Part shown: positions 1-64,000 of the stretch, one piece after another
Layout: each line of letters starts with the position of its first letter
Numbering within the stretch: the first letter of the stretch is position 1
From: Maribacter litopenaei
Lineage (GTDB): Bacteria; Bacteroidota; Bacteroidia; Flavobacteriales; Flavobacteriaceae
Direction of reading: 5' to 3'
DNA: 64,000 nt
Assembly: GCF_025244665.1 (NCBI RefSeq)
Contig: NZ_CP104205.1
Location: forward strand, 1,054,001-1,118,000
Program-made: the position numbers and the translations under genes
The notes under the pieces: generated by a model
Databases searched by the model: none
Seen by the model: only the letters and a program-made list of their open reading frames with translations
What the model was told of the DNA's origin: nothing

Positions 1-280
1 GAACGGCCGTCATGTATGGGTAGAAATTGGGACGTTCTATAATGGCGCCTACTTTTTTCAAAGCCTCATGGGTCGAAGTATTACCATCGAACCAATAAAA
101 GTCCCCACTGGTTTTGTTTACAACGTTCAGAACAATACCCAAGGTGGTGGATTTTCCACTTCCATTGGATCCAAGAATGCCATAAACATTACCTTTTTCT
201 ATGGAAAAGGATAAATCCTTTACAGCGGTTAAATAGCCAAATTTTTTGGTGAGGTTGTTTACGGTAAGAATAGTGCTCAA
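1..280 (-). CDS. ABC transporter ATP-binding protein (N-terminal fragment)
   Basis: This is the N-terminal part of an ABC-type ATPase that runs off the left edge of the window. Reading from a TTG start gives about 93 residues. A Walker A loop GSNGSGKST lies at residues 37-45, preceded by the usual strand and aromatic-containing segment (TKKFGYLTAVKDLSF). It ends in IIERPNFYPYMTAV, which resembles the Q-loop region of drug/bacitracin-type exporters (GALIExPxFYPxLTA). No ATG lies just upstream in frame, so TTG is the best start visible. It probably energises an export or multidrug transporter whose permease would lie beyond the edge. The ATPase assignment is sure; the substrate cannot be read. 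Confidence 0.85.
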   Translation of the reverse strand, partial: MSTILTVNNLTKKFGYLTAVKDLSFSIEKGNVYGILGSNGSGKSTTLGIVLNVVNKTSGDFYWFDGNTSTHEALKKVGAIIERPNFYPYMTAV

Positions 281-551
281 AGCAGGAGTTTTTTGATTGA
301 TTGTACTGGTTTGACGAAGCAGTTAAGAAATTGTTACAATTTTAAAAGTAAAATATCCTGGCCATTGCTTCAACATAGGCAATCGATACAAGTCTAGATG
401 TCAATGAATTTTATACTCGCCAGGCATGACCGTAGATGGTATTCTTGTATTATGAAGTAGCTTAAAGGTTAATGGGACGGGACCTTTCATTCTTTTAAGA
501 CTTGACTTTATGTAATGGCTTTATTGTATCTTTAATTGGTAAAGAAGTGCT

Positions 552-1631
552 ATGGAAGAAAGATTGATGTCAAAGAAAAAACCTGCCTATCCTGTCAGTA
601 AGGCATTGGATGACTACCTTAAACATTACAATCGAAAAAGTGAGATACCTATTTTCTATGACGACCTACTGCGGTTTTCTGGTTCTGTTGTGGTATATGA
701 CAATAATGATGAGGATACACTTTGGATTAGGGTATATTATTCTGAATTTGACAGAAAGGAAATTGATGACAGTTTAAAAAAAGTCTATTCAATTCTTCAC
801 TCAGATGGTAGTAATAACATTCATCAATATCTAAATGTGGATGCTGTGGACTTCTGTACCTTTGGAAATTCTAAACCATTTAGGATAAAGATTAGAAATA
901 TCCTAAACGACAACTTCACTTATTTCTATATAAAACGTACCGATGCTTCGCGTATTTACGGGTTGGAATTGGAACATATGCTTTCTCCCTATAACTTGAA
1001 TTTTTTAGTCTATAAGGATACCTTGATTGAAGAGCATATCGCTGGTATTCCTGGGGACGAGTTCATTAGGAATATGCTCCCCAAATGTTCGGAACCGGAA
1101 AAAGCTCAGCTTGCAAAGGAGTTTGTAAAATTCAATGAACGATGTATGATTCGGTTATTGGGGGATATGCGCTCTTATAATTATGTAATCGTACCTACAC
1201 ATGATTTTGACCATGTAGTCTACAAAATTAGGGCGATAGATTTTGACCAGCAGTGCTTCGAAGGAAAACTCAAAGTATATCGTCCACAGTTCTTCAAGGA
1301 AAATTATCAAATGGTAGAAATGGTAAGAAACAAACTTTTAAGGGATTCAGTAGACCAGTATAAGCTTGAAGAGCGCTCTATGGTGGCCAAACGGATATTG
1401 AGTTCGCGTAATCGAATCAAGAAGCTAAGGGCGATTTGCAAGGAAGATACCATTTCCACGGAGGAAAACATAGCTTTATTGAAGGATCAGATAGGGACCT
1501 TAACCTCGGACTCTAATTTTAGTAAATGCAGAACAATGGGGGAGGTATTGGACCTAGCCCTAAATTTTGTACGCCGCAACTACGAGGATGTTAGTATGAA
1601 GCAGATTATTGAGCAGAATATTAAAATTTAG
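552..1631 (+). CDS. Conserved hypothetical protein with possible kinase-like loop
   Basis: A 359-residue soluble protein that I do not recognise as a named family. It has no signal peptide or membrane segment. Residues about 203-241 contain GDMRSYNYVIVP followed some 16 residues later by IRAIDFDQQ. This arrangement is reminiscent of the catalytic loop (D-x4-N) and metal-binding DFD/DFG segment of protein-kinase-like and aminoglycoside-phosphotransferase folds. The C-terminal 100 residues are charged and helical. It is convergent with the nucleoid-associated gene, 20 bases apart. A weak Bacteroidota promoter match (TATCTTTA) precedes it near 525-535. The kinase idea is inference only; the open reading frame is intact with normal codon use. 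Confidence 0.8.
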   Translation: MEERLMSKKKPAYPVSKALDDYLKHYNRKSEIPIFYDDLLRFSGSVVVYDNNDEDTLWIRVYYSEFDRKEIDDSLKKVYSILHSDGSNNIHQYLNVDAVDFCTFGNSKPFRIKIRNILNDNFTYFYIKRTDASRIYGLELEHMLSPYNLNFLVYKDTLIEEHIAGIPGDEFIRNMLPKCSEPEKAQLAKEFVKFNERCMIRLLGDMRSYNYVIVPTHDFDHVVYKIRAIDFDQQCFEGKLKVYRPQFFKENYQMVEMVRNKLLRDSVDQYKLEERSMVAKRILSSRNRIKKLRAICKEDTISTEENIALLKDQIGTLTSDSNFSKCRTMGEVLDLALNFVRRNYEDVSMKQIIEQNIKI

Positions 1632-1651
1632 TTTTAAGTTATAGGTCAATC

Positions 1652-2710
1652 TTAGCTTTTCTGCTCTTTGTTGAAATACACCAAGTAATAGTACATTTGA
1701 CGTTCTTCGTCCCAGCCTTTTTCTACGAATTTCTCAGCAGACTCGGGATTAATGAAATCCATCTTAATTTGGATATTGGTATCCAAGTTGATTACATTCT
1801 TAATTTTCTTCTCGGCATCTGAAACGGCCTTATTGGCAATGTCGAAATTGGAAACATCCTCAATGCTATATTTAGGACCTTTTTCAACCTTGTAATGTTT
1901 AAACTCCGGTATTAGGGCAGGATTCTCCATTACTTCGTTTAGGAAATTTGTTTCCTCAAAGGCATCGTTTTTAGCAAAATGATTTACGGCCCTGTTCATA
2001 AACAATACCTCTTGTTGTTTATCCTCAGCAGGTAAAACCACATCCTTTGCAAAGTTACGGCAGAATTTCAAATAGTTTTTGGTCTTAAAATTATCATCCG
2101 ACAGAGGAACTACGCTCAAGAAATTTTCCAACCAGTATTTGGTGTCATACTTGTTGCTGTCGACAGATAAAACTTTGTATCCGTCCTCCTTATTAACATT
2201 AAAAATTAGGCACCCTTTGTCTAATTTATTGATATTGATTCCCTGTTGAACAATGATGTCCAAATTGGATTCATTTTCCTTGAACTGCAAGAAATCATGT
2301 TTCAACTCGCTTTTGAATATGCCAATGGCATCCACCTTTTCGTTGTCCAAATGAACTCCTGTCAAATACGTAACATAGACTTCACCACTTTTGATATGGG
2401 GATGGTTCGATTGTTCAAATAACAAAGTGGCAATTTTTTTAGAAGCCAAATGTGAATTGGAAGTATCTTCAAAAACGGAATTGGCCAATTTGTAGAGTTC
2501 ATTGAACTCCACATCTACTTCATTGGATAGTTTAAAATAGTTCTCTTCCTTTTCCCTAAACGGTTTAAAGAAGTATTCCTTCAACAGTCCGGTAGTTTCA
2601 TCGTTTAATGCAAATGGTTCTGCAGATAAGAATACTCCTTCTCCCTTATTTTTATTTCCAACTCTGTGAATGGAAATATGTTCAATTTGGGTTGCATATA
2701 AGTTGATCAT
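1652..2710 (-). CDS. Nucleoid-associated protein (NdpA/YejK-like, 37 kDa family)
   Basis: A 352-residue protein whose N-terminus (MINLYATQIEHISIHRVGNK) and overall length fit the 37-kDa nucleoid-associated protein family, to which E. coli YejK belongs. These proteins bind the nucleoid; their precise role is poorly known. No signal peptide or membrane segment is visible, and it is acidic to neutral and mixed alpha/beta. The frame is intact. It lies 43 bases downstream of the pRiA4b-like gene on the same strand and could be co-transcribed with it. The family call is by recognition of the N-terminal pattern and length, so it is good but not certain. Confidence 0.8.
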   Translation of the reverse strand: MINLYATQIEHISIHRVGNKNKGEGVFLSAEPFALNDETTGLLKEYFFKPFREKEENYFKLSNEVDVEFNELYKLANSVFEDTSNSHLASKKIATLLFEQSNHPHIKSGEVYVTYLTGVHLDNEKVDAIGIFKSELKHDFLQFKENESNLDIIVQQGININKLDKGCLIFNVNKEDGYKVLSVDSNKYDTKYWLENFLSVVPLSDDNFKTKNYLKFCRNFAKDVVLPAEDKQQEVLFMNRAVNHFAKNDAFEETNFLNEVMENPALIPEFKHYKVEKGPKYSIEDVSNFDIANKAVSDAEKKIKNVINLDTNIQIKMDFINPESAEKFVEKGWDEERQMYYYLVYFNKEQKS

Positions 2711-2753
2711 AGGTGTTCTAAAAAATTAAGTAAGGAATAGTGGATGTATGGAC

Positions 2754-3275
2754 TTAGTTCCAATTTTCGTCAAAGTCCAAGTCGTCATAATTTTCAAAAG
2801 TATCGTCAAAATCAAAGGCGCTATTTTCCGATTCGAACTTTCTTTCCGGAGGTGATTCCGGCAACTCACCAAAACTGAAAAGTACATTGGGATAGGCTCT
2901 CCCGTCCTCTTTTTCCACAATATCGGCCAACTCTACGAAAAAGGTTCACATGTTCAAGAAATCGTATACGTATATCATCTTTGGACTATCTTCGGTCATT
3001 ACATCCTCCAAAAATGTTTCGTTCATGAGACGAACGTCAGAACCCGTTTCACTCATATCGAATAAGGCAATTTCCTCGTCCTGTTTCCAATTTTCGTCGC
3101 AGGTGTAAAAAGATGCCATTTCATTTCCCAAAAAGCCAAATGCTTGGGTGATGCCATTATGAAATTCCTCTAAAGAAGTATCGGCTTCCACTTCCAAATC
3201 CCTGAAGATATCTTCCTCGGCATCAAGTATTATTCTAATTTTATAGATCATACCTCGTTTTTTATGGGAAGGCAA
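2754..3275 (-). CDS. pRiA4b ORF-3-like protein, interrupted by an in-frame TGA
   Basis: About 173 residues resembling the plasmid pRiA4b ORF-3 family (IS1096 TnpR-like fold), small cytoplasmic proteins found widely in Bacteroidota. It has the typical start (IYKIRIILDAEEDIFRDLEV), the central EFHNGITQAFGF and the downstream YVYDFLNM. After YDFLNM the codon is TGA (2946-2948). Translation in the same frame then continues as TFFVELADIVEKEDG and runs to a TAA at 2754-2756. Relatives have Trp at this point (NMWTFFVEL), so TGG has become TGA. A single substitution, natural or a sequencing error, explains this; there is no frameshift. It sits three bases from the end of ctaA. Confidence 0.75.
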
Positions 3276-3277
3276 AG

Positions 3278-4311
3278 TTACAAAGAATTAGCACTTATTT
3301 TAGGCTTAAGCGCATCTAAAACCAAATAGAATTGTACACCGAACAATATGGAAGCAATTACTAGATGTAATGGCTGACTCGCGAATGGAAAATCTAAATA
3401 ATACATGGCCATTCCGGAGAATACCTCTACCAAAAGTAGAAAGAGAATCCAAATTATTTTAATATGTCCAAGATTCAGTTTAAAAATTCTATACGCCAAA
3501 AACGAGTTTACTATTAGTACCACTATAGAAAAGCTACGGTGAATATAAAAGGATATAGAAGGGTCTTGCAACCATAATCTCTTAGTATCGTCCCCTATCA
3601 GTTCAATTTGGTGGTCTACAAATTGTCTAACTTGCGTGCCAAGGACAATTTGAATGAGTGTCAAAATCAATGCAAATGAGGCCAAAACAAGTGTAGTCCG
3701 GTCATAATAGATTCTTTTATCCTCATTGTTGACACTATAAATTATGTAGAGTAGCAAGGCCACAATTAATAAGGCCATTAGCATATGCAATGTTATTTTA
3801 ACAGGTTCCAATACCGAATACACTACTGTGGCACCCAACCACGCCTGAAAACCCATTCCAAAAACAACCAACCAGGATAAAAGGGTAATTCTTTTTTTCA
3901 TTCTCCAGTATGAAAGGGATGCAATTGCCAATATTAGAGTGGCCAATCCCGCCGAGCTCCAAACAATCTGTTGATATACTCTATCCATGTATGCCAAGGG
4001 TTAAAAATGGCATAATCATGTTTGGTGTATAATTTCCAATTTTCCGGGTTAAATGTTGAAGAGGTGGTAAAACTGCTACTTGCTACCTGTAACGTCTCCT
4101 CTACAATTATCACCTGGCCTTTTTTATAGTCATGTTCGGGCTGCCATTTTAGTTCCGAGTCTTCCGTTGGCGGGATGTAGTATCCAAAACACTTTGGCCA
4201 GTCAGGACACCCCATTCCACTTCCCGTCATTCGCACTACCGCACCTGCAACTATAACCAGATAGACCAATATCAGGGTTAATTTGGCAAGTTTTCTAAAT
4301 GTTAATTTCAT
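3278..4311 (-). CDS. ctaA: Heme A synthase (COX15/CtaA), frameshifted
   Basis: Oxidises heme O to heme A for cytochrome oxidase; an integral inner-membrane protein of about eight helices. The N-terminus has AGAVVRMTGSGMGCPDWPKC with the paired cysteines. Four helix-borne histidines suitable as heme ligands are seen in WHTWIEYINR, TLHMLMALL, YIHRSFSIV and QPLHLVIAS. The reading frame breaks at 3952-3956 (CCGAG on the + strand), right after NRLFGA; adding one base restores the expected LAGLATLILAI and gives 344 residues, normal for the family. The break falls in the same CTCGG context as many others in this window, so I regard the gene as functional and the shift as probable error. Confidence 0.9.
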
Positions 4312-4420
4312 GGCTCTGTGTTTAAGTAAAATTACCGTTCTTTCAGAAAAGGTCAGAGTAGACTATGAGGTAAAAAAATACTTTCATTCTAGAGAACCAT
4401 AAATTTAGGTTCTATGACAA

Positions 4421-5839
4421 TTAATTCTCTAAGTGTAACCCCATGGATTTACCCTTCTCAATCATGTATTCTTTTGCGGCCTCATATTCATTTGGAATAA
4501 CTCCCTCTAATATGGCCTCTTTAATAGCGTCCTTAATTATTCCAATTTCTTTGGAAGGTTTTAGATTGAATGTTTCCATAATCTCCTCTCCGGAAACTGG
4601 TGGCTGAAAGTTTCGAATACGATCCCTTTCCTCTACTTCTTTAATTTTTTCACGGATCAATTTAAAATTGTTCCTATACTTTCGCTGTTTTTTGGGATTC
4701 TTTGTAGTGATATCCGCTTCGCACAAGGTCATTAAATCATCTACGCGATCACCTGCATCAAAAACCAATCTTCGTACTGCTGAATCTGTTACATGTTCCT
4801 CCGCTAGAATAATTGGACGAGAACTCATCATGACCAATTTTTGAACGAGTTTCATCTTGTCATTCAATGGCATACGAAGTCTTTTGAAAAGTTTGTACAC
4901 CATTTTGGAACCTACAAATTCATGACCATGGAAGGTCCAACCAATTTTCTTATGAAAACGCTTCGTAGGTGCTTTTCCAATATCATGTAAAAGAGCCGCC
5001 CATCGCAACCAAAGGTCGTCCGTTTCTTCGGCTATATTGTCCACAACTTCCAAAGTGTGCCAAAAATTATCTTTATGGCGCTGTCCTTCAATTTCCTCGA
5101 TACCTTGTAGGGCTGTCAATTCCGGAAGAATTATTTCGAGAAGTCCTGTTTTATGAAGTAATGAAAATCCTTTAGAGGGAACCTTGCTTAAAATGATTTT
5201 ATGAAGTTCCTCAACTATGCGCTCTTTAGATATAATCTTGATTCTATCCTTGTTTTGGGTTATGGCTTTCAAGGATTCGGTTTCTATCCTAAAATCCAAT
5301 TGTGTTGCAAAGCGGATGGCCCTCATCATTCGGAGAGGGTCATCAGAATAGGTTATATTGGGGTCTAAAGGAGTCCGTATCAATTTGTTTTCTAGGTCCT
5401 TTAATCCTTTAAATGGGTCTAAAAGTGCGCCATAATTTCTTTGATTTAAGGAAATGGCCAAGGCATTTATGGTAAAATCCCTTCTTTTCTGATCCTCTTC
5501 CAGGGTGCCATCTTCAACTACAGGTTTTCTGCTATCTCTATGATAACTCTCTTTTCTTGCACCAACAAATTCCAATTCAATATCACCATATTTTACCATG
5601 GCGGTACCAAAATTTTTGAAAATGGAAACTTTTGGTTTTCCCGGTAGGTCAGATGACAATTTTGTAGCTAGTTCAATCCCACTGCCCACAGCGACTACGT
5701 CTATATCTTTTGGGGTTCCTCTTTTCAAAAGATAATCCCTTACATAACCCCCTATGACGTAGGTTTCTAAATTTAGGTCGTCTGCAGTCTGACCAATAAT
5801 TTTAAAAATGGGTTGGCTTAAGGCCTTTTTGTAGTCCAT
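4421..5839 (-). CDS. cca: CCA tRNA nucleotidyltransferase with HD domain
   Basis: A 472-residue class II nucleotidyltransferase that adds or repairs the 3' CCA of tRNAs. The head domain shows GGYVRD at residues 30-35 and the metal-binding KDIDVV just after. RRDFTINALAI and the DPLRMMRAIRFATQL motif follow, as in the polyA-polymerase/CCA family. A C-terminal HD phosphohydrolase-type domain is marked by LRWAALLHDIGK and FHGHEFVG. The frame is intact and the length fits Bacteroidota relatives. It is followed 16 bases downstream on the same strand order by the YrdC-domain gene upstream of it, suggesting a short tRNA-modification operon. Confidence 0.93.
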   Translation of the reverse strand: MDYKKALSQPIFKIIGQTADDLNLETYVIGGYVRDYLLKRGTPKDIDVVAVGSGIELATKLSSDLPGKPKVSIFKNFGTAMVKYGDIELEFVGARKESYHRDSRKPVVEDGTLEEDQKRRDFTINALAISLNQRNYGALLDPFKGLKDLENKLIRTPLDPNITYSDDPLRMMRAIRFATQLDFRIETESLKAITQNKDRIKIISKERIVEELHKIILSKVPSKGFSLLHKTGLLEIILPELTALQGIEEIEGQRHKDNFWHTLEVVDNIAEETDDLWLRWAALLHDIGKAPTKRFHKKIGWTFHGHEFVGSKMVYKLFKRLRMPLNDKMKLVQKLVMMSSRPIILAEEHVTDSAVRRLVFDAGDRVDDLMTLCEADITTKNPKKQRKYRNNFKLIREKIKEVEERDRIRNFQPPVSGEEIMETFNLKPSKEIGIIKDAIKEAILEGVIPNEYEAAKEYMIEKGKSMGLHLEN

Positions 5840-5855
5840 TAGATATTCACTGGCA

Positions 5856-6416
5856 TTATTCCCTGATCACTTCTATAAGCCCATCCATGCCTAATTTTAT
5901 AATTGAAGAGGGCACTGCGTTCTGATTTTCAGGTTCCAAATTTACCACATAGTCTACACCTGATAAAATGGCTTGGTCAATTTCTTTATAATTAGCTGGA
6001 GTCTTTTTGCCGGCCATGTTCGCAGAGGTAAAAACGATGGGTTTTTTAAACTTTCCGATAAGGTACCGAGAAAATTTATCGGACACGACCCTAATCGCCA
6101 TGGTATTGTCACTGGTAACCAAGTTGGGAGCTATTCCTTTTGGATTATCATAAATAATGGTAGTTGGTTTGGTGGCCATTTCAATAATATCATATGCTAA
6201 ATCCGGAACCTTTTCAACATGCCTTTCTAGCATGGCATCATTGGCGACTAGACAACTAAGCGCTTTGGTATCTTTCCTTTGTTTTAAAGCGTATACTTTT
6301 TCTATTGCTGCTTCATTTGTGGCGTCACATCCAATACCCCATAGGGTATCGGTAGGGTATAAAATAAGCCCCCCATTTTGTAAAACTTTAATTGATTTGT
6401 TCAATTCATCCATCAT
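5856..6416 (-). CDS. L-threonylcarbamoyladenylate synthase-like (YrdC/Sua5 domain)
   Basis: A 186-residue YrdC-domain protein. Members of the TsaC/Sua5 group make threonylcarbamoyl-AMP for the t6A37 modification of ANN-decoding tRNAs; YciO paralogs are of less certain role. Typical features are LYPTDTLWGIGCDA near residue 20, KQRKDTKALSCLV (the KxR...K substrate loop), VFTSANMAGKKTP and a late VPSSIIKL. There is no C-terminal Sua5 extension. Its start ATGATG overlaps the TGA stop of the upstream glycosyltransferase, which implies coupled translation and shows that TGA is a real terminator in this genome. I cannot distinguish TsaC from YciO with confidence. Confidence 0.85.
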   Translation of the reverse strand: MMDELNKSIKVLQNGGLILYPTDTLWGIGCDATNEAAIEKVYALKQRKDTKALSCLVANDAMLERHVEKVPDLAYDIIEMATKPTTIIYDNPKGIAPNLVTSDNTMAIRVVSDKFSRYLIGKFKKPIVFTSANMAGKKTPANYKEIDQAILSGVDYVVNLEPENQNAVPSSIIKLGMDGLIEVIRE

Positions 6417-7249
6417 AACTGTCCATCCTCATTTATACCTATTTTAAAATATTCCGTAACCGCTAACCACTGGGTTCTATTTTTATCTTCATCAACATTT
6501 TCTCTTTTCAAGGATTCTTTTTGAGAATTAATGATGGGAATAGGTTTTTTGGGGTTAAAATCAGATAATTTGGATTTTGTTCCTTTAAGTAGAGACATGG
6601 CCTTGAACCATAAGTCATCCGCCCTTGGTGTTATTTTCAGATATAGGTCTTTATTACTTACTTCTTTTGAAAGACTTTCGGCTGGATATAAAACACCCCC
6701 AACCCCAATGGGTAATATAGCTTTAGAATTAGAAGGTTCATTCTTCTTTAAATCCCATTGCTTATAGGGTAAAAGATTTCCATTTATATCATATTTTATG
6801 TACCTCACTTGGTTTGCGGAAATACAATCAGGATATCTTTGATGGTCTTTATAAAGCAACTCAAGCCATTTTGGATGATAAATGACATCGTCATCACATG
6901 TTACTATAGTTTTATTTGGTAATTTTTCCAATGCCAATACTAATTTTCTATGAGAGCTTTTTTGATTTGTATAGTGGATAGAAAAAAGATCATCTTTCAA
7001 CACCGTAAGTTTTTTAGGTAGCTCATCTTTCAAGTCTTCATGGAGCCAAAGAATTACTTTTTCGGGTAAGACACTTTGATTCAAAATACTACGAACAACA
7101 ATGTGCAATATTCTTACTCTAGAGGGAATTGATGTAAAGGAAACAATTACTGGTATTTGCTCCTTTTTGCTATCCTTCATTTTTCTTGTAGACTTGGTTA
7201 ATAGCTTAAGGGTATGGTAAATTGAGCTAGGATATTCTTTTAACTTCAT
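6413..7249 (-). CDS. Glycosyltransferase-like protein (GT-A fold)
   Basis: A 278-residue cytoplasmic protein starting after a lysine-rich N-terminus. IPVIVSFTSIPSRV at about residue 32 is a start strand like those of nucleotide-sugar transferases. VILWLHEDL, KTIVTCDDDVIYHPKWL (a DDD metal-binding motif at about residue 116) and a C-terminal TPRADDLWFKAMSLL follow. This pattern matches small GT-A glycosyltransferases of bacterial polysaccharide loci. The acceptor sugar is unknown. It overlaps the YrdC gene by four bases. Together with the next two genes it forms a group of three glycosyltransferases within 2.5 kb, perhaps for cell-surface glycan assembly. Confidence 0.8.
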   Translation of the reverse strand: MKLKEYPSSIYHTLKLLTKSTRKMKDSKKEQIPVIVSFTSIPSRVRILHIVVRSILNQSVLPEKVILWLHEDLKDELPKKLTVLKDDLFSIHYTNQKSSHRKLVLALEKLPNKTIVTCDDDVIYHPKWLELLYKDHQRYPDCISANQVRYIKYDINGNLLPYKQWDLKKNEPSNSKAILPIGVGGVLYPAESLSKEVSNKDLYLKITPRADDLWFKAMSLLKGTKSKLSDFNPKKPIPIINSQKESLKRENVDEDKNRTQWLAVTEYFKIGINEDGQL

Positions 7250-7350
7250 CTTAGAAAAACCTTAGGGTTTCAGTAGCATTTGACATTATATTGAACAATG
7301 CCCTTTAAAAAACCAAAGATACAGGAAGACTTTTATATTTTTGCCAAACT

Positions 7351-8157
7351 ATGACCGATACATCAGAGGACCTAAAAATAAGTGTAATTGTTAGCACCTA
7401 CAATGCTGAGGAGTGGCTGAAAAAGGTGTTATGGGGTTTCAATCAACAAACTTTCAAAAATTTTGAAGTGGTCATTGCTGATGACGGTTCGAAACCGTCA
7501 ACTAAGGAATTGTTGGATCAAATGTCCAGGGAAGTTTTTTATCCCATTGTCCATGTATGGCAAGAGGATGAGGGATTTCAGAAATCCGAATATTGAACAA
7601 AGCTGTTGTAGCTTGCCGTACGGAATATATTATAATGACGGATGGTGATTGTATTCCAAGAGAGGATTTTGTCCATGTGCATTACATCAATAAGGAACCA
7701 GGCTATTTTATTTCACGGAGGATATTATATGTTACCTATGAATATCTCCAAATTGATAAGCCTAGAGGATATTGAAAATCAAAGATGTTTTGACATCCAC
7801 TGGCTTAAGGAAAAAGGCATTCCAAAAACCTTTAAAAACAATAAGTTGACGGCCAGCGGCCTCATTTCTAAAGTCCTGAACTGGGTTACTCCTACAAACG
7901 CTAGTTGGAACGGTCATAATTCTTCAGGTTGGAAGAAAGACATTCTTAATATAAATGGCTTCGATGAGAGGATGCAATATGGCGGACAGGACAGGGAATT
8001 GGGAGAACGGCTTTTCAACTTCGGAATAAAGTCCAAACAACTAAGATACAGTGCAGTATGTGTCCACCTTGATCACAAGCGAGGATATAAGACTCCTGAA
8101 TCCATTGCAAAAAATCAAGGGATAAGAAAAAACACAAAAAAAGAAAAGAGGGTATGA
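7351..8157 (+). CDS. Family 2 glycosyltransferase with Glyco_transf_7C-like end, two frameshifts
   Basis: A GT2 enzyme of about 268 residues once repaired. ISVIVSTYNAEEWLKKVL opens the fold, VVIADDGSKPST gives the nucleotide-binding Asp, MTDGDCIPR the DxD-like metal site, and NGFDERMQYGGQDRELGERL the C-terminal segment seen in galactosyl-/chondroitin-type transferases. Frame 1 breaks at 7586-7589 (TCCGA for TCCGGA, minus one base) and again at 7714-7718 (TCACGG, plus one). Repair gives FQKSGILNKAVVACRTEY and YFISGGYYMLPMN with no net length change. It is convergent with the next gene, only five bases apart. Confidence 0.85.
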
Positions 8158-8162
8158 ATCTT

Positions 8163-8954
8163 TTACGGCATTACTAAGTAATAGGCCAATTCGTTCTTCT
8201 GCTCCAGCCGTTTTAATTCTCTGAACCTTTCCAAAACGCCTAGGGCATTCAAATAACAAATTGCAAACCCTTTTTTACCATCCAAAAATCCGAGTCTGAG
8301 AACGTAATGGTTAAAGAATTTCCATCCCGTTTTTAAGTACATTGCCAAATAATTGAATTTTCTTTCTGTGTAAAAACACTCTACAGCCTTTAGTTGTCCG
8401 TACTTTAGCATTTTAGACTTGTAGTCCTCGTAATTTTTATAGCAATAGTGGGTAAGCTTCTCGGTTAATATGCCGGATGCCCCGTCCACGTCCAAGGTTT
8501 CATGCACTATTCTTCTATCTGAAAATTTTGCCTTACTTTTTCTAAAAAGTCGATAGTTTTTATCGGTTTGCCATCCACTGAACCTCAATTTTTCATTTTG
8601 GAACATGAATTGTCTATAAAACCAATAGGCAACTACATCGTTTTCAGCTGCCACTGTGTTTAAGATTTCGGTCTTCAAAGGTTCCGGAACCACTTCGTCG
8701 GCATCTAAAAAAAGAACCCAGTCATTTGTAGCCTGTTTTAAGGCAAAGGATTTTTGGGCCGTGAAATTTTCAAAGGGATTTTGAATGACCTTTACCTTGG
8801 GATGTTTCAAAAGATATTCATAGGTGCCATCCGTACTAAAGGAGTCTACCACAATGATTTCATCAACAAAGGAAACGGACTCTAAACACTTTTCAATGTA
8901 ACCAATTTCATTGAAAGTAATGATAAGGGCCGTTATTTTTTCTCTATTACTCAT
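8163..8954 (-). CDS. Family 2 glycosyltransferase (LPS core WaaE-like)
   Basis: An intact 263-residue GT2 protein. The start KITALIITFNEIGYIEKCLE, then IIVVDSFSTDGTYE, DWVLFLDADEVVPEPL (DxD site at about residue 85) and the late MYLKTGWKFFNHYVLRLGFLDGKKG match the KdtX/WaaE group of lipopolysaccharide or glycan-core glucosyltransferases. The hydrophobic C-terminal third probably associates with the membrane. It is transcribed away from the dapD terminator region, with an AT-rich 285-base gap upstream. The specific sugar added cannot be deduced. Confidence 0.87.
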   Translation of the reverse strand: MSNREKITALIITFNEIGYIEKCLESVSFVDEIIVVDSFSTDGTYEYLLKHPKVKVIQNPFENFTAQKSFALKQATNDWVLFLDADEVVPEPLKTEILNTVAAENDVVAYWFYRQFMFQNEKLRFSGWQTDKNYRLFRKSKAKFSDRRIVHETLDVDGASGILTEKLTHYCYKNYEDYKSKMLKYGQLKAVECFYTERKFNYLAMYLKTGWKFFNHYVLRLGFLDGKKGFAICYLNALGVLERFRELKRLEQKNELAYYLVMP

Positions 8955-9170
8955 AAATTACCGAATAAGTAGGGTCGATAGCATTGGGCTAACAAAGGTA
9001 TAACAAAAAAAAAAGGCAAAAATTGTAATCCTTAGTAAATTTCTTACAAATTCATTTATATAACCTCCTTTTGAAAATAGAGATGTAACTACCCATTTGG
9101 GGTTGCGTACTGAAGTGCATTTATATCGCATGTATGGAAAACTTTCTTAAATTTTAAAGTCTTCACAATG

Positions 9171-9218
9171 AAAAAGGCTGAAATTTTAGGAATTGTAAAA
9201 TCCAAAAATTTCAACCTT
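9171..9218 (-). terminator. Probable Rho-independent terminator of dapD
   Basis: On the minus strand, 22 bases after the dapD stop, a long imperfect inverted repeat (AAGGTTGAAATTTT pairing with AAAATTTCAGCCTT, one mismatch) is followed by a T run. The loop is about 18 bases, longer than usual, and the stem is AT-rich, so termination efficiency is uncertain. Nothing else is visible in the remaining gap up to 8955 apart from A/T runs. Confidence 0.6.
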
Positions 9219-9239
9219 CTCAATTATATTCAATATTTC

Positions 9240-10054
9240 TTAAACTGCTACGTCATACTCCCTTAGTGCATCGTTCAATGAAGTTTTTTTGTTGGTACTT
9301 TCCTTACGTCGACCAATGATAAGGGCACAAGGTACCTGATATTCCCCTGCCGCAAATTTTTTGGTATAGCTACCGGGAATTACTACCGATCTTGGAGGAA
9401 CGAAACCTTTGTTCTCAACGGGTTTCTCTCCAGTGACGTCAATTATTTTGGTAGATCCGGTAAGAATCACATTGGCACCCAGTACGGCTTCTTTTCCAAC
9501 ACGAACGCCTTCCACCACGATACATCTTGATCCAATAAATGCATTGTCCTCTATGATAACAGGAGCTGCTTGCAAAGGTTCCAAGACACCTCCAATACCT
9601 ACACCGCCGCTTAGGTGCACGTTTTTACCTATTTGGGCACAGCTACCTACGGTGGCCCAAGTATCTACCATGGTTCCTTCGTCTACATAGGCACCAATAT
9701 TTACATAGCTGGGCATTAAAATGGTTCCTGGGGATATATATGCTCCATGTCTAGCCACCGCATTGGGAACAACCCTGATTCCTTTTTCCTTATAGCCTCG
9801 TTTTAGGGGCATTTTATCATGATATTCGAATATACCTGCTTCCGAGTCTCCATTTTTTGAATAGGAAAATAAAGCACTACGGCCTTTTTAACCCATTCAT
9901 TTATTTGCCATCCATCTTCGGTAGGCTCTGCACAGCGTAACTTACCGGAATCTATAAGGTCAATGACTTCCCTAATGGCTTTTTGCGTATCCGTTTCTTT
10001 TAAAAGGTCCCGGTTTTCCCAAGCTTTTTCTATCGTATCTCGTAAATCTGTCAT
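9240..10054 (-). CDS. dapD: Tetrahydrodipicolinate N-succinyltransferase, frameshifted
   Basis: Catalyses succinylation of tetrahydrodipicolinate in lysine/diaminopimelate synthesis; a cytoplasmic trimer of left-handed beta-helix subunits. The N-terminal helical domain starts [16 protein letters not shown]. The helix domain follows with hexapeptide repeats ([32 protein letters not shown]) and [11 protein letters not shown]. The frame breaks at 9842-9846 (CCGAG on +). Restoring one base to give TCCGGA produces [21 protein letters not shown], the well-conserved junction, and a normal 271 residues. It is divergent from ruvX, with a 100-base shared promoter region. Confidence 0.93.
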
Positions 10055-10154
10055 TTCTATTAAAATTTTGTCAAATATAAGCTGAAGCCTAGGAATTAGC
10101 TATGGGTTCATCTTCATATAACAAATTATCCTTTATTTTTGCCAAAAATTAAAA

Positions 10155-10565
10155 TTGGGAAGGATTCTTGCGTTGGACTTTGGTCAAAAGAGAACGGGTG
10201 TTGCCGTAACAGATGAGCTGCGCATCATAGCATCGGGATTGACTACGGTGCCTACAAATGAACTTATACCTTTTTTGATCCATTATCTTAAGGAGGAAAA
10301 TGTTGATGAACTAGTGGTAGGGGAACCAAAACAAATGAACAATCAGCCATCGGAATCAGAAGCTCACATCACCCCATTTTTAAAACAACTTTCGGATAAT
10401 TTTCCAAATTTGAAAGTGATCCGTCAAGATGAACGTTTCACCTCAAAGATGGCCTTTCAAAGTATGTTGGATGGTGGATTGAAAAAGAAGCAGCGCAGAA
10501 ACAAGGGTTTGATTGATGAAATAAGCGCGACAATTATTTTACAAGATTATTTAAAGCGAATATAA
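10155..10565 (+). CDS. ruvX: Putative Holliday junction resolvase / pre-16S rRNA nuclease (YqgF family)
   Basis: A 136-residue RNase H-fold protein. The start GRILALDFGQKRTGVAVTD is the hallmark first strand with its metal-binding Asp; VVGEPKQMNNQPSE, VIRQDERFTSKMA and the terminal KGLIDEISATIILQDYL with the last acidic site complete the family pattern. YqgF proteins are thought to process pre-16S rRNA, and some have been proposed as junction resolvases. Translation starts at a TTG, the only in-frame start placed before the first strand. The stop codon is followed one base later by the def start, so the two genes form an operon. Confidence 0.9.
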   Translation: MGRILALDFGQKRTGVAVTDELRIIASGLTTVPTNELIPFLIHYLKEENVDELVVGEPKQMNNQPSESEAHITPFLKQLSDNFPNLKVIRQDERFTSKMAFQSMLDGGLKKKQRRNKGLIDEISATIILQDYLKRI

Positions 10566-11157
10566 ATGACATTACCAATTATAGCCTATGGCGATCCGGT
10601 TTTGAGAAAGGTAGGGGATAACATTGACAAGGAGTACCCTAATTTAAAGGAGCTCATTTCCAATATGTGGGAAACCATGTATAATGCAAGTGGCGTAGGT
10701 TTGGCTGCACCTCAGATTGGATTGCCTATACGTCTGTTCCTCGTGGATACCACACCTTTTTCCGATGATGAGGAGCTCTCCAAAGAAGAACAGGACCAGT
10801 TAAATGGTTTCAAGAGGGTATTCATCAATGCCCAAATCGAGGAAGAAAGTGGTGAGGAATGGCCCTTTAACGAGGGTTGTCTAAGTATACCGGATGTTAG
10901 GGAGGATGTTCAACGTAAAGAACGTATAAAAATCACCTATCTCGGACGAGAATTTTAAAAAGCATGTTGAAACGTACGATGGACTTTTGGCTAGGGTCAT
11001 TCAGCATGAGTACGACCATATAGAGGGAATTCTTTTTACGGATAAACTCTCCACTTTAAAAAAGCGATTGCTAAAAGGTAGATTGGCCAACATATCAAAG
11101 GGGAAAATAAATGTGGACTACAGGATGCGTTTTCCCAATCAGAAAAAAGGTAGATAG
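10566..11157 (+). CDS. def: Peptide deformylase, frameshifted
   Basis: Removes the formyl group from nascent N-terminal methionine; a metalloenzyme. Motif 1 is GVGLAAPQIG (about residue 46), motif 2 EGCLSIP, and motif 3 HEYDHIEG, the last lying after a frame break at 10941-10945 (CTCGG). Removing one inserted base (restoring TCCGGA) joins KITYPDENFKKHVETYDG and yields 196 residues, normal for Bacteroidota deformylase. All metal ligands (Cys and two His) are present after repair. It lies between ruvX and the DUF5606 gene in one transcription unit. Confidence 0.93.
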
Positions 11158-11214
11158 GATTTTTTAATCATTAGAAAAGTGGCATCTTTGCCCACTCAAA
11201 AAGCAAAAAAATAT

Positions 11215-11649
11215 ATGGGTTTGGAGAAAATTTTGTCGGTGGCCGGAAAACCTGGCTTGTACAAATTAATAACACAAACAAGGACCGGTTTTGTAGCGGA
11301 GTCCTTATTGGATGGAAAAAAAATCAGTGTAGGTTTACGAAGTAACGTTAGTGTATTATCTGAGATAGCTATTTACACTTTGGATGAAGAATTACCTTTA
11401 AGGGAGGTTTTTTTAAAGATTCAAGAAAAGGAAAATGGAGAGAAAACTTCGGTAAGCCACAAAGACGAAAAAATCAAGCTTGAGGAGTATTTCTTTGAGG
11501 TATTACCAAACTATGACGAGGATAGGGTATATGGTAGTGATATAAAGAAAATCATTCAGTGGTACAATATTTTAGTGGAAAAGGATTTGGCGGATTTCTC
11601 CAAGGAAGAGCCAAAAGATATGGAAGAGGAAACAAAAGCCAAGGAGTAG
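11215..11649 (+). CDS. DUF5606 domain protein
   Basis: About 144 residues, recognised as the DUF5606 group of Bacteroidota: GLEKILSVAGKPGLYKLITQ at the N-terminus, RTGFVAESLLDGKKISVGLR, and the charged C-terminal half with VLPNYDEDRVYGSDIKKIIQWYN. A GTG 36 bases upstream also opens the frame, but relatives begin close to the MGLEKIL methionine, which I therefore chose. The function is unknown. Its constant partners are translation or nucleotide-sanitation genes (def, mazG), and here it follows def by 57 bases. The last 20 residues are very acidic/lysine-rich and probably disordered. Confidence 0.85.
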   Translation: MGLEKILSVAGKPGLYKLITQTRTGFVAESLLDGKKISVGLRSNVSVLSEIAIYTLDEELPLREVFLKIQEKENGEKTSVSHKDEKIKLEEYFFEVLPNYDEDRVYGSDIKKIIQWYNILVEKDLADFSKEEPKDMEEETKAKE

Positions 11650-11673
11650 TTTTCTTTGTTCCAACACAATAGA

Positions 11674-11701
11674 GCCCCGAATTTTAAATCGGGGCTTTTT
11701 T
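11674..11701 (+). terminator. Rho-independent terminator after the ruvX-def unit
   Basis: A strong hairpin GCCCCGA / TCGGGGC with an 8-base A/T loop, directly followed by six T residues, lies 24 bases after the DUF5606 stop. It closes the ruvX-def-DUF5606 transcript and separates it from the amidohydrolase gene. Confidence 0.92.
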
Positions 11702-11756
11702 ATGCAATCCATTTTATGATTCTGTATATTTAGAAAGCTCAATTAAATTTAAAGAT

Positions 11757-14700
11757 ATGAAAATGTGTTTGCGCCTTATTGCCTTAGCTTGTTGCTTGGT
11801 TTATACTTACTCGACCAAGGGTCAGGACTCCAAGGATTCGACTAAACTGGCAACCAAGGAACTTCCTTTGGAACCTGAAAGAAAAATAAGTTTTACTACG
11901 GATAGAGGTACTTGGATTTCCCTTGATGTGAGCCCGGATGGGAAGACTATTGTGTTTGACCTGATGGGGGATATCTACTCCATGCCTATCGCAGGTGGAA
12001 TGGCCACTAGAATCACCAAGGGCATGCAATATGATGTACATCCTCGGTACAGCCCGGATGGTAAAAGTATAGTTTTTATATCAGATAAAAGCGGTTCCGA
12101 CAATATTTGGACCTTGAATCTACTGTCGAAGGAGGAAAAGCAAATAACGGAGGAGAAAAAGCACAATTTCTTTTCGGCAGAATGGACTCCGGATGGTGAC
12201 TACATTATCGGGGTAAAGGGAAGAAGGAACATAAAGCCACATATTTATCATAAAGATGGGGGTTCCGGAAGTCAACTTGTAGGTGAACCGGAAAACATTA
12301 AGCTTATAGACCCTGCAATAAGTCCAAATGGAAAACTGGTGTATTTTTCGCAAAGAAGAAGTGCCTGGAACTATAATGCCCAATTACCACAATATCAAAT
12401 AGGTACCTATGATATGGAGGATGGTGAAATGGCGGTGATTACCTCAAAATACGGTTCGGCTTTTACGCCAACCCTTTCCCCGGATGGTAAATGGTTGGTA
12501 TATGGAACAAGATACGAGACGGAAACGGGTCTAATACTTCGTGATTTGGAGACCGGGAATGAAGAATGGTTGGCATACCCTGTGCAAAGGGATGAGCAAG
12601 AATCTATAGCGCCATTAGGTGTGCTTCCGGCCATGTCCTTCACGCCGGACAGTAAACAATTGATTGCCTCATACGGCGGAAAGATATATGCCATTTCAAT
12701 TGAAGAAAAAAGTGCCAAGGAAATTCCTTTTTCTGTAGATGTGGCTTTGGATATGGGGCCCAGGCTCTCCTTTAAATATCCTATTGAGGATTCAAAGGAA
12801 GCCTTTGCCACGCAGATTCGTGATGCAAAACCTTCCCCGGATGGCAGTAAATTGGCTTTTACCGCTTTAAACAGACTTTACGTTATGGATTTTCCTAATG
12901 GTACACCAAGAAGAGTGACCGAAAATGACTTTATAGAAGCGCAGCCTGCTTGGTCTCCGAGATGGTTCTACTTTGGTTTATACAACATGGGAAAAGAATG
13001 TAGGCCATTTATATACTGTAAATCTCAATGGTAGAACTAGAATTAAGAAACTGACTACAGTTCCAGGTTTGTATACCTATCCGGCTTGGTCTTTCAATTC
13101 AGATCGTATTGCCTTTCATAGAGGGTCTGCCCAGTCATTTCAAGATTTATTGGGATTGTTTTCCAGTCGGAATATGGAAGATTTGGTATGGATTTCTTCT
13201 GAGGGCGGTGATATTCAATTTATTGACAAATCCAAAAAAAGGTCTGTGCCGCATTTTACGAAAGGGGACGACCGAATCTATTTAACGGACTCCGAAAAAG
13301 GTCTTGTTTCCATTAGGTGGGATGGTACAGACGAAAAGGAACATTTAAAATTGAAGGGAATCGTTACTTATGGATCTCAAGATATTTTCCATGACCATGC
13401 TGCGTTACCAAATTCCATTGAAGCAGATGATAACGATAAATCCTCAAAACCTGATGAGATTCTAATTTCCCCGGATGGCACATCCGCCTTAGCTAAAATC
13501 AATAATGATATCTACATAGCGACCATCCCAAAATATGGCAAGACGCCCATGGTGTCAGTAGCAAAGGCTGAAAAAGCTGCATTTCCGGCCATGAAATTGA
13601 CCAAGATCGGTGGGGAGTTTCCTGTTTGATCCAACACCGGTAAGAAAGTTCACTGGTCTTTGGGTGCAAGTCATTTTGTATATGATGTCCCCGCAGGAAA
13701 AAAATATAAGGATAGTATTGCGGAGGTTAAAAAGAACAAAAAAGACGGGGTTAAAAAGGACTCCTTGGATAAAAAGGAAGATGAAAAGGACCTTTCGGAA
13801 TTCAAGGCCGAAGAATATAAAATAAAGGTGAGTTATGAAAAGGACATCCCCAAAGGCACCCTGTTGATCAAAGGTGCTAGAGTCATTTCAATGAAGGATG
13901 ATGAAATTTTAGAGAACGGGGATATACTCATTGAAAATAATAGAATAAAGGCTGTTGGACCTTCCGGAAGTCTTTCGGTTCCTGATGGTACCAAAGAGAT
14001 AGATATGTCCGGCAAGACCATATTACCGGGTTTCGTGGATACTCACGCCCATTTAAGGCCTGCCTGGGGTATTCATAAACAACAGGTATGGATGTACGCG
14101 GCCAACTTGGCTTATGGGGTGACTACTACAAGGGATCCTCAAACGGGTACCACAGATGTTCTTACTTATGGGGATATGGTAGATGCCGGTATGATCGATG
14201 ATCCCCGAATTTATAGTACAGATCCAGGTTTGGGGTATTGGGGATATCAGTTGGAAAGTCTCGGAACATACCAAGGATGTTTTAAAACAATACAGTGATT
14301 ATTTTGACACCAAGACCATTAAAATGTATTTGGTGGGAAACAGGCAACAACGTCAATGGGTGATTGAGGCCTGTAAAGAATTAAAACTGATGCCTACAAC
14401 AGAAGGTGGTCTCGATTTTAAATTGAATATGACCCAGTTAATTGATGGTTATCCTGGCCATGAACATTCTTTACCCATTTATCCCATTTATGAGGATGTG
14501 GTCAAAACCATAGCCGAATCTAAAATGGCCGTTACCCCAACGTTGTTGGTCTCCTATGGTGGGCCTTGGGCAGAGAATTACTACTACTCCCGGGAAAATG
14601 TATGGGGCGATGAAAAACTACAGCATTTTACCCCATACAAAGAATTGGCTAGTAAGAGTAGGAGGAGACCAGGTTGGTTCATGGATGAGGAACATATCTT

Positions 14701-15112
14701 TAAAAAGCATGCCGAATTCATGACATCTTTGGTGGAAGCTGGCGGCTTGGCCGGGATTGGTAGTCATGGTCAATTACAAGGGCTTGGATTTCATTGGGAG
14801 CTTTGGTCAGTGGCCAGTGGGGGAATGAAACCTATGGATGCACTAAAAGTCGCTACGATTATTGGGGCGGAGGCCATAGGCCTGGATGGTGATCCGGGTA
14901 GTTTGGAATCGGGCAAATTGGCCGATATTGTGATATTGGACAAGAACCCTTTAGAGGATTTAAGAAATACCAACACGGTTTCCCATGTCATAAAAAATGG
15001 TAAGGTCTATGAGGCCGGGACATTGGATGTTGTTTGGCCCAAAGAAATAAAAGCCGAACCATTTGAATGGAACAACAAAGGTCCGGTGAACGTACCGGGA
15101 ATCGATGAATAA
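11757..15112 (+). CDS. Secreted beta-propeller/amidohydrolase fusion protein, three interruptions
   Basis: About 1,117 residues after repair. A Sec signal peptide is followed by TolB/PD40-type propeller repeats (SPDGKTIVFD, SPDGKSIVFISDKSG, SPDGKWLVYGTR, SPDGSKLAFTA). A C-terminal amidohydrolase domain has FVDTHAHLRP as its HxH metal site, SHGQLQGLGFHWE, and ESGKLADIVILDKNPLEDLR near the end. Breaks are +1 at 12957-12961 (CCGAG), TGA for Trp at 13627-13629 (PVWSNTGKKVHW expected) and +1 at 14260-14264 (CTCGG). Members act in the periplasm, perhaps as peptidases or cyclic-amide hydrolases; the substrate is unknown. The total length divides by three once the two extra bases are removed. Confidence 0.88.
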
Positions 15113-15114
15113 AA

Positions 15115-15141
15115 AAAAGGCCCTGATCAGGGCCTTTTTTT
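15115..15141. terminator. Bidirectional terminator between convergent genes
   Basis: A perfect palindromic stem AAGGCCCTGATCAGGGCCTT is flanked by an A run on the left and a T run on the right. It lies between the + strand amidohydrolase and the - strand hexosaminidase, so it can end transcripts from both sides. Confidence 0.92.
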
Positions 15142-15158
15142 TAGGAATTAAATAACCG

Positions 15159-16776
15159 CTAATCCTTTTCAATAGTTTCATACGTAAACTTACTCTTCTT
15201 CCAATCAATGAGTTCGGAAGGGTAATAGTTAACATTGTTCCGCTCCAAAAATGGGGCTTGGTCGGCCAATCTCCCTTTGTACTCCTCCCAGTCCCTATGT
15301 TCCGGTTGGGTCCAAGCCAACTCGGAATACCCAATGATTCGGGGAAAGGCCAAATATTCCAATTCACTTAAATTAGTTATGGTTTCGGACCATAAAGGTG
15401 CTTCCGTTCCCAAAATGTTCGCTTTGGGAATTCCATACTCTTCTGGAGTCCATTGATACGCCGTATCTACGGGAATGTAACCTGCCCAATGAAGTCCTAG
15501 TTTGGTGAGCGAATCATATTGCATATCTAAATAGGATTTTTTGGCCGGTGAAACTATGACCTTCATATTTTTTGCTACCGCTTTCTTCGCATTTTCTTCA
15601 CTGGCCCACCATTGCGCAATGGCATTGGAATCAATATCGGCATTGGCGATCTCGTCCCAGCCTATCATGCGCTTTCCGTGTTTTTGAACAATTTTCTCTA
15701 CGTTATTTACAAAATGTATATAGTCGTTTTTTTTGGTCACGTGGCTTTCATCGCCCCCCATATGGAAATAAGATCCAGGGGTCATTTCAGAAATCTCTCG
15801 CACTACGTCATCGATAAAGGCATACACTGTATCCTTTCTTGTATCAAAGGTGCTAAAGCCTACCTGCATACCCGTGTACAATTTTGGGGTCTTTCCATTG
15901 CCATTTAAAAAGGGATACGAAACGGATGCAGAGTTGGTATGCCCTGGCATATCTATTTCTCGGAATGATGGTCATATAGCGTTCTTGGGCATAGCGTACA
16001 ATTTCTTTGTAGTCCTCTTGAGTGTAGAAACCTCCTTCACCTCCACCTACTTCAGTGCTTCCACCCACTTCGGTAAGTTTGGGCCATGATTTTATTTCAA
16101 TACGCCACCCTTGGTCATCGGAGAGATGTAAATGCAGTCCATTGAATTTGTAGTAGGACAAAAGGTCAATGTATTTCTTTACATCCTCCACGCTAAAGAA
16201 ATGTCTCGCTACATCCAACATGGCCCCACGATACCCAAAATTAGGATGATCCGTTATCTTACCGGAAGGAATGGGCCAAATCCTTTGTGCAGCGAGTGTA
16301 TCATTGCTTACATCCGGAACCAACTGGCGTAAGGTCTCGGATACCTCTAAAGGCACCTTCCGCGGTGTTTGCATTGATGATGATGGAATCTTGGTTAATA
16401 TATAGTTGGTAGGCTTCGGAGTATCCAATCCCGGACTATCCGATTGGTTAATATATATAACCCGGTCAATAGTATGGGTCCCCTCTTGGTTCACAGGGAT
16501 ATCCAAATCGATTTTTGCCTTTAGCTTTTCAGCTAAAAATTCGCCCACTTTGTCAAAACCTGTGGCGCTTTTGGAGGTATAAATGGCCGTAAACTGATCT
16601 AGGGCAAAGGCTGAGTTTGTCGGAATGATTTTTACAGGTTTCGGGATGAGGCTCGACATCGTCAAATCGGTATCGGGCATTTTTATCCTGGGCTTTTTCG
16701 GCTCGCTTTGGCAGGCCAAAACGACCAATCCCAGCGAAAGAAAAAAAAGACTTCGAATGAGAATTGTTCTAATCAT
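15159..16776 (-). CDS. Beta-N-acetylhexosaminidase (GH20) lipoprotein, frameshifted
   Basis: A family 20 glycoside hydrolase of about 538 residues that removes terminal GlcNAc/GalNAc from chitin or glycan fragments. A lipoprotein signal (LGLVVLACQSE) leads to a GH20b domain and then the barrel: FGYRGAMLDVARHFF, HLHLSDDQGWRIEIK, and FHMGGDESHV carrying the catalytic Asp-Glu pair. Breaks are +1 at 15959-15963, repaired to the conserved TIIPEIDMPGH, and a compensating pair around 16336-16340 (+1) and about 16390 (-1) that scrambles some 17 residues. Repair of the pair gives INANTAEGAFRGIRTLRQL. It heads a run of secreted hydrolases on this strand. Confidence 0.92.
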
Positions 16777-16785
16777 TGTTATGGT

Positions 16786-17455
16786 TTAGGGGTTATTTAC
16801 TAAATGCTGCATGGCGTTGTACCAAATATCATATCCTTTCTTATTCATATGAAGACCATCCGAAACAAAGATATCTTTTTTGACTTCCTTACCGTTCAAC
16901 ATGGGGTACCGAGACATCCACAAATAGTAGGGAATTATCCTTTTTGGCCAATCTTCGGAATTTTCTATTGAGCCGCTTATACTTTCTTCGCAGGTTCCAT
17001 CTGCTGATACTTGGTTTGGCGGAAATCAATACAATTTTCATTTCCGGGTTCTTTGCTTTGAGCTTGCCTATAATTGTTTGCGTGGTGCCTATAATCTCCC
17101 GTGGGCTCTTTTTGGCCGAAATGTCATTATCACCTTCATAAATAAAAACTTTTGTAGGATTGTATCGTATTACCAAGGTGTCCAAATAGTATAAGAGGTC
17201 ATTTGCTTGCGAACCTCCAAAACCGGCATTTAAGACCTGATGATTTGGAAATGATTGTTGCAAGTTATCCCATTTACGTATACTGGAACTTCCCGTAAAA
17301 ACAATAGTTTCTTTGTTTTGATTCCAAAGGGAATCGTTTTTTTGAGTCACTCCCTGTACTTCCTTTTCAAAACGTTCACTATCCTGGGCTAGAAAACTAG
17401 TAGAGGTGAATAGAAGTAAAATTGTTAGTTGGGTGATTTTTTTAGTGAATTGCAT
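16786..17455 (-). CDS. Secreted SGNH/GDSL-type esterase, frameshifted
   Basis: About 222 residues with a Sec signal peptide. Block I is VFTGSSSIRKW (Ser nucleophile in the GSSS variant), block II LNAGFGGSQANDLLYY, block III YEGDNDIS, and block V, recovered after repair, VSDGLHMNKKGY with the catalytic Asp-His. The frame breaks at 16909-16913 (CCGAG on +). Deleting one base restores the PMLNGKEVKKDIFV tail and ends ten bases before the GH20 gene. Such proteins often de-O-acetylate sugars, which would suit its position beside a hexosaminidase; that role is inferred from context. Confidence 0.87.
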
Positions 17456-17505
17456 TTTAGGTATTTGAGAGTTTTTAACCTTACGTGTTCTACATGTTAT
17501 TTCTC

Positions 17506-18366
17506 TTAATCGTTAATTTCTATTTCCCACCAATCATAAAAACGTTGAATCCAATCATCTGAAGGTAAGTTTTGTTCTTTCATACCAAAACCATGTCCAC
17601 CTTTTGAATACATGTGAAGGCCAACGGTTTTGTTTTCCTTTAGCCATGAAGAATATAGTTCAATGCTCCCAGTTGCCAATCCCAAGGGGTCGTCTGTGGC
17701 ACAAATAACCAACATAGGTGGGGCATCCTGTGGTACCGCCTGTACGGGTTGGGCCGTGATTCAGGGATATACGGGTACTAGAAAGTCAGGTCTGTTTTTT
17801 TCATTGTAGTTGTAGGCCACGCCCATGGTGACGGCACCCCCTGCGGAAAAGCCCATAAATCCAATTTTATTTGGTTCCAGTTTATAGTATTCTGCGTTGG
17901 TTCGCACGTAGTTAATGGCGTTGAGTCCATCTTGAACCGAAAAAGGAAGCACTGGTGCTACCCGTTGCATAATTTGCATGGGATTGGTTGCTCCTTCTTG
18001 GGTGATTTCCTGTACACCGTCCTCTCCAGTGGGGACCAGTCGGTATTTCAATACAAAGGCCGTAATGCCCCTCTCGGCCAACCATTTTGCCACCTGATTG
18101 CCTTCACTTTCGATACTCAAGGCATATAAGCCTCCCCCGGGCGCTACGATAACGGCGGTACCATTTGGATTTTTGGGAGTAAATATCTCCATGGTAGGGG
18201 TAGACACGTTGGTGACTACTTGGGTCTGCCGGATTTCGGAATAGTATTCTTTTTCCCCTCCTTCCCATTGAACATTTTCGGCCGTTTCATAGGGCAGTTC
18301 GATAATTTGTTGGGCAAAAAGACTGCTTGAAAAGCAGAGGACTAAAACTTTGATTATATTCTTCAT
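17506..18366 (-). CDS. Secreted alpha/beta-hydrolase (acetyl esterase-like), in-frame TGA
   Basis: About 286 residues: Sec signal (MKNIIKVLVLCFSSSLFAQ), APGGGLYALSIESEG as oxyanion region, GFMGFSAGGAVTMG with the nucleophilic serine, ICATDDPLG with the acid residue and GGHGFGM with the histidine. It matches the BD-FAE/acetylxylan-esterase-like hydrolases of Bacteroidota glycan loci. A TGA at 17761-17763 falls in the middle of one continuous frame (VYP then ITAQPVQAVPQDAPPM), where TGG would give PWITAQ. I chose the internal ATG before the signal peptide instead of the upstream start at 18399. It is part of the GH20 cluster. Confidence 0.87.
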
Positions 18367-18376
18367 AGCTATCTTA

Positions 18377-19098
18377 TTAATTGAGTAACAAAAATACACC
18401 TGCGGCCGGAAGGGCTCCTATAATTGGACTGACAACAGGAACCCACGCATATCCCCAATCACTTTTCCCTTTATTTTTTAAGGGCAAAAGGGCATGCATG
18501 ATTCGTGGCCCTAGGTCCCGGGCGGGATTGATTGCATAGCCCGTAGGGCCGCCCAATCCAAAACCGATTCCCATCACCAATAGCGCTACGGGAAGCGCAT
18601 CCAAAGACCCTAGGGATATAGGCTCATTGGCGAACGCGCCACCGGCAATATAGAATACCCCAAAAACTAGGGCGAAGGTTCCAATGGCTTCTGTCACAAC
18701 ATTCCATCCATAACTTCTAATGGCCGGGGCTGTGCTAAAAGTGGCCAAAATTGCGCTTTTATCCTCGGAAAGCTCATATTGTTTTTTATAGGCTAGCCAT
18801 ACTAAAAAGTTGCCCAACATGGCCCCTAAAATTTGTGAAACAATATATCCTGGCACCAGGACCAGGAGAATTTTCCGGCGGCGGCCAATCCTATGGTCAC
18901 TGCAGGATTCAAATGGGCGCCACTGACATCGGCCGAGATAAAGACTCCAATAAATACGGCAATTCCCCAGGCCAGGGAGATGCCCACCCATCCGCTATCG
19001 GAACCCTTGGTTCCTTTTAGGACAAGATTCGCGACCACCCCATTTCCGATAAGGATAAGCATACCGATCCCGATAATTTCAAAAATATTAGCTGTCAT
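18377..19098 (-). CDS. Aquaglyceroporin (MIP/GlpF family), frameshifted
   Basis: A six-helix channel of about 240 residues for water, glycerol or similar small polyols. The two half-helix signatures are SGAHLNPAVTIG and YAINPARDLGPR; the Asp after the second NPAR is typical of glycerol-conducting members. The frame breaks near 18858-18868, in a GGTCCTGG context, between KFSWS and VPGYIVSQILGAMLG; one missing base explains it. Its position inside a block of secreted hydrolases suggests uptake of a small neutral product, but no substrate can be read. Confidence 0.9.
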
Positions 19099-19144
19099 AC
19101 TGTTGGTTTAAGTGGGTTGAAGATACAGAATTACAATTTCATGC

Positions 19145-19603
19145 TTAGACTCCAAATTGCTGTAAGTGATGATCCAAATGTTTGGAAAAAAGCGTATTCC
19201 ATTCCGAATGGGTGAGGGGACCTATGGCAAAGGATTCCTTACCATCAAAGTAGTCCGCTCCCAGTTCTTGGGTCTTCCTTATATTCGCAATCAAGTTATT
19301 TTTTTCCTTTTCAAAATCCCTCTCGTCACTGATTTTAAATACGGGTGAGGTGGGACCGTTTTTTTTGTAGGGTTTTGGGCCTACAATGGTGTTTTTTGCC
19401 AACAATTTGATAAGGATTTTTTTAATACCCTTTGGCTTTGGATGTTTGTCCGTATAGATAGTCTCATAAGCGACATTGCAATGCGCCAACATCTGTGAAA
19501 CGTTCATTTTGCCCCAATTGGGCTGGGTTTCAGGGGTGAGCTTACTGATACGCACTATAGTTTCTTCGCATTCTTGTTTGTCGAATAGATTTTTCCAGGT
19601 CAT
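19145..19603 (-). CDS. DUF1569 domain protein
   Basis: A 152-residue soluble protein starting MTWKNLFDKQECEETIVRIS and containing GKMNVSQMLAHCNVAYE and HSEWNTLFSKHLDHHLQQFGV. These segments with conserved histidines resemble the DinB/DUF1569 four-helix metal-binding fold. The function of the family is not established. The frame is intact. It sits 12 bases downstream of the lactonase-like gene and is probably translated from the same mRNA. Confidence 0.82.
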   Translation of the reverse strand: MTWKNLFDKQECEETIVRISKLTPETQPNWGKMNVSQMLAHCNVAYETIYTDKHPKPKGIKKILIKLLAKNTIVGPKPYKKNGPTSPVFKISDERDFEKEKNNLIANIRKTQELGADYFDGKESFAIGPLTHSEWNTLFSKHLDHHLQQFGV

Positions 19604-19615
19604 CTTCTTTTGGTT

Positions 19616-20501
19616 TTAGTGGGCTCCTTTTACATTCATTTTTAAAGTGTAGACGGCGTCCATGGCTGTTATGAACAGTAGGTCTTTTTTGGGACCGGCA
19701 AAAGTGATGTTCGCCGTCCAATTTTCTCGGAACTTCAATATGCTCTATTTGCTTTCCATTTTTGTCAAAAACGGTGACCCCCTGTCCGGTCAGGTACACA
19801 TTTCCTTTATGGTCGACAGTCATCCCATCAGACCCCAGTTCACAGAACAGTTTTCTTTCCGATAGACTCCCGTCCTTGTTTATGGTAAACTCGTATGTTT
19901 TTTTATCACCAATATCCGCTACATACAATTTCTTGCCGTTTTTGGAACCTATGATGCCATTGGGCATCACAAAGTCTTCAGCTACGATTTTAAGTTCCTT
20001 GCTACCCGGAGCCAAATAATAGACCCTTCTTTTTTCTACCTCAGGTTCTCTAGTTACCCACCAATCCCTTTTGTACAACGGATCTGTAATGTAAATACCT
20101 CCTTCTTTATCTATCCATAGGTCATTGGGGCCACCCAACAGTTTGCCTTGGTAGTTGTCAATTAATACCGTCACGTTCTTGTCAGATCCAATTTTCCGGA
20201 GTTCATTTTTATTGTCGGCACAAGAGATGAGGTTTCCATCGGCATCAAAGTAAAGTCCGTTGGAACGGCCACTGGGTTGCATCCAGTCCGAAACCGTATT
20301 TGTGGTCGCGTCCCATTTAACGATGCGGTCGTTGGGCTGATCCGTGAAATATACATTTCCATGTGAATCCCTCGCCGGTCCTTCCGTAAACTCAAACGTT
20401 TCGGAAATTAATTGAAGGCTTGCCCCTTCCTCAATGATATCCTGAGCTTGCATGTAAGAGTGTAGAAGAACTGCAAGTAAAAAAGTGTATCGTACTTTCA
20501 T
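19616..20501 (-). CDS. SMP-30/gluconolactonase-like secreted protein, frameshifted
   Basis: A six-bladed beta-propeller of about 294 residues with a Sec signal peptide. ETFEFTEGPARDSHGNVYFTDQPNDRIVKW supplies the first metal-binding Glu region, GGPNDLWIDKEGGIYITDPL the second (Asn/Asp), and GSDGMTVDHKGNVYLTG the third. These are standard for SMP-30/gluconolactonases, which hydrolyse sugar lactones. A +1 insertion at 19726-19730 (CTCGG on +) breaks the frame. Repair gives VPENWTANITFAG, one of the best-conserved stretches of the family, and a stop at 19616. Confidence 0.88.
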
Positions 20502-20524
20502 TATTAATTTTGTTAGTGCATTAT

Positions 20525-22177
20525 TTATTTAGATGCTCCCGGACCTTTTACAAACCGGCCGGAGAAAGTTCCCGTATGTTCCCCATTCTTTAAGACATGA
20601 CCGCCATTTACGAACACGTGTTGCATGCCCGTGGCATACTGATGGGGTTCTTCAAAAGTGGCATTGGCCTTAATGGTGTTTGGGTCGAAGACGACCACAT
20701 CGGCAAAATAACCTTCCTTAAGAGCCCCCCTTTTCTTCAATTTAAGGTTTGTAGCCGGTAAAGTTGTTAATTTATAGATGGCCTCTTCCAAGGAAATCAC
20801 CTTTTCATCACGCACAAAATGGCCCAATAGTCGGGCAAAGGAGCCATAGGCCCTTGGATGGGTGCTCTGCTCCAAAAATACACCCTCTTTGGTATACGAA
20901 CCGGCATCGGAACAAATACTCATGTAGGGCAGTTTTAATTTCTTTTTTACGTTTTCTTCGGACATGGAAAAATAAACCACCTGAATCCTGCTATCATCCT
21001 CGTAGATAAGATCTACCAAGGTTTCATTGGCCGATTTTTGGCGCTCCTCGGCTACTTCTGCCAGGGTCTTTCCTATTAAATACCGCAACTCTTTGTTTCT
21101 AAAGCCAACGAGTAGAATATTTTCACGGCGGTACATGGAAGTCGATTTCGTCCATCATCTTTTTTCGGGTGGTGGGATTTTCCATCAATGAAATCGTGGA
21201 TTTATGCCCGCCTTCCTTGGCCCATGAGGGCAATACCACGTTCAGTCCCGTGGAACTGGCGTTGTACATGTACATATCCGTAGTGATCGCTAGACCTTCG
21301 GCACGAGCGGCATTTACCTTTCGGATGGCACTGTCCAATAAGTGCCAATTGGCATTTCCTGATGCTTTAAAATGATAAATTTCAGCAGGGAGTTTCGCTT
21401 CTTTGGAAATGCTAATGAGTTCGTCCACGGCTTCTAAGAGGCCGCCCTCTTCGTCCCTAATATGGGAAATATACATGCCGTCATACTCGGCAACAACCTT
21501 TGCCAGTTCTATGATTTCTTCTGTTTCGGCATGGCCACTGGGCACATAGATCAAGGAAGTGGACAATCCTACGGCTCCCTCTTCCATACCTTGGCGCAAT
21601 AGGTTTTTCATGGTTTCCATTTCTTCCGGTGAAGGAGGTCTTTTTTCGATGCCGATGGCATACTCCCGTAAGGTGGCATTACCTACGAAGGAGGCGACAT
21701 TAGCGGAAATTCCTTTTTCTTCCAAATAGGTAAGGTATTCACCCAAAGATGTCCACGGGATATCATACTTGATATCGCCCTGTCCTTCTTTCATCTCCTG
21801 CTTCATTTTGGCACTTAAAGGTCCCATAGAAGAACCTTCGCCCATCACTTCCAAGGTAACACCCTGACGGATATCCCCTTGAGAACGACCATCCTCCAAT
21901 AGAGCGACATTGGCCCAGCTTAACATATTGATGAAACCTGGTGCAACTGAAAGTCCGGTAGCATCAATTTCCTCTTTGCCCAACACATATTCCGAGATCC
22001 TATGGCGGCAATAGTATCGGCATTAATGGCAATGTCACCCACATAAGATGTCTTCCCCGATCCATCCAAAATCCGGCCGTTGCGTATCACCATATCGTAG
22101 ATGGTTTTTTTCTGATTTTGGCAGGAAAGGAAGATGGTAAACAAAAAAAGCAGGATTGGAATAAGAGACCTTTTCAT
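20525..22177 (-). CDS. D-aminoacylase-like amidohydrolase, frameshifted, HxH absent
   Basis: About 550 residues; a lipoprotein-like start (LFTIFLSCQNQ) and the N-acyl-D-amino-acid deacylase layout: VIRNGRILDGSGKTSYVGDIAI, GLSVAPGFINMLSWAN, GEGSSMGPLS, GLSTSLIYVPSG, YISHIRDE, and a late ALKEGYFADVVVFDP. The usual HxH after PGFxD is replaced by Met-Leu-Ser, so metal binding must differ from true D-aminoacylases. Breaks are at 21125-21129 (+1, CACGG) and 21992-21996 (-1, CCGAG), repaired to HVPPENILLVGF and IGSPEYVLGKEE with no net change. It is coupled to the TIM-barrel gene, whose TAG abuts its ATG. Confidence 0.85.
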
Positions 22178-23008
22178 CTAAAGATTATTTAGAAAATCCA
22201 TATTATGTTTCATGCTTTCCAATGGAGTACTGGCGTATTCTTCCTGTTCTATGAGTATGTGTTTTACTCCGGAGGCTTCCTGATGGTTCATCATGGCCTG
22301 GATGTCCAAACCACCCTTGCCGAATTCCGTGCTTTCCTTTTCGGTCATGTTCATGTCCTTCAGGTGCCAAAGTGGGAATCTACCAGGGTACTTTTTAAAA
22401 TAGTCCAACGGGTCCTTTCCTGCTACTACTACCCAACCTAAATCTAGTTCCATATGCACCAATGCAGGGTCGGTATGATCCATAAGTACATCGTACAATA
22501 CTTTACCTTGATCCGATTCAAATTCATATTCATGGTTATGGTAGCCGAATTTGATACCCATTTTTTGACAAGCTTCCCCTGCTTTGTTGAATTCCTCGGC
22601 CACCTTTTTATAGTTTTCTATCGTTTGACCATCCGACGGCATAGACGAGCAAATTAAGTAGTCCTGTCCGGATGCAGCCGCCTCTTCCATTGTTCTATCA
22701 AAATCGGAATCAAGATGTACGTGGCCGCTCACCAATTTCAAGCCCAAATCTTCGCAGGCCTGTTTCATACTTTTTGGGGATAGACCATAATAATGACCCT
22801 TGCTGCTTTTGGCAGATTCTATTTCTTTAATACCGATTGATGCTATCTGCTCTAAAGTGCCTAAAGGATTCTTGGCCATTTCATCACGGAAACTATATAA
22901 TTGTACCCCAAACCTTTGCGAAGTTTCCGAAGCAAAACTAAAGGAAGGCAATAAAACCGTGCCTGCCGAAAATAGGGAGGAGCGCACTAAAAAATTTCTT
23001 CTTTTCAT
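22178..23008 (-). CDS. Sugar phosphate isomerase/epimerase-like TIM barrel, exported
   Basis: A 276-residue AP-endonuclease-2-type TIM barrel. The N-terminus MKRRNFLVRSSLFSAGTVLL looks like a Tat/Sec export signal. RFGVQLYSFRDEMAKNP begins the barrel; GIKEIESAKSS, GYHNHEYEFE, HMELDLGWVV and FPLWHLKDM carry the typical acidic and histidine metal ligands. Members isomerise or epimerise sugars or 3-keto derivatives, but many are uncharacterised. The frame is intact. It is the first gene of the minus-strand block and faces mazG across a 116-base divergent promoter region. Confidence 0.87.
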   Translation of the reverse strand: MKRRNFLVRSSLFSAGTVLLPSFSFASETSQRFGVQLYSFRDEMAKNPLGTLEQIASIGIKEIESAKSSKGHYYGLSPKSMKQACEDLGLKLVSGHVHLDSDFDRTMEEAAASGQDYLICSSMPSDGQTIENYKKVAEEFNKAGEACQKMGIKFGYHNHEYEFESDQGKVLYDVLMDHTDPALVHMELDLGWVVVAGKDPLDYFKKYPGRFPLWHLKDMNMTEKESTEFGKGGLDIQAMMNHQEASGVKHILIEQEEYASTPLESMKHNMDFLNNL

Positions 23009-23124
23009 GAGTTCTTGATATTGTTAACGATGCGATGCAAAGCTAGCATCACAATTTCCCAAGTTACTAAATATAACAACATGGCCTCTACCCTTAGATT
23101 TGTACTTTTGCAAAAACTTTTGAA

Positions 23125-23901
23125 ATGAATACCAAGGAAGAAAAGCTTAAGGCGTTTGATCGTTTGCTTACCATAATGGAAGATTTGCGCGAACAGTGCC
23201 CATGGGATCGAAAGCAGACTATGGAGAGCCTTAGGCATTTAACCATTGAAGAGACCTATGAGTTGGGCGATGCCATTTTGGATAATGATTTGGCCGAAAT
23301 AAAAGGGGAGCTAGGCGATTTGCTGCTTCACATTGTTTTTTATGCCAAGATAGGTTCTGAAACGAATAGTTTTGATATTGCCGATGTGGCCAATGGTATT
23401 TGTGAAAAGTTGATTAATAGGCATCCCCACATTTATGGTGATGTAAAGGTGGAAAATGATGAAGAGGTAAAGCAAAATTGGGAGAAAATAAAGCTCAAGG
23501 AAGGGAAGAAAAGTGTACTGCAAGGGGTGCCAAAAAGTCTTCCCGCAATGGTAAAGGCCAATCGTATTCAGGATAAGGTGGCAGGGGTTGGCTTTGATTG
23601 GGAACAACCGGAGCAGGTGTTTGAAAAGTTACAAGAAGAATTGGGGGAACTACAGGAGGAAATAACCCATGGCAACAAAGAAAGGATAGAATCCGAATTT
23701 GGGGACGTGCTTTTCTCTTTGATCAATTATGCCCGGTTTTTGGGCATAAATCCTGAGAATGCCTTGGAACGAACCAATAAAAAATTCTCCAAGCGGTTTC
23801 AGTTTTTGGAAAATGAGGCTGAAAAGCAAGGTAAAGCATTAAAGGATATGAGCTTGGCCGAGATGGACACTTATTGGGACAAGGCCAAGGAAATGGATTA
23901 A
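23125..23901 (+). CDS. mazG: Nucleoside triphosphate pyrophosphohydrolase MazG
   Basis: A 258-residue house-cleaning NTP pyrophosphatase. It has the tandem MazG arrangement. The first domain holds LREQCPWDRKQTMESLR and EETYELGDAI with ELGDLLLHIVFYAK. The second has KLQEELGELQEEI and ESEFGDVLFSLINYARF, giving the paired EExxE/ExxD metal sites. The frame is intact. The start AATGAATACC lies directly after TTTTGAA. In related genomes mazG tends to lie beside the DUF5606/def block, from which it is here separated by about 11 kb of catabolic genes. Confidence 0.93.
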   Translation: MNTKEEKLKAFDRLLTIMEDLREQCPWDRKQTMESLRHLTIEETYELGDAILDNDLAEIKGELGDLLLHIVFYAKIGSETNSFDIADVANGICEKLINRHPHIYGDVKVENDEEVKQNWEKIKLKEGKKSVLQGVPKSLPAMVKANRIQDKVAGVGFDWEQPEQVFEKLQEELGELQEEITHGNKERIESEFGDVLFSLINYARFLGINPENALERTNKKFSKRFQFLENEAEKQGKALKDMSLAEMDTYWDKAKEMD

Positions 23902-23957
23902 GTCATTCCTCTAAAATCGTTTTATAAAGCTAATTTTGAAAGTTTAAATTTCCATAG

Positions 23958-25328
23958 GTGTTCTCCAAATACTCAAAAGAATTCTCATATAATATTAAAC
24001 TATCTGTGCCCGTAATTTTGGGAATGCTAGGGCACACGTTTGTCCAATTCGCCGATAATATTATGGTGGGACAATTGGGTACTGCGGAACTTGCAGCAGT
24101 TTCCTTAGGAAATAGTTTTGTATTTATTGCCATGTCCTTGGGCATCGGTTTTTCAACGGCCATTACGCCTTTGGTCGCCGAAGCCGATGGGGCAGGGAAA
24201 AAGCAAAATGCCAAAAGTGCATTAAAACATGGATTGGTACTCTGTACCATCTTGGGATTTTCCCTATTCCTGTTGATACTGCTTGCAAAGCCATTAATGT
24301 ATTTTATGGAGCAACCCGAAGAAGTAGTTGAACTTGCCATGCCCTATTTGGATCTGGTTGCATTTTCGTTGGTACCGCTCATAGTTTTTCAGGCTTTTAA
24401 GCAATTTTCAGAAGGGTTGTCACAGACTAGATATCCCATGTATGCTACAGTCATTGCTAATATTGTGAACATAACGCTCAATTATCTTTTGATATTTGGT
24501 TCTTTGGGTTTTCCAAAGTTGGGAATTGTGGGTGCGGCATTAGGAACACTAATTGCACGTTTAGTGATGGTCCTTTATTTGTGGATGCTTCTTAAGAACA
24601 AGAAAAAATTTCATGACTATGTGACTGGTTTCAATCTGAAAAATATTGAGAACAGTGTCCTAAAAAAGATTATCTCGCTTGGATTTCCTTCTGCTTTACA
24701 AATGTTTTTTGAGGTAGCGATTTTTACTGGGGCCATATGGCTAAGCGGTGTTTTGGGTAAGAATCCTCAGGCTGCCAATCAAATCGCCTTGAATTTGAGT
24801 AGTATGACCTATATGTTTGGAATTGGGCTAGGGGTAGCGGCCATGATTAGGGTAGGCAACCAAAAAGGACTTAAGAATTTTAAGGAATTGCGTCGTATTG
24901 CCCAGTCTATTTTCTTTCTTACACTGTTGTTGGAAGTAGCCTTTGCTGCTTTGTTTGTCATCTGTAGGCACTGGTTTCCCACATTATATTTGGATGTAGA
25001 TGATATGATGAATTTTGAAGATAATACTGAGGTGATTCTAATGGCTTCCCAGTTACTTTTAGTAGCTGCTTTTTTTCAAATATCGGATGGTGTACAAGTG
25101 GTGGTTTTGGGAGCCTTGAGAGGTTTACAGGATGTAAGGATACCAACGTTCATTACGTTTGTGGCGTACTGGTTGATTGGTTTTCCCATTTCCTATTACC
25201 TAGGTTTGCATACTACATTGGCGAGCGTAGGTATTTGGATCGGACTTCTAACAGGGCTAACGGCTTCAGCGATTATGTTGTATATTCGATTTAACTATTT
25301 GACAAAAAAATTGATTCGGATCGCATAA
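23958..25328 (+). CDS. MATE-family multidrug efflux transporter
   Basis: A 456-residue integral membrane protein with about 12 helices in two homologous halves. PVILGMLGHTFVQFADNIMVGQLGTAELAAVSLGNS is the classic N-terminal MatE signature, and FPSALQMFFEVAIFTGAIWLSGVLGKNPQAANQIALNL is its second-half counterpart. It exports drugs or metabolites in exchange for Na+ or H+. Translation appears to start at GTG 23958; no upstream ATG fits. The frame is intact. Confidence 0.92.
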   Translation: MFSKYSKEFSYNIKLSVPVILGMLGHTFVQFADNIMVGQLGTAELAAVSLGNSFVFIAMSLGIGFSTAITPLVAEADGAGKKQNAKSALKHGLVLCTILGFSLFLLILLAKPLMYFMEQPEEVVELAMPYLDLVAFSLVPLIVFQAFKQFSEGLSQTRYPMYATVIANIVNITLNYLLIFGSLGFPKLGIVGAALGTLIARLVMVLYLWMLLKNKKKFHDYVTGFNLKNIENSVLKKIISLGFPSALQMFFEVAIFTGAIWLSGVLGKNPQAANQIALNLSSMTYMFGIGLGVAAMIRVGNQKGLKNFKELRRIAQSIFFLTLLLEVAFAALFVICRHWFPTLYLDVDDMMNFEDNTEVILMASQLLLVAAFFQISDGVQVVVLGALRGLQDVRIPTFITFVAYWLIGFPISYYLGLHTTLASVGIWIGLLTGLTASAIMLYIRFNYLTKKLIRIA

Positions 25329-25371
25329 TTTTTTGAATGTACCTTTATCCTAATTAAGTAAAAGCATAGCA

Positions 25372-25600
25372 ATGGAATTACCCAAATTTTTATTAGGCGA
25401 TAATACGGATTATCCTAACGCCATATATGTTATACATACTGATTATCCCGCATTTGTTATTAATCTAGAGGACGATGAGGTGGAATGGTTGGAAGAGTTC
25501 TCCAAGGAGGACGAAAAGGAGTTGGAGTCCGAGGCCGAAAACCTAATCGAGGCGGCCACCGCCTTTTATGACAGGGAAGTGTCCGAGATACGAGGAATAG
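25372..25600 (+). CDS. Small conserved acidic protein, apparent read-through into PAP2 gene
   Basis: About 76 residues (MELPKFLLGDNTDYPNAIYV start), strongly acidic, no membrane segment; I recall similar stand-alone small proteins next to PAP2 genes in flavobacteria, ending shortly after FYDRE. As written, the frame continues into the phosphatase, making one 266-residue product. But the join is TCCGAG (25582-25587); restoring TCCGGA turns the end into FYDREVSGYEE and a TAG at 25598-25600, three bases before the phosphatase ATG. I therefore annotate two genes. The function is unknown. Confidence 0.7.
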
Positions 25601-25602
25601 GG

Positions 25603-26172
25603 ATGCTGGACCAGCTACTTCAGTTAGACAAGGATATTTTTATTTACCTGAATGGTTTGGGTACCCCAACTTGGGATACTTTTTGGCAATTCATTTCCCA
25701 TAAGTTCAGTACACTTCCCTTATATCTTTTCTTGCTGATTCTATCCTATAGAAAATTTGGATGGAAAGGAATCTTGGTTTTGGTAGTGTCCGTTGGCTTG
25801 TTAGTTACCGTATCCGACCAACTGAGCAATTTTTTTAAATATGGGGTAGGAAGGTTTAGGCCCTGTCATGATTCTGAAATTTCTTCTTTGATGCGGTTGG
25901 TAAAAAGCTATTGTGGTGGAAAGTTTGGATATTATTCAGCTCACGCGTCCAACTCTTTTGCCATTGCCCTGTTTTTTGGTATTCTCTTGAAGTCAAGTTT
26001 AAGACACCTAGGTTTGGCCCTAGTGTTATGGGCTTTTTTGGTTGCCTATAGTCGGATATATATCGGGGTACATTTTCCATTAGATGTGTTGACCGGAGCC
26101 CTAATAGGGAGTTTCTTGGGATGGTTGTTTGCAAAGTTGTATATATTTGCACATCGGAAATTCTTGGTATGA
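25603..26172 (+). CDS. PAP2-type membrane phosphatase
   Basis: A 189-residue membrane phosphatase starting MLDQLLQLDKDIFIYLNGLG. The three acid-phosphatase motifs are present: FKYGVGRFRP (K-x6-RP), YYSAHASNSFA (the PSGH position, here Y-S-A-H) and SRIYIGVHFPLDV (SR-x5-H-x3-D). Five to six hydrophobic helices surround them. Likely substrates are undecaprenyl pyrophosphate or phosphatidate. Its TGA stop overlaps the ATG of the downstream GT39-type gene (ATGA), which points to co-translation with a lipid-linked-sugar transferase. Confidence 0.87.
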   Translation: MLDQLLQLDKDIFIYLNGLGTPTWDTFWQFISHKFSTLPLYLFLLILSYRKFGWKGILVLVVSVGLLVTVSDQLSNFFKYGVGRFRPCHDSEISSLMRLVKSYCGGKFGYYSAHASNSFAIALFFGILLKSSLRHLGLALVLWAFLVAYSRIYIGVHFPLDVLTGALIGSFLGWLFAKLYIFAHRKFLV

Positions 26173-27833
26173 TATCCAACCTAAGGTATTGGTTTTTAAT
26201 ACTTCTAATCGTTCTGGTGTATATCGCCGGAAGCTTCGTGACCCTCTTTGAAAACGATTCCGCCCAATTTGCTGTGATGGCCATGCGAATGGTCAATGAG
26301 AACGATTTTGTGAATCTGTTCAAAGGTCCCAATGAGTATTTGGACAAGCCCCATATGCATTATTGGTTGGCGGCTATTTCCTTTAAAATATTTGGTATCC
26401 ATGATTGGGCATACAGGATTCCCGGCATATTGGCCACCTTATTAGGGGCATATAGCTGTTATGGACTGGGAAAACTTCTTTATAACCCACATACCGGGAA
26501 GTTGGCAGCCTTGGTATTTATGACGGCACAAACAATCGTTTTAGGAGCCATCGATGTTCGAACGGATGCCGTTTTGACCGGCTTCACCATTTTCGCTATT
26601 TGGCAACTAACGGCTTATATTGAAAAAGGAAACTTATTGGCAATACTATTGGGAGGTTTTGGTGCTGGAATGGCTTTTTCCACCAAGGGCCAAATTGCAT
26701 TAGTGGTAATAGGACTGCCCATTTTGTGTCATCTTGCCTATACTAGAAAATGGTACCGATTTCTAAGCTGGAAAGTTTTACTGGCCATAACAGTTTTTGG
26801 CTTGACCATCGCCCCTATGCTTTATGCCTATTATTTGCAATTTGATTTGCACCCTGAAAAGGTAATTCGTGGAAGGGCGAACCGAAGTGGCATCTTTTTC
26901 ATTTTCTCGGGAACAGAGTTTTGAGCGAATGAGTGGTGAAGGAATTGGAAAGAACAGCAGTGATTACTTTTTCTTCTTTCATACGTTTTTATGGGTTTTT
27001 CTCCCATGAATCATCTTGGCCCTAACGGCCTTTTGGTGTCGGATCAAAACCTTTATAAAATTGAGGTTTGTCTACAATCCAAAATATGAATTTTTGACTC
27101 GGGGGGAATCTCGCTGGTCTTTATTTTAATAAGCTTCGCTCAATTCAAATTACCGCACTACCTTAATGTAACTATACCATTGTTTGCGGTACTTACCGCT
27201 TCTTATATGTACGATTTGTATCGGTTTGATAAAAAAAAGATGACCAAATTTCTAATGGGCGCCCAATTTTTCATTTTGTCCATTGTATTCATTGCCACCG
27301 CCTTAATATGCTTTTTTGTCTTTAAGTTTGATGGTGTTTTGATTCCCATACTTCTTTGTGGGGCCGGTTTGGTAATCGTATACTTTGCCCTGAAAACGGA
27401 GAACAACTATGTAAGATTGATTACGGTTTCGGTAATGGCATCTTTACTTTTAAATGCGGTTTTGAACCTTCACTTTTATCCGAACTTACTTAAATATCAG
27501 GGAGGCTCCAATTTGGCCAAATTGATTGAGGCAAAAGAGATACCTGTAGACCGTATATACAAAATAGGGGAGGATCATACCTGGGCTCTAGACTTTTACA
27601 ATAAATTTCCAGTTCAGATGTCTTCCTTGGAAAACCTGATAAGTAAAAAGGATATTTGGGTCTATGTGAACGATGCTGAATTGGAGACAATAAGGCAATC
27701 GGAATTGGATTGGGATGAACAATTGACGGTTGATCAGTTTAGGATTACCCGACTACAGGGTAAATTTCTTAATCCAAATACAAGAAACAAAGTGGTTAAT
27801 AAGATGCATCTTGTTCATTTGATTCGTAAATAG
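26169..27833 (+). CDS. ArnT/PMT-like (GT39) membrane glycosyltransferase, broken in three places
   Basis: About 554 residues with 10 or more membrane helices. The first loop has the GT39/83 acidic pair (FENDSAQFAVMAMRM), YLDKPHMHYWLAAISFKIFG and WAYRIPGILATLLG; GAIDVRTDAVLTGF follows. These enzymes move sugars from polyprenyl phosphate carriers in the periplasm. Breaks: +1 at 26906-26910 (CTCGG; expected F-x-EQSFERMSGEG), TGA for Trp at 27007-27009 (FLPWIILALTAF), and -1 at 27098-27102 (CTCGG). Repair leaves the length unchanged and divisible by three. The start ATG overlaps the PAP2 stop. Confidence 0.85.
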
Positions 27834-28081
27834 CCCCATAGCTCTTTTAGCGTTTCTCTTTTCATTTCCATAGACTTTTGCCTTAAGTTTTTCAATCATG
27901 GAGTTGGAATTCCTATCAAGAAATTCTCCTCTTGTACAATGGCAATTTACCCATCTCCAGTATCGAATGGAGATTTTGACAATTCAACCCTCTTTTAAGA
28001 CGATTCAAAATAAAGTCATTTTTATGGGCGCCTTTTGTGTTCATCTTTGGAACATCAAAATAATCCTAAAAATTACTAATA

Positions 28082-28504
28082 ATGGCACCATCAACTGTTT
28101 TCTCACTGGCAAACATTCTTGTATTACCCATGTGGATATTGATGATTTTCTTACCTAAATGGAAGCTGACTAGATTTCTAATTGATTTCAAGATCATACC
28201 CATAGTTCTTTCGGTAGTATATGTTTTTTATATCCTACAGGCAATTATTGGAAACGGCATGATGGACTTTGGAAGTCTTGAAAGCGTGATGGAATTGTTT
28301 ACCGTGCAAAATGCAGCTGCGGCAGGATGGATTCACTATTTGGCCTTTGATCTATTGATTGGCATGTGGATGGTAAACCAAAACAAGGAAATCAACATTC
28401 ATAGCGTATTGATGGCACCTTGCCTTTTCCTAACATTTATGTTCGGCCCCTTGGGATTTATGTTGTTTACAGCGCTAAAGGCAATAAAGTCCAAACGCAT
28501 ATAA
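28082..28504 (+). CDS. ABA4-like (DUF4281) membrane protein
   Basis: A 140-residue protein with four hydrophobic helices. APSTVFSLANILVLPMWILM and the later GWIHYLAFDLLIGMWM plus FMFGPLGFMLF match the ABA4-like family, related to plant neoxanthin-synthesis factor ABA4. The role in bacteria is not established. The preceding 248-base gap (27834-28081) contains no convincing gene; a TTTG-containing promoter-like stretch lies near 28030-28055. The frame is intact. Confidence 0.85.
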   Translation: MAPSTVFSLANILVLPMWILMIFLPKWKLTRFLIDFKIIPIVLSVVYVFYILQAIIGNGMMDFGSLESVMELFTVQNAAAAGWIHYLAFDLLIGMWMVNQNKEINIHSVLMAPCLFLTFMFGPLGFMLFTALKAIKSKRI

Positions 28505-28550
28505 ATTTTAAAAACATAGTATCCAAAAACTCACATTAAAAGTATCGATC

Positions 28551-29426
28551 ATGGAACATCTTACATCAACCTTCATTGAGAGCACTCATTCCTTGCCGGA
28601 AAGCACAAGCATCTATTCCAATTTTAAACTGAGGCTTAAAAACCTATTTTCAATTATAAGAAGCGAAAGCCCCATTTTGTATTGGGTTACCATGATCATC
28701 TCTCTGTTAGGCTTGGTATGTATTTTGGGAATTTTAAGTGATGAAAGAACATTAATGGGAGTGAGTGTTTGGCTAAAGCCACTTAAGTTCTCCGTTTCCA
28801 TTTCCATTTATTTGATTACAGTGGGTTATTTAATTACGAAATATCCATATTCCCGAAAAAAGAAGGCTATTATTAACCATATTACGGCCTGGACCTTGTT
28901 GTTAGAGTTTCTAGTCATTTTCTTTCAGGGTTCCGGAGGTGTTCAAAGTCATTATAATATAGCTACTCCTCTTGATGGCATTTTGTTCATGTTCATGGGG
29001 ATATTTGTGGGAATCAATGTTTTGACGATGGTTTTATTTGTAGTAGATACACTTCGATTAAAACTTAAGGTGGCAAAATCCGTTCAATGGGCCATTTTTC
29101 TAGGTTGGCTAATAGTACTTTTTGGAAGTTGGGTGGGTGGACAGATGATAAGTCAATTGAGTCATAGTGTTGCTGTGCCTGACGGACAGGAAGGATTGCC
29201 TTTGGTCAACTGGAGTGTAAACGGAGGTGATTTAAGAGTAGCCCACTTCTTCGCATTGCATAGTATTCAGATAATTCCGTTATTCGCTATGTGGGTCACC
29301 AAGAAATGGAAGCATTCGCAGCGTAAACAGCTATTGATTGTGACCTTGTTTGCTTTCGTATTTGCCATGATGATCGGGTATGTTTTTTATCAAGCAAAAC
29401 AGGGTATTCCGTTCATAGCATCTTAA
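28551..29426 (+). CDS. Conserved polytopic membrane protein of unknown function
   Basis: A 291-residue protein with about seven hydrophobic helices after a 45-residue polar N-terminus. Recognisable segments are WLKPLKFSVSISIYLITVGYL, FFQGSGGVQSHYN and DLRVAHFFALHSIQIIPLFA. The histidines in these segments could be ligands or structural, but I know no assigned function. Similar proteins occur in flavobacteria. It sits 46 bases after the ABA4-like gene on the same strand, so the two may be co-expressed. The frame is intact. Confidence 0.82.
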   Translation: MEHLTSTFIESTHSLPESTSIYSNFKLRLKNLFSIIRSESPILYWVTMIISLLGLVCILGILSDERTLMGVSVWLKPLKFSVSISIYLITVGYLITKYPYSRKKKAIINHITAWTLLLEFLVIFFQGSGGVQSHYNIATPLDGILFMFMGIFVGINVLTMVLFVVDTLRLKLKVAKSVQWAIFLGWLIVLFGSWVGGQMISQLSHSVAVPDGQEGLPLVNWSVNGGDLRVAHFFALHSIQIIPLFAMWVTKKWKHSQRKQLLIVTLFAFVFAMMIGYVFYQAKQGIPFIAS

Positions 29427-29436
29427 TCAATTTACT

Positions 29437-30523
29437 GTGATACTTAATAAAGAGAAACGCATAAAATATCTCGGGATTTGATGACTTTTGGTTTTCTGTT
29501 ATTGGTATCTTTATTTTAAGCGTAGTTACTGCATACCTTTTCAGTAATTCAACAGCGGTTATATCTCCTTTGGAAGCGGTCTCGAGTTGGGCGGTATCTT
29601 TGCTCTTTTCCACAATTGACTGGGTGATCAATCGAGGAATAATGATTTATTTACGGCGTAAATACCCTGCATTTAGCGATGATTTTAAGCGTATTGTTTT
29701 GTTTTTTCTTGCTATAACTTGCACAGTTGTTTTGGTAGATTTTATAGGTGGTACGTTGTTATCCTTAATACCGGGCTTTAGTTACAACTATCCGGAGTCT
29801 AGAATTAAAGTGCTCCTACCGATTATATTAATCACGATAATGACCATGGCGATATACGAAGCCATTTATTATAACATTCGGCTCCGGAAATCCATCAGGC
29901 AGGAGGAACGGTCTAAACAAGCCATTGTACAGGCGCAACTGGACGTTTTAAGGAATCAGGCCCAACCGCACTTTTTCTTTAATACCTTAAACACGTTACG
30001 TGATATCATTGACCAAAATCCAAAGGAGGATGCCAAGGAATTTGTGGACAAGTTATCAGAAATGTATCGGTTTTTGCTGGAAGCAGGTAATGCAAACCTT
30101 ATTTCGCTTCGAGATGAACTGAAGTTCGCAAAGGCCTATATCCATATTCAATCAGAACGATTCGGGACAAATATGATAGTAAATTGGGATATTCCCGAAA
30201 CTTCACTTGAACTAATGATAGTGCCAATGAGCCTTCAATTATTATTGGAAAATGCTATAAAGCACAATGTCATATCCAAAGCAAAACCCCTTCAAATAGA
30301 CGTAGTAGTTAAAGATAATAAATTGACAGTGGAAAATAAAAAGCAACCAAAATCCACACAACTACCCTCCACAAAGTTGGGACTCGCTAACATCCAAAAA
30401 CGATATGCGTTGATTTCCGATACCTCGGTTGAAATCAATACTGAAGGAAATCGATTTAGTGTTACCCTCCCTTTGATAACACTTTCAGAACAAATGATTA
30501 GTCATGAAAATAGTAATTATTGA
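29437..30523 (+). CDS. LytS-family sensor histidine kinase, frameshifted near the start
   Basis: About 361 residues. Four N-terminal helices (FWFSVIGIFILSVVTAYLF and following) lead to a His_kinase (PF06580) domain with phospho-acceptor QPHFFFNTLNTLRD and an ATPase N-box LLLENAIKHN, then GLANIQKRYAL. The obvious start at 29570 truncates the first helix. Upstream sequence from GTG 29437 encodes NKEKRIKYL and then, after a +1 break at 29470-29474 (CTCGG), GFDDFWFSVIG, which fits flavobacterial homologs. It overlaps the response regulator gene by 20 bases, so the two proteins form one two-component system. Confidence 0.88.
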
Positions 30524-31255
30524 AGATGAAGCCAGGGCCGCAGGTCAATTGCAGCGTTTGCTGAAGGCTTGCGATTTTGAACACGAATTATTGGCCGTAA
30601 TCGATTCCGTTGAGGATGCAGTACGCTGGTTTCAAGAGAATGCCACACCGGATTTGGTGTTTATGGATATTCAATTGGCGGATGGATTAAGTTTTGAGAT
30701 TTTTCAGAACATCGATATAGGGTCACCCATTATTTTTACAACAGCTTTCGATAAATACGCTATACAGGCCTTTAAGGTGAATAGTGTTGACTACCTGCTA
30801 AAACCTATTCAAGAGGATGATTTGAAAAGGGCCTTGGATAAATTTAAAAAGTCCAATAAATCAAACTCCGTTGACCCAAGTGTATTAAAACAACTCCTAA
30901 ACAGTTTTCAAATAACACCCAAACGGGAAAGTATCCTGGTAAAAGAAGGCAGTGGTTTTCTTCAGGTAAAGGTGTCGGAACTTTTGTACTGTTATTCCGA
31001 GGAAAGTGTCACTTTTGGTGTGACTTCGGCAAACGTTTCATCATCAATGAAACGCTTGACGAACTGTTTGAATCTTTGGATCAGAACAGATTCTTCAAAA
31101 TAAACCGAAGTCAAATAGTCTCCAAAAATTCCATTGAAAAAATAGATTCCTATTTTAATCACCGGGTGAAACTTTCCATTACAAACCCACGTGATCAAGA
31201 ATTCATTGTCAGTCGCCCAAAAACCAGCGATTTTAAGGAATGGTTGAATAATTAG
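30504..31255 (+). CDS. LytTR-family response regulator, frameshifted
   Basis: About 250 residues. The receiver domain shows IIEDEARAAGQ, the phospho-acceptor Asp in LVFMDIQLADG, TTAFDKYAIQAF and the KP pair in DYLLKPIQ. A LytTR DNA-binding domain follows with ESILVKEGSGFLQVKVSELLYCYSEE and, after the break, NRFFKINRSQIVSKNSIEKID. The break at 31026-31029 (TTCGGC) lacks one base; restoring TCCGGC gives TSGKRFIINETLDEL. LytTR regulators bind pairs of short direct repeats about two helical turns apart. Partner of the overlapping LytS-type kinase. Confidence 0.9.
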
Positions 31256-31364
31256 ATGTAATTCTAACAATTCAGCCATTTATTACGATAGTTCAATAAT
31301 TGCGACTTCTCCTTCCTGATGTTAAAAATGATATTGCACCAATAAACATTTAAAATGTAATATC

Positions 31365-32688
31365 ATGAAGAGACAAAAATTTATTGTAAGCATAGTAGTT
31401 GTACTTGTGGGAATCCAAGCGTTTTGTCAGAACAGTATTGGGACTTTACCTAACCTGAAGGAAAATGTATTAAGTATCCATAGCAACGTACAGGAGAGAG
31501 CAAATAAAATTTTCGACAGCCTTGTTAAGATTCGTAGGGATTTTCATAGGTATCCGAGAATTGTCTGAGGAAGAAAAAAGAACTTCAATGAAGGTAGCCT
31601 CATATCTTGAATCATTGGGTCTTGAAGTCAAAAAAGGTATTGGGGGATATGGTTTAGTGGGAATTTTAGATACAGGAAGGCCAGGAAAACATATCGCATG
31701 GCGCGCAGATATGGATGCCATAGCTACAAATATGCCGGATGTTGTGGAGTTTAACTCTAAAAACGATGGGGTCAGACATATCTGTGGCCACGATGTACAC
31801 ACTACTATTGGACTCGGTATTGCAGATGTACTGACTGGTTTAAAAGAATACTTAAATGGTACGGTCTATTTTATTTTCCAACCTGCGGAAGAAAAATTTA
31901 CGGGAGCTAAAGCGATGATGAACGATGGATTATTCGATATTATTAAACCGGACGAAATTTATGGTCTACATCTATCTCCTTCGCCATTAGGAACAATTTT
32001 AACCAAGCCGAGATAACATCTATGCACATAGGGTAAAAATTGAAGTTTCGTATAAACATCCCAATTCTAAGGATGCAGTAGTCAATTACACAAAAGAGTT
32101 GGTGGCTAGATTACAGACTTATGATTCCACGAGCGCATTTTGGGATGAAAGAAATATTTTGAGCCCGAATGGGGCGTAAACAGCCCAACTACTCTTTACA
32201 AAAACTACATAGCGGTTAGAAGTGATTTTTATGTGGATGAATCTGAGGCCGACTTGAGAATAGGTGCTTATGTTGATTCCAGTAATTTGAATGCCTTACA
32301 TACTTTTTTAGAATCTATAAGAGGGGAGATTAATCGTTCTGAATTTTCAAAGGACTTACAATCAGTTGATTTTTCATATGCTTTAGGGGTAAATAAATCG
32401 CCCATGAATGATAAGGTGCTGGCAAATGAAACCATGAACAGTATTTCAGGGATTTACGGAAAACATAACGTACTGCCTATGTTTGGTGTAGCTCCAGGTA
32501 GCTTTGGAGACGATTTTGTCTTCTTTCAAAAACAAGTGCCCGGTGTCTATTATTTCTTAGGTGGATCTAACTATGAGAAGGGAATCATTGCCATGCCACA
32601 TACTCCAAATTTTGAAGTTGATGAGGAATGTATTAGAATAGGTGTTACTTATTTTTCCTCAATGATACTTGAAAGGCTGAACAATTAA
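31365..32688 (+). CDS. Secreted M20-family amidohydrolase, three frameshifts
   Basis: About 440 residues with a Sec signal (IVVVLVGIQAFCQ). It resembles hippurate hydrolase/aminoacylase-type M20D peptidases: IRRDFHRYPELS (after repair), IAWRADMDAIA, HICGHDVHTTIGLG, QPAEEKFTGAKAM with the catalytic Glu pair, and PHTPNFEVDEECI at the end with the last metal His. Breaks: +1 at 31554-31558 (CCGAG), +1 at 32008-32012 (CCGAG) and -1 at 32164-32168 (CCCGA); all are repaired by CCGG and the total becomes divisible by three. It is downstream of the LytS/LytTR pair but has its own 109-base leader. Confidence 0.88.
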
Positions 32689-32756
32689 CTTGTTTGGAAT
32701 CCATTATAAAAATGGTCTTGGACTGTCAGTTTTTTTGTTCTCTTTCTTTATTCGAT

Positions 32757-32804
32757 TCCCCGCGGATGAAAGTTAAATAGACGTTCAGCCGTGGGGATTT
32801 TTTT
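32757..32804 (+). terminator. Terminator after the M20 gene
   Basis: A stem with arms CCCCGCGG and CCGTGGGG (one G-U pair, extendable through ATGAA/TTCAG) closes a loop of about 20 bases. It is followed by a run of seven T residues. It ends the + strand transcript before the convergent flippase-like gene. Confidence 0.75.
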
Positions 32805-32860
32805 ATCGGCATATCAACCAAATAAATCAGAAGGTTCTTAAATAAAGGATCGTTTGAAAA

Positions 32861-33758
32861 CTAAGGAGTTTTACTTGATTTTGATGGTACGGTAGTTTTT
32901 AAGGTCACTTTCTTAAAATGATATGGCAACCCCATAAGCGACACCAAAGCGGTAATTAAGAAGAAGACCACACTTATCCCTACCGATGTGCCCTCGTTTA
33001 AGTTTAGAAGGGCCGCCCCATAGAAAAAAGTAACCTCTCTACTTCCAAGTCCACCAATGGTCAATGGAATTACGGATACGATTGAAGAAACTAAAAATAT
33101 AACCAAGTAAGCAATGGTATTTCCCTCAATGGACAGTGCTTTCATGATGCAAAGTACGGAAAGCATCTCGGGCGAATTGCACCAATGCTGAATAACCTAG
33201 GGATTTCCAAAAAATAGGGAGGACATACTTGAAAAATTTCTTATTTAAGAAGTAAAAGACGCCCATCGATAACGGTATTAAAATCAAGAACACCCACTTA
33301 TAGGTATTGAAAGGTTCACTTTCCAATACCCATAAAAGACCACAGGCATAAATAAAAAGTAAAAGCAAGCCACTAAGTCTATCCAATACCGTAATACTCA
33401 CCACACGTTTGGTAGGTACTTCGAATGTCTTTTTTATTAGATACCCCTTGTAGGCGTCACCTCCAATTCCTCCCGGTAAGAATAAGTTATAGAACATGCC
33501 CAATAAATAGAGCTTTAAATTGCTTATTTGAGTCAAAGGAATTTCTAGTTGATGAAAATAAGCGTTTAGCCTAACCGAGGCGATGATTTTGGAAACCGTA
33601 AATAATAGGATGGCGGCCAATAAATAAATCGGATTGCTTCTTTTTAAAGTGTCTGCCACCTGCGAAAGGTCAATCTTCGTAAAGATAAAGTAGACAAGCG
33701 CAAAGCTTATCATTAACTTAAGTAGGGTGGTAAGGGTCTTACGTGGATTGGCCACCAA
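32861..33758 (-). CDS. Lysylphosphatidylglycerol-synthase TM-type flippase-like protein, frameshifted
   Basis: About 298 residues with eight or so hydrophobic helices, of the UPF0104/AglD-like group (LPG synthase transmembrane domain). Segments FYNLFLPGGIGGDAYKGYL, SITVLDRLSGLLLL and PLTIGGLGSREVTFFYGAALL are characteristic. The break at 33167-33171 (CTCGG on +) carries one extra base; repair gives QFARMLSVLCIMKALS. The start overlaps the upstream GT2 gene by 20 bases. Such pairs may move or modify polyprenyl-linked sugars, but the substrate is unknown. Confidence 0.85.
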
Positions 33759-34698
33759 TGCTTACTTTTTTAATTCGATATGGTCTTTTTTGCTGGGATT
33801 CGTAGTAGGTTCTTATCAACAACTCCATGACAATACCTATTGTGAATAATTGGATTCCACCCAAAATGAACATCAGCCCGAAAGTAAGCAAAGGCCTGTT
33901 GCCTATGTCCTCACCTAGGCCAAACTTCACAATCAATAAGTAGATATTTATTAGAACACCTAAAATGATTAGTAAAAAACCAAAAATTCCAAAAAGGTGA
34001 ATGGGACGTTGAAAGTATTTGCGTATGAACAACAACAACATCATATCTGCCACCACTTTGAATACACGCTCCGGACCATATTTCGAAACCCCTGCATGTC
34101 CGGCATGGTGCTTAACGGGCACCTGCTTAATCTGGGCACCTTCCAAATGTGCCAAAAGAGTAATAAAGCGATGCATTTCACCATAAAGATTTAAGTCTTT
34201 GGCAATATCCTTTGTAAACACTTTTAATGCGCATCCGTTATCCTTGATATCCAATTTGGTAACTCGTCTTACCATATAATTGGCTATTTTGGAGGGTATT
34301 TTTTTAATTAAGGAATCCTTTCGCTTTTGCCTAATACCTGTTACCAGATCATAGTCTTTATGAATCGAGTATGAGAGCATTTGAGGGATGTCACTAGGGT
34401 CGTTTTGTAAGTCCCCGTCCATAGTAATAATGTAATCCCCTTCGGCGTAATCTATACCGGCGGCCAGTGCCAAACTTTGACCGTAATTTTTCTTAAGTTC
34501 AATCAGATGGACTTTTGGGTCTTCCATTCCCTTCACGACCTTTTTCGTATTATCAGTAGAAAAATCGTCGATGTAAATAATTTGATAATTATAACCTGGA
34601 AGGCTCTCATGGATTTTTTGCGTCAACAAAACCACATTTTCTTCCTCGTTATACAGAGGTACCACCACAGAGAGTAGGGAAGGAGTAACGATATCCAT
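33739..34698 (-). CDS. Polyprenyl-phosphate glycosyltransferase (GT2, DPM1/GtrB-like)
   Basis: A 319-residue membrane-anchored GT2. LSVVVPLYNEEENVVLLTQK, IIYIDDFSTDNT, GDYIITMDGDLQNDPSDIP (DxD) and VTGIRQKRKDS are the catalytic half. Two C-terminal helices (LFGIFGFLLIILGVLINIYLL and PLLTFGLMFILGGIQLFTIG) anchor it, as in GtrB and dolichol-phosphate-mannose synthase relatives. It transfers a sugar from a nucleotide to a polyprenyl phosphate. The frame is intact. It overlaps the flippase-like gene, consistent with joint work on lipid-linked sugars. Confidence 0.9.
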   Translation of the reverse strand: MDIVTPSLLSVVVPLYNEEENVVLLTQKIHESLPGYNYQIIYIDDFSTDNTKKVVKGMEDPKVHLIELKKNYGQSLALAAGIDYAEGDYIITMDGDLQNDPSDIPQMLSYSIHKDYDLVTGIRQKRKDSLIKKIPSKIANYMVRRVTKLDIKDNGCALKVFTKDIAKDLNLYGEMHRFITLLAHLEGAQIKQVPVKHHAGHAGVSKYGPERVFKVVADMMLLLFIRKYFQRPIHLFGIFGFLLIILGVLINIYLLIVKFGLGEDIGNRPLLTFGLMFILGGIQLFTIGIVMELLIRTYYESQQKRPYRIKKVSIGGQST

Positions 34699-34768
34699 TA
34701 AGCAGCTTTTGGATTATTGGGCAAAGTTAAGTTTTTATCCCCACACTGGTAAAAAACGAATTTCCAAT

Positions 34769-35728
34769 CTAAGAATTCTTAAACTCTTTCAATAAGTCTT
34801 CTGCGGCTATAAAAGCGGTGACTTCCCCATTCATAACTTTTTCCTCCATGACTAAAAGTGATTTGGAAATTTTTGGGTCGTCATAAAAATCCTGAAGCAG
34901 GCTATGATTTATATGTTGTCTAAGCCACTTTTTGCTTTGAATTTTTCTGTTCAAAGTAAAATAACCATTGTCCTTTGTCCGGGAAACGAATTTCTCAATA
35001 CAGGATCAAATAGGTTGCAATCCTTTGTTCTCCAAGGCTGAGCAGGTGAGTACCTTTGGTGACCATCCATTGTCTTTTGGGGCAAAAAGATGTAAGGCTG
35101 TAGTAAACTCAACTTTAGCAGTTTCGGCAGTATTTATGTTATGACCATCTGCTTTATTGATTGCAATGGCATCGGCCATTTCCATGACCCCTCTCTTGAT
35201 TCCTTGCAACTCATCGCCCGCACCGGGTAATTTTAATAGTAGAAAAAAGTCGGTCATTTCCCTTACAGTAGTTTCATTTTGACCGACACCTACGGTTTCT
35301 ATCAAAATAACATCGTACCCGGCAGCTTCCAAAAGAATTATGGTTTCTCTTGTTTTTCTTGCTACCCCACCAAGTGAGCCACTAGTTGGAGTAGGTCTAA
35401 TAAAGGCATTTTTTTCTTTTGATAAGGTTTCCATTCGAACCTTGTCCCCTAAAATACTGCCCTTGGTCTCGTTGCTCGACGGGTCGACCGTAAGTACTGC
35501 TACCCTCATCCCTTTGTTTACCAATAACTTCCCGAAATTTTCAATAAAAGTACTCTTTCCAACTCCCGGTATTCCTGTGATACCAATCCGAACAGATTCA
35601 GTTTTATTCCCAAGACAATTTCTTAGCAGGTTATCCGCCAATACCTGGTGTTCTTTTTTGGTACTTTCAATAAGGGTGATGGCCTTACCTAAGGCAGTAG
35701 GATCGTTAGAGAAAACATTTTTGGTCAA
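34769..35728 (-). CDS. meaB: Methylmalonyl-CoA mutase-associated GTPase MeaB, in-frame TGA
   Basis: About 319 residues. The G3E P-loop GTPase chaperones adenosylcobalamin loading of methylmalonyl-CoA mutase. GITGIPGVGKSTFIE is the P-loop, VLTVDPSSNETKGSILGDKVRM, FIRPTPTSGSLGGVARKT, VILIETVGVGQNE and AIAINKADGHN are the family hallmarks. A TGA at 35006-35008 lies in one continuous frame where QPIWSCIEKF is expected. Translation is annotated from TTG because no ATG lies between it and the upstream TAG; the upstream codons still read like protein (ADYIEN). Cobalamin adenosyltransferase is encoded at 61032. Confidence 0.9.
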
Positions 35729-35806
35729 GTTTTCGATATAGTCTGCAGAGGAAGCAGTATCAGAACTATTTTTCGGAGGTGCTATGGCTTGGGCTTTATA
35801 GGTTAA

Positions 35807-36367
35807 CTATTTGCTTATGGGAACATTTACAATAGTGTCGTCCCAAGAAAGACTAAGATATAGCTGATCTTTATTTGTAAAGTCAATTGTAAAGTTTTCT
35901 ATGGGTTCAGGTACCTCCCTAGATGGTACCTCTACGTTGATTACATCTTCACTGGCGTCCCTTGTGGTCCGGGTGCCATCCCCCATAACGGATACACCCC
36001 AAGAAGGTACTTCCTTATTGAAAATTACATTCCAACTTTCCTTATTAGGTATTGTCCACAGGGAATAGGTTCCAGCAGATAAGGGTTTATCGATTATTTT
36101 TATGGTTTCTGAGGTGGTAAAGGTGGTAGGTTCATTGGCTCCGGTACGCCAAACTTTATCAAAGGGAACAAGCTGACCGAAAATTTCCCTTCCTTTTTTA
36201 GAAGGACTGGAATAGTGTACAGCCAATTCGGCCCCTTTTAGATTATAGGTGCTCGTTTTTTCGGGACTATATTTTTTGGTCTGATTCCGTAAATAGGGTA
36301 GGCCCACAAAGTAAAACAGGCCAAATAGTACTAAAAGTACCGCTATCAGTCTTTTCAAAAATTTCAT
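35807..36367 (-). CDS. DUF2911 secreted protein
   Basis: A 186-residue protein with an N-terminal hydrophobic signal or anchor (LIAVLLVLFGLFYFVGLPYL). The DUF2911 domain follows: VHYSSPSKKGREIFGQLVPFDKVWRTGANEPT, then PLSAGTYSLWTIPNKESWNVIFN. The family is common in Bacteroidota and its function is unknown. The frame is intact. It lies between the aldose epimerase and meaB genes on the same strand and is only 78 bases from the TTG start of meaB. Confidence 0.9.
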   Translation of the reverse strand: MKFLKRLIAVLLVLFGLFYFVGLPYLRNQTKKYSPEKTSTYNLKGAELAVHYSSPSKKGREIFGQLVPFDKVWRTGANEPTTFTTSETIKIIDKPLSAGTYSLWTIPNKESWNVIFNKEVPSWGVSVMGDGTRTTRDASEDVINVEVPSREVPEPIENFTIDFTNKDQLYLSLSWDDTIVNVPISK

Positions 36368-36388
36368 GGGATATGGGGTTTAGTAGTT

Positions 36389-37297
36389 CTAAGGTACTAA
36401 ATCAAACTTAAAGATGGTAATGTTGTTATAGGTTTCCCCAGGTCTTAAAACGCTATTTGGAAAGTCCGGCTGGTTGGGTGCATCCGGGTAATTTTGTGTT
36501 TCAAAACAAATTCCAGGAAAGTCCAAGGGAGCATAGACCACCATGGCTGGCTGATTGGTAAATACATGCATTGAAATACCGGATTTGGCCGAGTGTAATT
36601 CCGCAACTTTCTCGTTTCCCTCGTCTTTAATAAAAGGAGTATTCAAGCGCAATACACCAATTTCTTTGGGCAATAGAAAATCATATTTGGTCTTTCTTAC
36701 GGGAATCATATCGCCGGTAGGTAGCAAGTTCTCGTCTGTTTCCAAAATATATGGACAATTGAGCTGTAATTCGTAATTATCTATATATGGGCTATCATCC
36801 AGTTTAAAATAGGAATGGTTGGTTAAATTGACTACGGTGCTTCGATCCGTCACGGCCTCATGAATAATCTGAAGGGCATTGTTCACCAATCTGTATGTTA
36901 CATTTACGGTCAAGTTTCCAGGATAGCCTTCTTCCAAATGTTTACTTCTGTAGGAGAGTTTTACCATCGGGTCGTTTGAGTAGGATACCTCCTCTATATT
37001 CCAATATTTCTGATGAAAACCTTCTTTTCCACCGTGTAGATGAACCCCATCTTCATGATACAGCAAAAATTTCTCACGATCCAAAACAAAACTTCCTTTA
37101 GAAATTCGGCCCGCATAGCGGCCTATACAGGCTCCCAAACAATTATCGTCCAACCGATACCTGCTAGGGTGGTTGTAACCTACCACCACGTTGGTGTAGT
37201 TTCCGTCCTTTCCTTTGACTAGTAGTTTTTGGATTATAGCCCCATAGTCCAGGACCATCAACGTCAAATAATCGTTGGAAATCGTAACTTGTTTCAA
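36389..37297 (-). CDS. galM: Aldose 1-epimerase
   Basis: A 302-residue mutarotase-fold enzyme interconverting sugar anomers. CIGRYAGRISKGSFVLD, GVHLHGGKEGFHQKYW (the first catalytic-region His), VVNLTNHSYFKLDD (second His) and GICFETQNYPDAPNQPDFP (catalytic Glu region) are all present. It starts at TTG, with MKQVTISNDYLTLMVLDYGA matching the family N-terminus, and lacks a signal peptide, so it is cytoplasmic. It is divergent from the ECF sigma gene. The frame is intact. Confidence 0.92.
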   Translation of the reverse strand: MKQVTISNDYLTLMVLDYGAIIQKLLVKGKDGNYTNVVVGYNHPSRYRLDDNCLGACIGRYAGRISKGSFVLDREKFLLYHEDGVHLHGGKEGFHQKYWNIEEVSYSNDPMVKLSYRSKHLEEGYPGNLTVNVTYRLVNNALQIIHEAVTDRSTVVNLTNHSYFKLDDSPYIDNYELQLNCPYILETDENLLPTGDMIPVRKTKYDFLLPKEIGVLRLNTPFIKDEGNEKVAELHSAKSGISMHVFTNQPAMVVYAPLDFPGICFETQNYPDAPNQPDFPNSVLRPGETYNNITIFKFDLVP

Positions 37298-37404
37298 GCG
37301 AAAAATTTAAAAAAGATTCGTAAAAATAGAAGTTTTTTGCAACACCTCTTTTTTTCTTTCGTCCTTAAAGTAACAACAACTAAAAACAAACACCAAACCG
37401 ACCA

Positions 37405-37947
37405 ATGTTTCAAATTGACATTGTGGAAAAATGTAAGGCAAACGACCGTTCTGCACAGTTACAACTGTATAGACAATATTGTGACGGAATGTACTGTGTG
37501 GCAATGCGTTTTTTAAAAAATGCGGACGATGCGGAAGATGTATTACAGGAGGCTTTTATAAAGGCCTTTCAGAAAATACACCAATTTAAGGGTGAGGTAA
37601 CATTTGGGGCTTGGTTGAAGAGGATTGTTGTGAACAAATGCATCGATTTTTTAAAGACTAAAAAAGAACATACTATAGCATTGGATGAAATCTATATGAG
37701 GCCGGTAGAAGACGATGATTGGACGGTAGAGGAACATATTAATCTTGAGGAAGTTAAAGAAGCTATTGGTCAATTGCCCAGTAAGTATAAGTATGTGGTC
37801 ATGATGTATTTGGTGGAAGGATTTGATCATAAGGAGATTTCAGAGGTCCTAAATATTTCCGGAACGGCCTGTAGGACAAGGTTACTAAGAGGAAAAGGAC
37901 AGTTAAAGGAGCTATTAAAAACAAAAGGATATGGCACGGGATCTTAA
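37405..37947 (+). CDS. ECF-type RNA polymerase sigma factor
   Basis: A 180-residue sigma-70-family protein with region 2 (LQLYRQYCDGMYCVAMRFLKN and DDAEDVLQEAFIKAF) and region 4 (AIGQLPSKYKYVVMMYLVEG, then HKEISEVLNISGTACRTRLLRGKGQL). It directs polymerase to a small regulon, often including its own operon. The next gene overlaps it by 17 bases and encodes a single-helix membrane protein in the usual anti-sigma position. The third gene overlaps again by 29 bases, so all three are translationally coupled. Confidence 0.93.
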   Translation: MFQIDIVEKCKANDRSAQLQLYRQYCDGMYCVAMRFLKNADDAEDVLQEAFIKAFQKIHQFKGEVTFGAWLKRIVVNKCIDFLKTKKEHTIALDEIYMRPVEDDDWTVEEHINLEEVKEAIGQLPSKYKYVVMMYLVEGFDHKEISEVLNISGTACRTRLLRGKGQLKELLKTKGYGTGS

Positions 37948-38518
37948 AAAATTGTTCGATAAGGAACGAGAAGAACTAAAGTTCAAAATGAAGTATGGAC
38001 ATGAAGACCGATTCATGTCCAAGTTGGAGGAGGCCCTGCCAAAAGAACGTACTTCCTTTTGGAATACTTGGAGGATTGCAGCTTCCATTGTAATACTAAT
38101 AGGAGTTGGACTTGTTACCTTTTTACAATTGAACAATGATGGGGATATTCCGGAAACTATAGTGGATAAAGGTGCAATTAATGAAGAAGACAAAAGCTTT
38201 TCCTTTGGAGACCTTTCGCCCGATTTGAAAAAGGTGGAAAACTTCTATGTAGCCAATATCAACATGGAGCTTTCGCAATTGGAGGTTTCGGAATCCAATA
38301 AGGAGCTCGTGGACAGTTTTATGGAGCGTCCGGCCGAACTCAATTCAGAGTATGAAAGCCTAAACAAGGAATTGAACGAATTGGGCCCAAATGACCGGAC
38401 TATTGGGGCGCTTATAGAAAACTTGCAGCTTAGACTGCAGTTATTACAGAAGTTAAAAAAGAAGTTAAATCAATTAAAATCATCAAAAAATGAACAGATC
38501 ACCGAAAATAGTATCTAA
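37931..38518 (+). CDS. Putative membrane partner of the ECF sigma factor
   Basis: A 195-residue protein: about 45 charged cytoplasmic residues (MARDLKKLFDKEREELKFKM), one membrane helix (IAASIVILIGVGLVTFLQL), and an acidic extracytoplasmic part. The latter is probably coiled-coil (SNKELVDSFMERPAEL, LNELGPNDRTIGALIENLQL). The layout and overlap with the sigma gene suggest an anti-sigma or sigma-regulating role. I see no clear zinc-binding anti-sigma motif, so the role is inferred from position alone. Confidence 0.75.
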   Translation: MARDLKKLFDKEREELKFKMKYGHEDRFMSKLEEALPKERTSFWNTWRIAASIVILIGVGLVTFLQLNNDGDIPETIVDKGAINEEDKSFSFGDLSPDLKKVENFYVANINMELSQLEVSESNKELVDSFMERPAELNSEYESLNKELNELGPNDRTIGALIENLQLRLQLLQKLKKKLNQLKSSKNEQITENSI

Positions 38519-39929
38519 ACAACTCATCATTGCTTTAGGTTTTTGTATCAGTACCCTTGGGACTTTTGCACAAAAGCAAAGTAGGATCTACAAGGAAAGT
38601 TTTAATGTCAACCAGGATGCCGTTTTGGATATCAATACGAGTTATGCCGATATTGAGTTCGAAACTTGGAACAAGAACACCGTTGAAGTGGAAGCCGTAA
38701 TCGAATTGGAAGGAGCGGAAAAGGAGGAAGCGGAAAATTACTTTGAGAACGACCCCATTAAGATTTTGGGAAATAGCTCAAGAATCGAAATCACCTCTGG
38801 TTCCAGTAAATTCGGTCTTTTTGGTCCTCAGAATTTTGAGTTCGAATTTGGGGATTTGGATATTGAGATTCCCGAAATTGCACCCTTTGTGGTGGAAATA
38901 CCTGAAATTGCACCTTTTCCCGAAATTGTTGAAATGCCTCGCGTGCCACCGTTACCACTTACCGAGGCCTATGAGTTTGACTATAAAGCGTATCAAAAGG
39001 ACGGAGAAAAGTATATGAAAAAATGGCAAGAGGAGTTTAAAAAAAGCTTTGATGAAAAGCATCAGAAAAAATTGGAGGAATGGGCAAAACGTATGGAGGA
39101 ACGAGGAAAGGAATTAGAAGAACGAATGGAAGAGCGTGAGAAACGACGAGAAGAAATGGAGAAAAGGCGCGAGGAACTTATGGAGCAGCGTATCGAAAAA
39201 AGAGAGGAACTCCAAAAGGTAAGGCAGGAGGAGCGAAAGGCAAGACAAGAGGAGTTAATGTTGAAAAGAAGACATGAAGGTCCTAATATTTTCTACTTTT
39301 CCACAGATGGTGAGAACAAGAACTTCAAGATTAAAAAGACCATAAAAATTAAAATGCCAAAATCGACCAAGATAAAAATGAACGTGAGGCACGGAGAGGT
39401 AAAGTTAGCGGAGAATACAAGAAACTTGAATGCGACTTTGTCGCATTCAAGCCTTTGGGCCACGACCATTGATGGTGACGAAACACAGGTATCCGTATCC
39501 TACTCTCCGGTCTCAGTTCGTAATTGGAACTACGGGCAATTAAAGACCAACTATTCCAAGGATATAGAATTGACCGAGGTAGGAAGCTTGCAGTTACAGG
39601 CAAACTCTTCAGATGTTACTATCAATAAATTGCTTAAAAAGGCTTTTATCAAGAATGATTTTGGCCCCTTAAAAATTATCTCGATATCCAATGACTTTGA
39701 AGAGATGGATGTATCTTTAAAAAATGCGGAACTGAATTGTAAGCTGCCAACAACAGCCACAACGGTCTATGTTAAGGGGACTTCCTCGGAACTAGTTTTA
39801 CCCAAAAGTTTAAACCTGAAAGAAACCAAGAACGGTAATACCAAGATTTTAAAAGGGTATCACCTATCCGATAATAGCAACCGTTCCATTGTCATCACTT
39901 CAGATTATAGTGAAGTGTCCATCCAATAA
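38490..39929 (+). CDS. Secreted coiled-coil and beta-repeat protein of sigma operon
   Basis: A 479-residue exported protein, unknown in function. A signal peptide ends at TFAQ. An N-terminal beta-rich part contains VLDINTSYADIEFETWNKNTV, like DUF4097-type beta-helix proteins. A short repeat of Glu-Ile-Ala-Pro-Phe units follows at about 130-150. About 80 residues of Arg/Glu/Lys (around 175-260) should form one long charged helix. The C-terminal 200 residues return to beta repeats (LNATLSHSSLWATT, LQLQANSSDVTINKL). The third gene of the sigma operon, it could be the envelope signal or target of that sigma factor; this is inference. Confidence 0.78.
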   Translation: MNRSPKIVSKQLIIALGFCISTLGTFAQKQSRIYKESFNVNQDAVLDINTSYADIEFETWNKNTVEVEAVIELEGAEKEEAENYFENDPIKILGNSSRIEITSGSSKFGLFGPQNFEFEFGDLDIEIPEIAPFVVEIPEIAPFPEIVEMPRVPPLPLTEAYEFDYKAYQKDGEKYMKKWQEEFKKSFDEKHQKKLEEWAKRMEERGKELEERMEEREKRREEMEKRREELMEQRIEKREELQKVRQEERKARQEELMLKRRHEGPNIFYFSTDGENKNFKIKKTIKIKMPKSTKIKMNVRHGEVKLAENTRNLNATLSHSSLWATTIDGDETQVSVSYSPVSVRNWNYGQLKTNYSKDIELTEVGSLQLQANSSDVTINKLLKKAFIKNDFGPLKIISISNDFEEMDVSLKNAELNCKLPTTATTVYVKGTSSELVLPKSLNLKETKNGNTKILKGYHLSDNSNRSIVITSDYSEVSIQ

Positions 39930-39948
39930 GTAGCTCAGCCCTTTTTTC

Positions 39949-41277
39949 TTATAGCTTAGGTTCCCAGCCCGGCGCATATTCCCTCTTCCGGAAATTCATT
40001 GCCATTTCATTATTCAATACCTTTCCTGTAGCCGTATCAATTTTTAAGGTCTCCCCGGCATCCTGTGCCATATTCCCTAAATGGCATAACATTGTTGTTA
40101 TACTGGCATCCTGGATATCCGAATGTAGACTTTCGTCCTGTCTAATGGCATTGAAGAAGTTGCCCACATGGTTCACGTCCAATTGGCCTTCCCCACGAGT
40201 ATTGGTAGTTTCACTGGATCCGCCTTCTTTTTCTTCTTTTAGTAAATTTCCCTGAAGGTCATATAATTGGTAGAAATTACGATCCAGCATGATGGAACCT
40301 TTGCTTCCATAGATGGTAATACCCCTTCCCGGTCGTTCCGGTTTCATAATACCACGGCTGTGTCCTGTCCAGGTAATAAATTTATCATTGTCAAATGAAA
40401 ATGTGACCTGTTGATTATCCACAAATTCCCAATCATCATCATAGGTGTATTTTCCACCGAAGGAAGTCACACTTTGGGGTAGGTCAACACCTAGTGCCCA
40501 TCTACAGATATCAATTTCATGGGTTCCATTGTTGTGGATTTCACCGGTTCCCCAATTCCGGAACCAATGCCAATTATAAGGGTGTACGTTATCCTTATAT
40601 TTTTTTCTAAGGGCATATCCTTGCCAAAGCTCCCAGTCCAAGGTCTTTGGCACATCAATTATGTTGCCTTTGCCAATACTGCCACGGTTATTGGAGTAAT
40701 AGGCCTCGCCTTTATAAACATCGCCAATAATTCCTTCCCTAATATCCTTGATGGCACTAATAGACGTTACTGCTGAGCGTTGCTGGTTCCCCATTTGAAC
40801 TTTTTTACCATATTTTCTTTGTGCGGCCGTCAACAAATCATTTTCATGGGGATTGTGGCTACAAGGTTTTTCCACATACACATGTTTACCTGCTTGCAAC
40901 GCCAAAATGGCCATTGGAGCATGCCAATGTTCCGGAGTGGCAATAAAAACGGCATCCACTTTTTTATCCTCCAATACTTTACGAAAGTCCTTCTCTACCT
41001 TGGGTACATAGCCAATATTTTGTTGGCACCATGCATTGTGCTCCTCAATAATAACATCATCCACGTCACAACTATATAGAATGGTGGCATTTGGGTCTGC
41101 ATGGATGGCCTTTACATGAGCTTTGGCCCTACTTCGTACCCCAATAACAGCACAGTTTATTTTATCGTTAGCACCTAAAATATTCGCGTAAGAGGCAGAT
41201 GAAAAAAGTATTCCCCCTAAGGTTAAACCTGCCGTTCCGGCGCTCGTCTTCTTTATAAAGTTTCTTCTTGTTGTCAT
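39949..41277 (-). CDS. Gfo/Idh/MocA oxidoreductase with Tat-type signal
   Basis: A 442-residue NAD(P)-dependent oxidoreductase. The N-terminus TTRRNFIKKTSAGTAGLTLGG is a twin-arginine signal. The Rossmann part shows NCAVIGVRSRAKAHVKAIHA, FIATPEHWHAPMAILALQAGKHVYVEKPCSHNP (the EKP motif). The second domain has WHWFRNWGTGEIHNNGTHEIDICRWALGV. Such exported Gfo/Idh proteins act on sugars, including 3-keto and glycosidase chemistry. It is three bases downstream of the DUF1080 gene, an association common in Bacteroidota. The frame is intact. Confidence 0.92.
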   Translation of the reverse strand: MTTRRNFIKKTSAGTAGLTLGGILFSSASYANILGANDKINCAVIGVRSRAKAHVKAIHADPNATILYSCDVDDVIIEEHNAWCQQNIGYVPKVEKDFRKVLEDKKVDAVFIATPEHWHAPMAILALQAGKHVYVEKPCSHNPHENDLLTAAQRKYGKKVQMGNQQRSAVTSISAIKDIREGIIGDVYKGEAYYSNNRGSIGKGNIIDVPKTLDWELWQGYALRKKYKDNVHPYNWHWFRNWGTGEIHNNGTHEIDICRWALGVDLPQSVTSFGGKYTYDDDWEFVDNQQVTFSFDNDKFITWTGHSRGIMKPERPGRGITIYGSKGSIMLDRNFYQLYDLQGNLLKEEKEGGSSETTNTRGEGQLDVNHVGNFFNAIRQDESLHSDIQDASITTMLCHLGNMAQDAGETLKIDTATGKVLNNEMAMNFRKREYAPGWEPKL

Positions 41278-41280
41278 TGC

Positions 41281-42660
41281 CTATTCGTTTGTAGTTGGTT
41301 TTATTTTTATGTTTTTGAAGGAAACCCGATTCCCATGATCTTGCAAAAGGATGTGGCCTTTTTCCGCTTCCCCAAAGTTGGGCCAGGTTACATACTTGCT
41401 TTCAGATACCAATTTTCTATATGCATCGCTTCCCCGTTCGTATTCCAAAACTTTCATCCCATTTAACCAGTGTTCTACATGTCCGTCTTTGGATACGATA
41501 TGGGCGGTGTTCCATTCTCCGATTGGGTTGATGGGCTTGTTTTCATCCGCTTTGATAAGGTCATAAAGTGAAGCAACCGTTCTACTTCCTTCATGATTGC
41601 CCAATTTGGCATCGGGATGCCGTTCATCGTCCAATATTTGATATTCCAAACCAATTGAGGAACCAGGGCCTTTGTTGAGGTCTGTATCCACATAGTATTT
41701 GATACCGCTATTGGCGCCCTCGGTAATTTTAAAATCCATCTTTAATTCAAAATCACCAAAGGTCTCCTTGGTCACAATATCACCACCCGCAGCAGATTCC
41801 TCACCACCTGAAGAGAGTACTGTCAATATACCATCGTTGATTTCCCAACCTTTTTCTCGGAAATTCATCCAATCGGGCGCCACGCCAGCCATCCGTAGTT
41901 TTACCATCCCGAGCATTTGCCACCCATTTTTTTCCTCATCTACACCAAGGCTGTTTTTAGTAATTATGGGTTTTACGGGAGTTTTTTTGCTGTATTTGGA
42001 CAGACTGTCGGTGAGTATCTTAATATCTTTCCAAATTATTTCTGTTCCCTCCTGTTGTTCATCTCCAATACTATGCACCTGTAATGCTATAAATCCTTTT
42101 GAAGTTTTATCGTCGATGAGATGTGCAGCTGGGACATCGTTGATCCATGTCTTTATAGTATCGCCGATAGCTTCAATCCTATAATGGTTCCAATCATTTT
42201 GTTTGAAAGCTTTTTGCGCATCAGGATTCCCGGTCATGGGGTTTAACCAACCTCTACGGGCCTCGTCATAAATACCTGCACTCCAAGCTCTATCCGAAGG
42301 ATCTATTTCAATTTGATATCCATGAATCCGTCCGTCCATGTAATGGGAAAAACTGTTGCTTCTAATTTGAATGCCGGAATTCATGGTAGAATCCACTTTA
42401 TAATCCAATTCCATTATAAAATCCCCGTACATTTTGTCCGTTGTTAAAAAGGAATTTGGGGTATCATGTACGGTACTTCCAACGATGCTGTTATCCCGAA
42501 TGGAATAATTGGCCGTTCCCCCTTTTTGTGTCCATCCATTGAGGGACTCCCCATCAAAAAGGGATACCCAAGGAGTGGTATCGGCTGGTTCTTGTTTGCA
42601 ACTAAGAATGAAAATGGCAATTGTTGCAACTACCGAAATTATCAATCTGGATTTTGTCAT
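41281..42660 (-). CDS. Tandem DUF1080 (3-keto-disaccharide hydrolase-like) lipoprotein
   Basis: A 459-residue lipoprotein (IAIFILSCKQE) with two DUF1080/LamG-like beta-sandwich domains. The first opens with WVSLFDGESLNGWTQKGG and contains DFIMELDYKVDSTMNSGIQIRS. The second has DWMNFREKGWEINDGILTVL and DFELKMDFKITEGANSGIKYYV. DUF1080 members include 3-keto-disaccharide hydrolases. The pairing with an exported Gfo/Idh oxidoreductase supports a glycoside oxidation-cleavage role outside the cytoplasm, though which sugar is unknown. The frame is intact. Confidence 0.9.
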   Translation of the reverse strand: MTKSRLIISVVATIAIFILSCKQEPADTTPWVSLFDGESLNGWTQKGGTANYSIRDNSIVGSTVHDTPNSFLTTDKMYGDFIMELDYKVDSTMNSGIQIRSNSFSHYMDGRIHGYQIEIDPSDRAWSAGIYDEARRGWLNPMTGNPDAQKAFKQNDWNHYRIEAIGDTIKTWINDVPAAHLIDDKTSKGFIALQVHSIGDEQQEGTEIIWKDIKILTDSLSKYSKKTPVKPIITKNSLGVDEEKNGWQMLGMVKLRMAGVAPDWMNFREKGWEINDGILTVLSSGGEESAAGGDIVTKETFGDFELKMDFKITEGANSGIKYYVDTDLNKGPGSSIGLEYQILDDERHPDAKLGNHEGSRTVASLYDLIKADENKPINPIGEWNTAHIVSKDGHVEHWLNGMKVLEYERGSDAYRKLVSESKYVTWPNFGEAEKGHILLQDHGNRVSFKNIKIKPTTNE

Positions 42661-42693
42661 GTTATTGATTGTTGTTATTAAAATGGTTGAAAT

Positions 42694-42721
42694 AAAAAAG
42701 CGTCTTAAAAAAAGACGCTTG
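42694..42721 (-). terminator. Terminator after the TonB-plug gene
   Basis: A 9-base-pair stem AAGCGTCTT / AAGACGCTT with an A/T loop is followed on the minus strand by a T run, 22 bases beyond the stop of the MG2/TonB-plug gene. It separates that gene from the DUF1080 gene. Confidence 0.88.
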
Positions 42722-42743
42722 AAGATAGTGATTTTTAATTCTA

Positions 42744-45278
42744 TTAATTAGAAGCATTGACTTCCATTTCAATTATTTTGCTGACCGGAATCCCGTCATC
42801 GGTGAGTCCCTCTACCTGTATGAGGTATTTGCCCGGGTTGTCCCCAGTAAAGAATTCGAGCTGGTTGCTACCATTATTTTTAAGGAGTATAACAGGTTCC
42901 CAAAATAGGGTGGAGCGGTAATCCGGTTTTTCATGTTCCTTTTGTTGTATGGAATAATTAGGTGCATAGAATTCCGGTACCTTGTTGAAACCGGGTATTT
43001 TGGTATTAATTACACCCGGGTAATCTTCGGGTATACCATCAATCCTTAAACCTTTTTCAGTATATATGGAGATAACACCTGCACCTCCTCTTGAACCAAA
43101 TATAGCGCCATCAGATCCCCAAGTGACATCAATAAAACTAACCTCTGCGGCCCTTAGGCTTTGTAAAAATGTGAAATCAGACCATATGCCATCTACAAGG
43201 ACAGCGGCATTGGTGCCACCCGCAGTGGATTTGGGATCACCTGGAAGGCTAACTTTTTGATTAGGATAGGTTCCTGTCACCCATACACCTGGAATTCTTG
43301 TTAATAGTTCAATTGCGCTGAAAGTTTCACCTCCAGTAATAGAATCGCGATACACCCGTTTTGAAAAAGGACTTGACGATAGTGTTGCATTATATGCTTC
43401 ATTTATCATTTCTGTCCTTGATTTTTTCTTTTCTGTAACAACCACCTCATCCAATTGGGTCACTTCCTTTGGGTCATATTTAAAATCGGTCAACTTTTTT
43501 TTGAAAGCGTTTAGAAGGTAGTCGTTATCTCGGTGAGAAGTATCCGGTGGACTTGGGCAAACTATTCCTAGGCGCCGGCAGTTCTATGGGGAGTTCCGGG
43601 TCAAGGACAAAATCGATGGATCTTGGTTTCTTGGAGATGCTTTCCGCCTGTAGTATGGCGTCCATACTATCCTGAAAGAAAAAGTTGCCGAAACTGAACC
43701 TTCCATCGATGTCGGTCGAGTCCTTTTCATAGATCGAGTCCTCTCCCATGAGGGTGAGGGATGCCACGCTCTGCCTGGGCTTTTCGTTGTCGTGGAAGCT
43801 TACGGTCCTACCGCTGATGGCGATGCCCTTTTCAGGTTCGAACCTTGGTTTGTCTCCCGTCTTCTTCTCCAGGAGCTGTGACCATTGGAACCTTCTCCAC
43901 CCGTGGGTGAGCATCAGCGCGTCGAGCAGCTGTTTCCTTTCAGTAGAATTTTCCCCGAAGAAGTACCCTGCATCGGGAACGGTGGCCCCCACGTCGGAAT
44001 CCAACAGGAGCCAGCTGCGGATATCCCCGTCGCCCTTGGGGGATATGCCGTTGTCCGAGACCACGCTCATGGAGAACTCGCCTTCCACCGGACTTCCCTT
44101 GGGATTCCTAAGGGCAAGGTCCAGTTGTACCCGGTCCCGTGTGCCGTAGCTTTCATGGTCCGTTCGGATGTCGAGCGATGCCCTGTTATTGGGGTTCTCC
44201 ACAAAGAAGAGCCGCTCGCAAACGGGCTTGCCCTTTGCGGTGAACAGGGTGAACTGCGCCACGCCCTCCTTGAGCCGTTCCGGGTATACCTTTACGGCAT
44301 GGTCGGCCTTCCCATTTCCGTCCAGTACCTGTTTTAGGAATACCTCTCCCCTAAGGTGCCCTAGGAGCACGGCGCCTTGTAGCCCCCTGTCCTCGCTGGT
44401 AGCGACCTGCACCAGGATATATTCCTCCCGGTCGGTGACGTTGAGTACGTACCCTTTATCGTACACCTGTGGCAATTCGAAGTCACGTGGGGAACCCCCG
44501 GTTCCAAGTCCGGCGAAATAGGTCTTTCCGGGCAGCGGTTTAAAGTTAATCGCCCCCAGGCCGAACTCCCTACTTTCGAAATCGGTAATGGTGTTGCCCT
44601 CCCCGTCCAGGATACTTCCCCTAACGGCAAGACCGTTTCCTAGCCCATCGGTCACCTCGATACCGAGTTTTGTGGGCATCCCGTTAACGAGCTGCCCCCC
44701 TCCGGGAAGAAGCGTACGATGATCCGGGATGCCAGCTCCGAAATATCATCGTCATCATCATCATTTTTAATGGAACGGCCAAATTCCTGAGGAGTTTCGG
44801 GAATATCGGATGTGGCCATGCTCTGCATCCGGATGGGGATTTTCTTTTCGAAGAGTACGGGCTCGTCCTCGTTGAGCATGTATTTTGTATAGGCCCTAAG
44901 GGTATATTCGCCCTGTTGGAGTTCTTGGTCTAACCTGATTTCGCCCTCGGCCCCCGGCCCCAAGACGAACTGTTTCCTTCGTTCCACGACCTGTCCGTCC
45001 GGTCCCACAAGTTCCACATGTACGACCCTGCTCCTGTTGCTGGCCCTGTGGTCTATACCGTCCACCAGGTAGGTCTTGAACCAGATGGTCTCGCCGTTGG
45101 TATAGAAGTCCTTGTCCGTCTGCAGGTAGGTCTTCTCCGGCCTTTCGTTATTGTTGTATAGCATCAGCTTGCCCAGGATGTTGTCTAGCTGCAGGCTTTC
45201 CTGTACCGGCCCGTTGAAGGACAGCAGTGCCAGCATCGCAAGGGATGCCAAAAACCAAAAGGGACGTAAATTTTTCAT
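42744..45278 (-). CDS. Large secreted MG2/TonB-plug protein, frameshifted, compositionally mosaic
   Basis: About 844 residues, exported. The N-terminus carries PEKTYLQTDKDFYTNGETIW, the macroglobulin-like MG2 start typical of this Bacteroidota family. The middle part has beta domains (LDIRTDHESYGTRDRVQLDL). The C-terminal 250 residues resemble a TonB-receptor plug: LDEVVVTEKKKSRTEMINEAY, FSAIELLTRIPGVW and WGSDGAIFGSRGGAGVISIYT. Breaks are a G-run deletion at 44695-44700 and a +1 at 43529-43533 (CTCGG); net length unchanged. Sequence above about 43,530 is visibly GC-richer than below. It may help outer-membrane receptors; its role is unknown. Confidence 0.85.
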
Positions 45279-45336
45279 AACGAAGTGTTTACATCCCTTA
45301 AGATAAGGAATTATTTCTTTTTCGTAAGTAAATTCT

Positions 45337-46035
45337 TTAGTGGGCTCCTTCCTTTAAATAATCCCCAAAATTAGCTTTGAACCGATTTAATCGTGGAATG
45401 GATACATTTCGTATATAGGAATTGTTGGGATGTTTTTTCTCGTAGTCCTGGTGATAGTCCTCTGCCTCATAGAATTTTGTAAAGGCAGTAACTTCTGTGG
45501 TAATGAGAGCGCCACTATAAACATCCTGATCTTTTAATGCTTGGATATAACTTTCAATAATCTTTTTTTCATCATCATTTTTATAAAAAGCTATAGAGCG
45601 ATACTGCGTTCCACGGTCAGGACCCTGGCGATTCAAAGTGGTGGGGTCGTGCGACCCAAAAAAGACTTGTACCAATTCCACAAAGGAAATTTCCTTTGGG
45701 TCATAATAGACTTCTACCGCCTCGGCATGGGAAGTTTGTCCACCGCCTACCATTTCATAGGTAGGATTTTTTTCGGTTCCCCCGGAATACCCGGATATAA
45801 CCTCCTTTACGCCTCTAACGCTCTCAAAGATGGCTTCTACGCACCAAAAGCAGCCACTTGCAAAATAGGCCGTTTCATACTTGCTAAGGTCTTGAGGACT
45901 TAATTTTTCCAACATCTCAGGTGTTTTCGTTTTCTCTGAGGTATTTTCGGATAATTTGTCCTGTTTGGTTTTGGATTGGCAGCTTGTAGCCAATAAGATC
46001 GCCACAGCCATAAATAGATGTTGTATATATCTCAT
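45337..46035 (-). CDS. msrA: Peptide-methionine (S)-S-oxide reductase, lipoprotein
   Basis: A 232-residue MsrA. An N-terminal lipoprotein signal (ILLATSCQSK) and a polar linker precede the catalytic domain. FASGCFWCVEAIFESVRGV carries the nucleophilic Cys, and SGYSGGTEKNPTYEMV, THAEAVEVYYDP-like and FFGSHDPTTLNRQGPDRGTQYRS complete the pattern. It repairs S-sulfoxide methionines in envelope proteins. The frame is intact. The upstream 101-base gap is shared with the divergent M23 gene. Confidence 0.94.
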   Translation of the reverse strand: MRYIQHLFMAVAILLATSCQSKTKQDKLSENTSEKTKTPEMLEKLSPQDLSKYETAYFASGCFWCVEAIFESVRGVKEVISGYSGGTEKNPTYEMVGGGQTSHAEAVEVYYDPKEISFVELVQVFFGSHDPTTLNRQGPDRGTQYRSIAFYKNDDEKKIIESYIQALKDQDVYSGALITTEVTAFTKFYEAEDYHQDYEKKHPNNSYIRNVSIPRLNRFKANFGDYLKEGAH

Positions 46036-46136
46036 TGTAATTGGTTTTGTAGAGTTAGTAGGAAAAATACAAAGTACTTACCCTTTAAAAGGTTAAAATA
46101 TGTTAAGTATAGGATTTGCCATCTTATTTTTATCCC

Positions 46137-46820
46137 ATGAATGTATTGGAGCAATTGCTTTTTTCATATTCGGAAAAGACTATTCCTATTTTAGATAGTT
46201 CAATTCCCCTATCATGCTATGTCCCTTTGGATTTATCTGTCGATAATGTAGAATTAAAAAAAAGGGATATTTCGAGTCCTACAGGATGTCAATCCTATAT
46301 TGATGCGGTTTTGGAACAAAATTCGGGTCATGTGGCATATGGAGGATATTTGGAGCATAGAAATCTTTATGCGGATAAGGCCAGTTTCAATGATAAAAAT
46401 AGTCATCCAAGAAATATTCATTTAGGAATCGATTATTGGGCACCTTCAGGTACCGCAGTCATTGCTCCTTTAGATGGAACAGTGCATAGTTTTAAAAATA
46501 ATAATGTGATAGGGGACTACGGCCCAACCATTATTTTAGAACATCAACTCAATGCAATTGTCTTTTATTCCTTGTACGGTCATTTAAGTCTTGAGTCTTT
46601 AAGAGGAATGAAGACCGGTAAGAAGTTCAAGGCCGGTACTGTTCTTGCGACTTTAGGTACTCCTGATATCAATGTTAATTATGCTCCCCACCTACATTTT
46701 CAAATAATTCATGATTTAGAAGGAAATTGGGGAGATTACCCTGGTGTATGTGCTAAGGATCGCTTGGATTTTTATAAGGATAATTGCCCAGATCCTAATT
46801 TACTTTTGAAAATAACGTAA
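46137..46820 (+). CDS. M23-family metallopeptidase-like protein
   Basis: About 227 residues with a LytM/M23 domain: NIHLGIDYWAPSGTAVIAPLDGTV has the first zinc ligands (H-x3-D), YSLYGHLSLESL and HLHFQIIHD the later ones (HxH). Catalytic residues look complete. I do not see a signal peptide, so either it acts in the cytoplasm or the N-terminus is different. A TTG 21 bases upstream also opens the frame, but it lies in a promoter-like TTTG element; the ATG is preferred. It is divergent from msrA. The frame is intact. Confidence 0.85.
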   Translation: MNVLEQLLFSYSEKTIPILDSSIPLSCYVPLDLSVDNVELKKRDISSPTGCQSYIDAVLEQNSGHVAYGGYLEHRNLYADKASFNDKNSHPRNIHLGIDYWAPSGTAVIAPLDGTVHSFKNNNVIGDYGPTIILEHQLNAIVFYSLYGHLSLESLRGMKTGKKFKAGTVLATLGTPDINVNYAPHLHFQIIHDLEGNWGDYPGVCAKDRLDFYKDNCPDPNLLLKIT

Positions 46821-46911
46821 TGCTTCTCGATTAAAAACACCTTTTCTCGGTGATCGGTTTTTAGTGTTATATCTTTTCGTCGATTGAATTTTACACTTTA
46901 TCCCGATTGTT

Positions 46912-46950
46912 GCCGGATAACGAGAAACCGTTGTTTTTCAACGAATCGGC
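46912..46950 (+). promoter_or_regulatory. Nested stem-loop in the leader of the copy-1 peptide gene
   Basis: An inner hairpin CGTTG-TTTTT-CAACG is enclosed by GCCG and CGGC arms. The same bases occur in the other repeat copy. It lies 51 bases before the gene's ATG and could be an operator or a structured 5' leader. I only see the pairing potential; transcription start is unknown. Confidence 0.45.
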
Positions 46951-47001
46951 ACCCCCTGAAATACGCTTGCTAAAGTTATAATAATGTAACAAACGCAAGT
47001 C

Positions 47002-47238
47002 ATGAAAACAGTAGCGACCATCTTCTTCATCATCTTCATAGGAACCGCGGCAAGCGCACAGGATACGAATGAAACCGTAAAGGTTGACACTATCGAGATG
47101 GGCATCGTTACCCAAACCACTCCTTCGGTAATAAAGGAAAGGATGCAAGAAGTGGCCCGTTTGTACAAGTTCAAAAATTCAAGGATCAAAAAGGAGCTTT
47201 CCTTTGCCACTAAAAGGAACAGTCCCAAGATGGCTTAA
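47002..47238 (+). CDS. Small secreted peptide-family protein, copy A
   Basis: A 78-residue protein I cannot assign to a named family. It has a clear Sec signal (VATIFFIIFIGTAASAQ) leaving a mature part of about 58 residues. The C-terminal segment VARLYKFKNSRIKKELSF, ending KMA, recurs in the proteins at 47570, 52048 and 62703. The consensus is hydrophobic-Tyr-basic-aromatic-Lys-x-Ser-Arg-hydrophobic-Lys and a final Lys-x-Ala. It is nearly identical (about six differences) to the gene at 62703 and sits within the 489-base repeat. No enzyme motif or cysteine is present in the mature part. Confidence 0.85.
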   Translation: MKTVATIFFIIFIGTAASAQDTNETVKVDTIEMGIVTQTTPSVIKERMQEVARLYKFKNSRIKKELSFATKRNSPKMA

Positions 47239-47267
47239 CCTACAATACTATCCCCCCGGTAACCCGG

Positions 47268-47283
47268 CCTGCCGAAAGGCAGG
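47268..47283 (+). terminator. Hairpin downstream of copy A (possible terminator)
   Basis: A 6-bp stem CCTGCC/GGCAGG with a GAAA loop lies 30 bases after the stop codon. In copy D the same place reads CCTGCCC-TT-GGGCAGG on + with the loop-closing bases changed in a compensating way, which supports a real structure. No strong T run follows directly, so it may be an mRNA-end or processing signal instead of a classical terminator. Confidence 0.5.
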
Positions 47284-47379
47284 TTTGGGACTACCCCTTA
47301 AAAAGTTGCTTATAATTGTTTTAATCTTCTCCTTTTTTGTGACCTTTTTGAAAATTTATTTGGATTAATACTTGTAGGA

Positions 47380-47520
47380 ATCGATCATTTTTATCGGTGA
47401 AAGGCTAAAAAACATCGATAAAAGTAAAAATATAATGTAGGAATTGACTTACTAAGGATTGTTGTTCATCGAAAAGATTGAATTTCATCGGTAAAATTGA
47501 ACATTTCATCGAAACTCAAA
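47380..47520 (+). promoter_or_regulatory. Phased CATCG-type repeats upstream of copy B
   Basis: In the 331-base gap between two peptide genes, the motif (T)CATCG(G/A)TAAA recurs. Starts are at 47392 (TATCGGTGA), 47413 (CATCGATAA), 47467 (CATCGAAAA), 47486 (CATCGGTAA) and 47507 (CATCGAAAC), spaced 21, 54, 19 and 21 bases. Spacing near two helical turns suggests a regulator binding on one DNA face. The rest of the gap holds the end of the repeat and AT-rich sequence without a gene. Confidence 0.6.
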
Positions 47521-47569
47521 TTCTAAATCTGTAATCGAAGAGTTATATACAGACCAAATCGACCTACTA

Positions 47570-47806
47570 ATGAAAACTATTCTATTTTTTATACTTGTTA
47601 TCTGCATGGGAGCTTTTGCCCAAGCTCAGAAACAGGAACTTGAAATGAAAGTGAGTACCATTTCAATGCCTATTGCTGAACCCATGGATCAAACTAATTT
47701 GGGTGAAAAGCTTCCTGCGATAACCGGTATTTTTGTTCTAAAGCATTCGAGAGTGAAAAGGGCTTTGTCTTTTGTAGTAGAGGAGAAAATTGAAAAACTG
47801 GCTTAA
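47570..47806 (+). CDS. Small secreted peptide-family protein, copy B
   Basis: A 78-residue protein with a Sec signal (LFFILVICMGAFAQAQ). The mature part is short and ends in FVLKHSRVKRALSF followed by KIEKLA. Ser-Arg-Val-Lys and the final Lys-Leu-Ala align with the other three members, while the middle is different. It starts 331 bases after copy A and ends only four bases before the convergent esterase stop. The upstream region carries the phased CATCG repeats. Function unknown. Confidence 0.82.
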   Translation: MKTILFFILVICMGAFAQAQKQELEMKVSTISMPIAEPMDQTNLGEKLPAITGIFVLKHSRVKRALSFVVEEKIEKLA

Positions 47807-48527
47807 TCCGTTATTATTTCAACTCCCTTTTCATTTAGGACTTCAGGTCCCAAAATATCCCAAACATTTTCCGCAACTATTTTTTGGCCTTCTGCTGTTG
47901 GATGGATGCCATCTTCTAGATTGAGTTCAGGTTCTCCAGCTACACCTTCCAAAAGAAATGGAATCAATAGAACATCGTTCTTTTGGGCCAATTCAGGGTA
48001 CATACTTTTGAATTCTGACGTGTATTCCACTCCCATATTGGGAGGAATCTGCATTCCCGCAAGAATGATGGTGGTTTCCTCATTTTTTTTGTGAACGGCA
48101 TCGATTATTTTTTGAAGGTTTTCCCTTGATTTTTCCAACGGAATACCTCTGAGTCCGTCATTGGCACCAAGCTCAAGTACAAAAATATCTACCTCTTGGT
48201 TTAGGATCCAATCCAATCTGTTGAGACCCCCGGAGGTAGTCTCTCCACTAAGTCCGAGTTGATAACGGTATAATTTAGACCTAAAGAGTCAATCCGTTTT
48301 TGGATCAGGTTTGGAAATCCCTGTTCCGTTTCCAACCCATAGGCCGCCGTAAGGCTATTTCCAAAAAATAGAATTACTTTTTCATCGGATGTAGTATCGT
48401 CATCGACAACATTTGGGGATGTTTCAGGGTTCTTCGCCTCATTATTCGATTGTTTTGGTTCCTCACCACAGGCAAATACCAGCAAAAAGGCCAAAAAATA
48501 ACTAAACTTTAATACTTTGTGCATCAT
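47803..48527 (-). CDS. SGNH-hydrolase lysophospholipase/arylesterase (TesA-like) lipoprotein, frameshifted
   Basis: About 241 residues. A lipoprotein signal (FLLVFACGEEP) and an acidic linker lead to VILFFGNSLTAAYGLE (block I, Ser in GNSL), the repaired INSGLSGETTSGGLNRLDW, FVLELGANDGLRGIP (block III) and LNLEDGIHPTAEGQ (catalytic Asp-His). The break at 48254-48258 (CCGAG on +) needs one extra base (TCCGGA). It is divergent from the ABC ATPase gene, the same order as tesA beside ybbA-ybbP in E. coli, which suggests an old conserved unit. Confidence 0.9.
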
Positions 48528-48585
48528 GGATTCTTCTATAAGTAGAAATCATTTGTTTACTTTGTTAGCTTGTACCAAACGATTT

Positions 48586-49277
48586 ATGACAAAGATATTA
48601 AACGTAAGCAATCTAAGGAAAACCTATAAAAGCGGTTCCAAAGATTTAACCGTTTTGGACGGTATTTCCTTTGACATTAATTCAGGAGAAACTTTTTCCA
48701 TTGTATATCTGTCTCGGAAGCGGCAAAACCACTCTTTTAGGATTATGTGCAGGATTGGACCATGTGGATGAGGGAAGTATAGTACTCTGTGGAGTGGAAT
48801 TGAGTAAGTTGAATGAGGACGAATTGGCCTTATTGAGAAATCAAAAAGTCGGTTTTATTTTCCAAGATTTTCAATTACTGCCTACGCTCACTGCTTTGGA
48901 GAACGTAAGTGTTCCATTGGAACTACAAGGAAAGCCTAATGCCCAAAACATAGCCAAGGAATTGTTGGACAAAGTAGGGCTAGGAGATAGGTATGACCAT
49001 TATCCTTCCCAATTATCTCGGCGGGGAGCAGCAACGTGTTGCCTTGGCAAGAGCCTTTTCCACAACCCCGGATATTTTATTCGCTGATGAGCCCACTGGC
49101 AATTTGGACGAGGAGACCGGCGAAAAGGTAATTCAACTTTTGTTCGATCTTAATAAAGAAATGGGAACCACCTTGGTCATCGTTACCCATGATTTGGATT
49201 TGGCCCAATTGACCCGGAAGATTATTAGATTGAAAGGTGGTAAAATCATTTCCAATCAAACCAAAACATTCGCTTGA
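48586..49277 (+). CDS. ABC exporter ATP-binding protein (YbbA-like), two frameshifts
   Basis: About 229 residues, LolD/YbbA type. The Walker A region reads YLSGSGKTT after repair of a +1 at 48713-48717 (CTCGG); the usual first Gly is Tyr here, which may be another sequence error. [20 protein letters not shown] holds the Q-loop, [14 protein letters not shown] the signature (after a +1 repair at 49017-49021), and [17 protein letters not shown] Walker B. The ATG at 48586 fits the family start [17 protein letters not shown]. Its TGA overlaps the TTG start of the permease gene. Confidence 0.9.
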
Positions 49278-51824
49278 ATACTTTAAATACAAACTCAAAA
49301 ACCCCATTTTCATGGTTGCTTAAAATGGCTTGGCGTGATGGCAAAGCCAGTGGTAAGAGACTGTTCCTGTTTATGGGCAGTATAATATTGGGAATTGCCG
49401 CGGTAGTGTCCATACAATCTTTTAGTCAAAACCTTAAAGAGAATATCGGAGGGCAGTCCAAGGCTTTGATGGGAGCCGATTTCCTAATTGATAGTAACGA
49501 ACCCGCAAATGAACGTGTTCTTGAAATAATGGATTCTCTAGGCGGGGCGGGAGCCAAAGAGGTGAAATTTGCTTCTATGGCCGCTTTCGTGAAGAGTGGG
49601 GAAACCAAATTGGTTCAAGTAAGAGGGGTGGAGGGTGATTTCCCGTTTTATGGTGAGTTGGAAACCGAACCCGTAGATGCAGCTTCGACTTATCAAGAGA
49701 AAGGAGGGGCCTTGGTTGATGCCACGGTTATGATTCAGTTCGATTTATCGGTGGGGGATAGTGTTAAGTTGGGTAATACTACTTTCCCAATTATTGGATC
49801 CTTAATTACGGCTCCGGGAAGTACTGGCATTGGTACATCCGTAGCTCCCCCAATAATGGTTCCTTTTGAATTTATGGAGCCTAGTGGGCTTTTGCAAAAG
49901 GGAAGCCGATTGGAATATGCCTATTATTTTAAGTCTCCGAGATGCGGACTTGGAACAGCTTGATGAAGAAGTAGATCCTATGTTGGACGAACAAAATGCC
50001 GATTTGGATACGCATACCTCCACAAGTGACCGACTGGGACGCAGATACGACAATGTGGGCAGATTTTTAAATCCGGTAGCTTTTATTGCCCTGCTACTTG
50101 GATGTGTTGGTATCGCAAGTTCCGTACACATTTATATTAAGGAAAAATTACGGGCGGTGGCCGTCCTTAAATGTTTAGGGGCCACAAGAAAACAAACTTT
50201 TTTAATTTACCTTTTACAAATTGCCGGAATGGGATTGTTGGGTGGATTCGTTGGTACGATTATCGGACTATTATTGCAACAGACATTTCCTTTAATATTA
50301 CAGGAATTTTTACCATTTGAAGTGGAAATATCAACTTCGTATGCTGCGATTGCCGTAGGGTTGATTTTGGGGATTCTAATGTCAGTTTTGTTTGCTCTTT
50401 CTCCGTTACTAAATACTTGGTTCGTATCTCCTTTGCAAGTGTTGAGAGTGCAGGAGAATGTGGGGGTAAAATCCAGAAAGGCCCGGATTTGGGTAGTTTT
50501 GGCCATTGTACTCTTTGTCTTTTTATTCGCTTTATGGCTCTTGAACAATTTAAAATATGCGTTGAGTTTTGTTGTTGGAATTATAATTACTTTTTCTATC
50601 CTAGCGGGTATTTCCATATTGTTTATGGGATTGGTTAAGCGATATTTTCCAAAATCTTGGAGTTTTACCTCAAGGCAGAGTCTTTTAAACTTGTTCCGAC
50701 CGAATAACCAAACCGCTGTTTTGATACTGGCTATTGGAATTGGCACTTTTTTAATCAGTACCCTATATTTTACCAAAGATTTTTTGTTGGCAAAAGCAGT
50801 AGTAGAAGCTAATGAAGAAAGCCCCAACATCATCATGTTCGATGTTCAAACAGGTCAGAAGCAAGATATTATAAATACTGTTTCTCCTAAAGGATTGCCC
50901 ATTTTGGACAACATTCCTATCGTTACCATGCGTATGGAACGGATTAAGGATCGTAGTGTCAATGAAATTCGTTTGGATACCACTACAAGTATCAATAAAT
51001 GGATACTTAACCATGAGTTTAGGGTAACGTATAGGGATTCCCTCATTGGTTCCGAAAAGTTGGTTTCAGGACAGTTTACTACAGAGGTGCCAAAAAATGG
51101 ACCGGTTCCCATGTCTTTGGCGGACAATGTGGCCAGGGACGCACAGGTAGTGGTAGGCGACACCCTACTATTTAACGTGCAGGGGATGCTTATGGAGACA
51201 GTTGTTGCCAGTATCCGCGAGGTTGACTGGGGTAGGATGCAACTTAATTTTTCAATAGTCTTCCCAACAGGAATTCTTGAAAATGCACCACAATTCCATG
51301 TTCTCACAACCAATGTGCCGGACAAATCCACATCGGCCAATTTACAGCGTGAATTGGTACAGAAATTCCCCAATGTTTCCATTTTGGATTTGAGACAGGT
51401 TCTTACCCTTATAGAAAGTATTTTGGACAAAATATCCTGGGTGGTAAGTTTTATGGCCTTCTTCAGTATCCTAACAGGTATTATTGTGTTGATTGGCTCT
51501 GTGCGTAACAGTAAATACCAGCGTATTAGAGAGAGTGTTCTTTTGAGGACCATTGGTGCGAAAAGCAACCAAATTCTTAAAATTACGGCCTTGGAATATT
51601 TATATTTGGGAATATTAGGTAGCGGTATCGGTGTGCTGTTATCCCTTCTTGGTAGTCAGTTATTGGCGTACTTTATTTTTGAAACTCCTTTTGTGCCTTC
51701 TTGGATACCATTTCCGGTAGTATTGCCCGGCATTACGCTTTTAGTTTTGATAATAGGTCTTTTCAATAATCTTTCGGTTTTAAAAAGTCCGCCTCTTCAG
51801 GTACTTAGAAGAGAAAATAGCTAG
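49274..51824 (+). CDS. ABC transporter permease of the FtsX/MacB group (YbbP-like), frameshifted
   Basis: About 849 residues with ten or so membrane helices in two FtsX domains and a large periplasmic part. The first domain has AWRDGKASGKRLFLFMGSIILGIAAVVSIQSF. The FtsX core AFIALLLGCVGIASSVHIYIKEK is followed by AVLKCLGATRKQTFLIYLLQ, and its second copy by VLIGSVRNSKYQRIRESVLLRTIGAK. The break at 49937-49941 (CCGAG) carries one extra base; repair gives KSPDADLEQLDEE. Together with the upstream ATPase it forms a probable lipid or peptide exporter. TTG start overlaps the ATPase stop. Confidence 0.9.
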
Positions 51825-51884
51825 AAATCATTTATTTCTTGAATTAAGAAATACTTTATTAGCATTAAAATAGTCGTCTAAGGA

Positions 51885-52010
51885 CCATTTTCATCGGTAA
51901 TGTGATTTTATCTTTTATTACGTTTACCGAGCTTTTTGTGCACTTAATCCAACAAAATTTCAATGACCGAAAAACAGTGTATTTCAGCGAGGTATAAGGA
52001 TATCAATGTA
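51885..52010 (+). promoter_or_regulatory. Leader region of copy C with CATCGGTAA-type motifs
   Basis: The 223-base gap before the copy C gene contains CATCGGTAA at 51892, a reverse-oriented TTTACCGAG near 51923 and TTTCAATGACCGA near 51958. They resemble the motifs upstream of copies A and B, though the spacing is less regular. No gene is seen in the gap. Confidence 0.4.
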
Positions 52011-52047
52011 CTAGCCGAGTTAGCTTTATATAACCCAAATCGATGTT

Positions 52048-52305
52048 ATGAAAGCTATTTTAACCTTATCCTTAGTTCTTTTTTTCGGAGGAATTTCTTT
52101 GGCACAAGACGCTAAAGTCAATCAAAAAGTAGATGCGGTACAAGCTGATGTTCTTTTGATTGAAAACAATTTCGAAACTGAAAATGTAACAATCTTTGGT
52201 GAGGGTAAACAAACTGGAATTGCAAGATTATATCGCTACAAGAATTCCAGGGTTAAAAGTGCTTTGTTTTTTACTACTAAAAAGGATAAGCCTAAATTGG
52301 CATAA
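52048..52305 (+). CDS. Small secreted peptide-family protein, copy C
   Basis: An 85-residue member with Sec signal LTLSLVLFFGGISLAQ. The mature part carries the best-conserved C-terminal motif, IARLYRYKNSRVKSALFF, and ends KPKLA. The stretch of 18 residues around Lys-Asn-Ser-Arg matches copies A and D almost exactly while the N-terminal mature half is unrelated. It is followed 58 bases later by a 39-residue ORF with a membrane helix. Function unknown. Confidence 0.84.
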   Translation: MKAILTLSLVLFFGGISLAQDAKVNQKVDAVQADVLLIENNFETENVTIFGEGKQTGIARLYRYKNSRVKSALFFTTKKDKPKLA

Positions 52306-52363
52306 AATTTGACCTACTTAATAAACTGTACTTTTTTGTACCATATACTTAAAACACAATGCT

Positions 52364-52483
52364 ATGTTAGTATCTATTACACTTATTGCGGGATTATTGA
52401 TCGCTTCTTATTTGATAATCTTCCCAAAATCAAAAGGAACTTTAAAGCCGATTAAAATACCTGTAGACCGAAATAAAAGATAG
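52364..52483 (+). CDS. Tiny single-helix membrane protein
   Basis: A 39-residue ORF: one hydrophobic helix (VSITLIAGLLIASYLIIF) followed by a basic tail ending PVDRNKR. A promoter-like TTTTTTGTACCATATACTTA precedes it. It is directly downstream of the copy C secreted peptide gene. Such a short frame could be chance, but start, length and strong hydrophobic segment favour a real gene. Confidence 0.5.
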   Translation: MLVSITLIAGLLIASYLIIFPKSKGTLKPIKIPVDRNKR

Positions 52484-52525
52484 GAAAGCGGTTTAAGACC
52501 TCTTTAATATATTTCATATTCATCC

Positions 52526-54112
52526 TTACTGCTTTATTCCGGGTTGCTTTATGGTATAATTGTTTTTGGCCTTGGCTTCATCGACTTGGCGCTTAACATC
52601 GGCCAATAAAGCTTTTGAATCATAAATAATACCATCTTTGATGGTATATTTTACCCCACCAACACGGACTACTTCATTGTCTTCTGTAAGCTTTATGGCA
52701 CCTGTTCCGTATAGTACTTTTAGATTTTTAAGTGGATTTTCGGCAACGACCGCGAAGTCGGCCAATTTCCCGATGGCCACACTACCAATTTTGTCGTCCA
52801 TGCCAAGAGCTTCGGCGCCGTTCAAGGTGGCGGATCTAATAATTTCCAATGGATGGAATCCCGCCTCTCGTAACAATTCCAACTCTCGTATATACGCAAA
52901 ACCATATAGTTGAAATATGAAACCGGAATCTGATCCGGTAGTTACCCGTCCACCTCTATTTTTGTATTCATTTACAAAGGTCATCCATAGTTTATAGTTT
53001 TTCTTCCATGCGACTTCCTGTTCCGTTCCCCAATCGTGCCAATAAGAGCCATGTGATATTTTACTTGGCTGATAGAATTCCCATAATGAGGGTAGGGTAT
53101 AGTCCTCATGCCACTCTGCACGTCTAGCCCTTTGCAAATCCCTACTGGCCTCATAAATGTTGAATGTAGGGTCTAAGGTAAAGTCCAGTTCCAACAACTC
53201 GTTCATTACGTTGTTCCAATGCTCGGAATGCGGTGCTGCCGCCTGTGACCGAGAGATTGCCTGCATTTTCAAAGCGATGCTGTTCGTTTTGATAGTTATA
53301 GTCCAACGGATAATCCTGTACTGTTCTATCATCGAATAGGGCCTCCGGAAGACCGTACCAATGTTCCATGGAGGTAAGCCCGGCACGCGCCGAGTGCAAT
53401 ACGTTCCACCTTGCTACGCTCAATTGAGCATGATGGCAAGCGGAGCCCAGCCCCAATTTTTTATTCTCATCTAAAGCAGCGGCCATAATTTCAGGTTCCG
53501 CACCAAAAAACTTTATACCATCCGCCCCTTTTTTCGCATTGGCACGTACCCATTCCCTCGCTTGTTCTCGGTGTTGTAATAGGTATGTCATTGAGAGGAT
53601 TGAAGGACTTACTTGTTTGTCCGAATCCCGTGTAGGCCATAATACGAGGTGCAATAATTTCATTCTTTTCACTTTTTTCTTTAGATCCATGGTGTAGTCA
53701 ACGCCCCTACCGCTAGGTTCGCGCACCGTAGTGATGCCATGGGCCATCCAAAGTTTGAATACATAATCGGGTTCCGCACCTTGGGCTTTGCCTCCAATAT
53801 GGCCGTGCATATCGATTAGACCGGGCATAAGGTACATTCCCGTACAATCTAATTCCTTGCCACCGGATTTTAATTGCGGCCTATCAGAATCCTTTATTTT
53901 AACCCCAGGATAGCCGACCACTTGTATATTCTTTATTATGTTATTTTCTACCACAATATCAATAGGTCCTGTGGGGGTGCACCATTTCCATTGATTAACA
54001 TGACTCCTCTAATAATCAATTGGGGATATGAATCATCACCTTCCAAAGATTGAGAAAATGAATTGTTAAAGGAAAAAACTAGTAGAATAATCGGGAGAAA
54101 TAACTTTTTCAT
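52526..54112 (-). CDS. Secreted amidohydrolase (imidazolonepropionase-like), four frameshifts
   Basis: About 528 residues with a Sec signal (FLPIILLVFSFNNSFSQ). GKELDCTGMYLMPGLIDMHGHIGG gives the HxH metal site, SACHHAQLSVARWNVLHSARAG and TSMEHWYG the later His residues, and GSVAIGKLADFAVVAENPLKNLK the C-terminal strand. Breaks: homopolymer losses near 53971-53980 and 53671-53680, extra bases at 53567-53571 and 53249-53253 (CTCGG/CCGAG). The net change is zero, and the repaired stretch reads IMAYTGFGQTSKSFNPLNDI then TTPEQAREWV. Substrate unknown. The ATG at 54112 was chosen because the signal peptide only appears there. Confidence 0.85.
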
Positions 54113-54241
54113 CTGGTTTAGGTTGGTGAAAGCTTAAAATCTTAAATGACTTTCTAAATATAGGAAATAACAAGGTAAACCAAGTAGGGAGATAAATAGA
54201 TTAAAGTGGAATTGTGAAGTAGTTAATCGGGAGGGATAAAA

Positions 54242-55457
54242 TTAAGCAACTGGCGATAATTGCTGTTTGATTTCTTGGAACTTGATAATATAATTGGTTC
54301 CTTTTTTACTGGTATCTTTTTGAATGGAACCCTTAAGTTGTCCTGGTAAGGTTATGAATCAATTTAAGGCCTAAGGACTTTGAGTTTTTGTGATTAATGG
54401 TATCGGGAAAACCTATTCCATTATCACCTATGTTCAATACATAATGCTTGTCAATCTCCTTTTTTAAAGCAATGTAAATCTCCCCTTCCTGATCATCGGC
54501 AAACCCATACTTTAATGCGTTGGTTACTGCTTCATTGATCAAAAGCCCCAAAGGTATTGCGGTATCGATTCCCAATTTGATTTACGGAATATCGATTTTT
54601 AGATGAACTTTACTATCTAGACCTTTTATAGACCGAATCAAATACTCACTGAGTTCCTGGACATAGGATCGGTATTCGATTTGACTAATGTCTTTACGCA
54701 TGTACAACATTTCATGCACCATGGCCATGGAGATTACCCGGTTTTGAGTACTTTTTAGAAGATTCTTCATTTTGTTTTCTTGAACACTTCTACTCCGGAG
54801 GCTTAAAAGACTTGAGACCGTTTGAAGATTGTTCTTTACCCTATGATGGACTTCTTTTAAAAGCATTTCTTTTTCGTGCATTTGGCGCGTTAATGCCTTT
54901 TTGGATTTGTAAAGGGCATTATGGGATTTTAATAGGTCTTTACCAAAGATACTGCCAAGCAAATAGAGAGAGAAGGATACCGATAAAAGGCTAAAAATGT
55001 TTCTCGGATTCCATGGGAACAAGGTTCTCCGTAAAACTTAACTCGGAAAACTTTGAGAAAATACGAACAAAATGATGGCAAAGGTAAAATACAGGTAGAC
55101 CCTTCCATGTTTATGTGTATTCACATAACCTGCAAAGACCACCAATGCCAACATGAAAATAAAGGAACTATTGATTCCGCCACTATATAATGTCACCAAC
55201 AAAGCACTAATAAGTGCCAATAAGGACGAAACATGGTATGTAAGGCTTATATTTTTAGTGGTTTTATATAGAAAGGTATTGATAAGATTGGCCACACCAT
55301 AAAGAATAAGCACATGGGGAATTACCCTTGTAATGTCCAATAAAACAAGGCACGCAACCCCCATAGCAATCGCTAGTATGCTGGTAATGTAATTAACCTT
55401 TAATACTAGTTTTATTTTTTCCCTTATGTATTCTTGCTCTATATGAGAATCCGGCAT
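54242..55457 (-). CDS. Membrane histidine kinase (HisKA_2 type), heavily broken
   Basis: About 404 residues. Six hydrophobic helices fill the first half (ITSILAIAMGVACLVLL, SSFIFMLALVVFAGYV). The kinase core follows: MLLKEVHHRVKNNLQTVSSLL (HisKA_2 phospho-acceptor), LLINEAVTNALKYGF (N-box) and GDNGIGFPDTINHK (G1). Breaks: -1 at 55042-55046 and +1 at 55003-55007 (CTCGG), a TAA at 54582-54584 where CCGGAA would give IPEIKLGID, and +1 at 54342-54346 (CCTGG). Repair extends the tail to QEIKQQLSPVA. No response regulator lies adjacent, so its partner is elsewhere. Confidence 0.85.
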
Positions 55458-55566
55458 AATATCAATATTAGATATTTGTTCTTCAATGTTTCCACTGTAA
55501 ATCTAATTATGTTTTTAACATAATACTAAGATTTTTTGTTTTCTCCTAGTAATTCAATTCAGCTCC

Positions 55567-56961
55567 CTAAGCTCTCTTTACTAATGGTTTTAAATCGGTT
55601 AATTCTGATATTTTCATGGGTTTCCCGGACTGGATACTTTTTCTTGCGGCGATTCCAATTAAAATGGCCATGGCCCCATCCCTAACACCAGCCATTCTAC
55701 CATAGGGATCTGGTACTTCAGGATGTAGAAATATTTTATCTTGTAAACGCTTGTCCCCACCTCCATGGCCACTTTTCTCCATATCTACATAAACTGTTTC
55801 AAACTCTTTCCAAAGTTTATGAACTACTATGGGTTTAAAGGAAGTATTTGCTTCACTATTTTGTGTCATTTCACTAGCGTGTTTTTCCGCTTCGTTAGTT
55901 GTGGTTTTTTCAAAATAGGGAATATCCATCCACGCATCTATCCTTCCTTTTGTGCCATTAAATGAGACCCTCCATCCTTCAAATGGGGAATAGGTCGTTA
56001 ATGAGTAATTCAGAATTGTATTGTCTGTATATTTCACTTGAGCGGACATCTTATCGTAAATATTGATGTCTTCCCTAAAAAGACAGTTGTCACGTATGTA
56101 TCCGTCTTCGTGCTCATGATCAACATACAGTTTTTTGGCAAATTCATCCTTATGGATGTCCCAATAAAAATCACACACATTTTTATGGTCACAAGATCTG
56201 CAATTATCTCCCCTATAAGGGCCATTTTTTCCATAAAACTCTAAATCCCCATAGGCAAAAACTTCATTGGGTTCAGAATTGATCCACCAGTTGAGTAAAT
56301 CAAAATGATGGGTAGCCTTATGTACCCAAAGAGAACCGCTACTTTCCATTTCACCATGCCATCTTCTGAAATAGGAAGCGCCATGATAGGTGTTCAGATA
56401 CCAATTAAAATCTACGGAGACTAAATCTCCGATAGCTTTTTTGGAGAGCAATTCCTTTATTTTTGTATCATAGGGTTTCCATCTGTAATTAAATCCTACG
56501 ATTAGATTTTTGCTAGATACTCTTTCGGCGTCCAATATTTGCTGACATTTTACTTCATCAATTGTCATTGGTTTTTCTGTTAAAACATCGCAACCCATTT
56601 CCGGACCCTTTATGATAAATTCATGATGGGTAGAATCCTTTGTGGTTACGATTATTAAATCCGGTTCGGAAGTAGTAACCATTTCTTTGAAGGAAGTAAA
56701 AGTAGGACAGCTAACTCCTATATATTGTTTGCCGTATTCCAATCGGCTTGGGTTGATATCACTAAGGCCTACAAATTCTAAAATTTCAGAGTATTCGTCT
56801 ACTAGACGTTTTCCCCAAAACGTAATACCACGAATTCCAGTACCTACGAGGGCTACCTTTAGTTTCTTTTCTTTGTCAAAAGAAAAGGCTTTTATGGGAA
56901 TGGCACTGCTTGCGGCGAGCATACTTATGGAGAAAATAAATTCTCTTCCGGAATTTTTCAT
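55567..56961 (-). CDS. Gfo/Idh/MocA oxidoreductase, exported
   Basis: A 464-residue oxidoreductase. The N-terminal signal-like segment (FIFSISMLAASSAIPIKAF) precedes LKVALVGTGIRGITFWGKRLV, the dinucleotide-binding loop. CDVLTEKPMTIDEVKC supplies EKP, then HKATHHFDLLNWWINSEP the second-domain His region. CRSCDHKNVCDFYW is a Cys cluster not typical of small family members; a metal role is possible. The frame is intact, and the gene is preceded by a 147-base gap to secA. Substrate is probably a sugar or its glycoside. Confidence 0.9.
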   Translation of the reverse strand: MKNSGREFIFSISMLAASSAIPIKAFSFDKEKKLKVALVGTGIRGITFWGKRLVDEYSEILEFVGLSDINPSRLEYGKQYIGVSCPTFTSFKEMVTTSEPDLIIVTTKDSTHHEFIIKGPEMGCDVLTEKPMTIDEVKCQQILDAERVSSKNLIVGFNYRWKPYDTKIKELLSKKAIGDLVSVDFNWYLNTYHGASYFRRWHGEMESSGSLWVHKATHHFDLLNWWINSEPNEVFAYGDLEFYGKNGPYRGDNCRSCDHKNVCDFYWDIHKDEFAKKLYVDHEHEDGYIRDNCLFREDINIYDKMSAQVKYTDNTILNYSLTTYSPFEGWRVSFNGTKGRIDAWMDIPYFEKTTTNEAEKHASEMTQNSEANTSFKPIVVHKLWKEFETVYVDMEKSGHGGGDKRLQDKIFLHPEVPDPYGRMAGVRDGAMAILIGIAARKSIQSGKPMKISELTDLKPLVKRA

Positions 56962-57063
56962 AATGAGTATTTAACTATCCTTTTAAAGATATTTAAAATT
57001 TACAATGTGCTGGGGATTATGGCTTTACTTTTTTATTAGGAAGAGAAGTAGGTTACATGAAAT

Positions 57064-57095
57064 AAAAAAGACGCTACATTGAGCGCCTTTTTTAT
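57064..57095 (-). terminator. Terminator after secA
   Basis: A stem GGCGCT / AGCGTC with G-U pairing and a CAATGT loop is followed by a T run on the minus strand, 14 bases after the secA stop. The opposite strand also ends in a T run, so it may serve both directions. Confidence 0.85.
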
Positions 57096-57108
57096 AGATT
57101 TAAAAATG

Positions 57109-60100
57109 TTAGTCCTGTATTAGAACCCAATCCCCTTTGGAAATTAAAGGCTCCGCTTGTTTATATTTAAGAGTTTTACTTTCTCCGGACATTACATTTT
57201 TAATGGTGACCTTTTCATTTCTGCCTATTTTGGGTTGCTCCCTTACAATAGTCTCGGTTACGGCAGGACGCTGACGCTGTGTCTGTCCGGCAGCCCTGTT
57301 CCGGGCGGCCAGTTCGTCGCTATTGGGTATTTCCTCTTTGGAAGTTTGTATGTTTTCTTTTTTTCGGGGTACGTTTCTGGCCTCTCGGATGTCATTTGGA
57401 TTACCCGATGGCAATTCACCCTTAAATAAGAAGGATACGATTTCCTTGTTTACCTTTTCGATCATTGCCTTGAAAAGCTCAAATGCTTCGAACTTGTAAA
57501 TCAATAAAGGATCTTTCTGTTCGTGAACTGCCAATTGAACGGATTGTTTTAATTCATCCATTTTTCGTAGATGCGTTTTCCAAGAGTCATCAATTATGGC
57601 TAAGGAGATATTCTTTTCAAAATCCGTCACCAATTGCTTACCATCACTTTCATAGGCTTCTTGTAGGTTGGTAACGACATTTAAGGTTTTAACTCCGTCC
57701 GTGAATGGAACAACGATACGTTCAAAATTGTTTGCGTTGTCCTCATATACTTTTTTAATTACTGGAAGTGCGGTAGCGGCATTCCGTTCCATTTTTTCCT
57801 TGTAATGGTCATAACCTGCCTTATAAACCCTGCCAGTAATTTCCTGGGCACTTAGCTTACCAAATTCTTCCTCGCTTACCGGTGATGTCATGGAGAAATA
57901 TTTGATTAGCTCGAACTCAAAGTTTTTATAATCGTTGGCAGCCTTATTGCCCTCTACGATAACCTCACAGGTATCATATACCATATTGGCAATATCCACC
58001 TTAAGACGTTCTCCTTGAAGGGCGTGGCGCCTTCTTTTATAGACAACCTCACGTTGCGCATTCATTACGTCATCATATTCCAACAAACGCTTACGAACGC
58101 CAAAGTTATTTTCCTCAACTTTTTCACGGGCCCTCTCAATGGATTTGGTCATCATACTATGCTGAATGACCTCACCTTCTTCCAATCCCATTTTGTCCAT
58201 CATCTTTGCAACTCTATCCGAACCGAAAAGTCGCATTAAGTTATCTTCAAGGGACACATAGAATTGTGAGCTTCCTGGGTCTCCTTGACGACCGGAGCGT
58301 CCTCTTAACTGTCTGTCGACTCGTCTAGAATCATGTCTCTCGGTGCCGATGATGGCCAATCCACCTGCTTTTTTAACATCCGGGGTCAGTTTAATATCCG
58401 TACCACGACCTGCCATATTGGTGGCAATGGTAACCACTCCAGGATTACCGGCATCGGCAACAACATCCGCTTCTTTTTTATGCAATTTAGCGTTCAACAC
58501 GTTATGTGGAACCTTGCGTACACTCAATAATTTTGATAGTAACTCTGAAATTTCAACCGAGGTCGTACCAATTAGCACCGGTCTGCCAGCCTGACTTAAT
58601 TTGGTTACTTCGTCTATGATGGCATTATATTTTTCCCGTTTGGTCTTGTAAATCAAGTCATTTCTATCGTCTCTAGCTATTGGTCTATTTGTGGGAATTT
58701 CAACAACATCCAATTTGTAGATTTCCCAAAACTCGCCTGCTTCCGTAATGGCGGTACCCGTCATACCGGCCAATTTGCTGTACATTCTAAAATAGTTCTG
58801 TAACGTAACGGTGGCAAAGGTTTGTGTCAACGCTTCAATTTTTACGTTTTCCTTTGCTTCAATAGCTTGATGTAGACCATCTGAATATCTGCGGCCATCC
58901 ATTATACGACCAGTCTGTTCATCTACAATCATCACCTTATTGTCAATTACCACATATTCCACATCCTTTTCGAACAAGGTATATGCCTTTAATAATTGGC
59001 TCATGGTATGTATCCGCTCACTTTTTACCGTAAAATCCTTAAAAAGTTCTTCCTTTAGTTCCGCTTCCTCCTCAATTTCCGGATTCTGTTGCTCTATTTT
59101 GGCTATTTCTGCTCCAATGTCAGGCATCACAAAGAAATCCCTATTTTGCTCCCCTGAAATATAGTTGACCCCTTTATCAGTAAGCTCTATCTCGGTTGTT
59201 TTTTTCATCAATCACGAAAAGTAAATCCTCATCTACTTTTGGCATTTCGCGATTGTTGTCCTGCATGTAAAAATTCTCCGTTTTTTGAAGCAATTGTTTT
59301 ACGCCTTCCTCACTCAAGAATTTGATAAATGCCTTATTTTTTGGAAGTCCCCTGTATACACGCAATAAAAGGAATCCACCTTCTTTGGAGTTGCCTTCTG
59401 CAATTAGTTTTTTGGCTTCGGCCAATACTCCGGTCAAATGCTGTCTTTGCTTTTGTACTATCTCGCTTACCTTAGGTTTAAGTTCGTTGAACTCATGCCT
59501 GTCACCCTCAGGAACGGATCTAGAAATAATCAACGGGGTACGAGCGTCATCCACCAATACTGAATCCACCTCATCCACGATGGCATAATTGTGCGGACGT
59601 TGAACCAAATCTTTGGGTGTATGGGCCATATTATCCCTAAGGTAATCAAAACCGAATTCGTTGTTGGTTCCATAGGTAATATCGGCATTATAAGCGGCCC
59701 TTCTACCATCTGAATTTGGTCTGTGGTGGTCTATACAATCTACTGATAGGCCATGGAATTCAAAAATTGGAGCCATCCACGCACTATCCCTTTTGGCAAG
59801 ATAATCGTTTACGGTTACCAAATGTGCACCATTGCCTGTAAGGGCGTTCAGATATAAAGGTAGGGTAGCTACCAAGGTTTTACCTTCACCTGTTTGCATT
59901 TCCGCAATTTTACCCTGGTGCAGTGCAATACCTCCAATTAACTGGACATCGTAGTGCACCATATCCCAGGTAACCTGCTTCCCAGCAGCATCCCAAGAGT
60001 TTTTCCAAACGGCGTTGTCTCCTTCTAGCGATACGTAGTCCTTTTCGCCCGATAGTTTCCGGTCATTTTCCGTCGCTGCTACCGTCAAGGTTTCATTGGC

Positions 60101-60472
60101 CGCAAATCTTTTTGCGGTCTCCTTGACCACGGCAAATGCCTCCGGTAATATTTTGTTCAACGTTTCTTCGGATAGCTTATAGGCTTCTTCCTTTAATTTG
60201 TCTATTTCGGTGTAGATATCCTCATTTTTGTCGATATCATTGGATTCCTGTACTTCCATTTCAAGTTCAGTAATTTTATCGGTAATATCCTTGTAGGAAT
60301 CTTTTATGGTCTGTTTAAAATATAACGTCTTGTTCCTTAGTTCATCATGGCTTAATTTCTCAAATTCGCTCTCAAAGGATTTTATTTGGTCAACTAAAGG
60401 CTGAAGTTCCTTAACATCTTTCTTGGACTTATCACCAACAAAGGCCTTCAGTATAGAATTTATGATACTCAT
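57109..60472 (-). CDS. secA: Protein translocase ATPase SecA, frameshifted
   Basis: The motor of the Sec pathway, about 1,120 residues, the large size seen in Bacteroidota. [20 protein letters not shown] is Walker [22 protein letters not shown] Walker B (DEVD), then the preprotein-binding domain. [30 protein letters not shown] and [34 protein letters not shown] form the second helicase domain. The C-terminus lacks the zinc-binding Cys tail. The break at 59191-59195 (CTCGG on +) has one extra base; restoring CCGG gives [17 protein letters not shown], the conserved junction. Followed by a DUF2795 gene upstream on the same strand. Confidence 0.95.
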
Positions 60473-60616
60473 AATATGTGTTTGTAATTTGATTTGAAAA
60501 CAATGCCCACAGGGTTGCTAGCTATTAGCGAAATTTTATTCCACATTGAACTTGTTCAAAAGCTGTTCCAGTATGGAAATGAAGCTTGTTTTCTTTTTTA
60601 GACTGCCAAAATTACA

Positions 60617-60646
60617 TAAAAAAAAAGCCTCCAAGGAGACTTTTAA
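60617..60646 (-). terminator. Terminator after the DUF2795 gene
   Basis: Inverted repeat AAAGTCTCC / GGAGGCTTT with a tight loop, followed on the minus strand by nine or more T residues. It separates the DUF2795 gene from secA, which therefore needs its own promoter in the 196-base gap. Confidence 0.9.
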
Positions 60647-60669
60647 GTAGTTATTGTGATATGGAAATA

Positions 60670-60894
60670 TTAATATTCGTCCTCGTTCCGGAGGTAATCT
60701 TCTTCTGTTGGATAATCCGGCCAAATCTCTTCGATAGATTCATAGATTTCACCACCTTCTTCCTCCATGGACTGTAAATTCTCCACAACCTCCAAGGGAG
60801 CACCGGTTCTGATGGAGTAATCTATTAACTCATCCTTACTTGCCGGCCAAGGTGCATCACTCAAATAAGATGCTAATTCTAATGTCCAATACAT
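60670..60894 (-). CDS. DUF2795 protein
   Basis: A 74-residue acidic protein. MYWTLELASYLSDAPWPASKDELIDYSIRTG and APLEVVENLQSMEEEGGEIYESI are the defining DUF2795 helices. The C-terminal PDYPTEEDYLRNEDEY is rich in acidic and tyrosine residues. Function unknown. The frame is intact. The gap upstream to the cobalamin adenosyltransferase (60895-61031) is AT-rich with no further gene. Confidence 0.9.
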   Translation of the reverse strand: MYWTLELASYLSDAPWPASKDELIDYSIRTGAPLEVVENLQSMEEEGGEIYESIEEIWPDYPTEEDYLRNEDEY

Positions 60895-61031
60895 GGTAAT
60901 TGTTTGATTTTAAAATTTTTGCAAAAATAATTTTTAATTGGAAACGACCAAGCTAATTTGTGTTTATTTCGGCCGAGTTATCAACATATTTTTTGCATTG
61001 ATAAATTGATAACGCTTAAATTGTGAATTTA

Positions 61032-61607
61032 TTAGTCCCTCTTCTCGGGAATCCACTTTATTTCCTCAACTCCCAAATCCATTGACAACTTTCGTGCCAG
61101 TACAAAAAGGTAGTCTGAGAGCCTGTTTAAATAGGTGAGAACGGTATCATCAAAGGGCTCATTTTCGTATAAAATGGTCGATTTTCTTTCGGCTCTTCTA
61201 CAAACTGTTCGTGCTATATGACAGTATGACACGGCAGTATGCCCACCAGGTAAAACAAAATGGGTCATTTGTGGCAAAACTTCGTCCATTGTATCCATCT
61301 CCTTTTCAAGAAACAAAATGTCATTATTATTTATTCTTTCTATATTCAATCTTTCCTCGCCATTTTTTAAGATGGCTTTTTGCGGTTCCGTAGCCAAGAT
61401 AGCCCCAGCTGTAAAGAGTTTTTTTTGAATGGTTTGCAGTACGTTTTTATAATTCTCTGCAATATTTTGGTCTGCAATTAGACCCAGCCAAGAGTTCAAC
61501 TCATCTACGGTACCGTAGCTGTCTATCCTAATATGATGTTTGGGAACCCTCGTGCCTCCAAAAAGTGAGGTACTACCATCATCTCCTGTTTTGGTATAGA
61601 TTTTCAT
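61032..61607 (-). CDS. Cob(I)alamin adenosyltransferase, PduO type
   Basis: A 191-residue trimeric ATP:corrinoid adenosyltransferase. MKIYTKTGDDGSTSLFGGTRVPK is the ATP-binding N-terminus, YGTVDELNSWLGL follows, and RTVCRRAERKSTILYEN plus TYLNRLSDYLFVLARKLS form the C-terminal helix bundle. It makes adenosylcobalamin, the cofactor of methylmalonyl-CoA mutase, which fits the MeaB chaperone encoded at 34769. The frame is intact. Confidence 0.93.
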   Translation of the reverse strand: MKIYTKTGDDGSTSLFGGTRVPKHHIRIDSYGTVDELNSWLGLIADQNIAENYKNVLQTIQKKLFTAGAILATEPQKAILKNGEERLNIERINNNDILFLEKEMDTMDEVLPQMTHFVLPGGHTAVSYCHIARTVCRRAERKSTILYENEPFDDTVLTYLNRLSDYLFVLARKLSMDLGVEEIKWIPEKRD

Positions 61608-61666
61608 GCTATTTTCGACTGTTGTAATTTTTTAATACTGAGTGATTAGAAAATAACCATAAGTTA

Positions 61667-61807
61667 TTATTCTTCTGTCTTACGACGTTTATAATCTCCC
61701 ATAAACTTGCGAGACTTTCTCTCTCTAGCTTTTCTTTTGTGGGTAATGGTTATTACCAAATAGATGGCGAAAACAACCCCTAAGACTATGTAAATCGTAT
61801 TATCCAT
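61667..61807 (-). CDS. Small membrane protein, basic tail
   Basis: A 46-residue ORF: one hydrophobic helix (TIYIVLGVVFAIYLVITI) followed by a strongly basic tail (THKRKARERKSRKF, GDYKRRKTEE). Small proteins of this design are common in flavobacteria and often anchor complexes; the function here is unknown. It lies between the adenosyltransferase and the methyltransferase-like gene and could be part of the same transcript. Confidence 0.72.
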   Translation of the reverse strand: MDNTIYIVLGVVFAIYLVITITHKRKARERKSRKFMGDYKRRKTEE

Positions 61808-61825
61808 AATTGGCAATTAAGCATG

Positions 61826-62319
61826 TTAAATTCTAATTTTAAAGTGTTCCTTAGCTTGTTCCCTTCTAAAGAATATTAAGCCACAATAAAATAAATCTAT
61901 AGTAACTGTCACTTCGGTAGTTTTTTTATTTTTTCCCAAGTGGATTTGCGCTCCCTGCTTTTATACATTCCATTTAAAAACACCATGGTATTATTATGGT
62001 AATTTTCCTTGGAAATGGATGTAAATAAAGTACTATTGTTTTCCATATAAATTAAATCATATGGCAAACTATCATACTTCAATTGGTCAAAAGTAGCTTC
62101 CATCTTGATTTTAATATAATCGTCTGCACTGACAAATGCAATACTTTTATAATTAAAATATGAAATTGCCGTAATAAGCACGTGTTCCTTAAGGCTTATG
62201 TTCTTTTCTCTTTTCCTATAAAGTCCTTTGGTCACAAAATTGTAAACAAAAGGGGAATGTACCCCATGTTGATTGGTTGAAAAAATTAGAAATTTAAAAT
62301 AGGAAAGAAATTGGAACAC
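61826..62319 (-). CDS. Shortened methyltransferase-like protein, frameshifted
   Basis: About 164 residues. The start FKFLIFSTNQHGVHSPFVYNFVTKGLY matches the N-terminus of a flavobacterial class I SAM-methyltransferase-like family of about 250 residues. The end, after repair of a missing base at 61914-61917 (CCGG), reads TVTIDLFYCGLIFFRREQA and also matches. The middle with the glycine-rich SAM-binding loop appears to be missing; only YDLIYMENNS remains of the acidic motif region. It may be a degenerate relative without methyltransferase activity. Confidence 0.7.
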
Positions 62320-62390
62320 CTAAGGTTTACAAAATTTTTCAAATGTACTAATACCTTTTATTTTTCTGATTATTTCATCCTAGGTTAGGA

Positions 62391-62879
62391 TATAAGCAAC
62401 TTTTTAAGGGGTAGTCCCAAACCTGCCCTTGGGCAGGTAGGGATACCGAGGGGATACTGGTATTGGTTAAGCCATTTTAGGGCTGTTCGCTTTGGTAGTA
62501 AAGGAAAGCTCCTTTTTGATCCTTGAATTTTTGAACTTGTACAAACGGGCCACTTCTTGCGTCCTTTCCTTTATTACCGAAGGAGAGGTTTGGGTAACGA
62601 TGCCCATCTCGATAGTGTCAACCTTTACGGTTTCATTCGTATCCTGTGCGCTTGCCGCGGTTCCTATGAAGATGATGAAGAAGATGGTTGCTACTGTTCT
62701 CATGACTTGCGTTTGTTACATTGTTATAACTTGCGCAAGCGTATTTCAGGGGGTGCCGATTCGTTGAAAAACAACGGTTTCTCGTTATCCGGCAACAATC
62801 GGGATAAAGTGTAAAATTCAATCGACGAAAGGATATTACCCTAAAAACAGGTCACCGAGAAAAGGTGTTTTTAATCGAG
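62391..62879 (-). repeat. 489-base repeat, copy 2 (inverted relative to 46826-47314)
   Basis: The reverse complement matches copy 1 end to end with the same length. Most differences are single substitutions, e.g. in the promoter near TCGGTGA and in the region after the stop codon. It carries the copy D peptide gene, its leader and the downstream hairpin (62422-62437, arms CCTGCCC/GGGCAGG). A perfect 10-base palindrome CTTGCGCAAG is present at 62730-62739 where copy 1 has a one-sided version. Confidence 0.9.
62467..62703 (-). CDS. Small secreted peptide-family protein, copy D
   Basis: A 78-residue near twin of the gene at 47002: signal ATIFFIIFIGTAASAQ, mature part with VARLYKFKNSRIKKELSF and KMA at the end. 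It differs in about six residues, including Met to Thr at 49 and changes near the C-terminus (FTTKANSPKMA). High protein conservation together with the flanking repeat suggests a recent duplication by an unknown mechanism. Function unknown. Confidence 0.84.
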   Translation of the reverse strand: MRTVATIFFIIFIGTAASAQDTNETVKVDTIEMGIVTQTSPSVIKERTQEVARLYKFKNSRIKKELSFTTKANSPKMA

Positions 62880-62926
62880 GGATTCTGTTTAGGAGTAAGA
62901 TTGTTTTTTTGAATTTTTGGGAAATA

Positions 62927-64000
62927 TCAGCCCATTTGGTCGGCAAGTTCAAACCAACGTTCTGTTTTTTGGTCTATGGTATCTGAGAGTTCTCCAAGCT
63001 CAATTGATAAGGACTCAATTTCCTCGCCTGTTAAAGAAGTATCCGTAAACTTGTCCTGTAGTTCAACCTTTTTGGATTCCAACTGTTTTATTTCCTTTTC
63101 CAAATTCTTGTATTCCTTTTGTTCCAGATAGGAAAGTTTGTTCTCTTGAGGTTCCTTCCATGTGTTCTTGGTCGGTTCTGATTTTTCCTTTTGTTCTCGT
63201 TGCTCAATCACCTTACTATCTTCATAGACCCTATAATCTGAATAATTTCCAGGAAAGTCTTCAATGACGCCTTCACCCCTGAATACAAAAAGGTGGTCTA
63301 CGATTTTGTCCATGAAATATCGGTCATGGGACACAACAATGAGACAGCCTGGAAAATCCAGCAAGAAACTTTCCAGTACATTTAGGGTGACGATATCTAA
63401 ATCGTTGGTTGGTTCGTCCAATATTAAGAAGTTGGGGTTTTGGATTAAAACCGTACAGAGGTATAGGCGTTTCCGTTCCCCGCCACTCAATTTTTCAACG
63501 AAGTCATATTGTTTCTTTCTGTCAAACAGAAAACGTTCCAATAATTGCTGGGCCGATATTTGTCTTCCTTTCATCAAGGGTATATAATCCCCAAATTCCC
63601 GTATAACATCAATAACCTTTTGGCCTTCTTTTATTTGAATGCCTTTTTGAGTATAATAACCAAATTTAATGGTGTCGCCAATAACCACTTTACCGCTGTC
63701 CGGTTTGTCTCGCCCAGTAAGAATATTCAAAAAGGTGGATTTACCCGTTCCATTCTTTCCTATGATTCCAACACGCTCCCCTTTGGTAAAGGAATAGTCG
63801 AACTTGTCCAGGATTATCTTGTTGGGAAAGGACTTGGAAATTTTATGGATTTCGATGATTTTATTTCCCATCCTTTCCATATTCAGCTCCAATTGCACCT
63901 CGTGCTCCTTTCTTCTTTGACTTGCTTTTTCCTTTATGACCTGAAAGTCGTCTATCCTAGATTTGGATTTTGTTGTCCTTGCCTTGGGCTGCCTACGCAT
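62927..64000 (-). CDS. ABC-F family ATPase, C-terminal part
   Basis: The last 357 residues of an ABC-F protein that continues past the right edge. The linker (RTTKSKSRIDDFQVI), second nucleotide-binding domain with Walker A GIIGKNGTGKSTFLNIL, signature VEKLSGGERKRLYL and Walker B NFLILDEPTNDLDIVTL are present. A C-terminal coiled coil (LEQKEYKNLEKEIKQLESKK) follows, as in Uup-like members. ABC-F proteins act on ribosomes, not in transport. No true start is within the window. Confidence 0.92.
   Translation of the reverse strand: MRRQPKARTTKSKSRIDDFQVIKEKASQRRKEHEVQLELNMERMGNKIIEIHKISKSFPNKIILDKFDYSFTKGERVGIIGKNGTGKSTFLNILTGRDKPDSGKVVIGDTIKFGYYTQKGIQIKEGQKVIDVIREFGDYIPLMKGRQISAQQLLERFLFDRKKQYDFVEKLSGGERKRLYLCTVLIQNPNFLILDEPTNDLDIVTLNVLESFLLDFPGCLIVVSHDRYFMDKIVDHLFVFRGEGVIEDFPGNYSDYRVYEDSKVIEQREQKEKSEPTKNTWKEPQENKLSYLEQKEYKNLEKEIKQLESKKVELQDKFTDTSLTGEEIESLSIELGELSDTIDQKTERWFELADQMG

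Follow-up and report, generated by a model that had tools for sequence, protein, structure and literature searches.

The question raised by this locus of Maribacter litopenaei is what a set of small exported proteins, united by a basic C-terminal motif, does for the cell that keeps several of them. In the window, i.e. the whole 64-kb stretch of DNA that we analysed, an earlier note had placed four such open reading frames at 47002, 47570, 52048 and 62703, and all were confirmed at these coordinates (Table 1). We use the label FAM for the family of 78-85-residue Sec-exported proteins with this shared motif. The four copies can be aligned end to end, and in all of them M1, G14, A19, Q20, K27, V28, E46, K58, S60, R61, K63, L66, F68, K76 and A78 are invariant. 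The Tyr-basic start ascribed to the motif is present in three copies; the copy at 47570 reads Phe-Val-Leu-Lys-His-Ser-Arg-Val-Lys, so that this part of the description has to be narrowed. Export by Sec, also proposed earlier, is supported by the AxA-type cleavage context recognizable in 169 of 173 members. The last 28 residues are basic, with on average 8.8 Lys and Arg versus 0.7 Asp and Glu, and the confident part of the modelled mature protein comprises residues 51-78 (pLDDT block means 86-93), where the C-terminal module of about 27 residues is predicted to form a short helix followed by a hairpin.

Table 1. Coordinates in the window of the FAM genes, their promoter arrays, the duplicated units and the linked kinase gene
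Feature	Position	Strand	Remarks
FAM copy A	47002..47238	+	78 aa; signal peptide, variable middle, basic C-terminal motif
FAM copy B	47570..47806	+	78 aa; motif without Tyr-basic start
FAM copy C	52048..52305	+	85 aa
FAM copy D	62467..62703	-	78 aa; protein 94% identical to copy A
Promoter array, copy A	46823..46921	+	chain of 4, score 30.8, held-out matrix
Promoter array, copy B	47465..47517	+	chain of 3, score 32.8, held-out matrix
Promoter array, copy C	51869..51994	.	chain of 6, score 33.0, held-out matrix; scored on - strand, boxes nearly palindromic
Promoter array, copy D	62784..62882	-	chain of 4, score 27.8, held-out matrix
Duplicated unit, first copy	46826..47314	+	about 489 bp: promoter, copy A, downstream inverted repeat
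Duplicated unit, second copy	62391..62879	-	with copy D; far end counted from alignment
HisKA_2 histidine kinase gene	54309..55457	-	FAM-linked; frame interrupted in assembly (3 stops in matched stretch)

A profile search of the 3.86-Mb genome recovered the four genes at E-values of 7.6e-42 to 7.1e-36, these same four having built the profile, and beyond them no match better than E 0.30. That they might be chance reading frames was ruled out by this search, by relatives throughout the genus and by codon changes that are mostly silent. The roles put forward earlier include a signal, an adhesion tag and a substrate of an export or processing machine; an ABC transporter with an esterase, conceivably an exporter, lies between two of the copies (48201-51824) and was seen in only 10 of 20 stretches from other genera. 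The family had gone unrecognised in the earlier note, and indeed no Pfam or NCBIfam model scores above its curated cut-off: the first member is without any match in these libraries, and only scattered weak matches occur among 94 members. These include DUF3316 in five members (best E 8.6e-4), where a leader-like region is suspected, and GLV1-2 in four. A Foldseek search against the PDB gave no match below E 6. None of the literature matches listed, all open-licence papers, describes a comparable system in Bacteroidota or deals with the family, and the passages on chosen terms in PMC11946311, PMC8776804, PMC13288928 and PMC5613140 do not mention the family genes.

Homologues elsewhere, on whose existence the earlier note had made the family depend, were found in other genomes. 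FAM is present in all 36 Maribacter genomes searched and in 45 of the 249 Flavobacteriaceae genomes drawn, with several copies per genome that are in tandem in some; the main locus is surrounded by ordinary genes that form a conserved block. Among 72,556 plasmid records there was no match to the window protein at E<=1. A match in Elusimicrobia (37% over residues 1-43) covers the leader half only and was hence left uncounted.

The outer coordinates of the earlier note, 46826 and 62879, correspond to the outer ends of two duplicated units. Copies A and D, which these units carry, are 93% identical to each other, and at most 81% identical to the copies in the other genomes compared. Within this genome the pair is homogenised. 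Across 421 non-independent pairs dN/dS is 0.156 overall, with its lowest value in the C-terminal motif (0.08) and 0.24 in the spacer, which shows purifying selection. Given such selection and the homogenisation of A and D, the proposal that the copies are undergoing diversification finds no support.

Upstream of each copy we detected an array of TTCATCGATAAA-like boxes spaced by about 20-21 bp. A held-out matrix, whose training set came from other genera, ranks the FAM promoters first to fourth among the arrays of the window (27.8-33.0), ahead of the next place at 19.1. Over 100 simulated 64-kb sequences, the top score had a median of 18.7 and a maximum of 28.4, and no fourth-ranking place scored above 18.6. 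A score of at least 20 is reached by 134 of 175 FAM upstreams versus 18 of 689 other genes, with a matrix derived from these very FAM upstreams. Since a first control with laxer settings produced chains of up to 31.6 among 40 simulated strands, one array is no proof, and the weight lies in all four ranking first. Allowing one mismatch, the promoter pattern gave 88 matches versus 57 for its reversed control, so only exact pattern matches are informative. A paired-box search with TCATCGR at 20-21 bp proved too degenerate (2 of 14 matches were FAM promoters; reversed control 6). An RNA element was rejected, as no Rfam model matched above its gathering score in 46500-63000. A DEAD-box helicase gene is found in 23 FAM loci; only one of the 23 upstreams has an array, indicating that this link is one of adjacency only.

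Two regulatory genes accompany the family across genomes. The first, encoding a HisKA_2 histidine kinase (a Pfam scan of linked kinases assigned the domain), is interrupted in the M. litopenaei assembly and intact in relatives. It occurs in 43 of 45 FAM-positive versus 3 of 204 FAM-negative genomes; in 42 of the 43 it is on the FAM contig and in 39 at most 6.2 kb from FAM. The second, a particular REC-LytTR regulator, is present in all 45 FAM-positive versus 6 of 204 FAM-negative genomes. Both contrasts are uncorrected for shared descent; the FAM-positive genomes may form a single clade, and the kinase is part of a conserved gene block. The regulator is encoded away from FAM, next to a TPR histidine kinase that has a leader-like segment and TPR repeats at its start, and whose kinase part we infer from 37-38% sequence matches beside the regulator. 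The regulator and TPR kinase are also present in some genomes without FAM, and one genome (G257) retains the HisKA_2 kinase without FAM. The genome has 11 LytTR genes and the co-occurrence counts cover only one, so that another could be the FAM regulator; the LytTR gene in the window (30504-31103) was set aside, as it adjoins a LytS-like kinase gene. None of 32 linked kinase upstreams scores 20 or more for the box array, and 14 REC-LytTR loci scanned whole contain no clear array (best chain 22.0); hence at neither is there a sign that the circuit regulates itself.

Phages of Maribacter and Cellulophaga, from three phage genera, also carry the C-terminal motif. Mollyvirus (six isolates matched, two examined) keeps the leader; Callevirus and Helsingorvirus account for 15 matched Cellulophaga phage records (five examined), the gp19-type proteins of Helsingorvirus combining leader and motif. 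A further viral contig has the motif as a protein of 37 residues, and leaderless host paralogues carry it as well. In sequence searches, chloroplast ribosomal protein L24 showed a weak, lysine-rich resemblance (E 0.14 for FAM, 0.0025 for the leaderless set), which was treated as probably due to low complexity. The phage profile phrog_26162 is matched at E<=0.01 by 33 of the 94 members, with a best value of 5.9e-7, and the Mollyvirus copy reaches only E 0.025. In this profile of 59 positions, which from equal length only appears to have been built from the gp19-type proteins, the match of the window protein covers the C-terminal motif, and the middle is much shorter than in FAM; the profile has no assigned function, so the likeness yields no mechanism. 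The earlier view of the motif as the constrained unit, already favoured by its low dN/dS, is strengthened by its recurrence with a short spacer or without a leader. A tail piece common to the cell and several unrelated viruses suggests that it does something important to both, and the leaderless forms sit badly with a target in the envelope only.

We tentatively favour, while stopping just short of calling it probable, the reading that FAM proteins are exported under LytTR control and that the target of their basic module is a conserved partner which phages also exploit. For this circuit we infer the regulator binding, the driving kinase, the site of action, the partner, the function and the benefit to the phage as follows. 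In a two-component circuit with FAM as its exported output, the REC-LytTR regulator beside the TPR kinase would bind the phased boxes and turn on several FAM genes together, with the HisKA_2 kinase near FAM perhaps also feeding it. The products would be exported by Sec, with the leader cut off by signal peptidase I, and the module would bind its partner at the producing cell's envelope, the variable middle serving as a spacer. Phages, with or without the leader, would deploy the module on the same partner during infection. A bolder version, on balance unlikely, holds the module to be a shared currency of marine Flavobacteriaceae and their phages, with a single host target that both sides need: the host would secrete several copies through the LytTR circuit, a leaderless version would persist in some genomes, and the module would be carried by at least four viral lineages, once as the 37-residue protein.

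The main rival, which we consider rather unlikely, is that FAM or a C-terminal fragment is a peptide signal sensed by the HisKA_2 or TPR kinase and feeding back on its own promoters, with phages carrying a mimic. The layout of small exported proteins, a nearby kinase, a co-occurring LytTR regulator and phased direct repeats would suit this by analogy with LytTR-controlled peptide regulons of Gram-positive bacteria, as would the carriage of the module by phages; however, the motif differs little from genus to genus, which is not the case for most peptide pheromones. In RRNPP regulators peptides are bound by TPR domains, making the TPR kinase a candidate receptor, and linked kinase genes are in some cases arranged in tandem; but four genomes (G186, G210, G184, G137) keep motif-bearing FAM with a linked kinase lacking most of its membrane domain, which argues against peptide activation of that kinase, and the quinone-like motif of this domain (see below) hints at small-molecule input. 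It is less likely still, indeed improbable, that FAM is a phage-host conflict protein, hindering entry into the host or adopted from phage exclusion, whose phage copies counteract those of the host or shield the infected cell from further phages. The motif proteins of the four viral groups, with the leader kept in Mollyvirus and Helsingorvirus, and the several, partly tandem, host copies are compatible with it; against it, PADLOC anti-phage models gave only two isolated weak matches, one member each, among the 94 members, the main locus lies among ordinary genes, and purifying selection and genus-wide presence are unlike most defence genes. That FAM is released against competitors, as a cationic antimicrobial or a bacteriocin-like protein, is very improbable, although a small, exported, basic-tailed product with a special promoter might be one: no bacteriocin family was matched in the Pfam and NCBIfam searches, none of the neighbours seen stood out as an immunity partner, and a basic part so conserved across genera and carried by phages and leaderless paralogues is hard to reconcile with a toxin.

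The family, nameless in the libraries searched, is nevertheless kept in several copies by a large group of marine Flavobacteriaceae, with a promoter that stands out from its surroundings; its boxes and co-occurring regulator amount to a concrete regulon to test. As phages carry the module, its binding partner should matter to cell and virus alike, and the phage copies offer a genetic handle on it. Were the shared-currency version true, Bacteroidota would have a regulated host-phage control module of a new kind. The earlier note mentions neither the box-array promoters nor the association with kinase and regulator, nor the copies in phages.

Two known systems invite comparison. In PMC8191878 and PMC10525716, GGXXNPF is described as the ubiquinone-binding motif of RegB, a kinase with six transmembrane segments. 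The membrane domain of 28 of 30 distinct full-length linked kinases has SGGIxS(P/S)F, resembling this motif of the RegB/RoxS redox kinases; the other two do not match the search pattern, one having TGGINSSF. The linked kinases differ in having Ser for Asn, so that GGXXNPF itself is absent, and in their HisKA_2 domain; for the one kinase tested, a simple hydropathy threshold yields only five segments.

LytTR-controlled peptide regulons of the Agr, Com and Blp type are known from Gram-positive bacteria. They differ from FAM in processing (double-glycine or AgrB, versus a Sec leader), in their kinase (HPK10 type, versus HisKA_2) and in a hypervariable motif, whereas the FAM motif is conserved and its regulator is, unlike theirs, encoded elsewhere. 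Common to both are several small exported products, a membrane kinase nearby, a co-occurring LytTR regulator and phased direct-repeat boxes about two helical turns apart, as found at the FAM promoters.

The four ORFs that the earlier note had read as small Sec-exported proteins (47002, 47570, 52048 and 62703) are all present and together constitute a single family, here called FAM. A profile of this family run on the 3.86-Mb genome containing the window recovered these four alone (next best match E 0.30). No curated family or PDB fold accounts for FAM, and as a protein family it matches no named family. All 36 Maribacter genomes searched contain it, with 2 to 10 matches per genome at E<=0.1, and 50 of 249 evenly drawn Flavobacteriaceae genomes match at E<=0.001. 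As FAM-positive we counted 44 genomes with a best E below 1e-8 plus G092, whose weaker match proved to be a true though divergent FAM behind a seven-box promoter, giving 45; the weaker matches in G058, G062, G069, G193 and G207 were left out of this count. A draw of 395 genomes from the order yielded 15 matching genomes, all of them shown as Flavobacteriaceae, two in the leader half only.

We collected 175 members with upstream sequence, 173 of which passed a length filter. In 169 of the 173 an AxA-type context closes the leader, which spans about 20 residues; cysteine is likewise absent beyond residue 19 in 169. The final 28 residues average 8.8 basic and 0.7 acidic positions, the last residue is alanine in 153 of 173 members, and the consensus end reads EVARLYKfKNSRVKKALsFtTKrNkaKlA (lower case, below half). 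In 421 codon-compared pairs of 75-97% identity, which are not independent of each other, dN/dS is 0.156 overall, 0.152 in the leader, 0.227 in the conserved start of the mature part, 0.237 in the spacer and 0.08 in the C-terminal motif, the lowest of the regions compared; the proposal that this motif is the constrained unit is thus borne out. An AlphaFold2 model (mean pLDDT 74.6, pTM 0.31) is confident solely in the leader helix and residues 51-78, with a helix at 60-66 and strands at 67-69 and 75-77 modelled in the C-terminal part.

A stretch of about 489 bp is duplicated, one unit holding copy 47002 and the other 62703; with 190 bp upstream included, these two copies are 93% identical to each other, with at most 81% identity to copies in seven other genomes compared. 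G009, G033 and G017 show similar homogenisation, but G002, G016, G007 and G001 do not. The copies are thus kept alike in four of the eight genomes compared, a pattern of concerted evolution rather than of the ongoing diversification suggested earlier. Near-identical copies in tandem arrays occur in three loci (L100, L101, L106), with eight genome matches in G085 and four in a row in G091.

FAM promoters are marked by phased box arrays. In 174 aligned upstreams, boxes with CG centres (one CC) occur at consensus positions 56, 76, 109, 129, 149 and 170, i.e. at intervals of 20, 33, 20, 20 and 21 bp; direct repeats spaced near 21 bp are typical of LytTR regulators. A box matrix scores at least 20 in 134 of 175 FAM upstreams versus 18 of 689 for the remaining genes in those loci, a partly circular comparison as the matrix was built from those FAM upstreams; some of the 18 (in L095, L102, L107 and L125) lie across a shared intergenic region from a FAM gene transcribed divergently. 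A held-out matrix, trained outside Maribacter on 78 upstreams with box columns picked on the full alignment, gave the four FAM promoters of the window 33.0, 32.8, 30.8 and 27.8, and the next place 19.1. Among 100 random 64-kb sequences simulated with the window's dinucleotide composition, the top-scoring place reached 18.7 in the median and 28.4 at most (one of 100 reaching at least 27.8), and the fourth-best never exceeded 18.6; in an earlier control with laxer settings 31.6 was reached once in 40 strands. The exact pattern has 13 zero-mismatch matches in 14 genomes, 12 at FAM promoters and one elsewhere (position 2195950 of the genome containing the window); with one mismatch matches are mostly background (88 versus 57 for a reversed control).

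In Maribacter and many other genera FAM sits in a recurrent block of genes which we take, from sequence and general knowledge, to encode MsrA, an M23 peptidase, an esterase, LolD/FtsX, an amidohydrolase, a kinase, SecA, PduO and ABC-F; domain scans covered the kinase, the regulator and the TPR protein. Twenty stretches from other genera, with ends of our choosing, include the kinase in 13 and FtsX in 10. In the window, esterase and LolD/FtsX-type ABC transporter genes lie between the second and third copies (48201-51824), as in many FAM loci though not all. The esterase, LolD, FtsX, amidohydrolase, kinase and SecA genes at 47803-60472 are each split into overlapping ORFs, probably by assembly indels rather than as true pseudogenes; this single-contig genome has a completeness rating of 81.68%. 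At a second Maribacter site, genes for a FAD-dependent oxidoreductase and a DEAD-box helicase (functions from sequence) adjoin FAM in 13 of 20 further loci.

The linked kinase is a HisKA_2 protein with an N-terminal membrane domain. Taking a best match of at least 200 bits as presence, a cut set after viewing the list, it occurs in 43 of 45 FAM-positive versus 3 of 204 FAM-negative genomes. The two positives without it are G237, whose contig ends next to FAM, and the fragmented G092; the negatives with it are G095 and G111, both with the kinase at another location, and G257, in which a short HisKA_2 kinase keeps its order with SecA and PduO (L207:9145-10065), FAM possibly having been lost secondarily. 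Kinase and FAM share a contig in 42 of the 43 genomes; they are at most 6.2 kb apart in 39 and at most 0.6 kb apart in 12. A REC-LytTR regulator is found in 45/45 FAM-positive (79-97% identity) versus 6/204 FAM-negative genomes (63-76%). Fisher p-values for co-occurrence, which ignore shared descent, are 3.8e-42 for the kinase and 2.2e-43 for the regulator; we saw no clear box array for either of these genes. Elsewhere in the window (29570-31103) a LytS-like kinase gene precedes a REC-LytTR gene, whose LytTR match extends past the annotated frame end in this assembly; no link to FAM was seen. If FAM were a peptide signal, the kinase membrane domain might be its receptor; yet four genomes whose kinase lacks most of that domain keep motif-bearing FAM, some copies diverged, which argues against FAM as its ligand. 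We consider a peptide-signal role unlikely, though it is the main rival of the effector reading given further on.

The motif also occurs in proteins without a leader and in phages. In five genomes (G642, G263, G198, G186, G015) a protein of 53-58 residues bears the motif but no leader; its gene is located between genes presumed to be methionyl-tRNA-synthetase and DUF1501-like (one extra gene intervening in G263); in these five no box array lies upstream. Full-length matches occur in four of the 249 genomes, all FAM-positive. A tblastn search of 50,697 phage records with the window protein gave eight matches (six isolates), all Maribacter phages of the genus Mollyvirus (E 6e-6), whose 65-residue protein, as read in two records, runs from a leader through a short spacer to EVARLYKFKNSRIKKALNFETKK. 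A leaderless host query gave 26 matches at E up to 10, these eight included, with 15 Cellulophaga phages at E 3-9, five of whose records were read; three cyanophage DNA polymerases and a Listeria phage, the sole addition by a second leaderless query, were taken as chance. The FAM profile, tested on eight phage proteins, matches Mollyvirus Colly (57 bits), the leaderless 50-aa Callevirus phi38:1 gp072 and Calle_1 (34 bits), and Helsingorvirus phi17:1 gp23, phi18:1 gp19 and phi12:1 gp18 (26-28 bits; annotated at 59 aa, with a leader ahead of the motif), with no match to the two neighbouring-gene controls. A 42-kb viral contig encodes a 37-residue protein that is scarcely more than the motif, which thus spans three phage genera plus this contig; three further viral-contig scans gave nothing beyond Mollyvirus or Helsingorvirus contigs. 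In the 300 bases preceding the Mollyvirus gene (L276, 2122) a 15-bp direct repeat, exact and spaced at 21 bp, resembles the host boxes; no other such run in this locus exceeds 9, and the box score is a modest 15.7. This is only a suggestion that the gene may use the host regulator. By eye, no array was seen upstream of the other phage genes.

Locations of FAM-related features (L, DNA stretches from compared genomes, phages or viral contigs)
Feature	Location	Remark
Leaderless paralogue	L234:4781-4954	
Leaderless paralogue	L235:4765-4926	
Leaderless paralogue	L236:4921-5088	
Leaderless paralogue	L237:4896-5054	
Leaderless paralogue	L238:4943-5104	
Phage/viral-contig protein with motif	L276:2122-2319	
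Phage/viral-contig protein with motif	L277:2501-2698	
Phage/viral-contig protein with motif	L280:2956-3108	
Phage/viral-contig protein with motif	L281:2938-3090	
Phage/viral-contig protein with motif	L282:2920-3099	
Phage/viral-contig protein with motif	L283:2920-3099	
Phage/viral-contig protein with motif	L284:2920-3099	
Phage/viral-contig protein with motif	L287:4989-5102	
REC-LytTR regulator	1408979-1409557, genome containing the window	TPR kinase gene adjoins in every locus read
Second FAM site	L112-L114, L116-L118, L120-L122, L125, L127-L129	

We tentatively favour, at somewhat short of even odds, the reading that FAM is an effector exported under LytTR control, whose module would bind a conserved partner that phages may also target. 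That it is a conflict protein seems to us distinctly improbable, and an antimicrobial role more so still; both rank below the effector and the peptide-signal readings. The forms without a leader are what the effector reading chiefly leaves unexplained; they would require a partner accessible from either side of the inner membrane, or else a site of action elsewhere. In its layout FAM recalls the LytTR-controlled peptide regulons.
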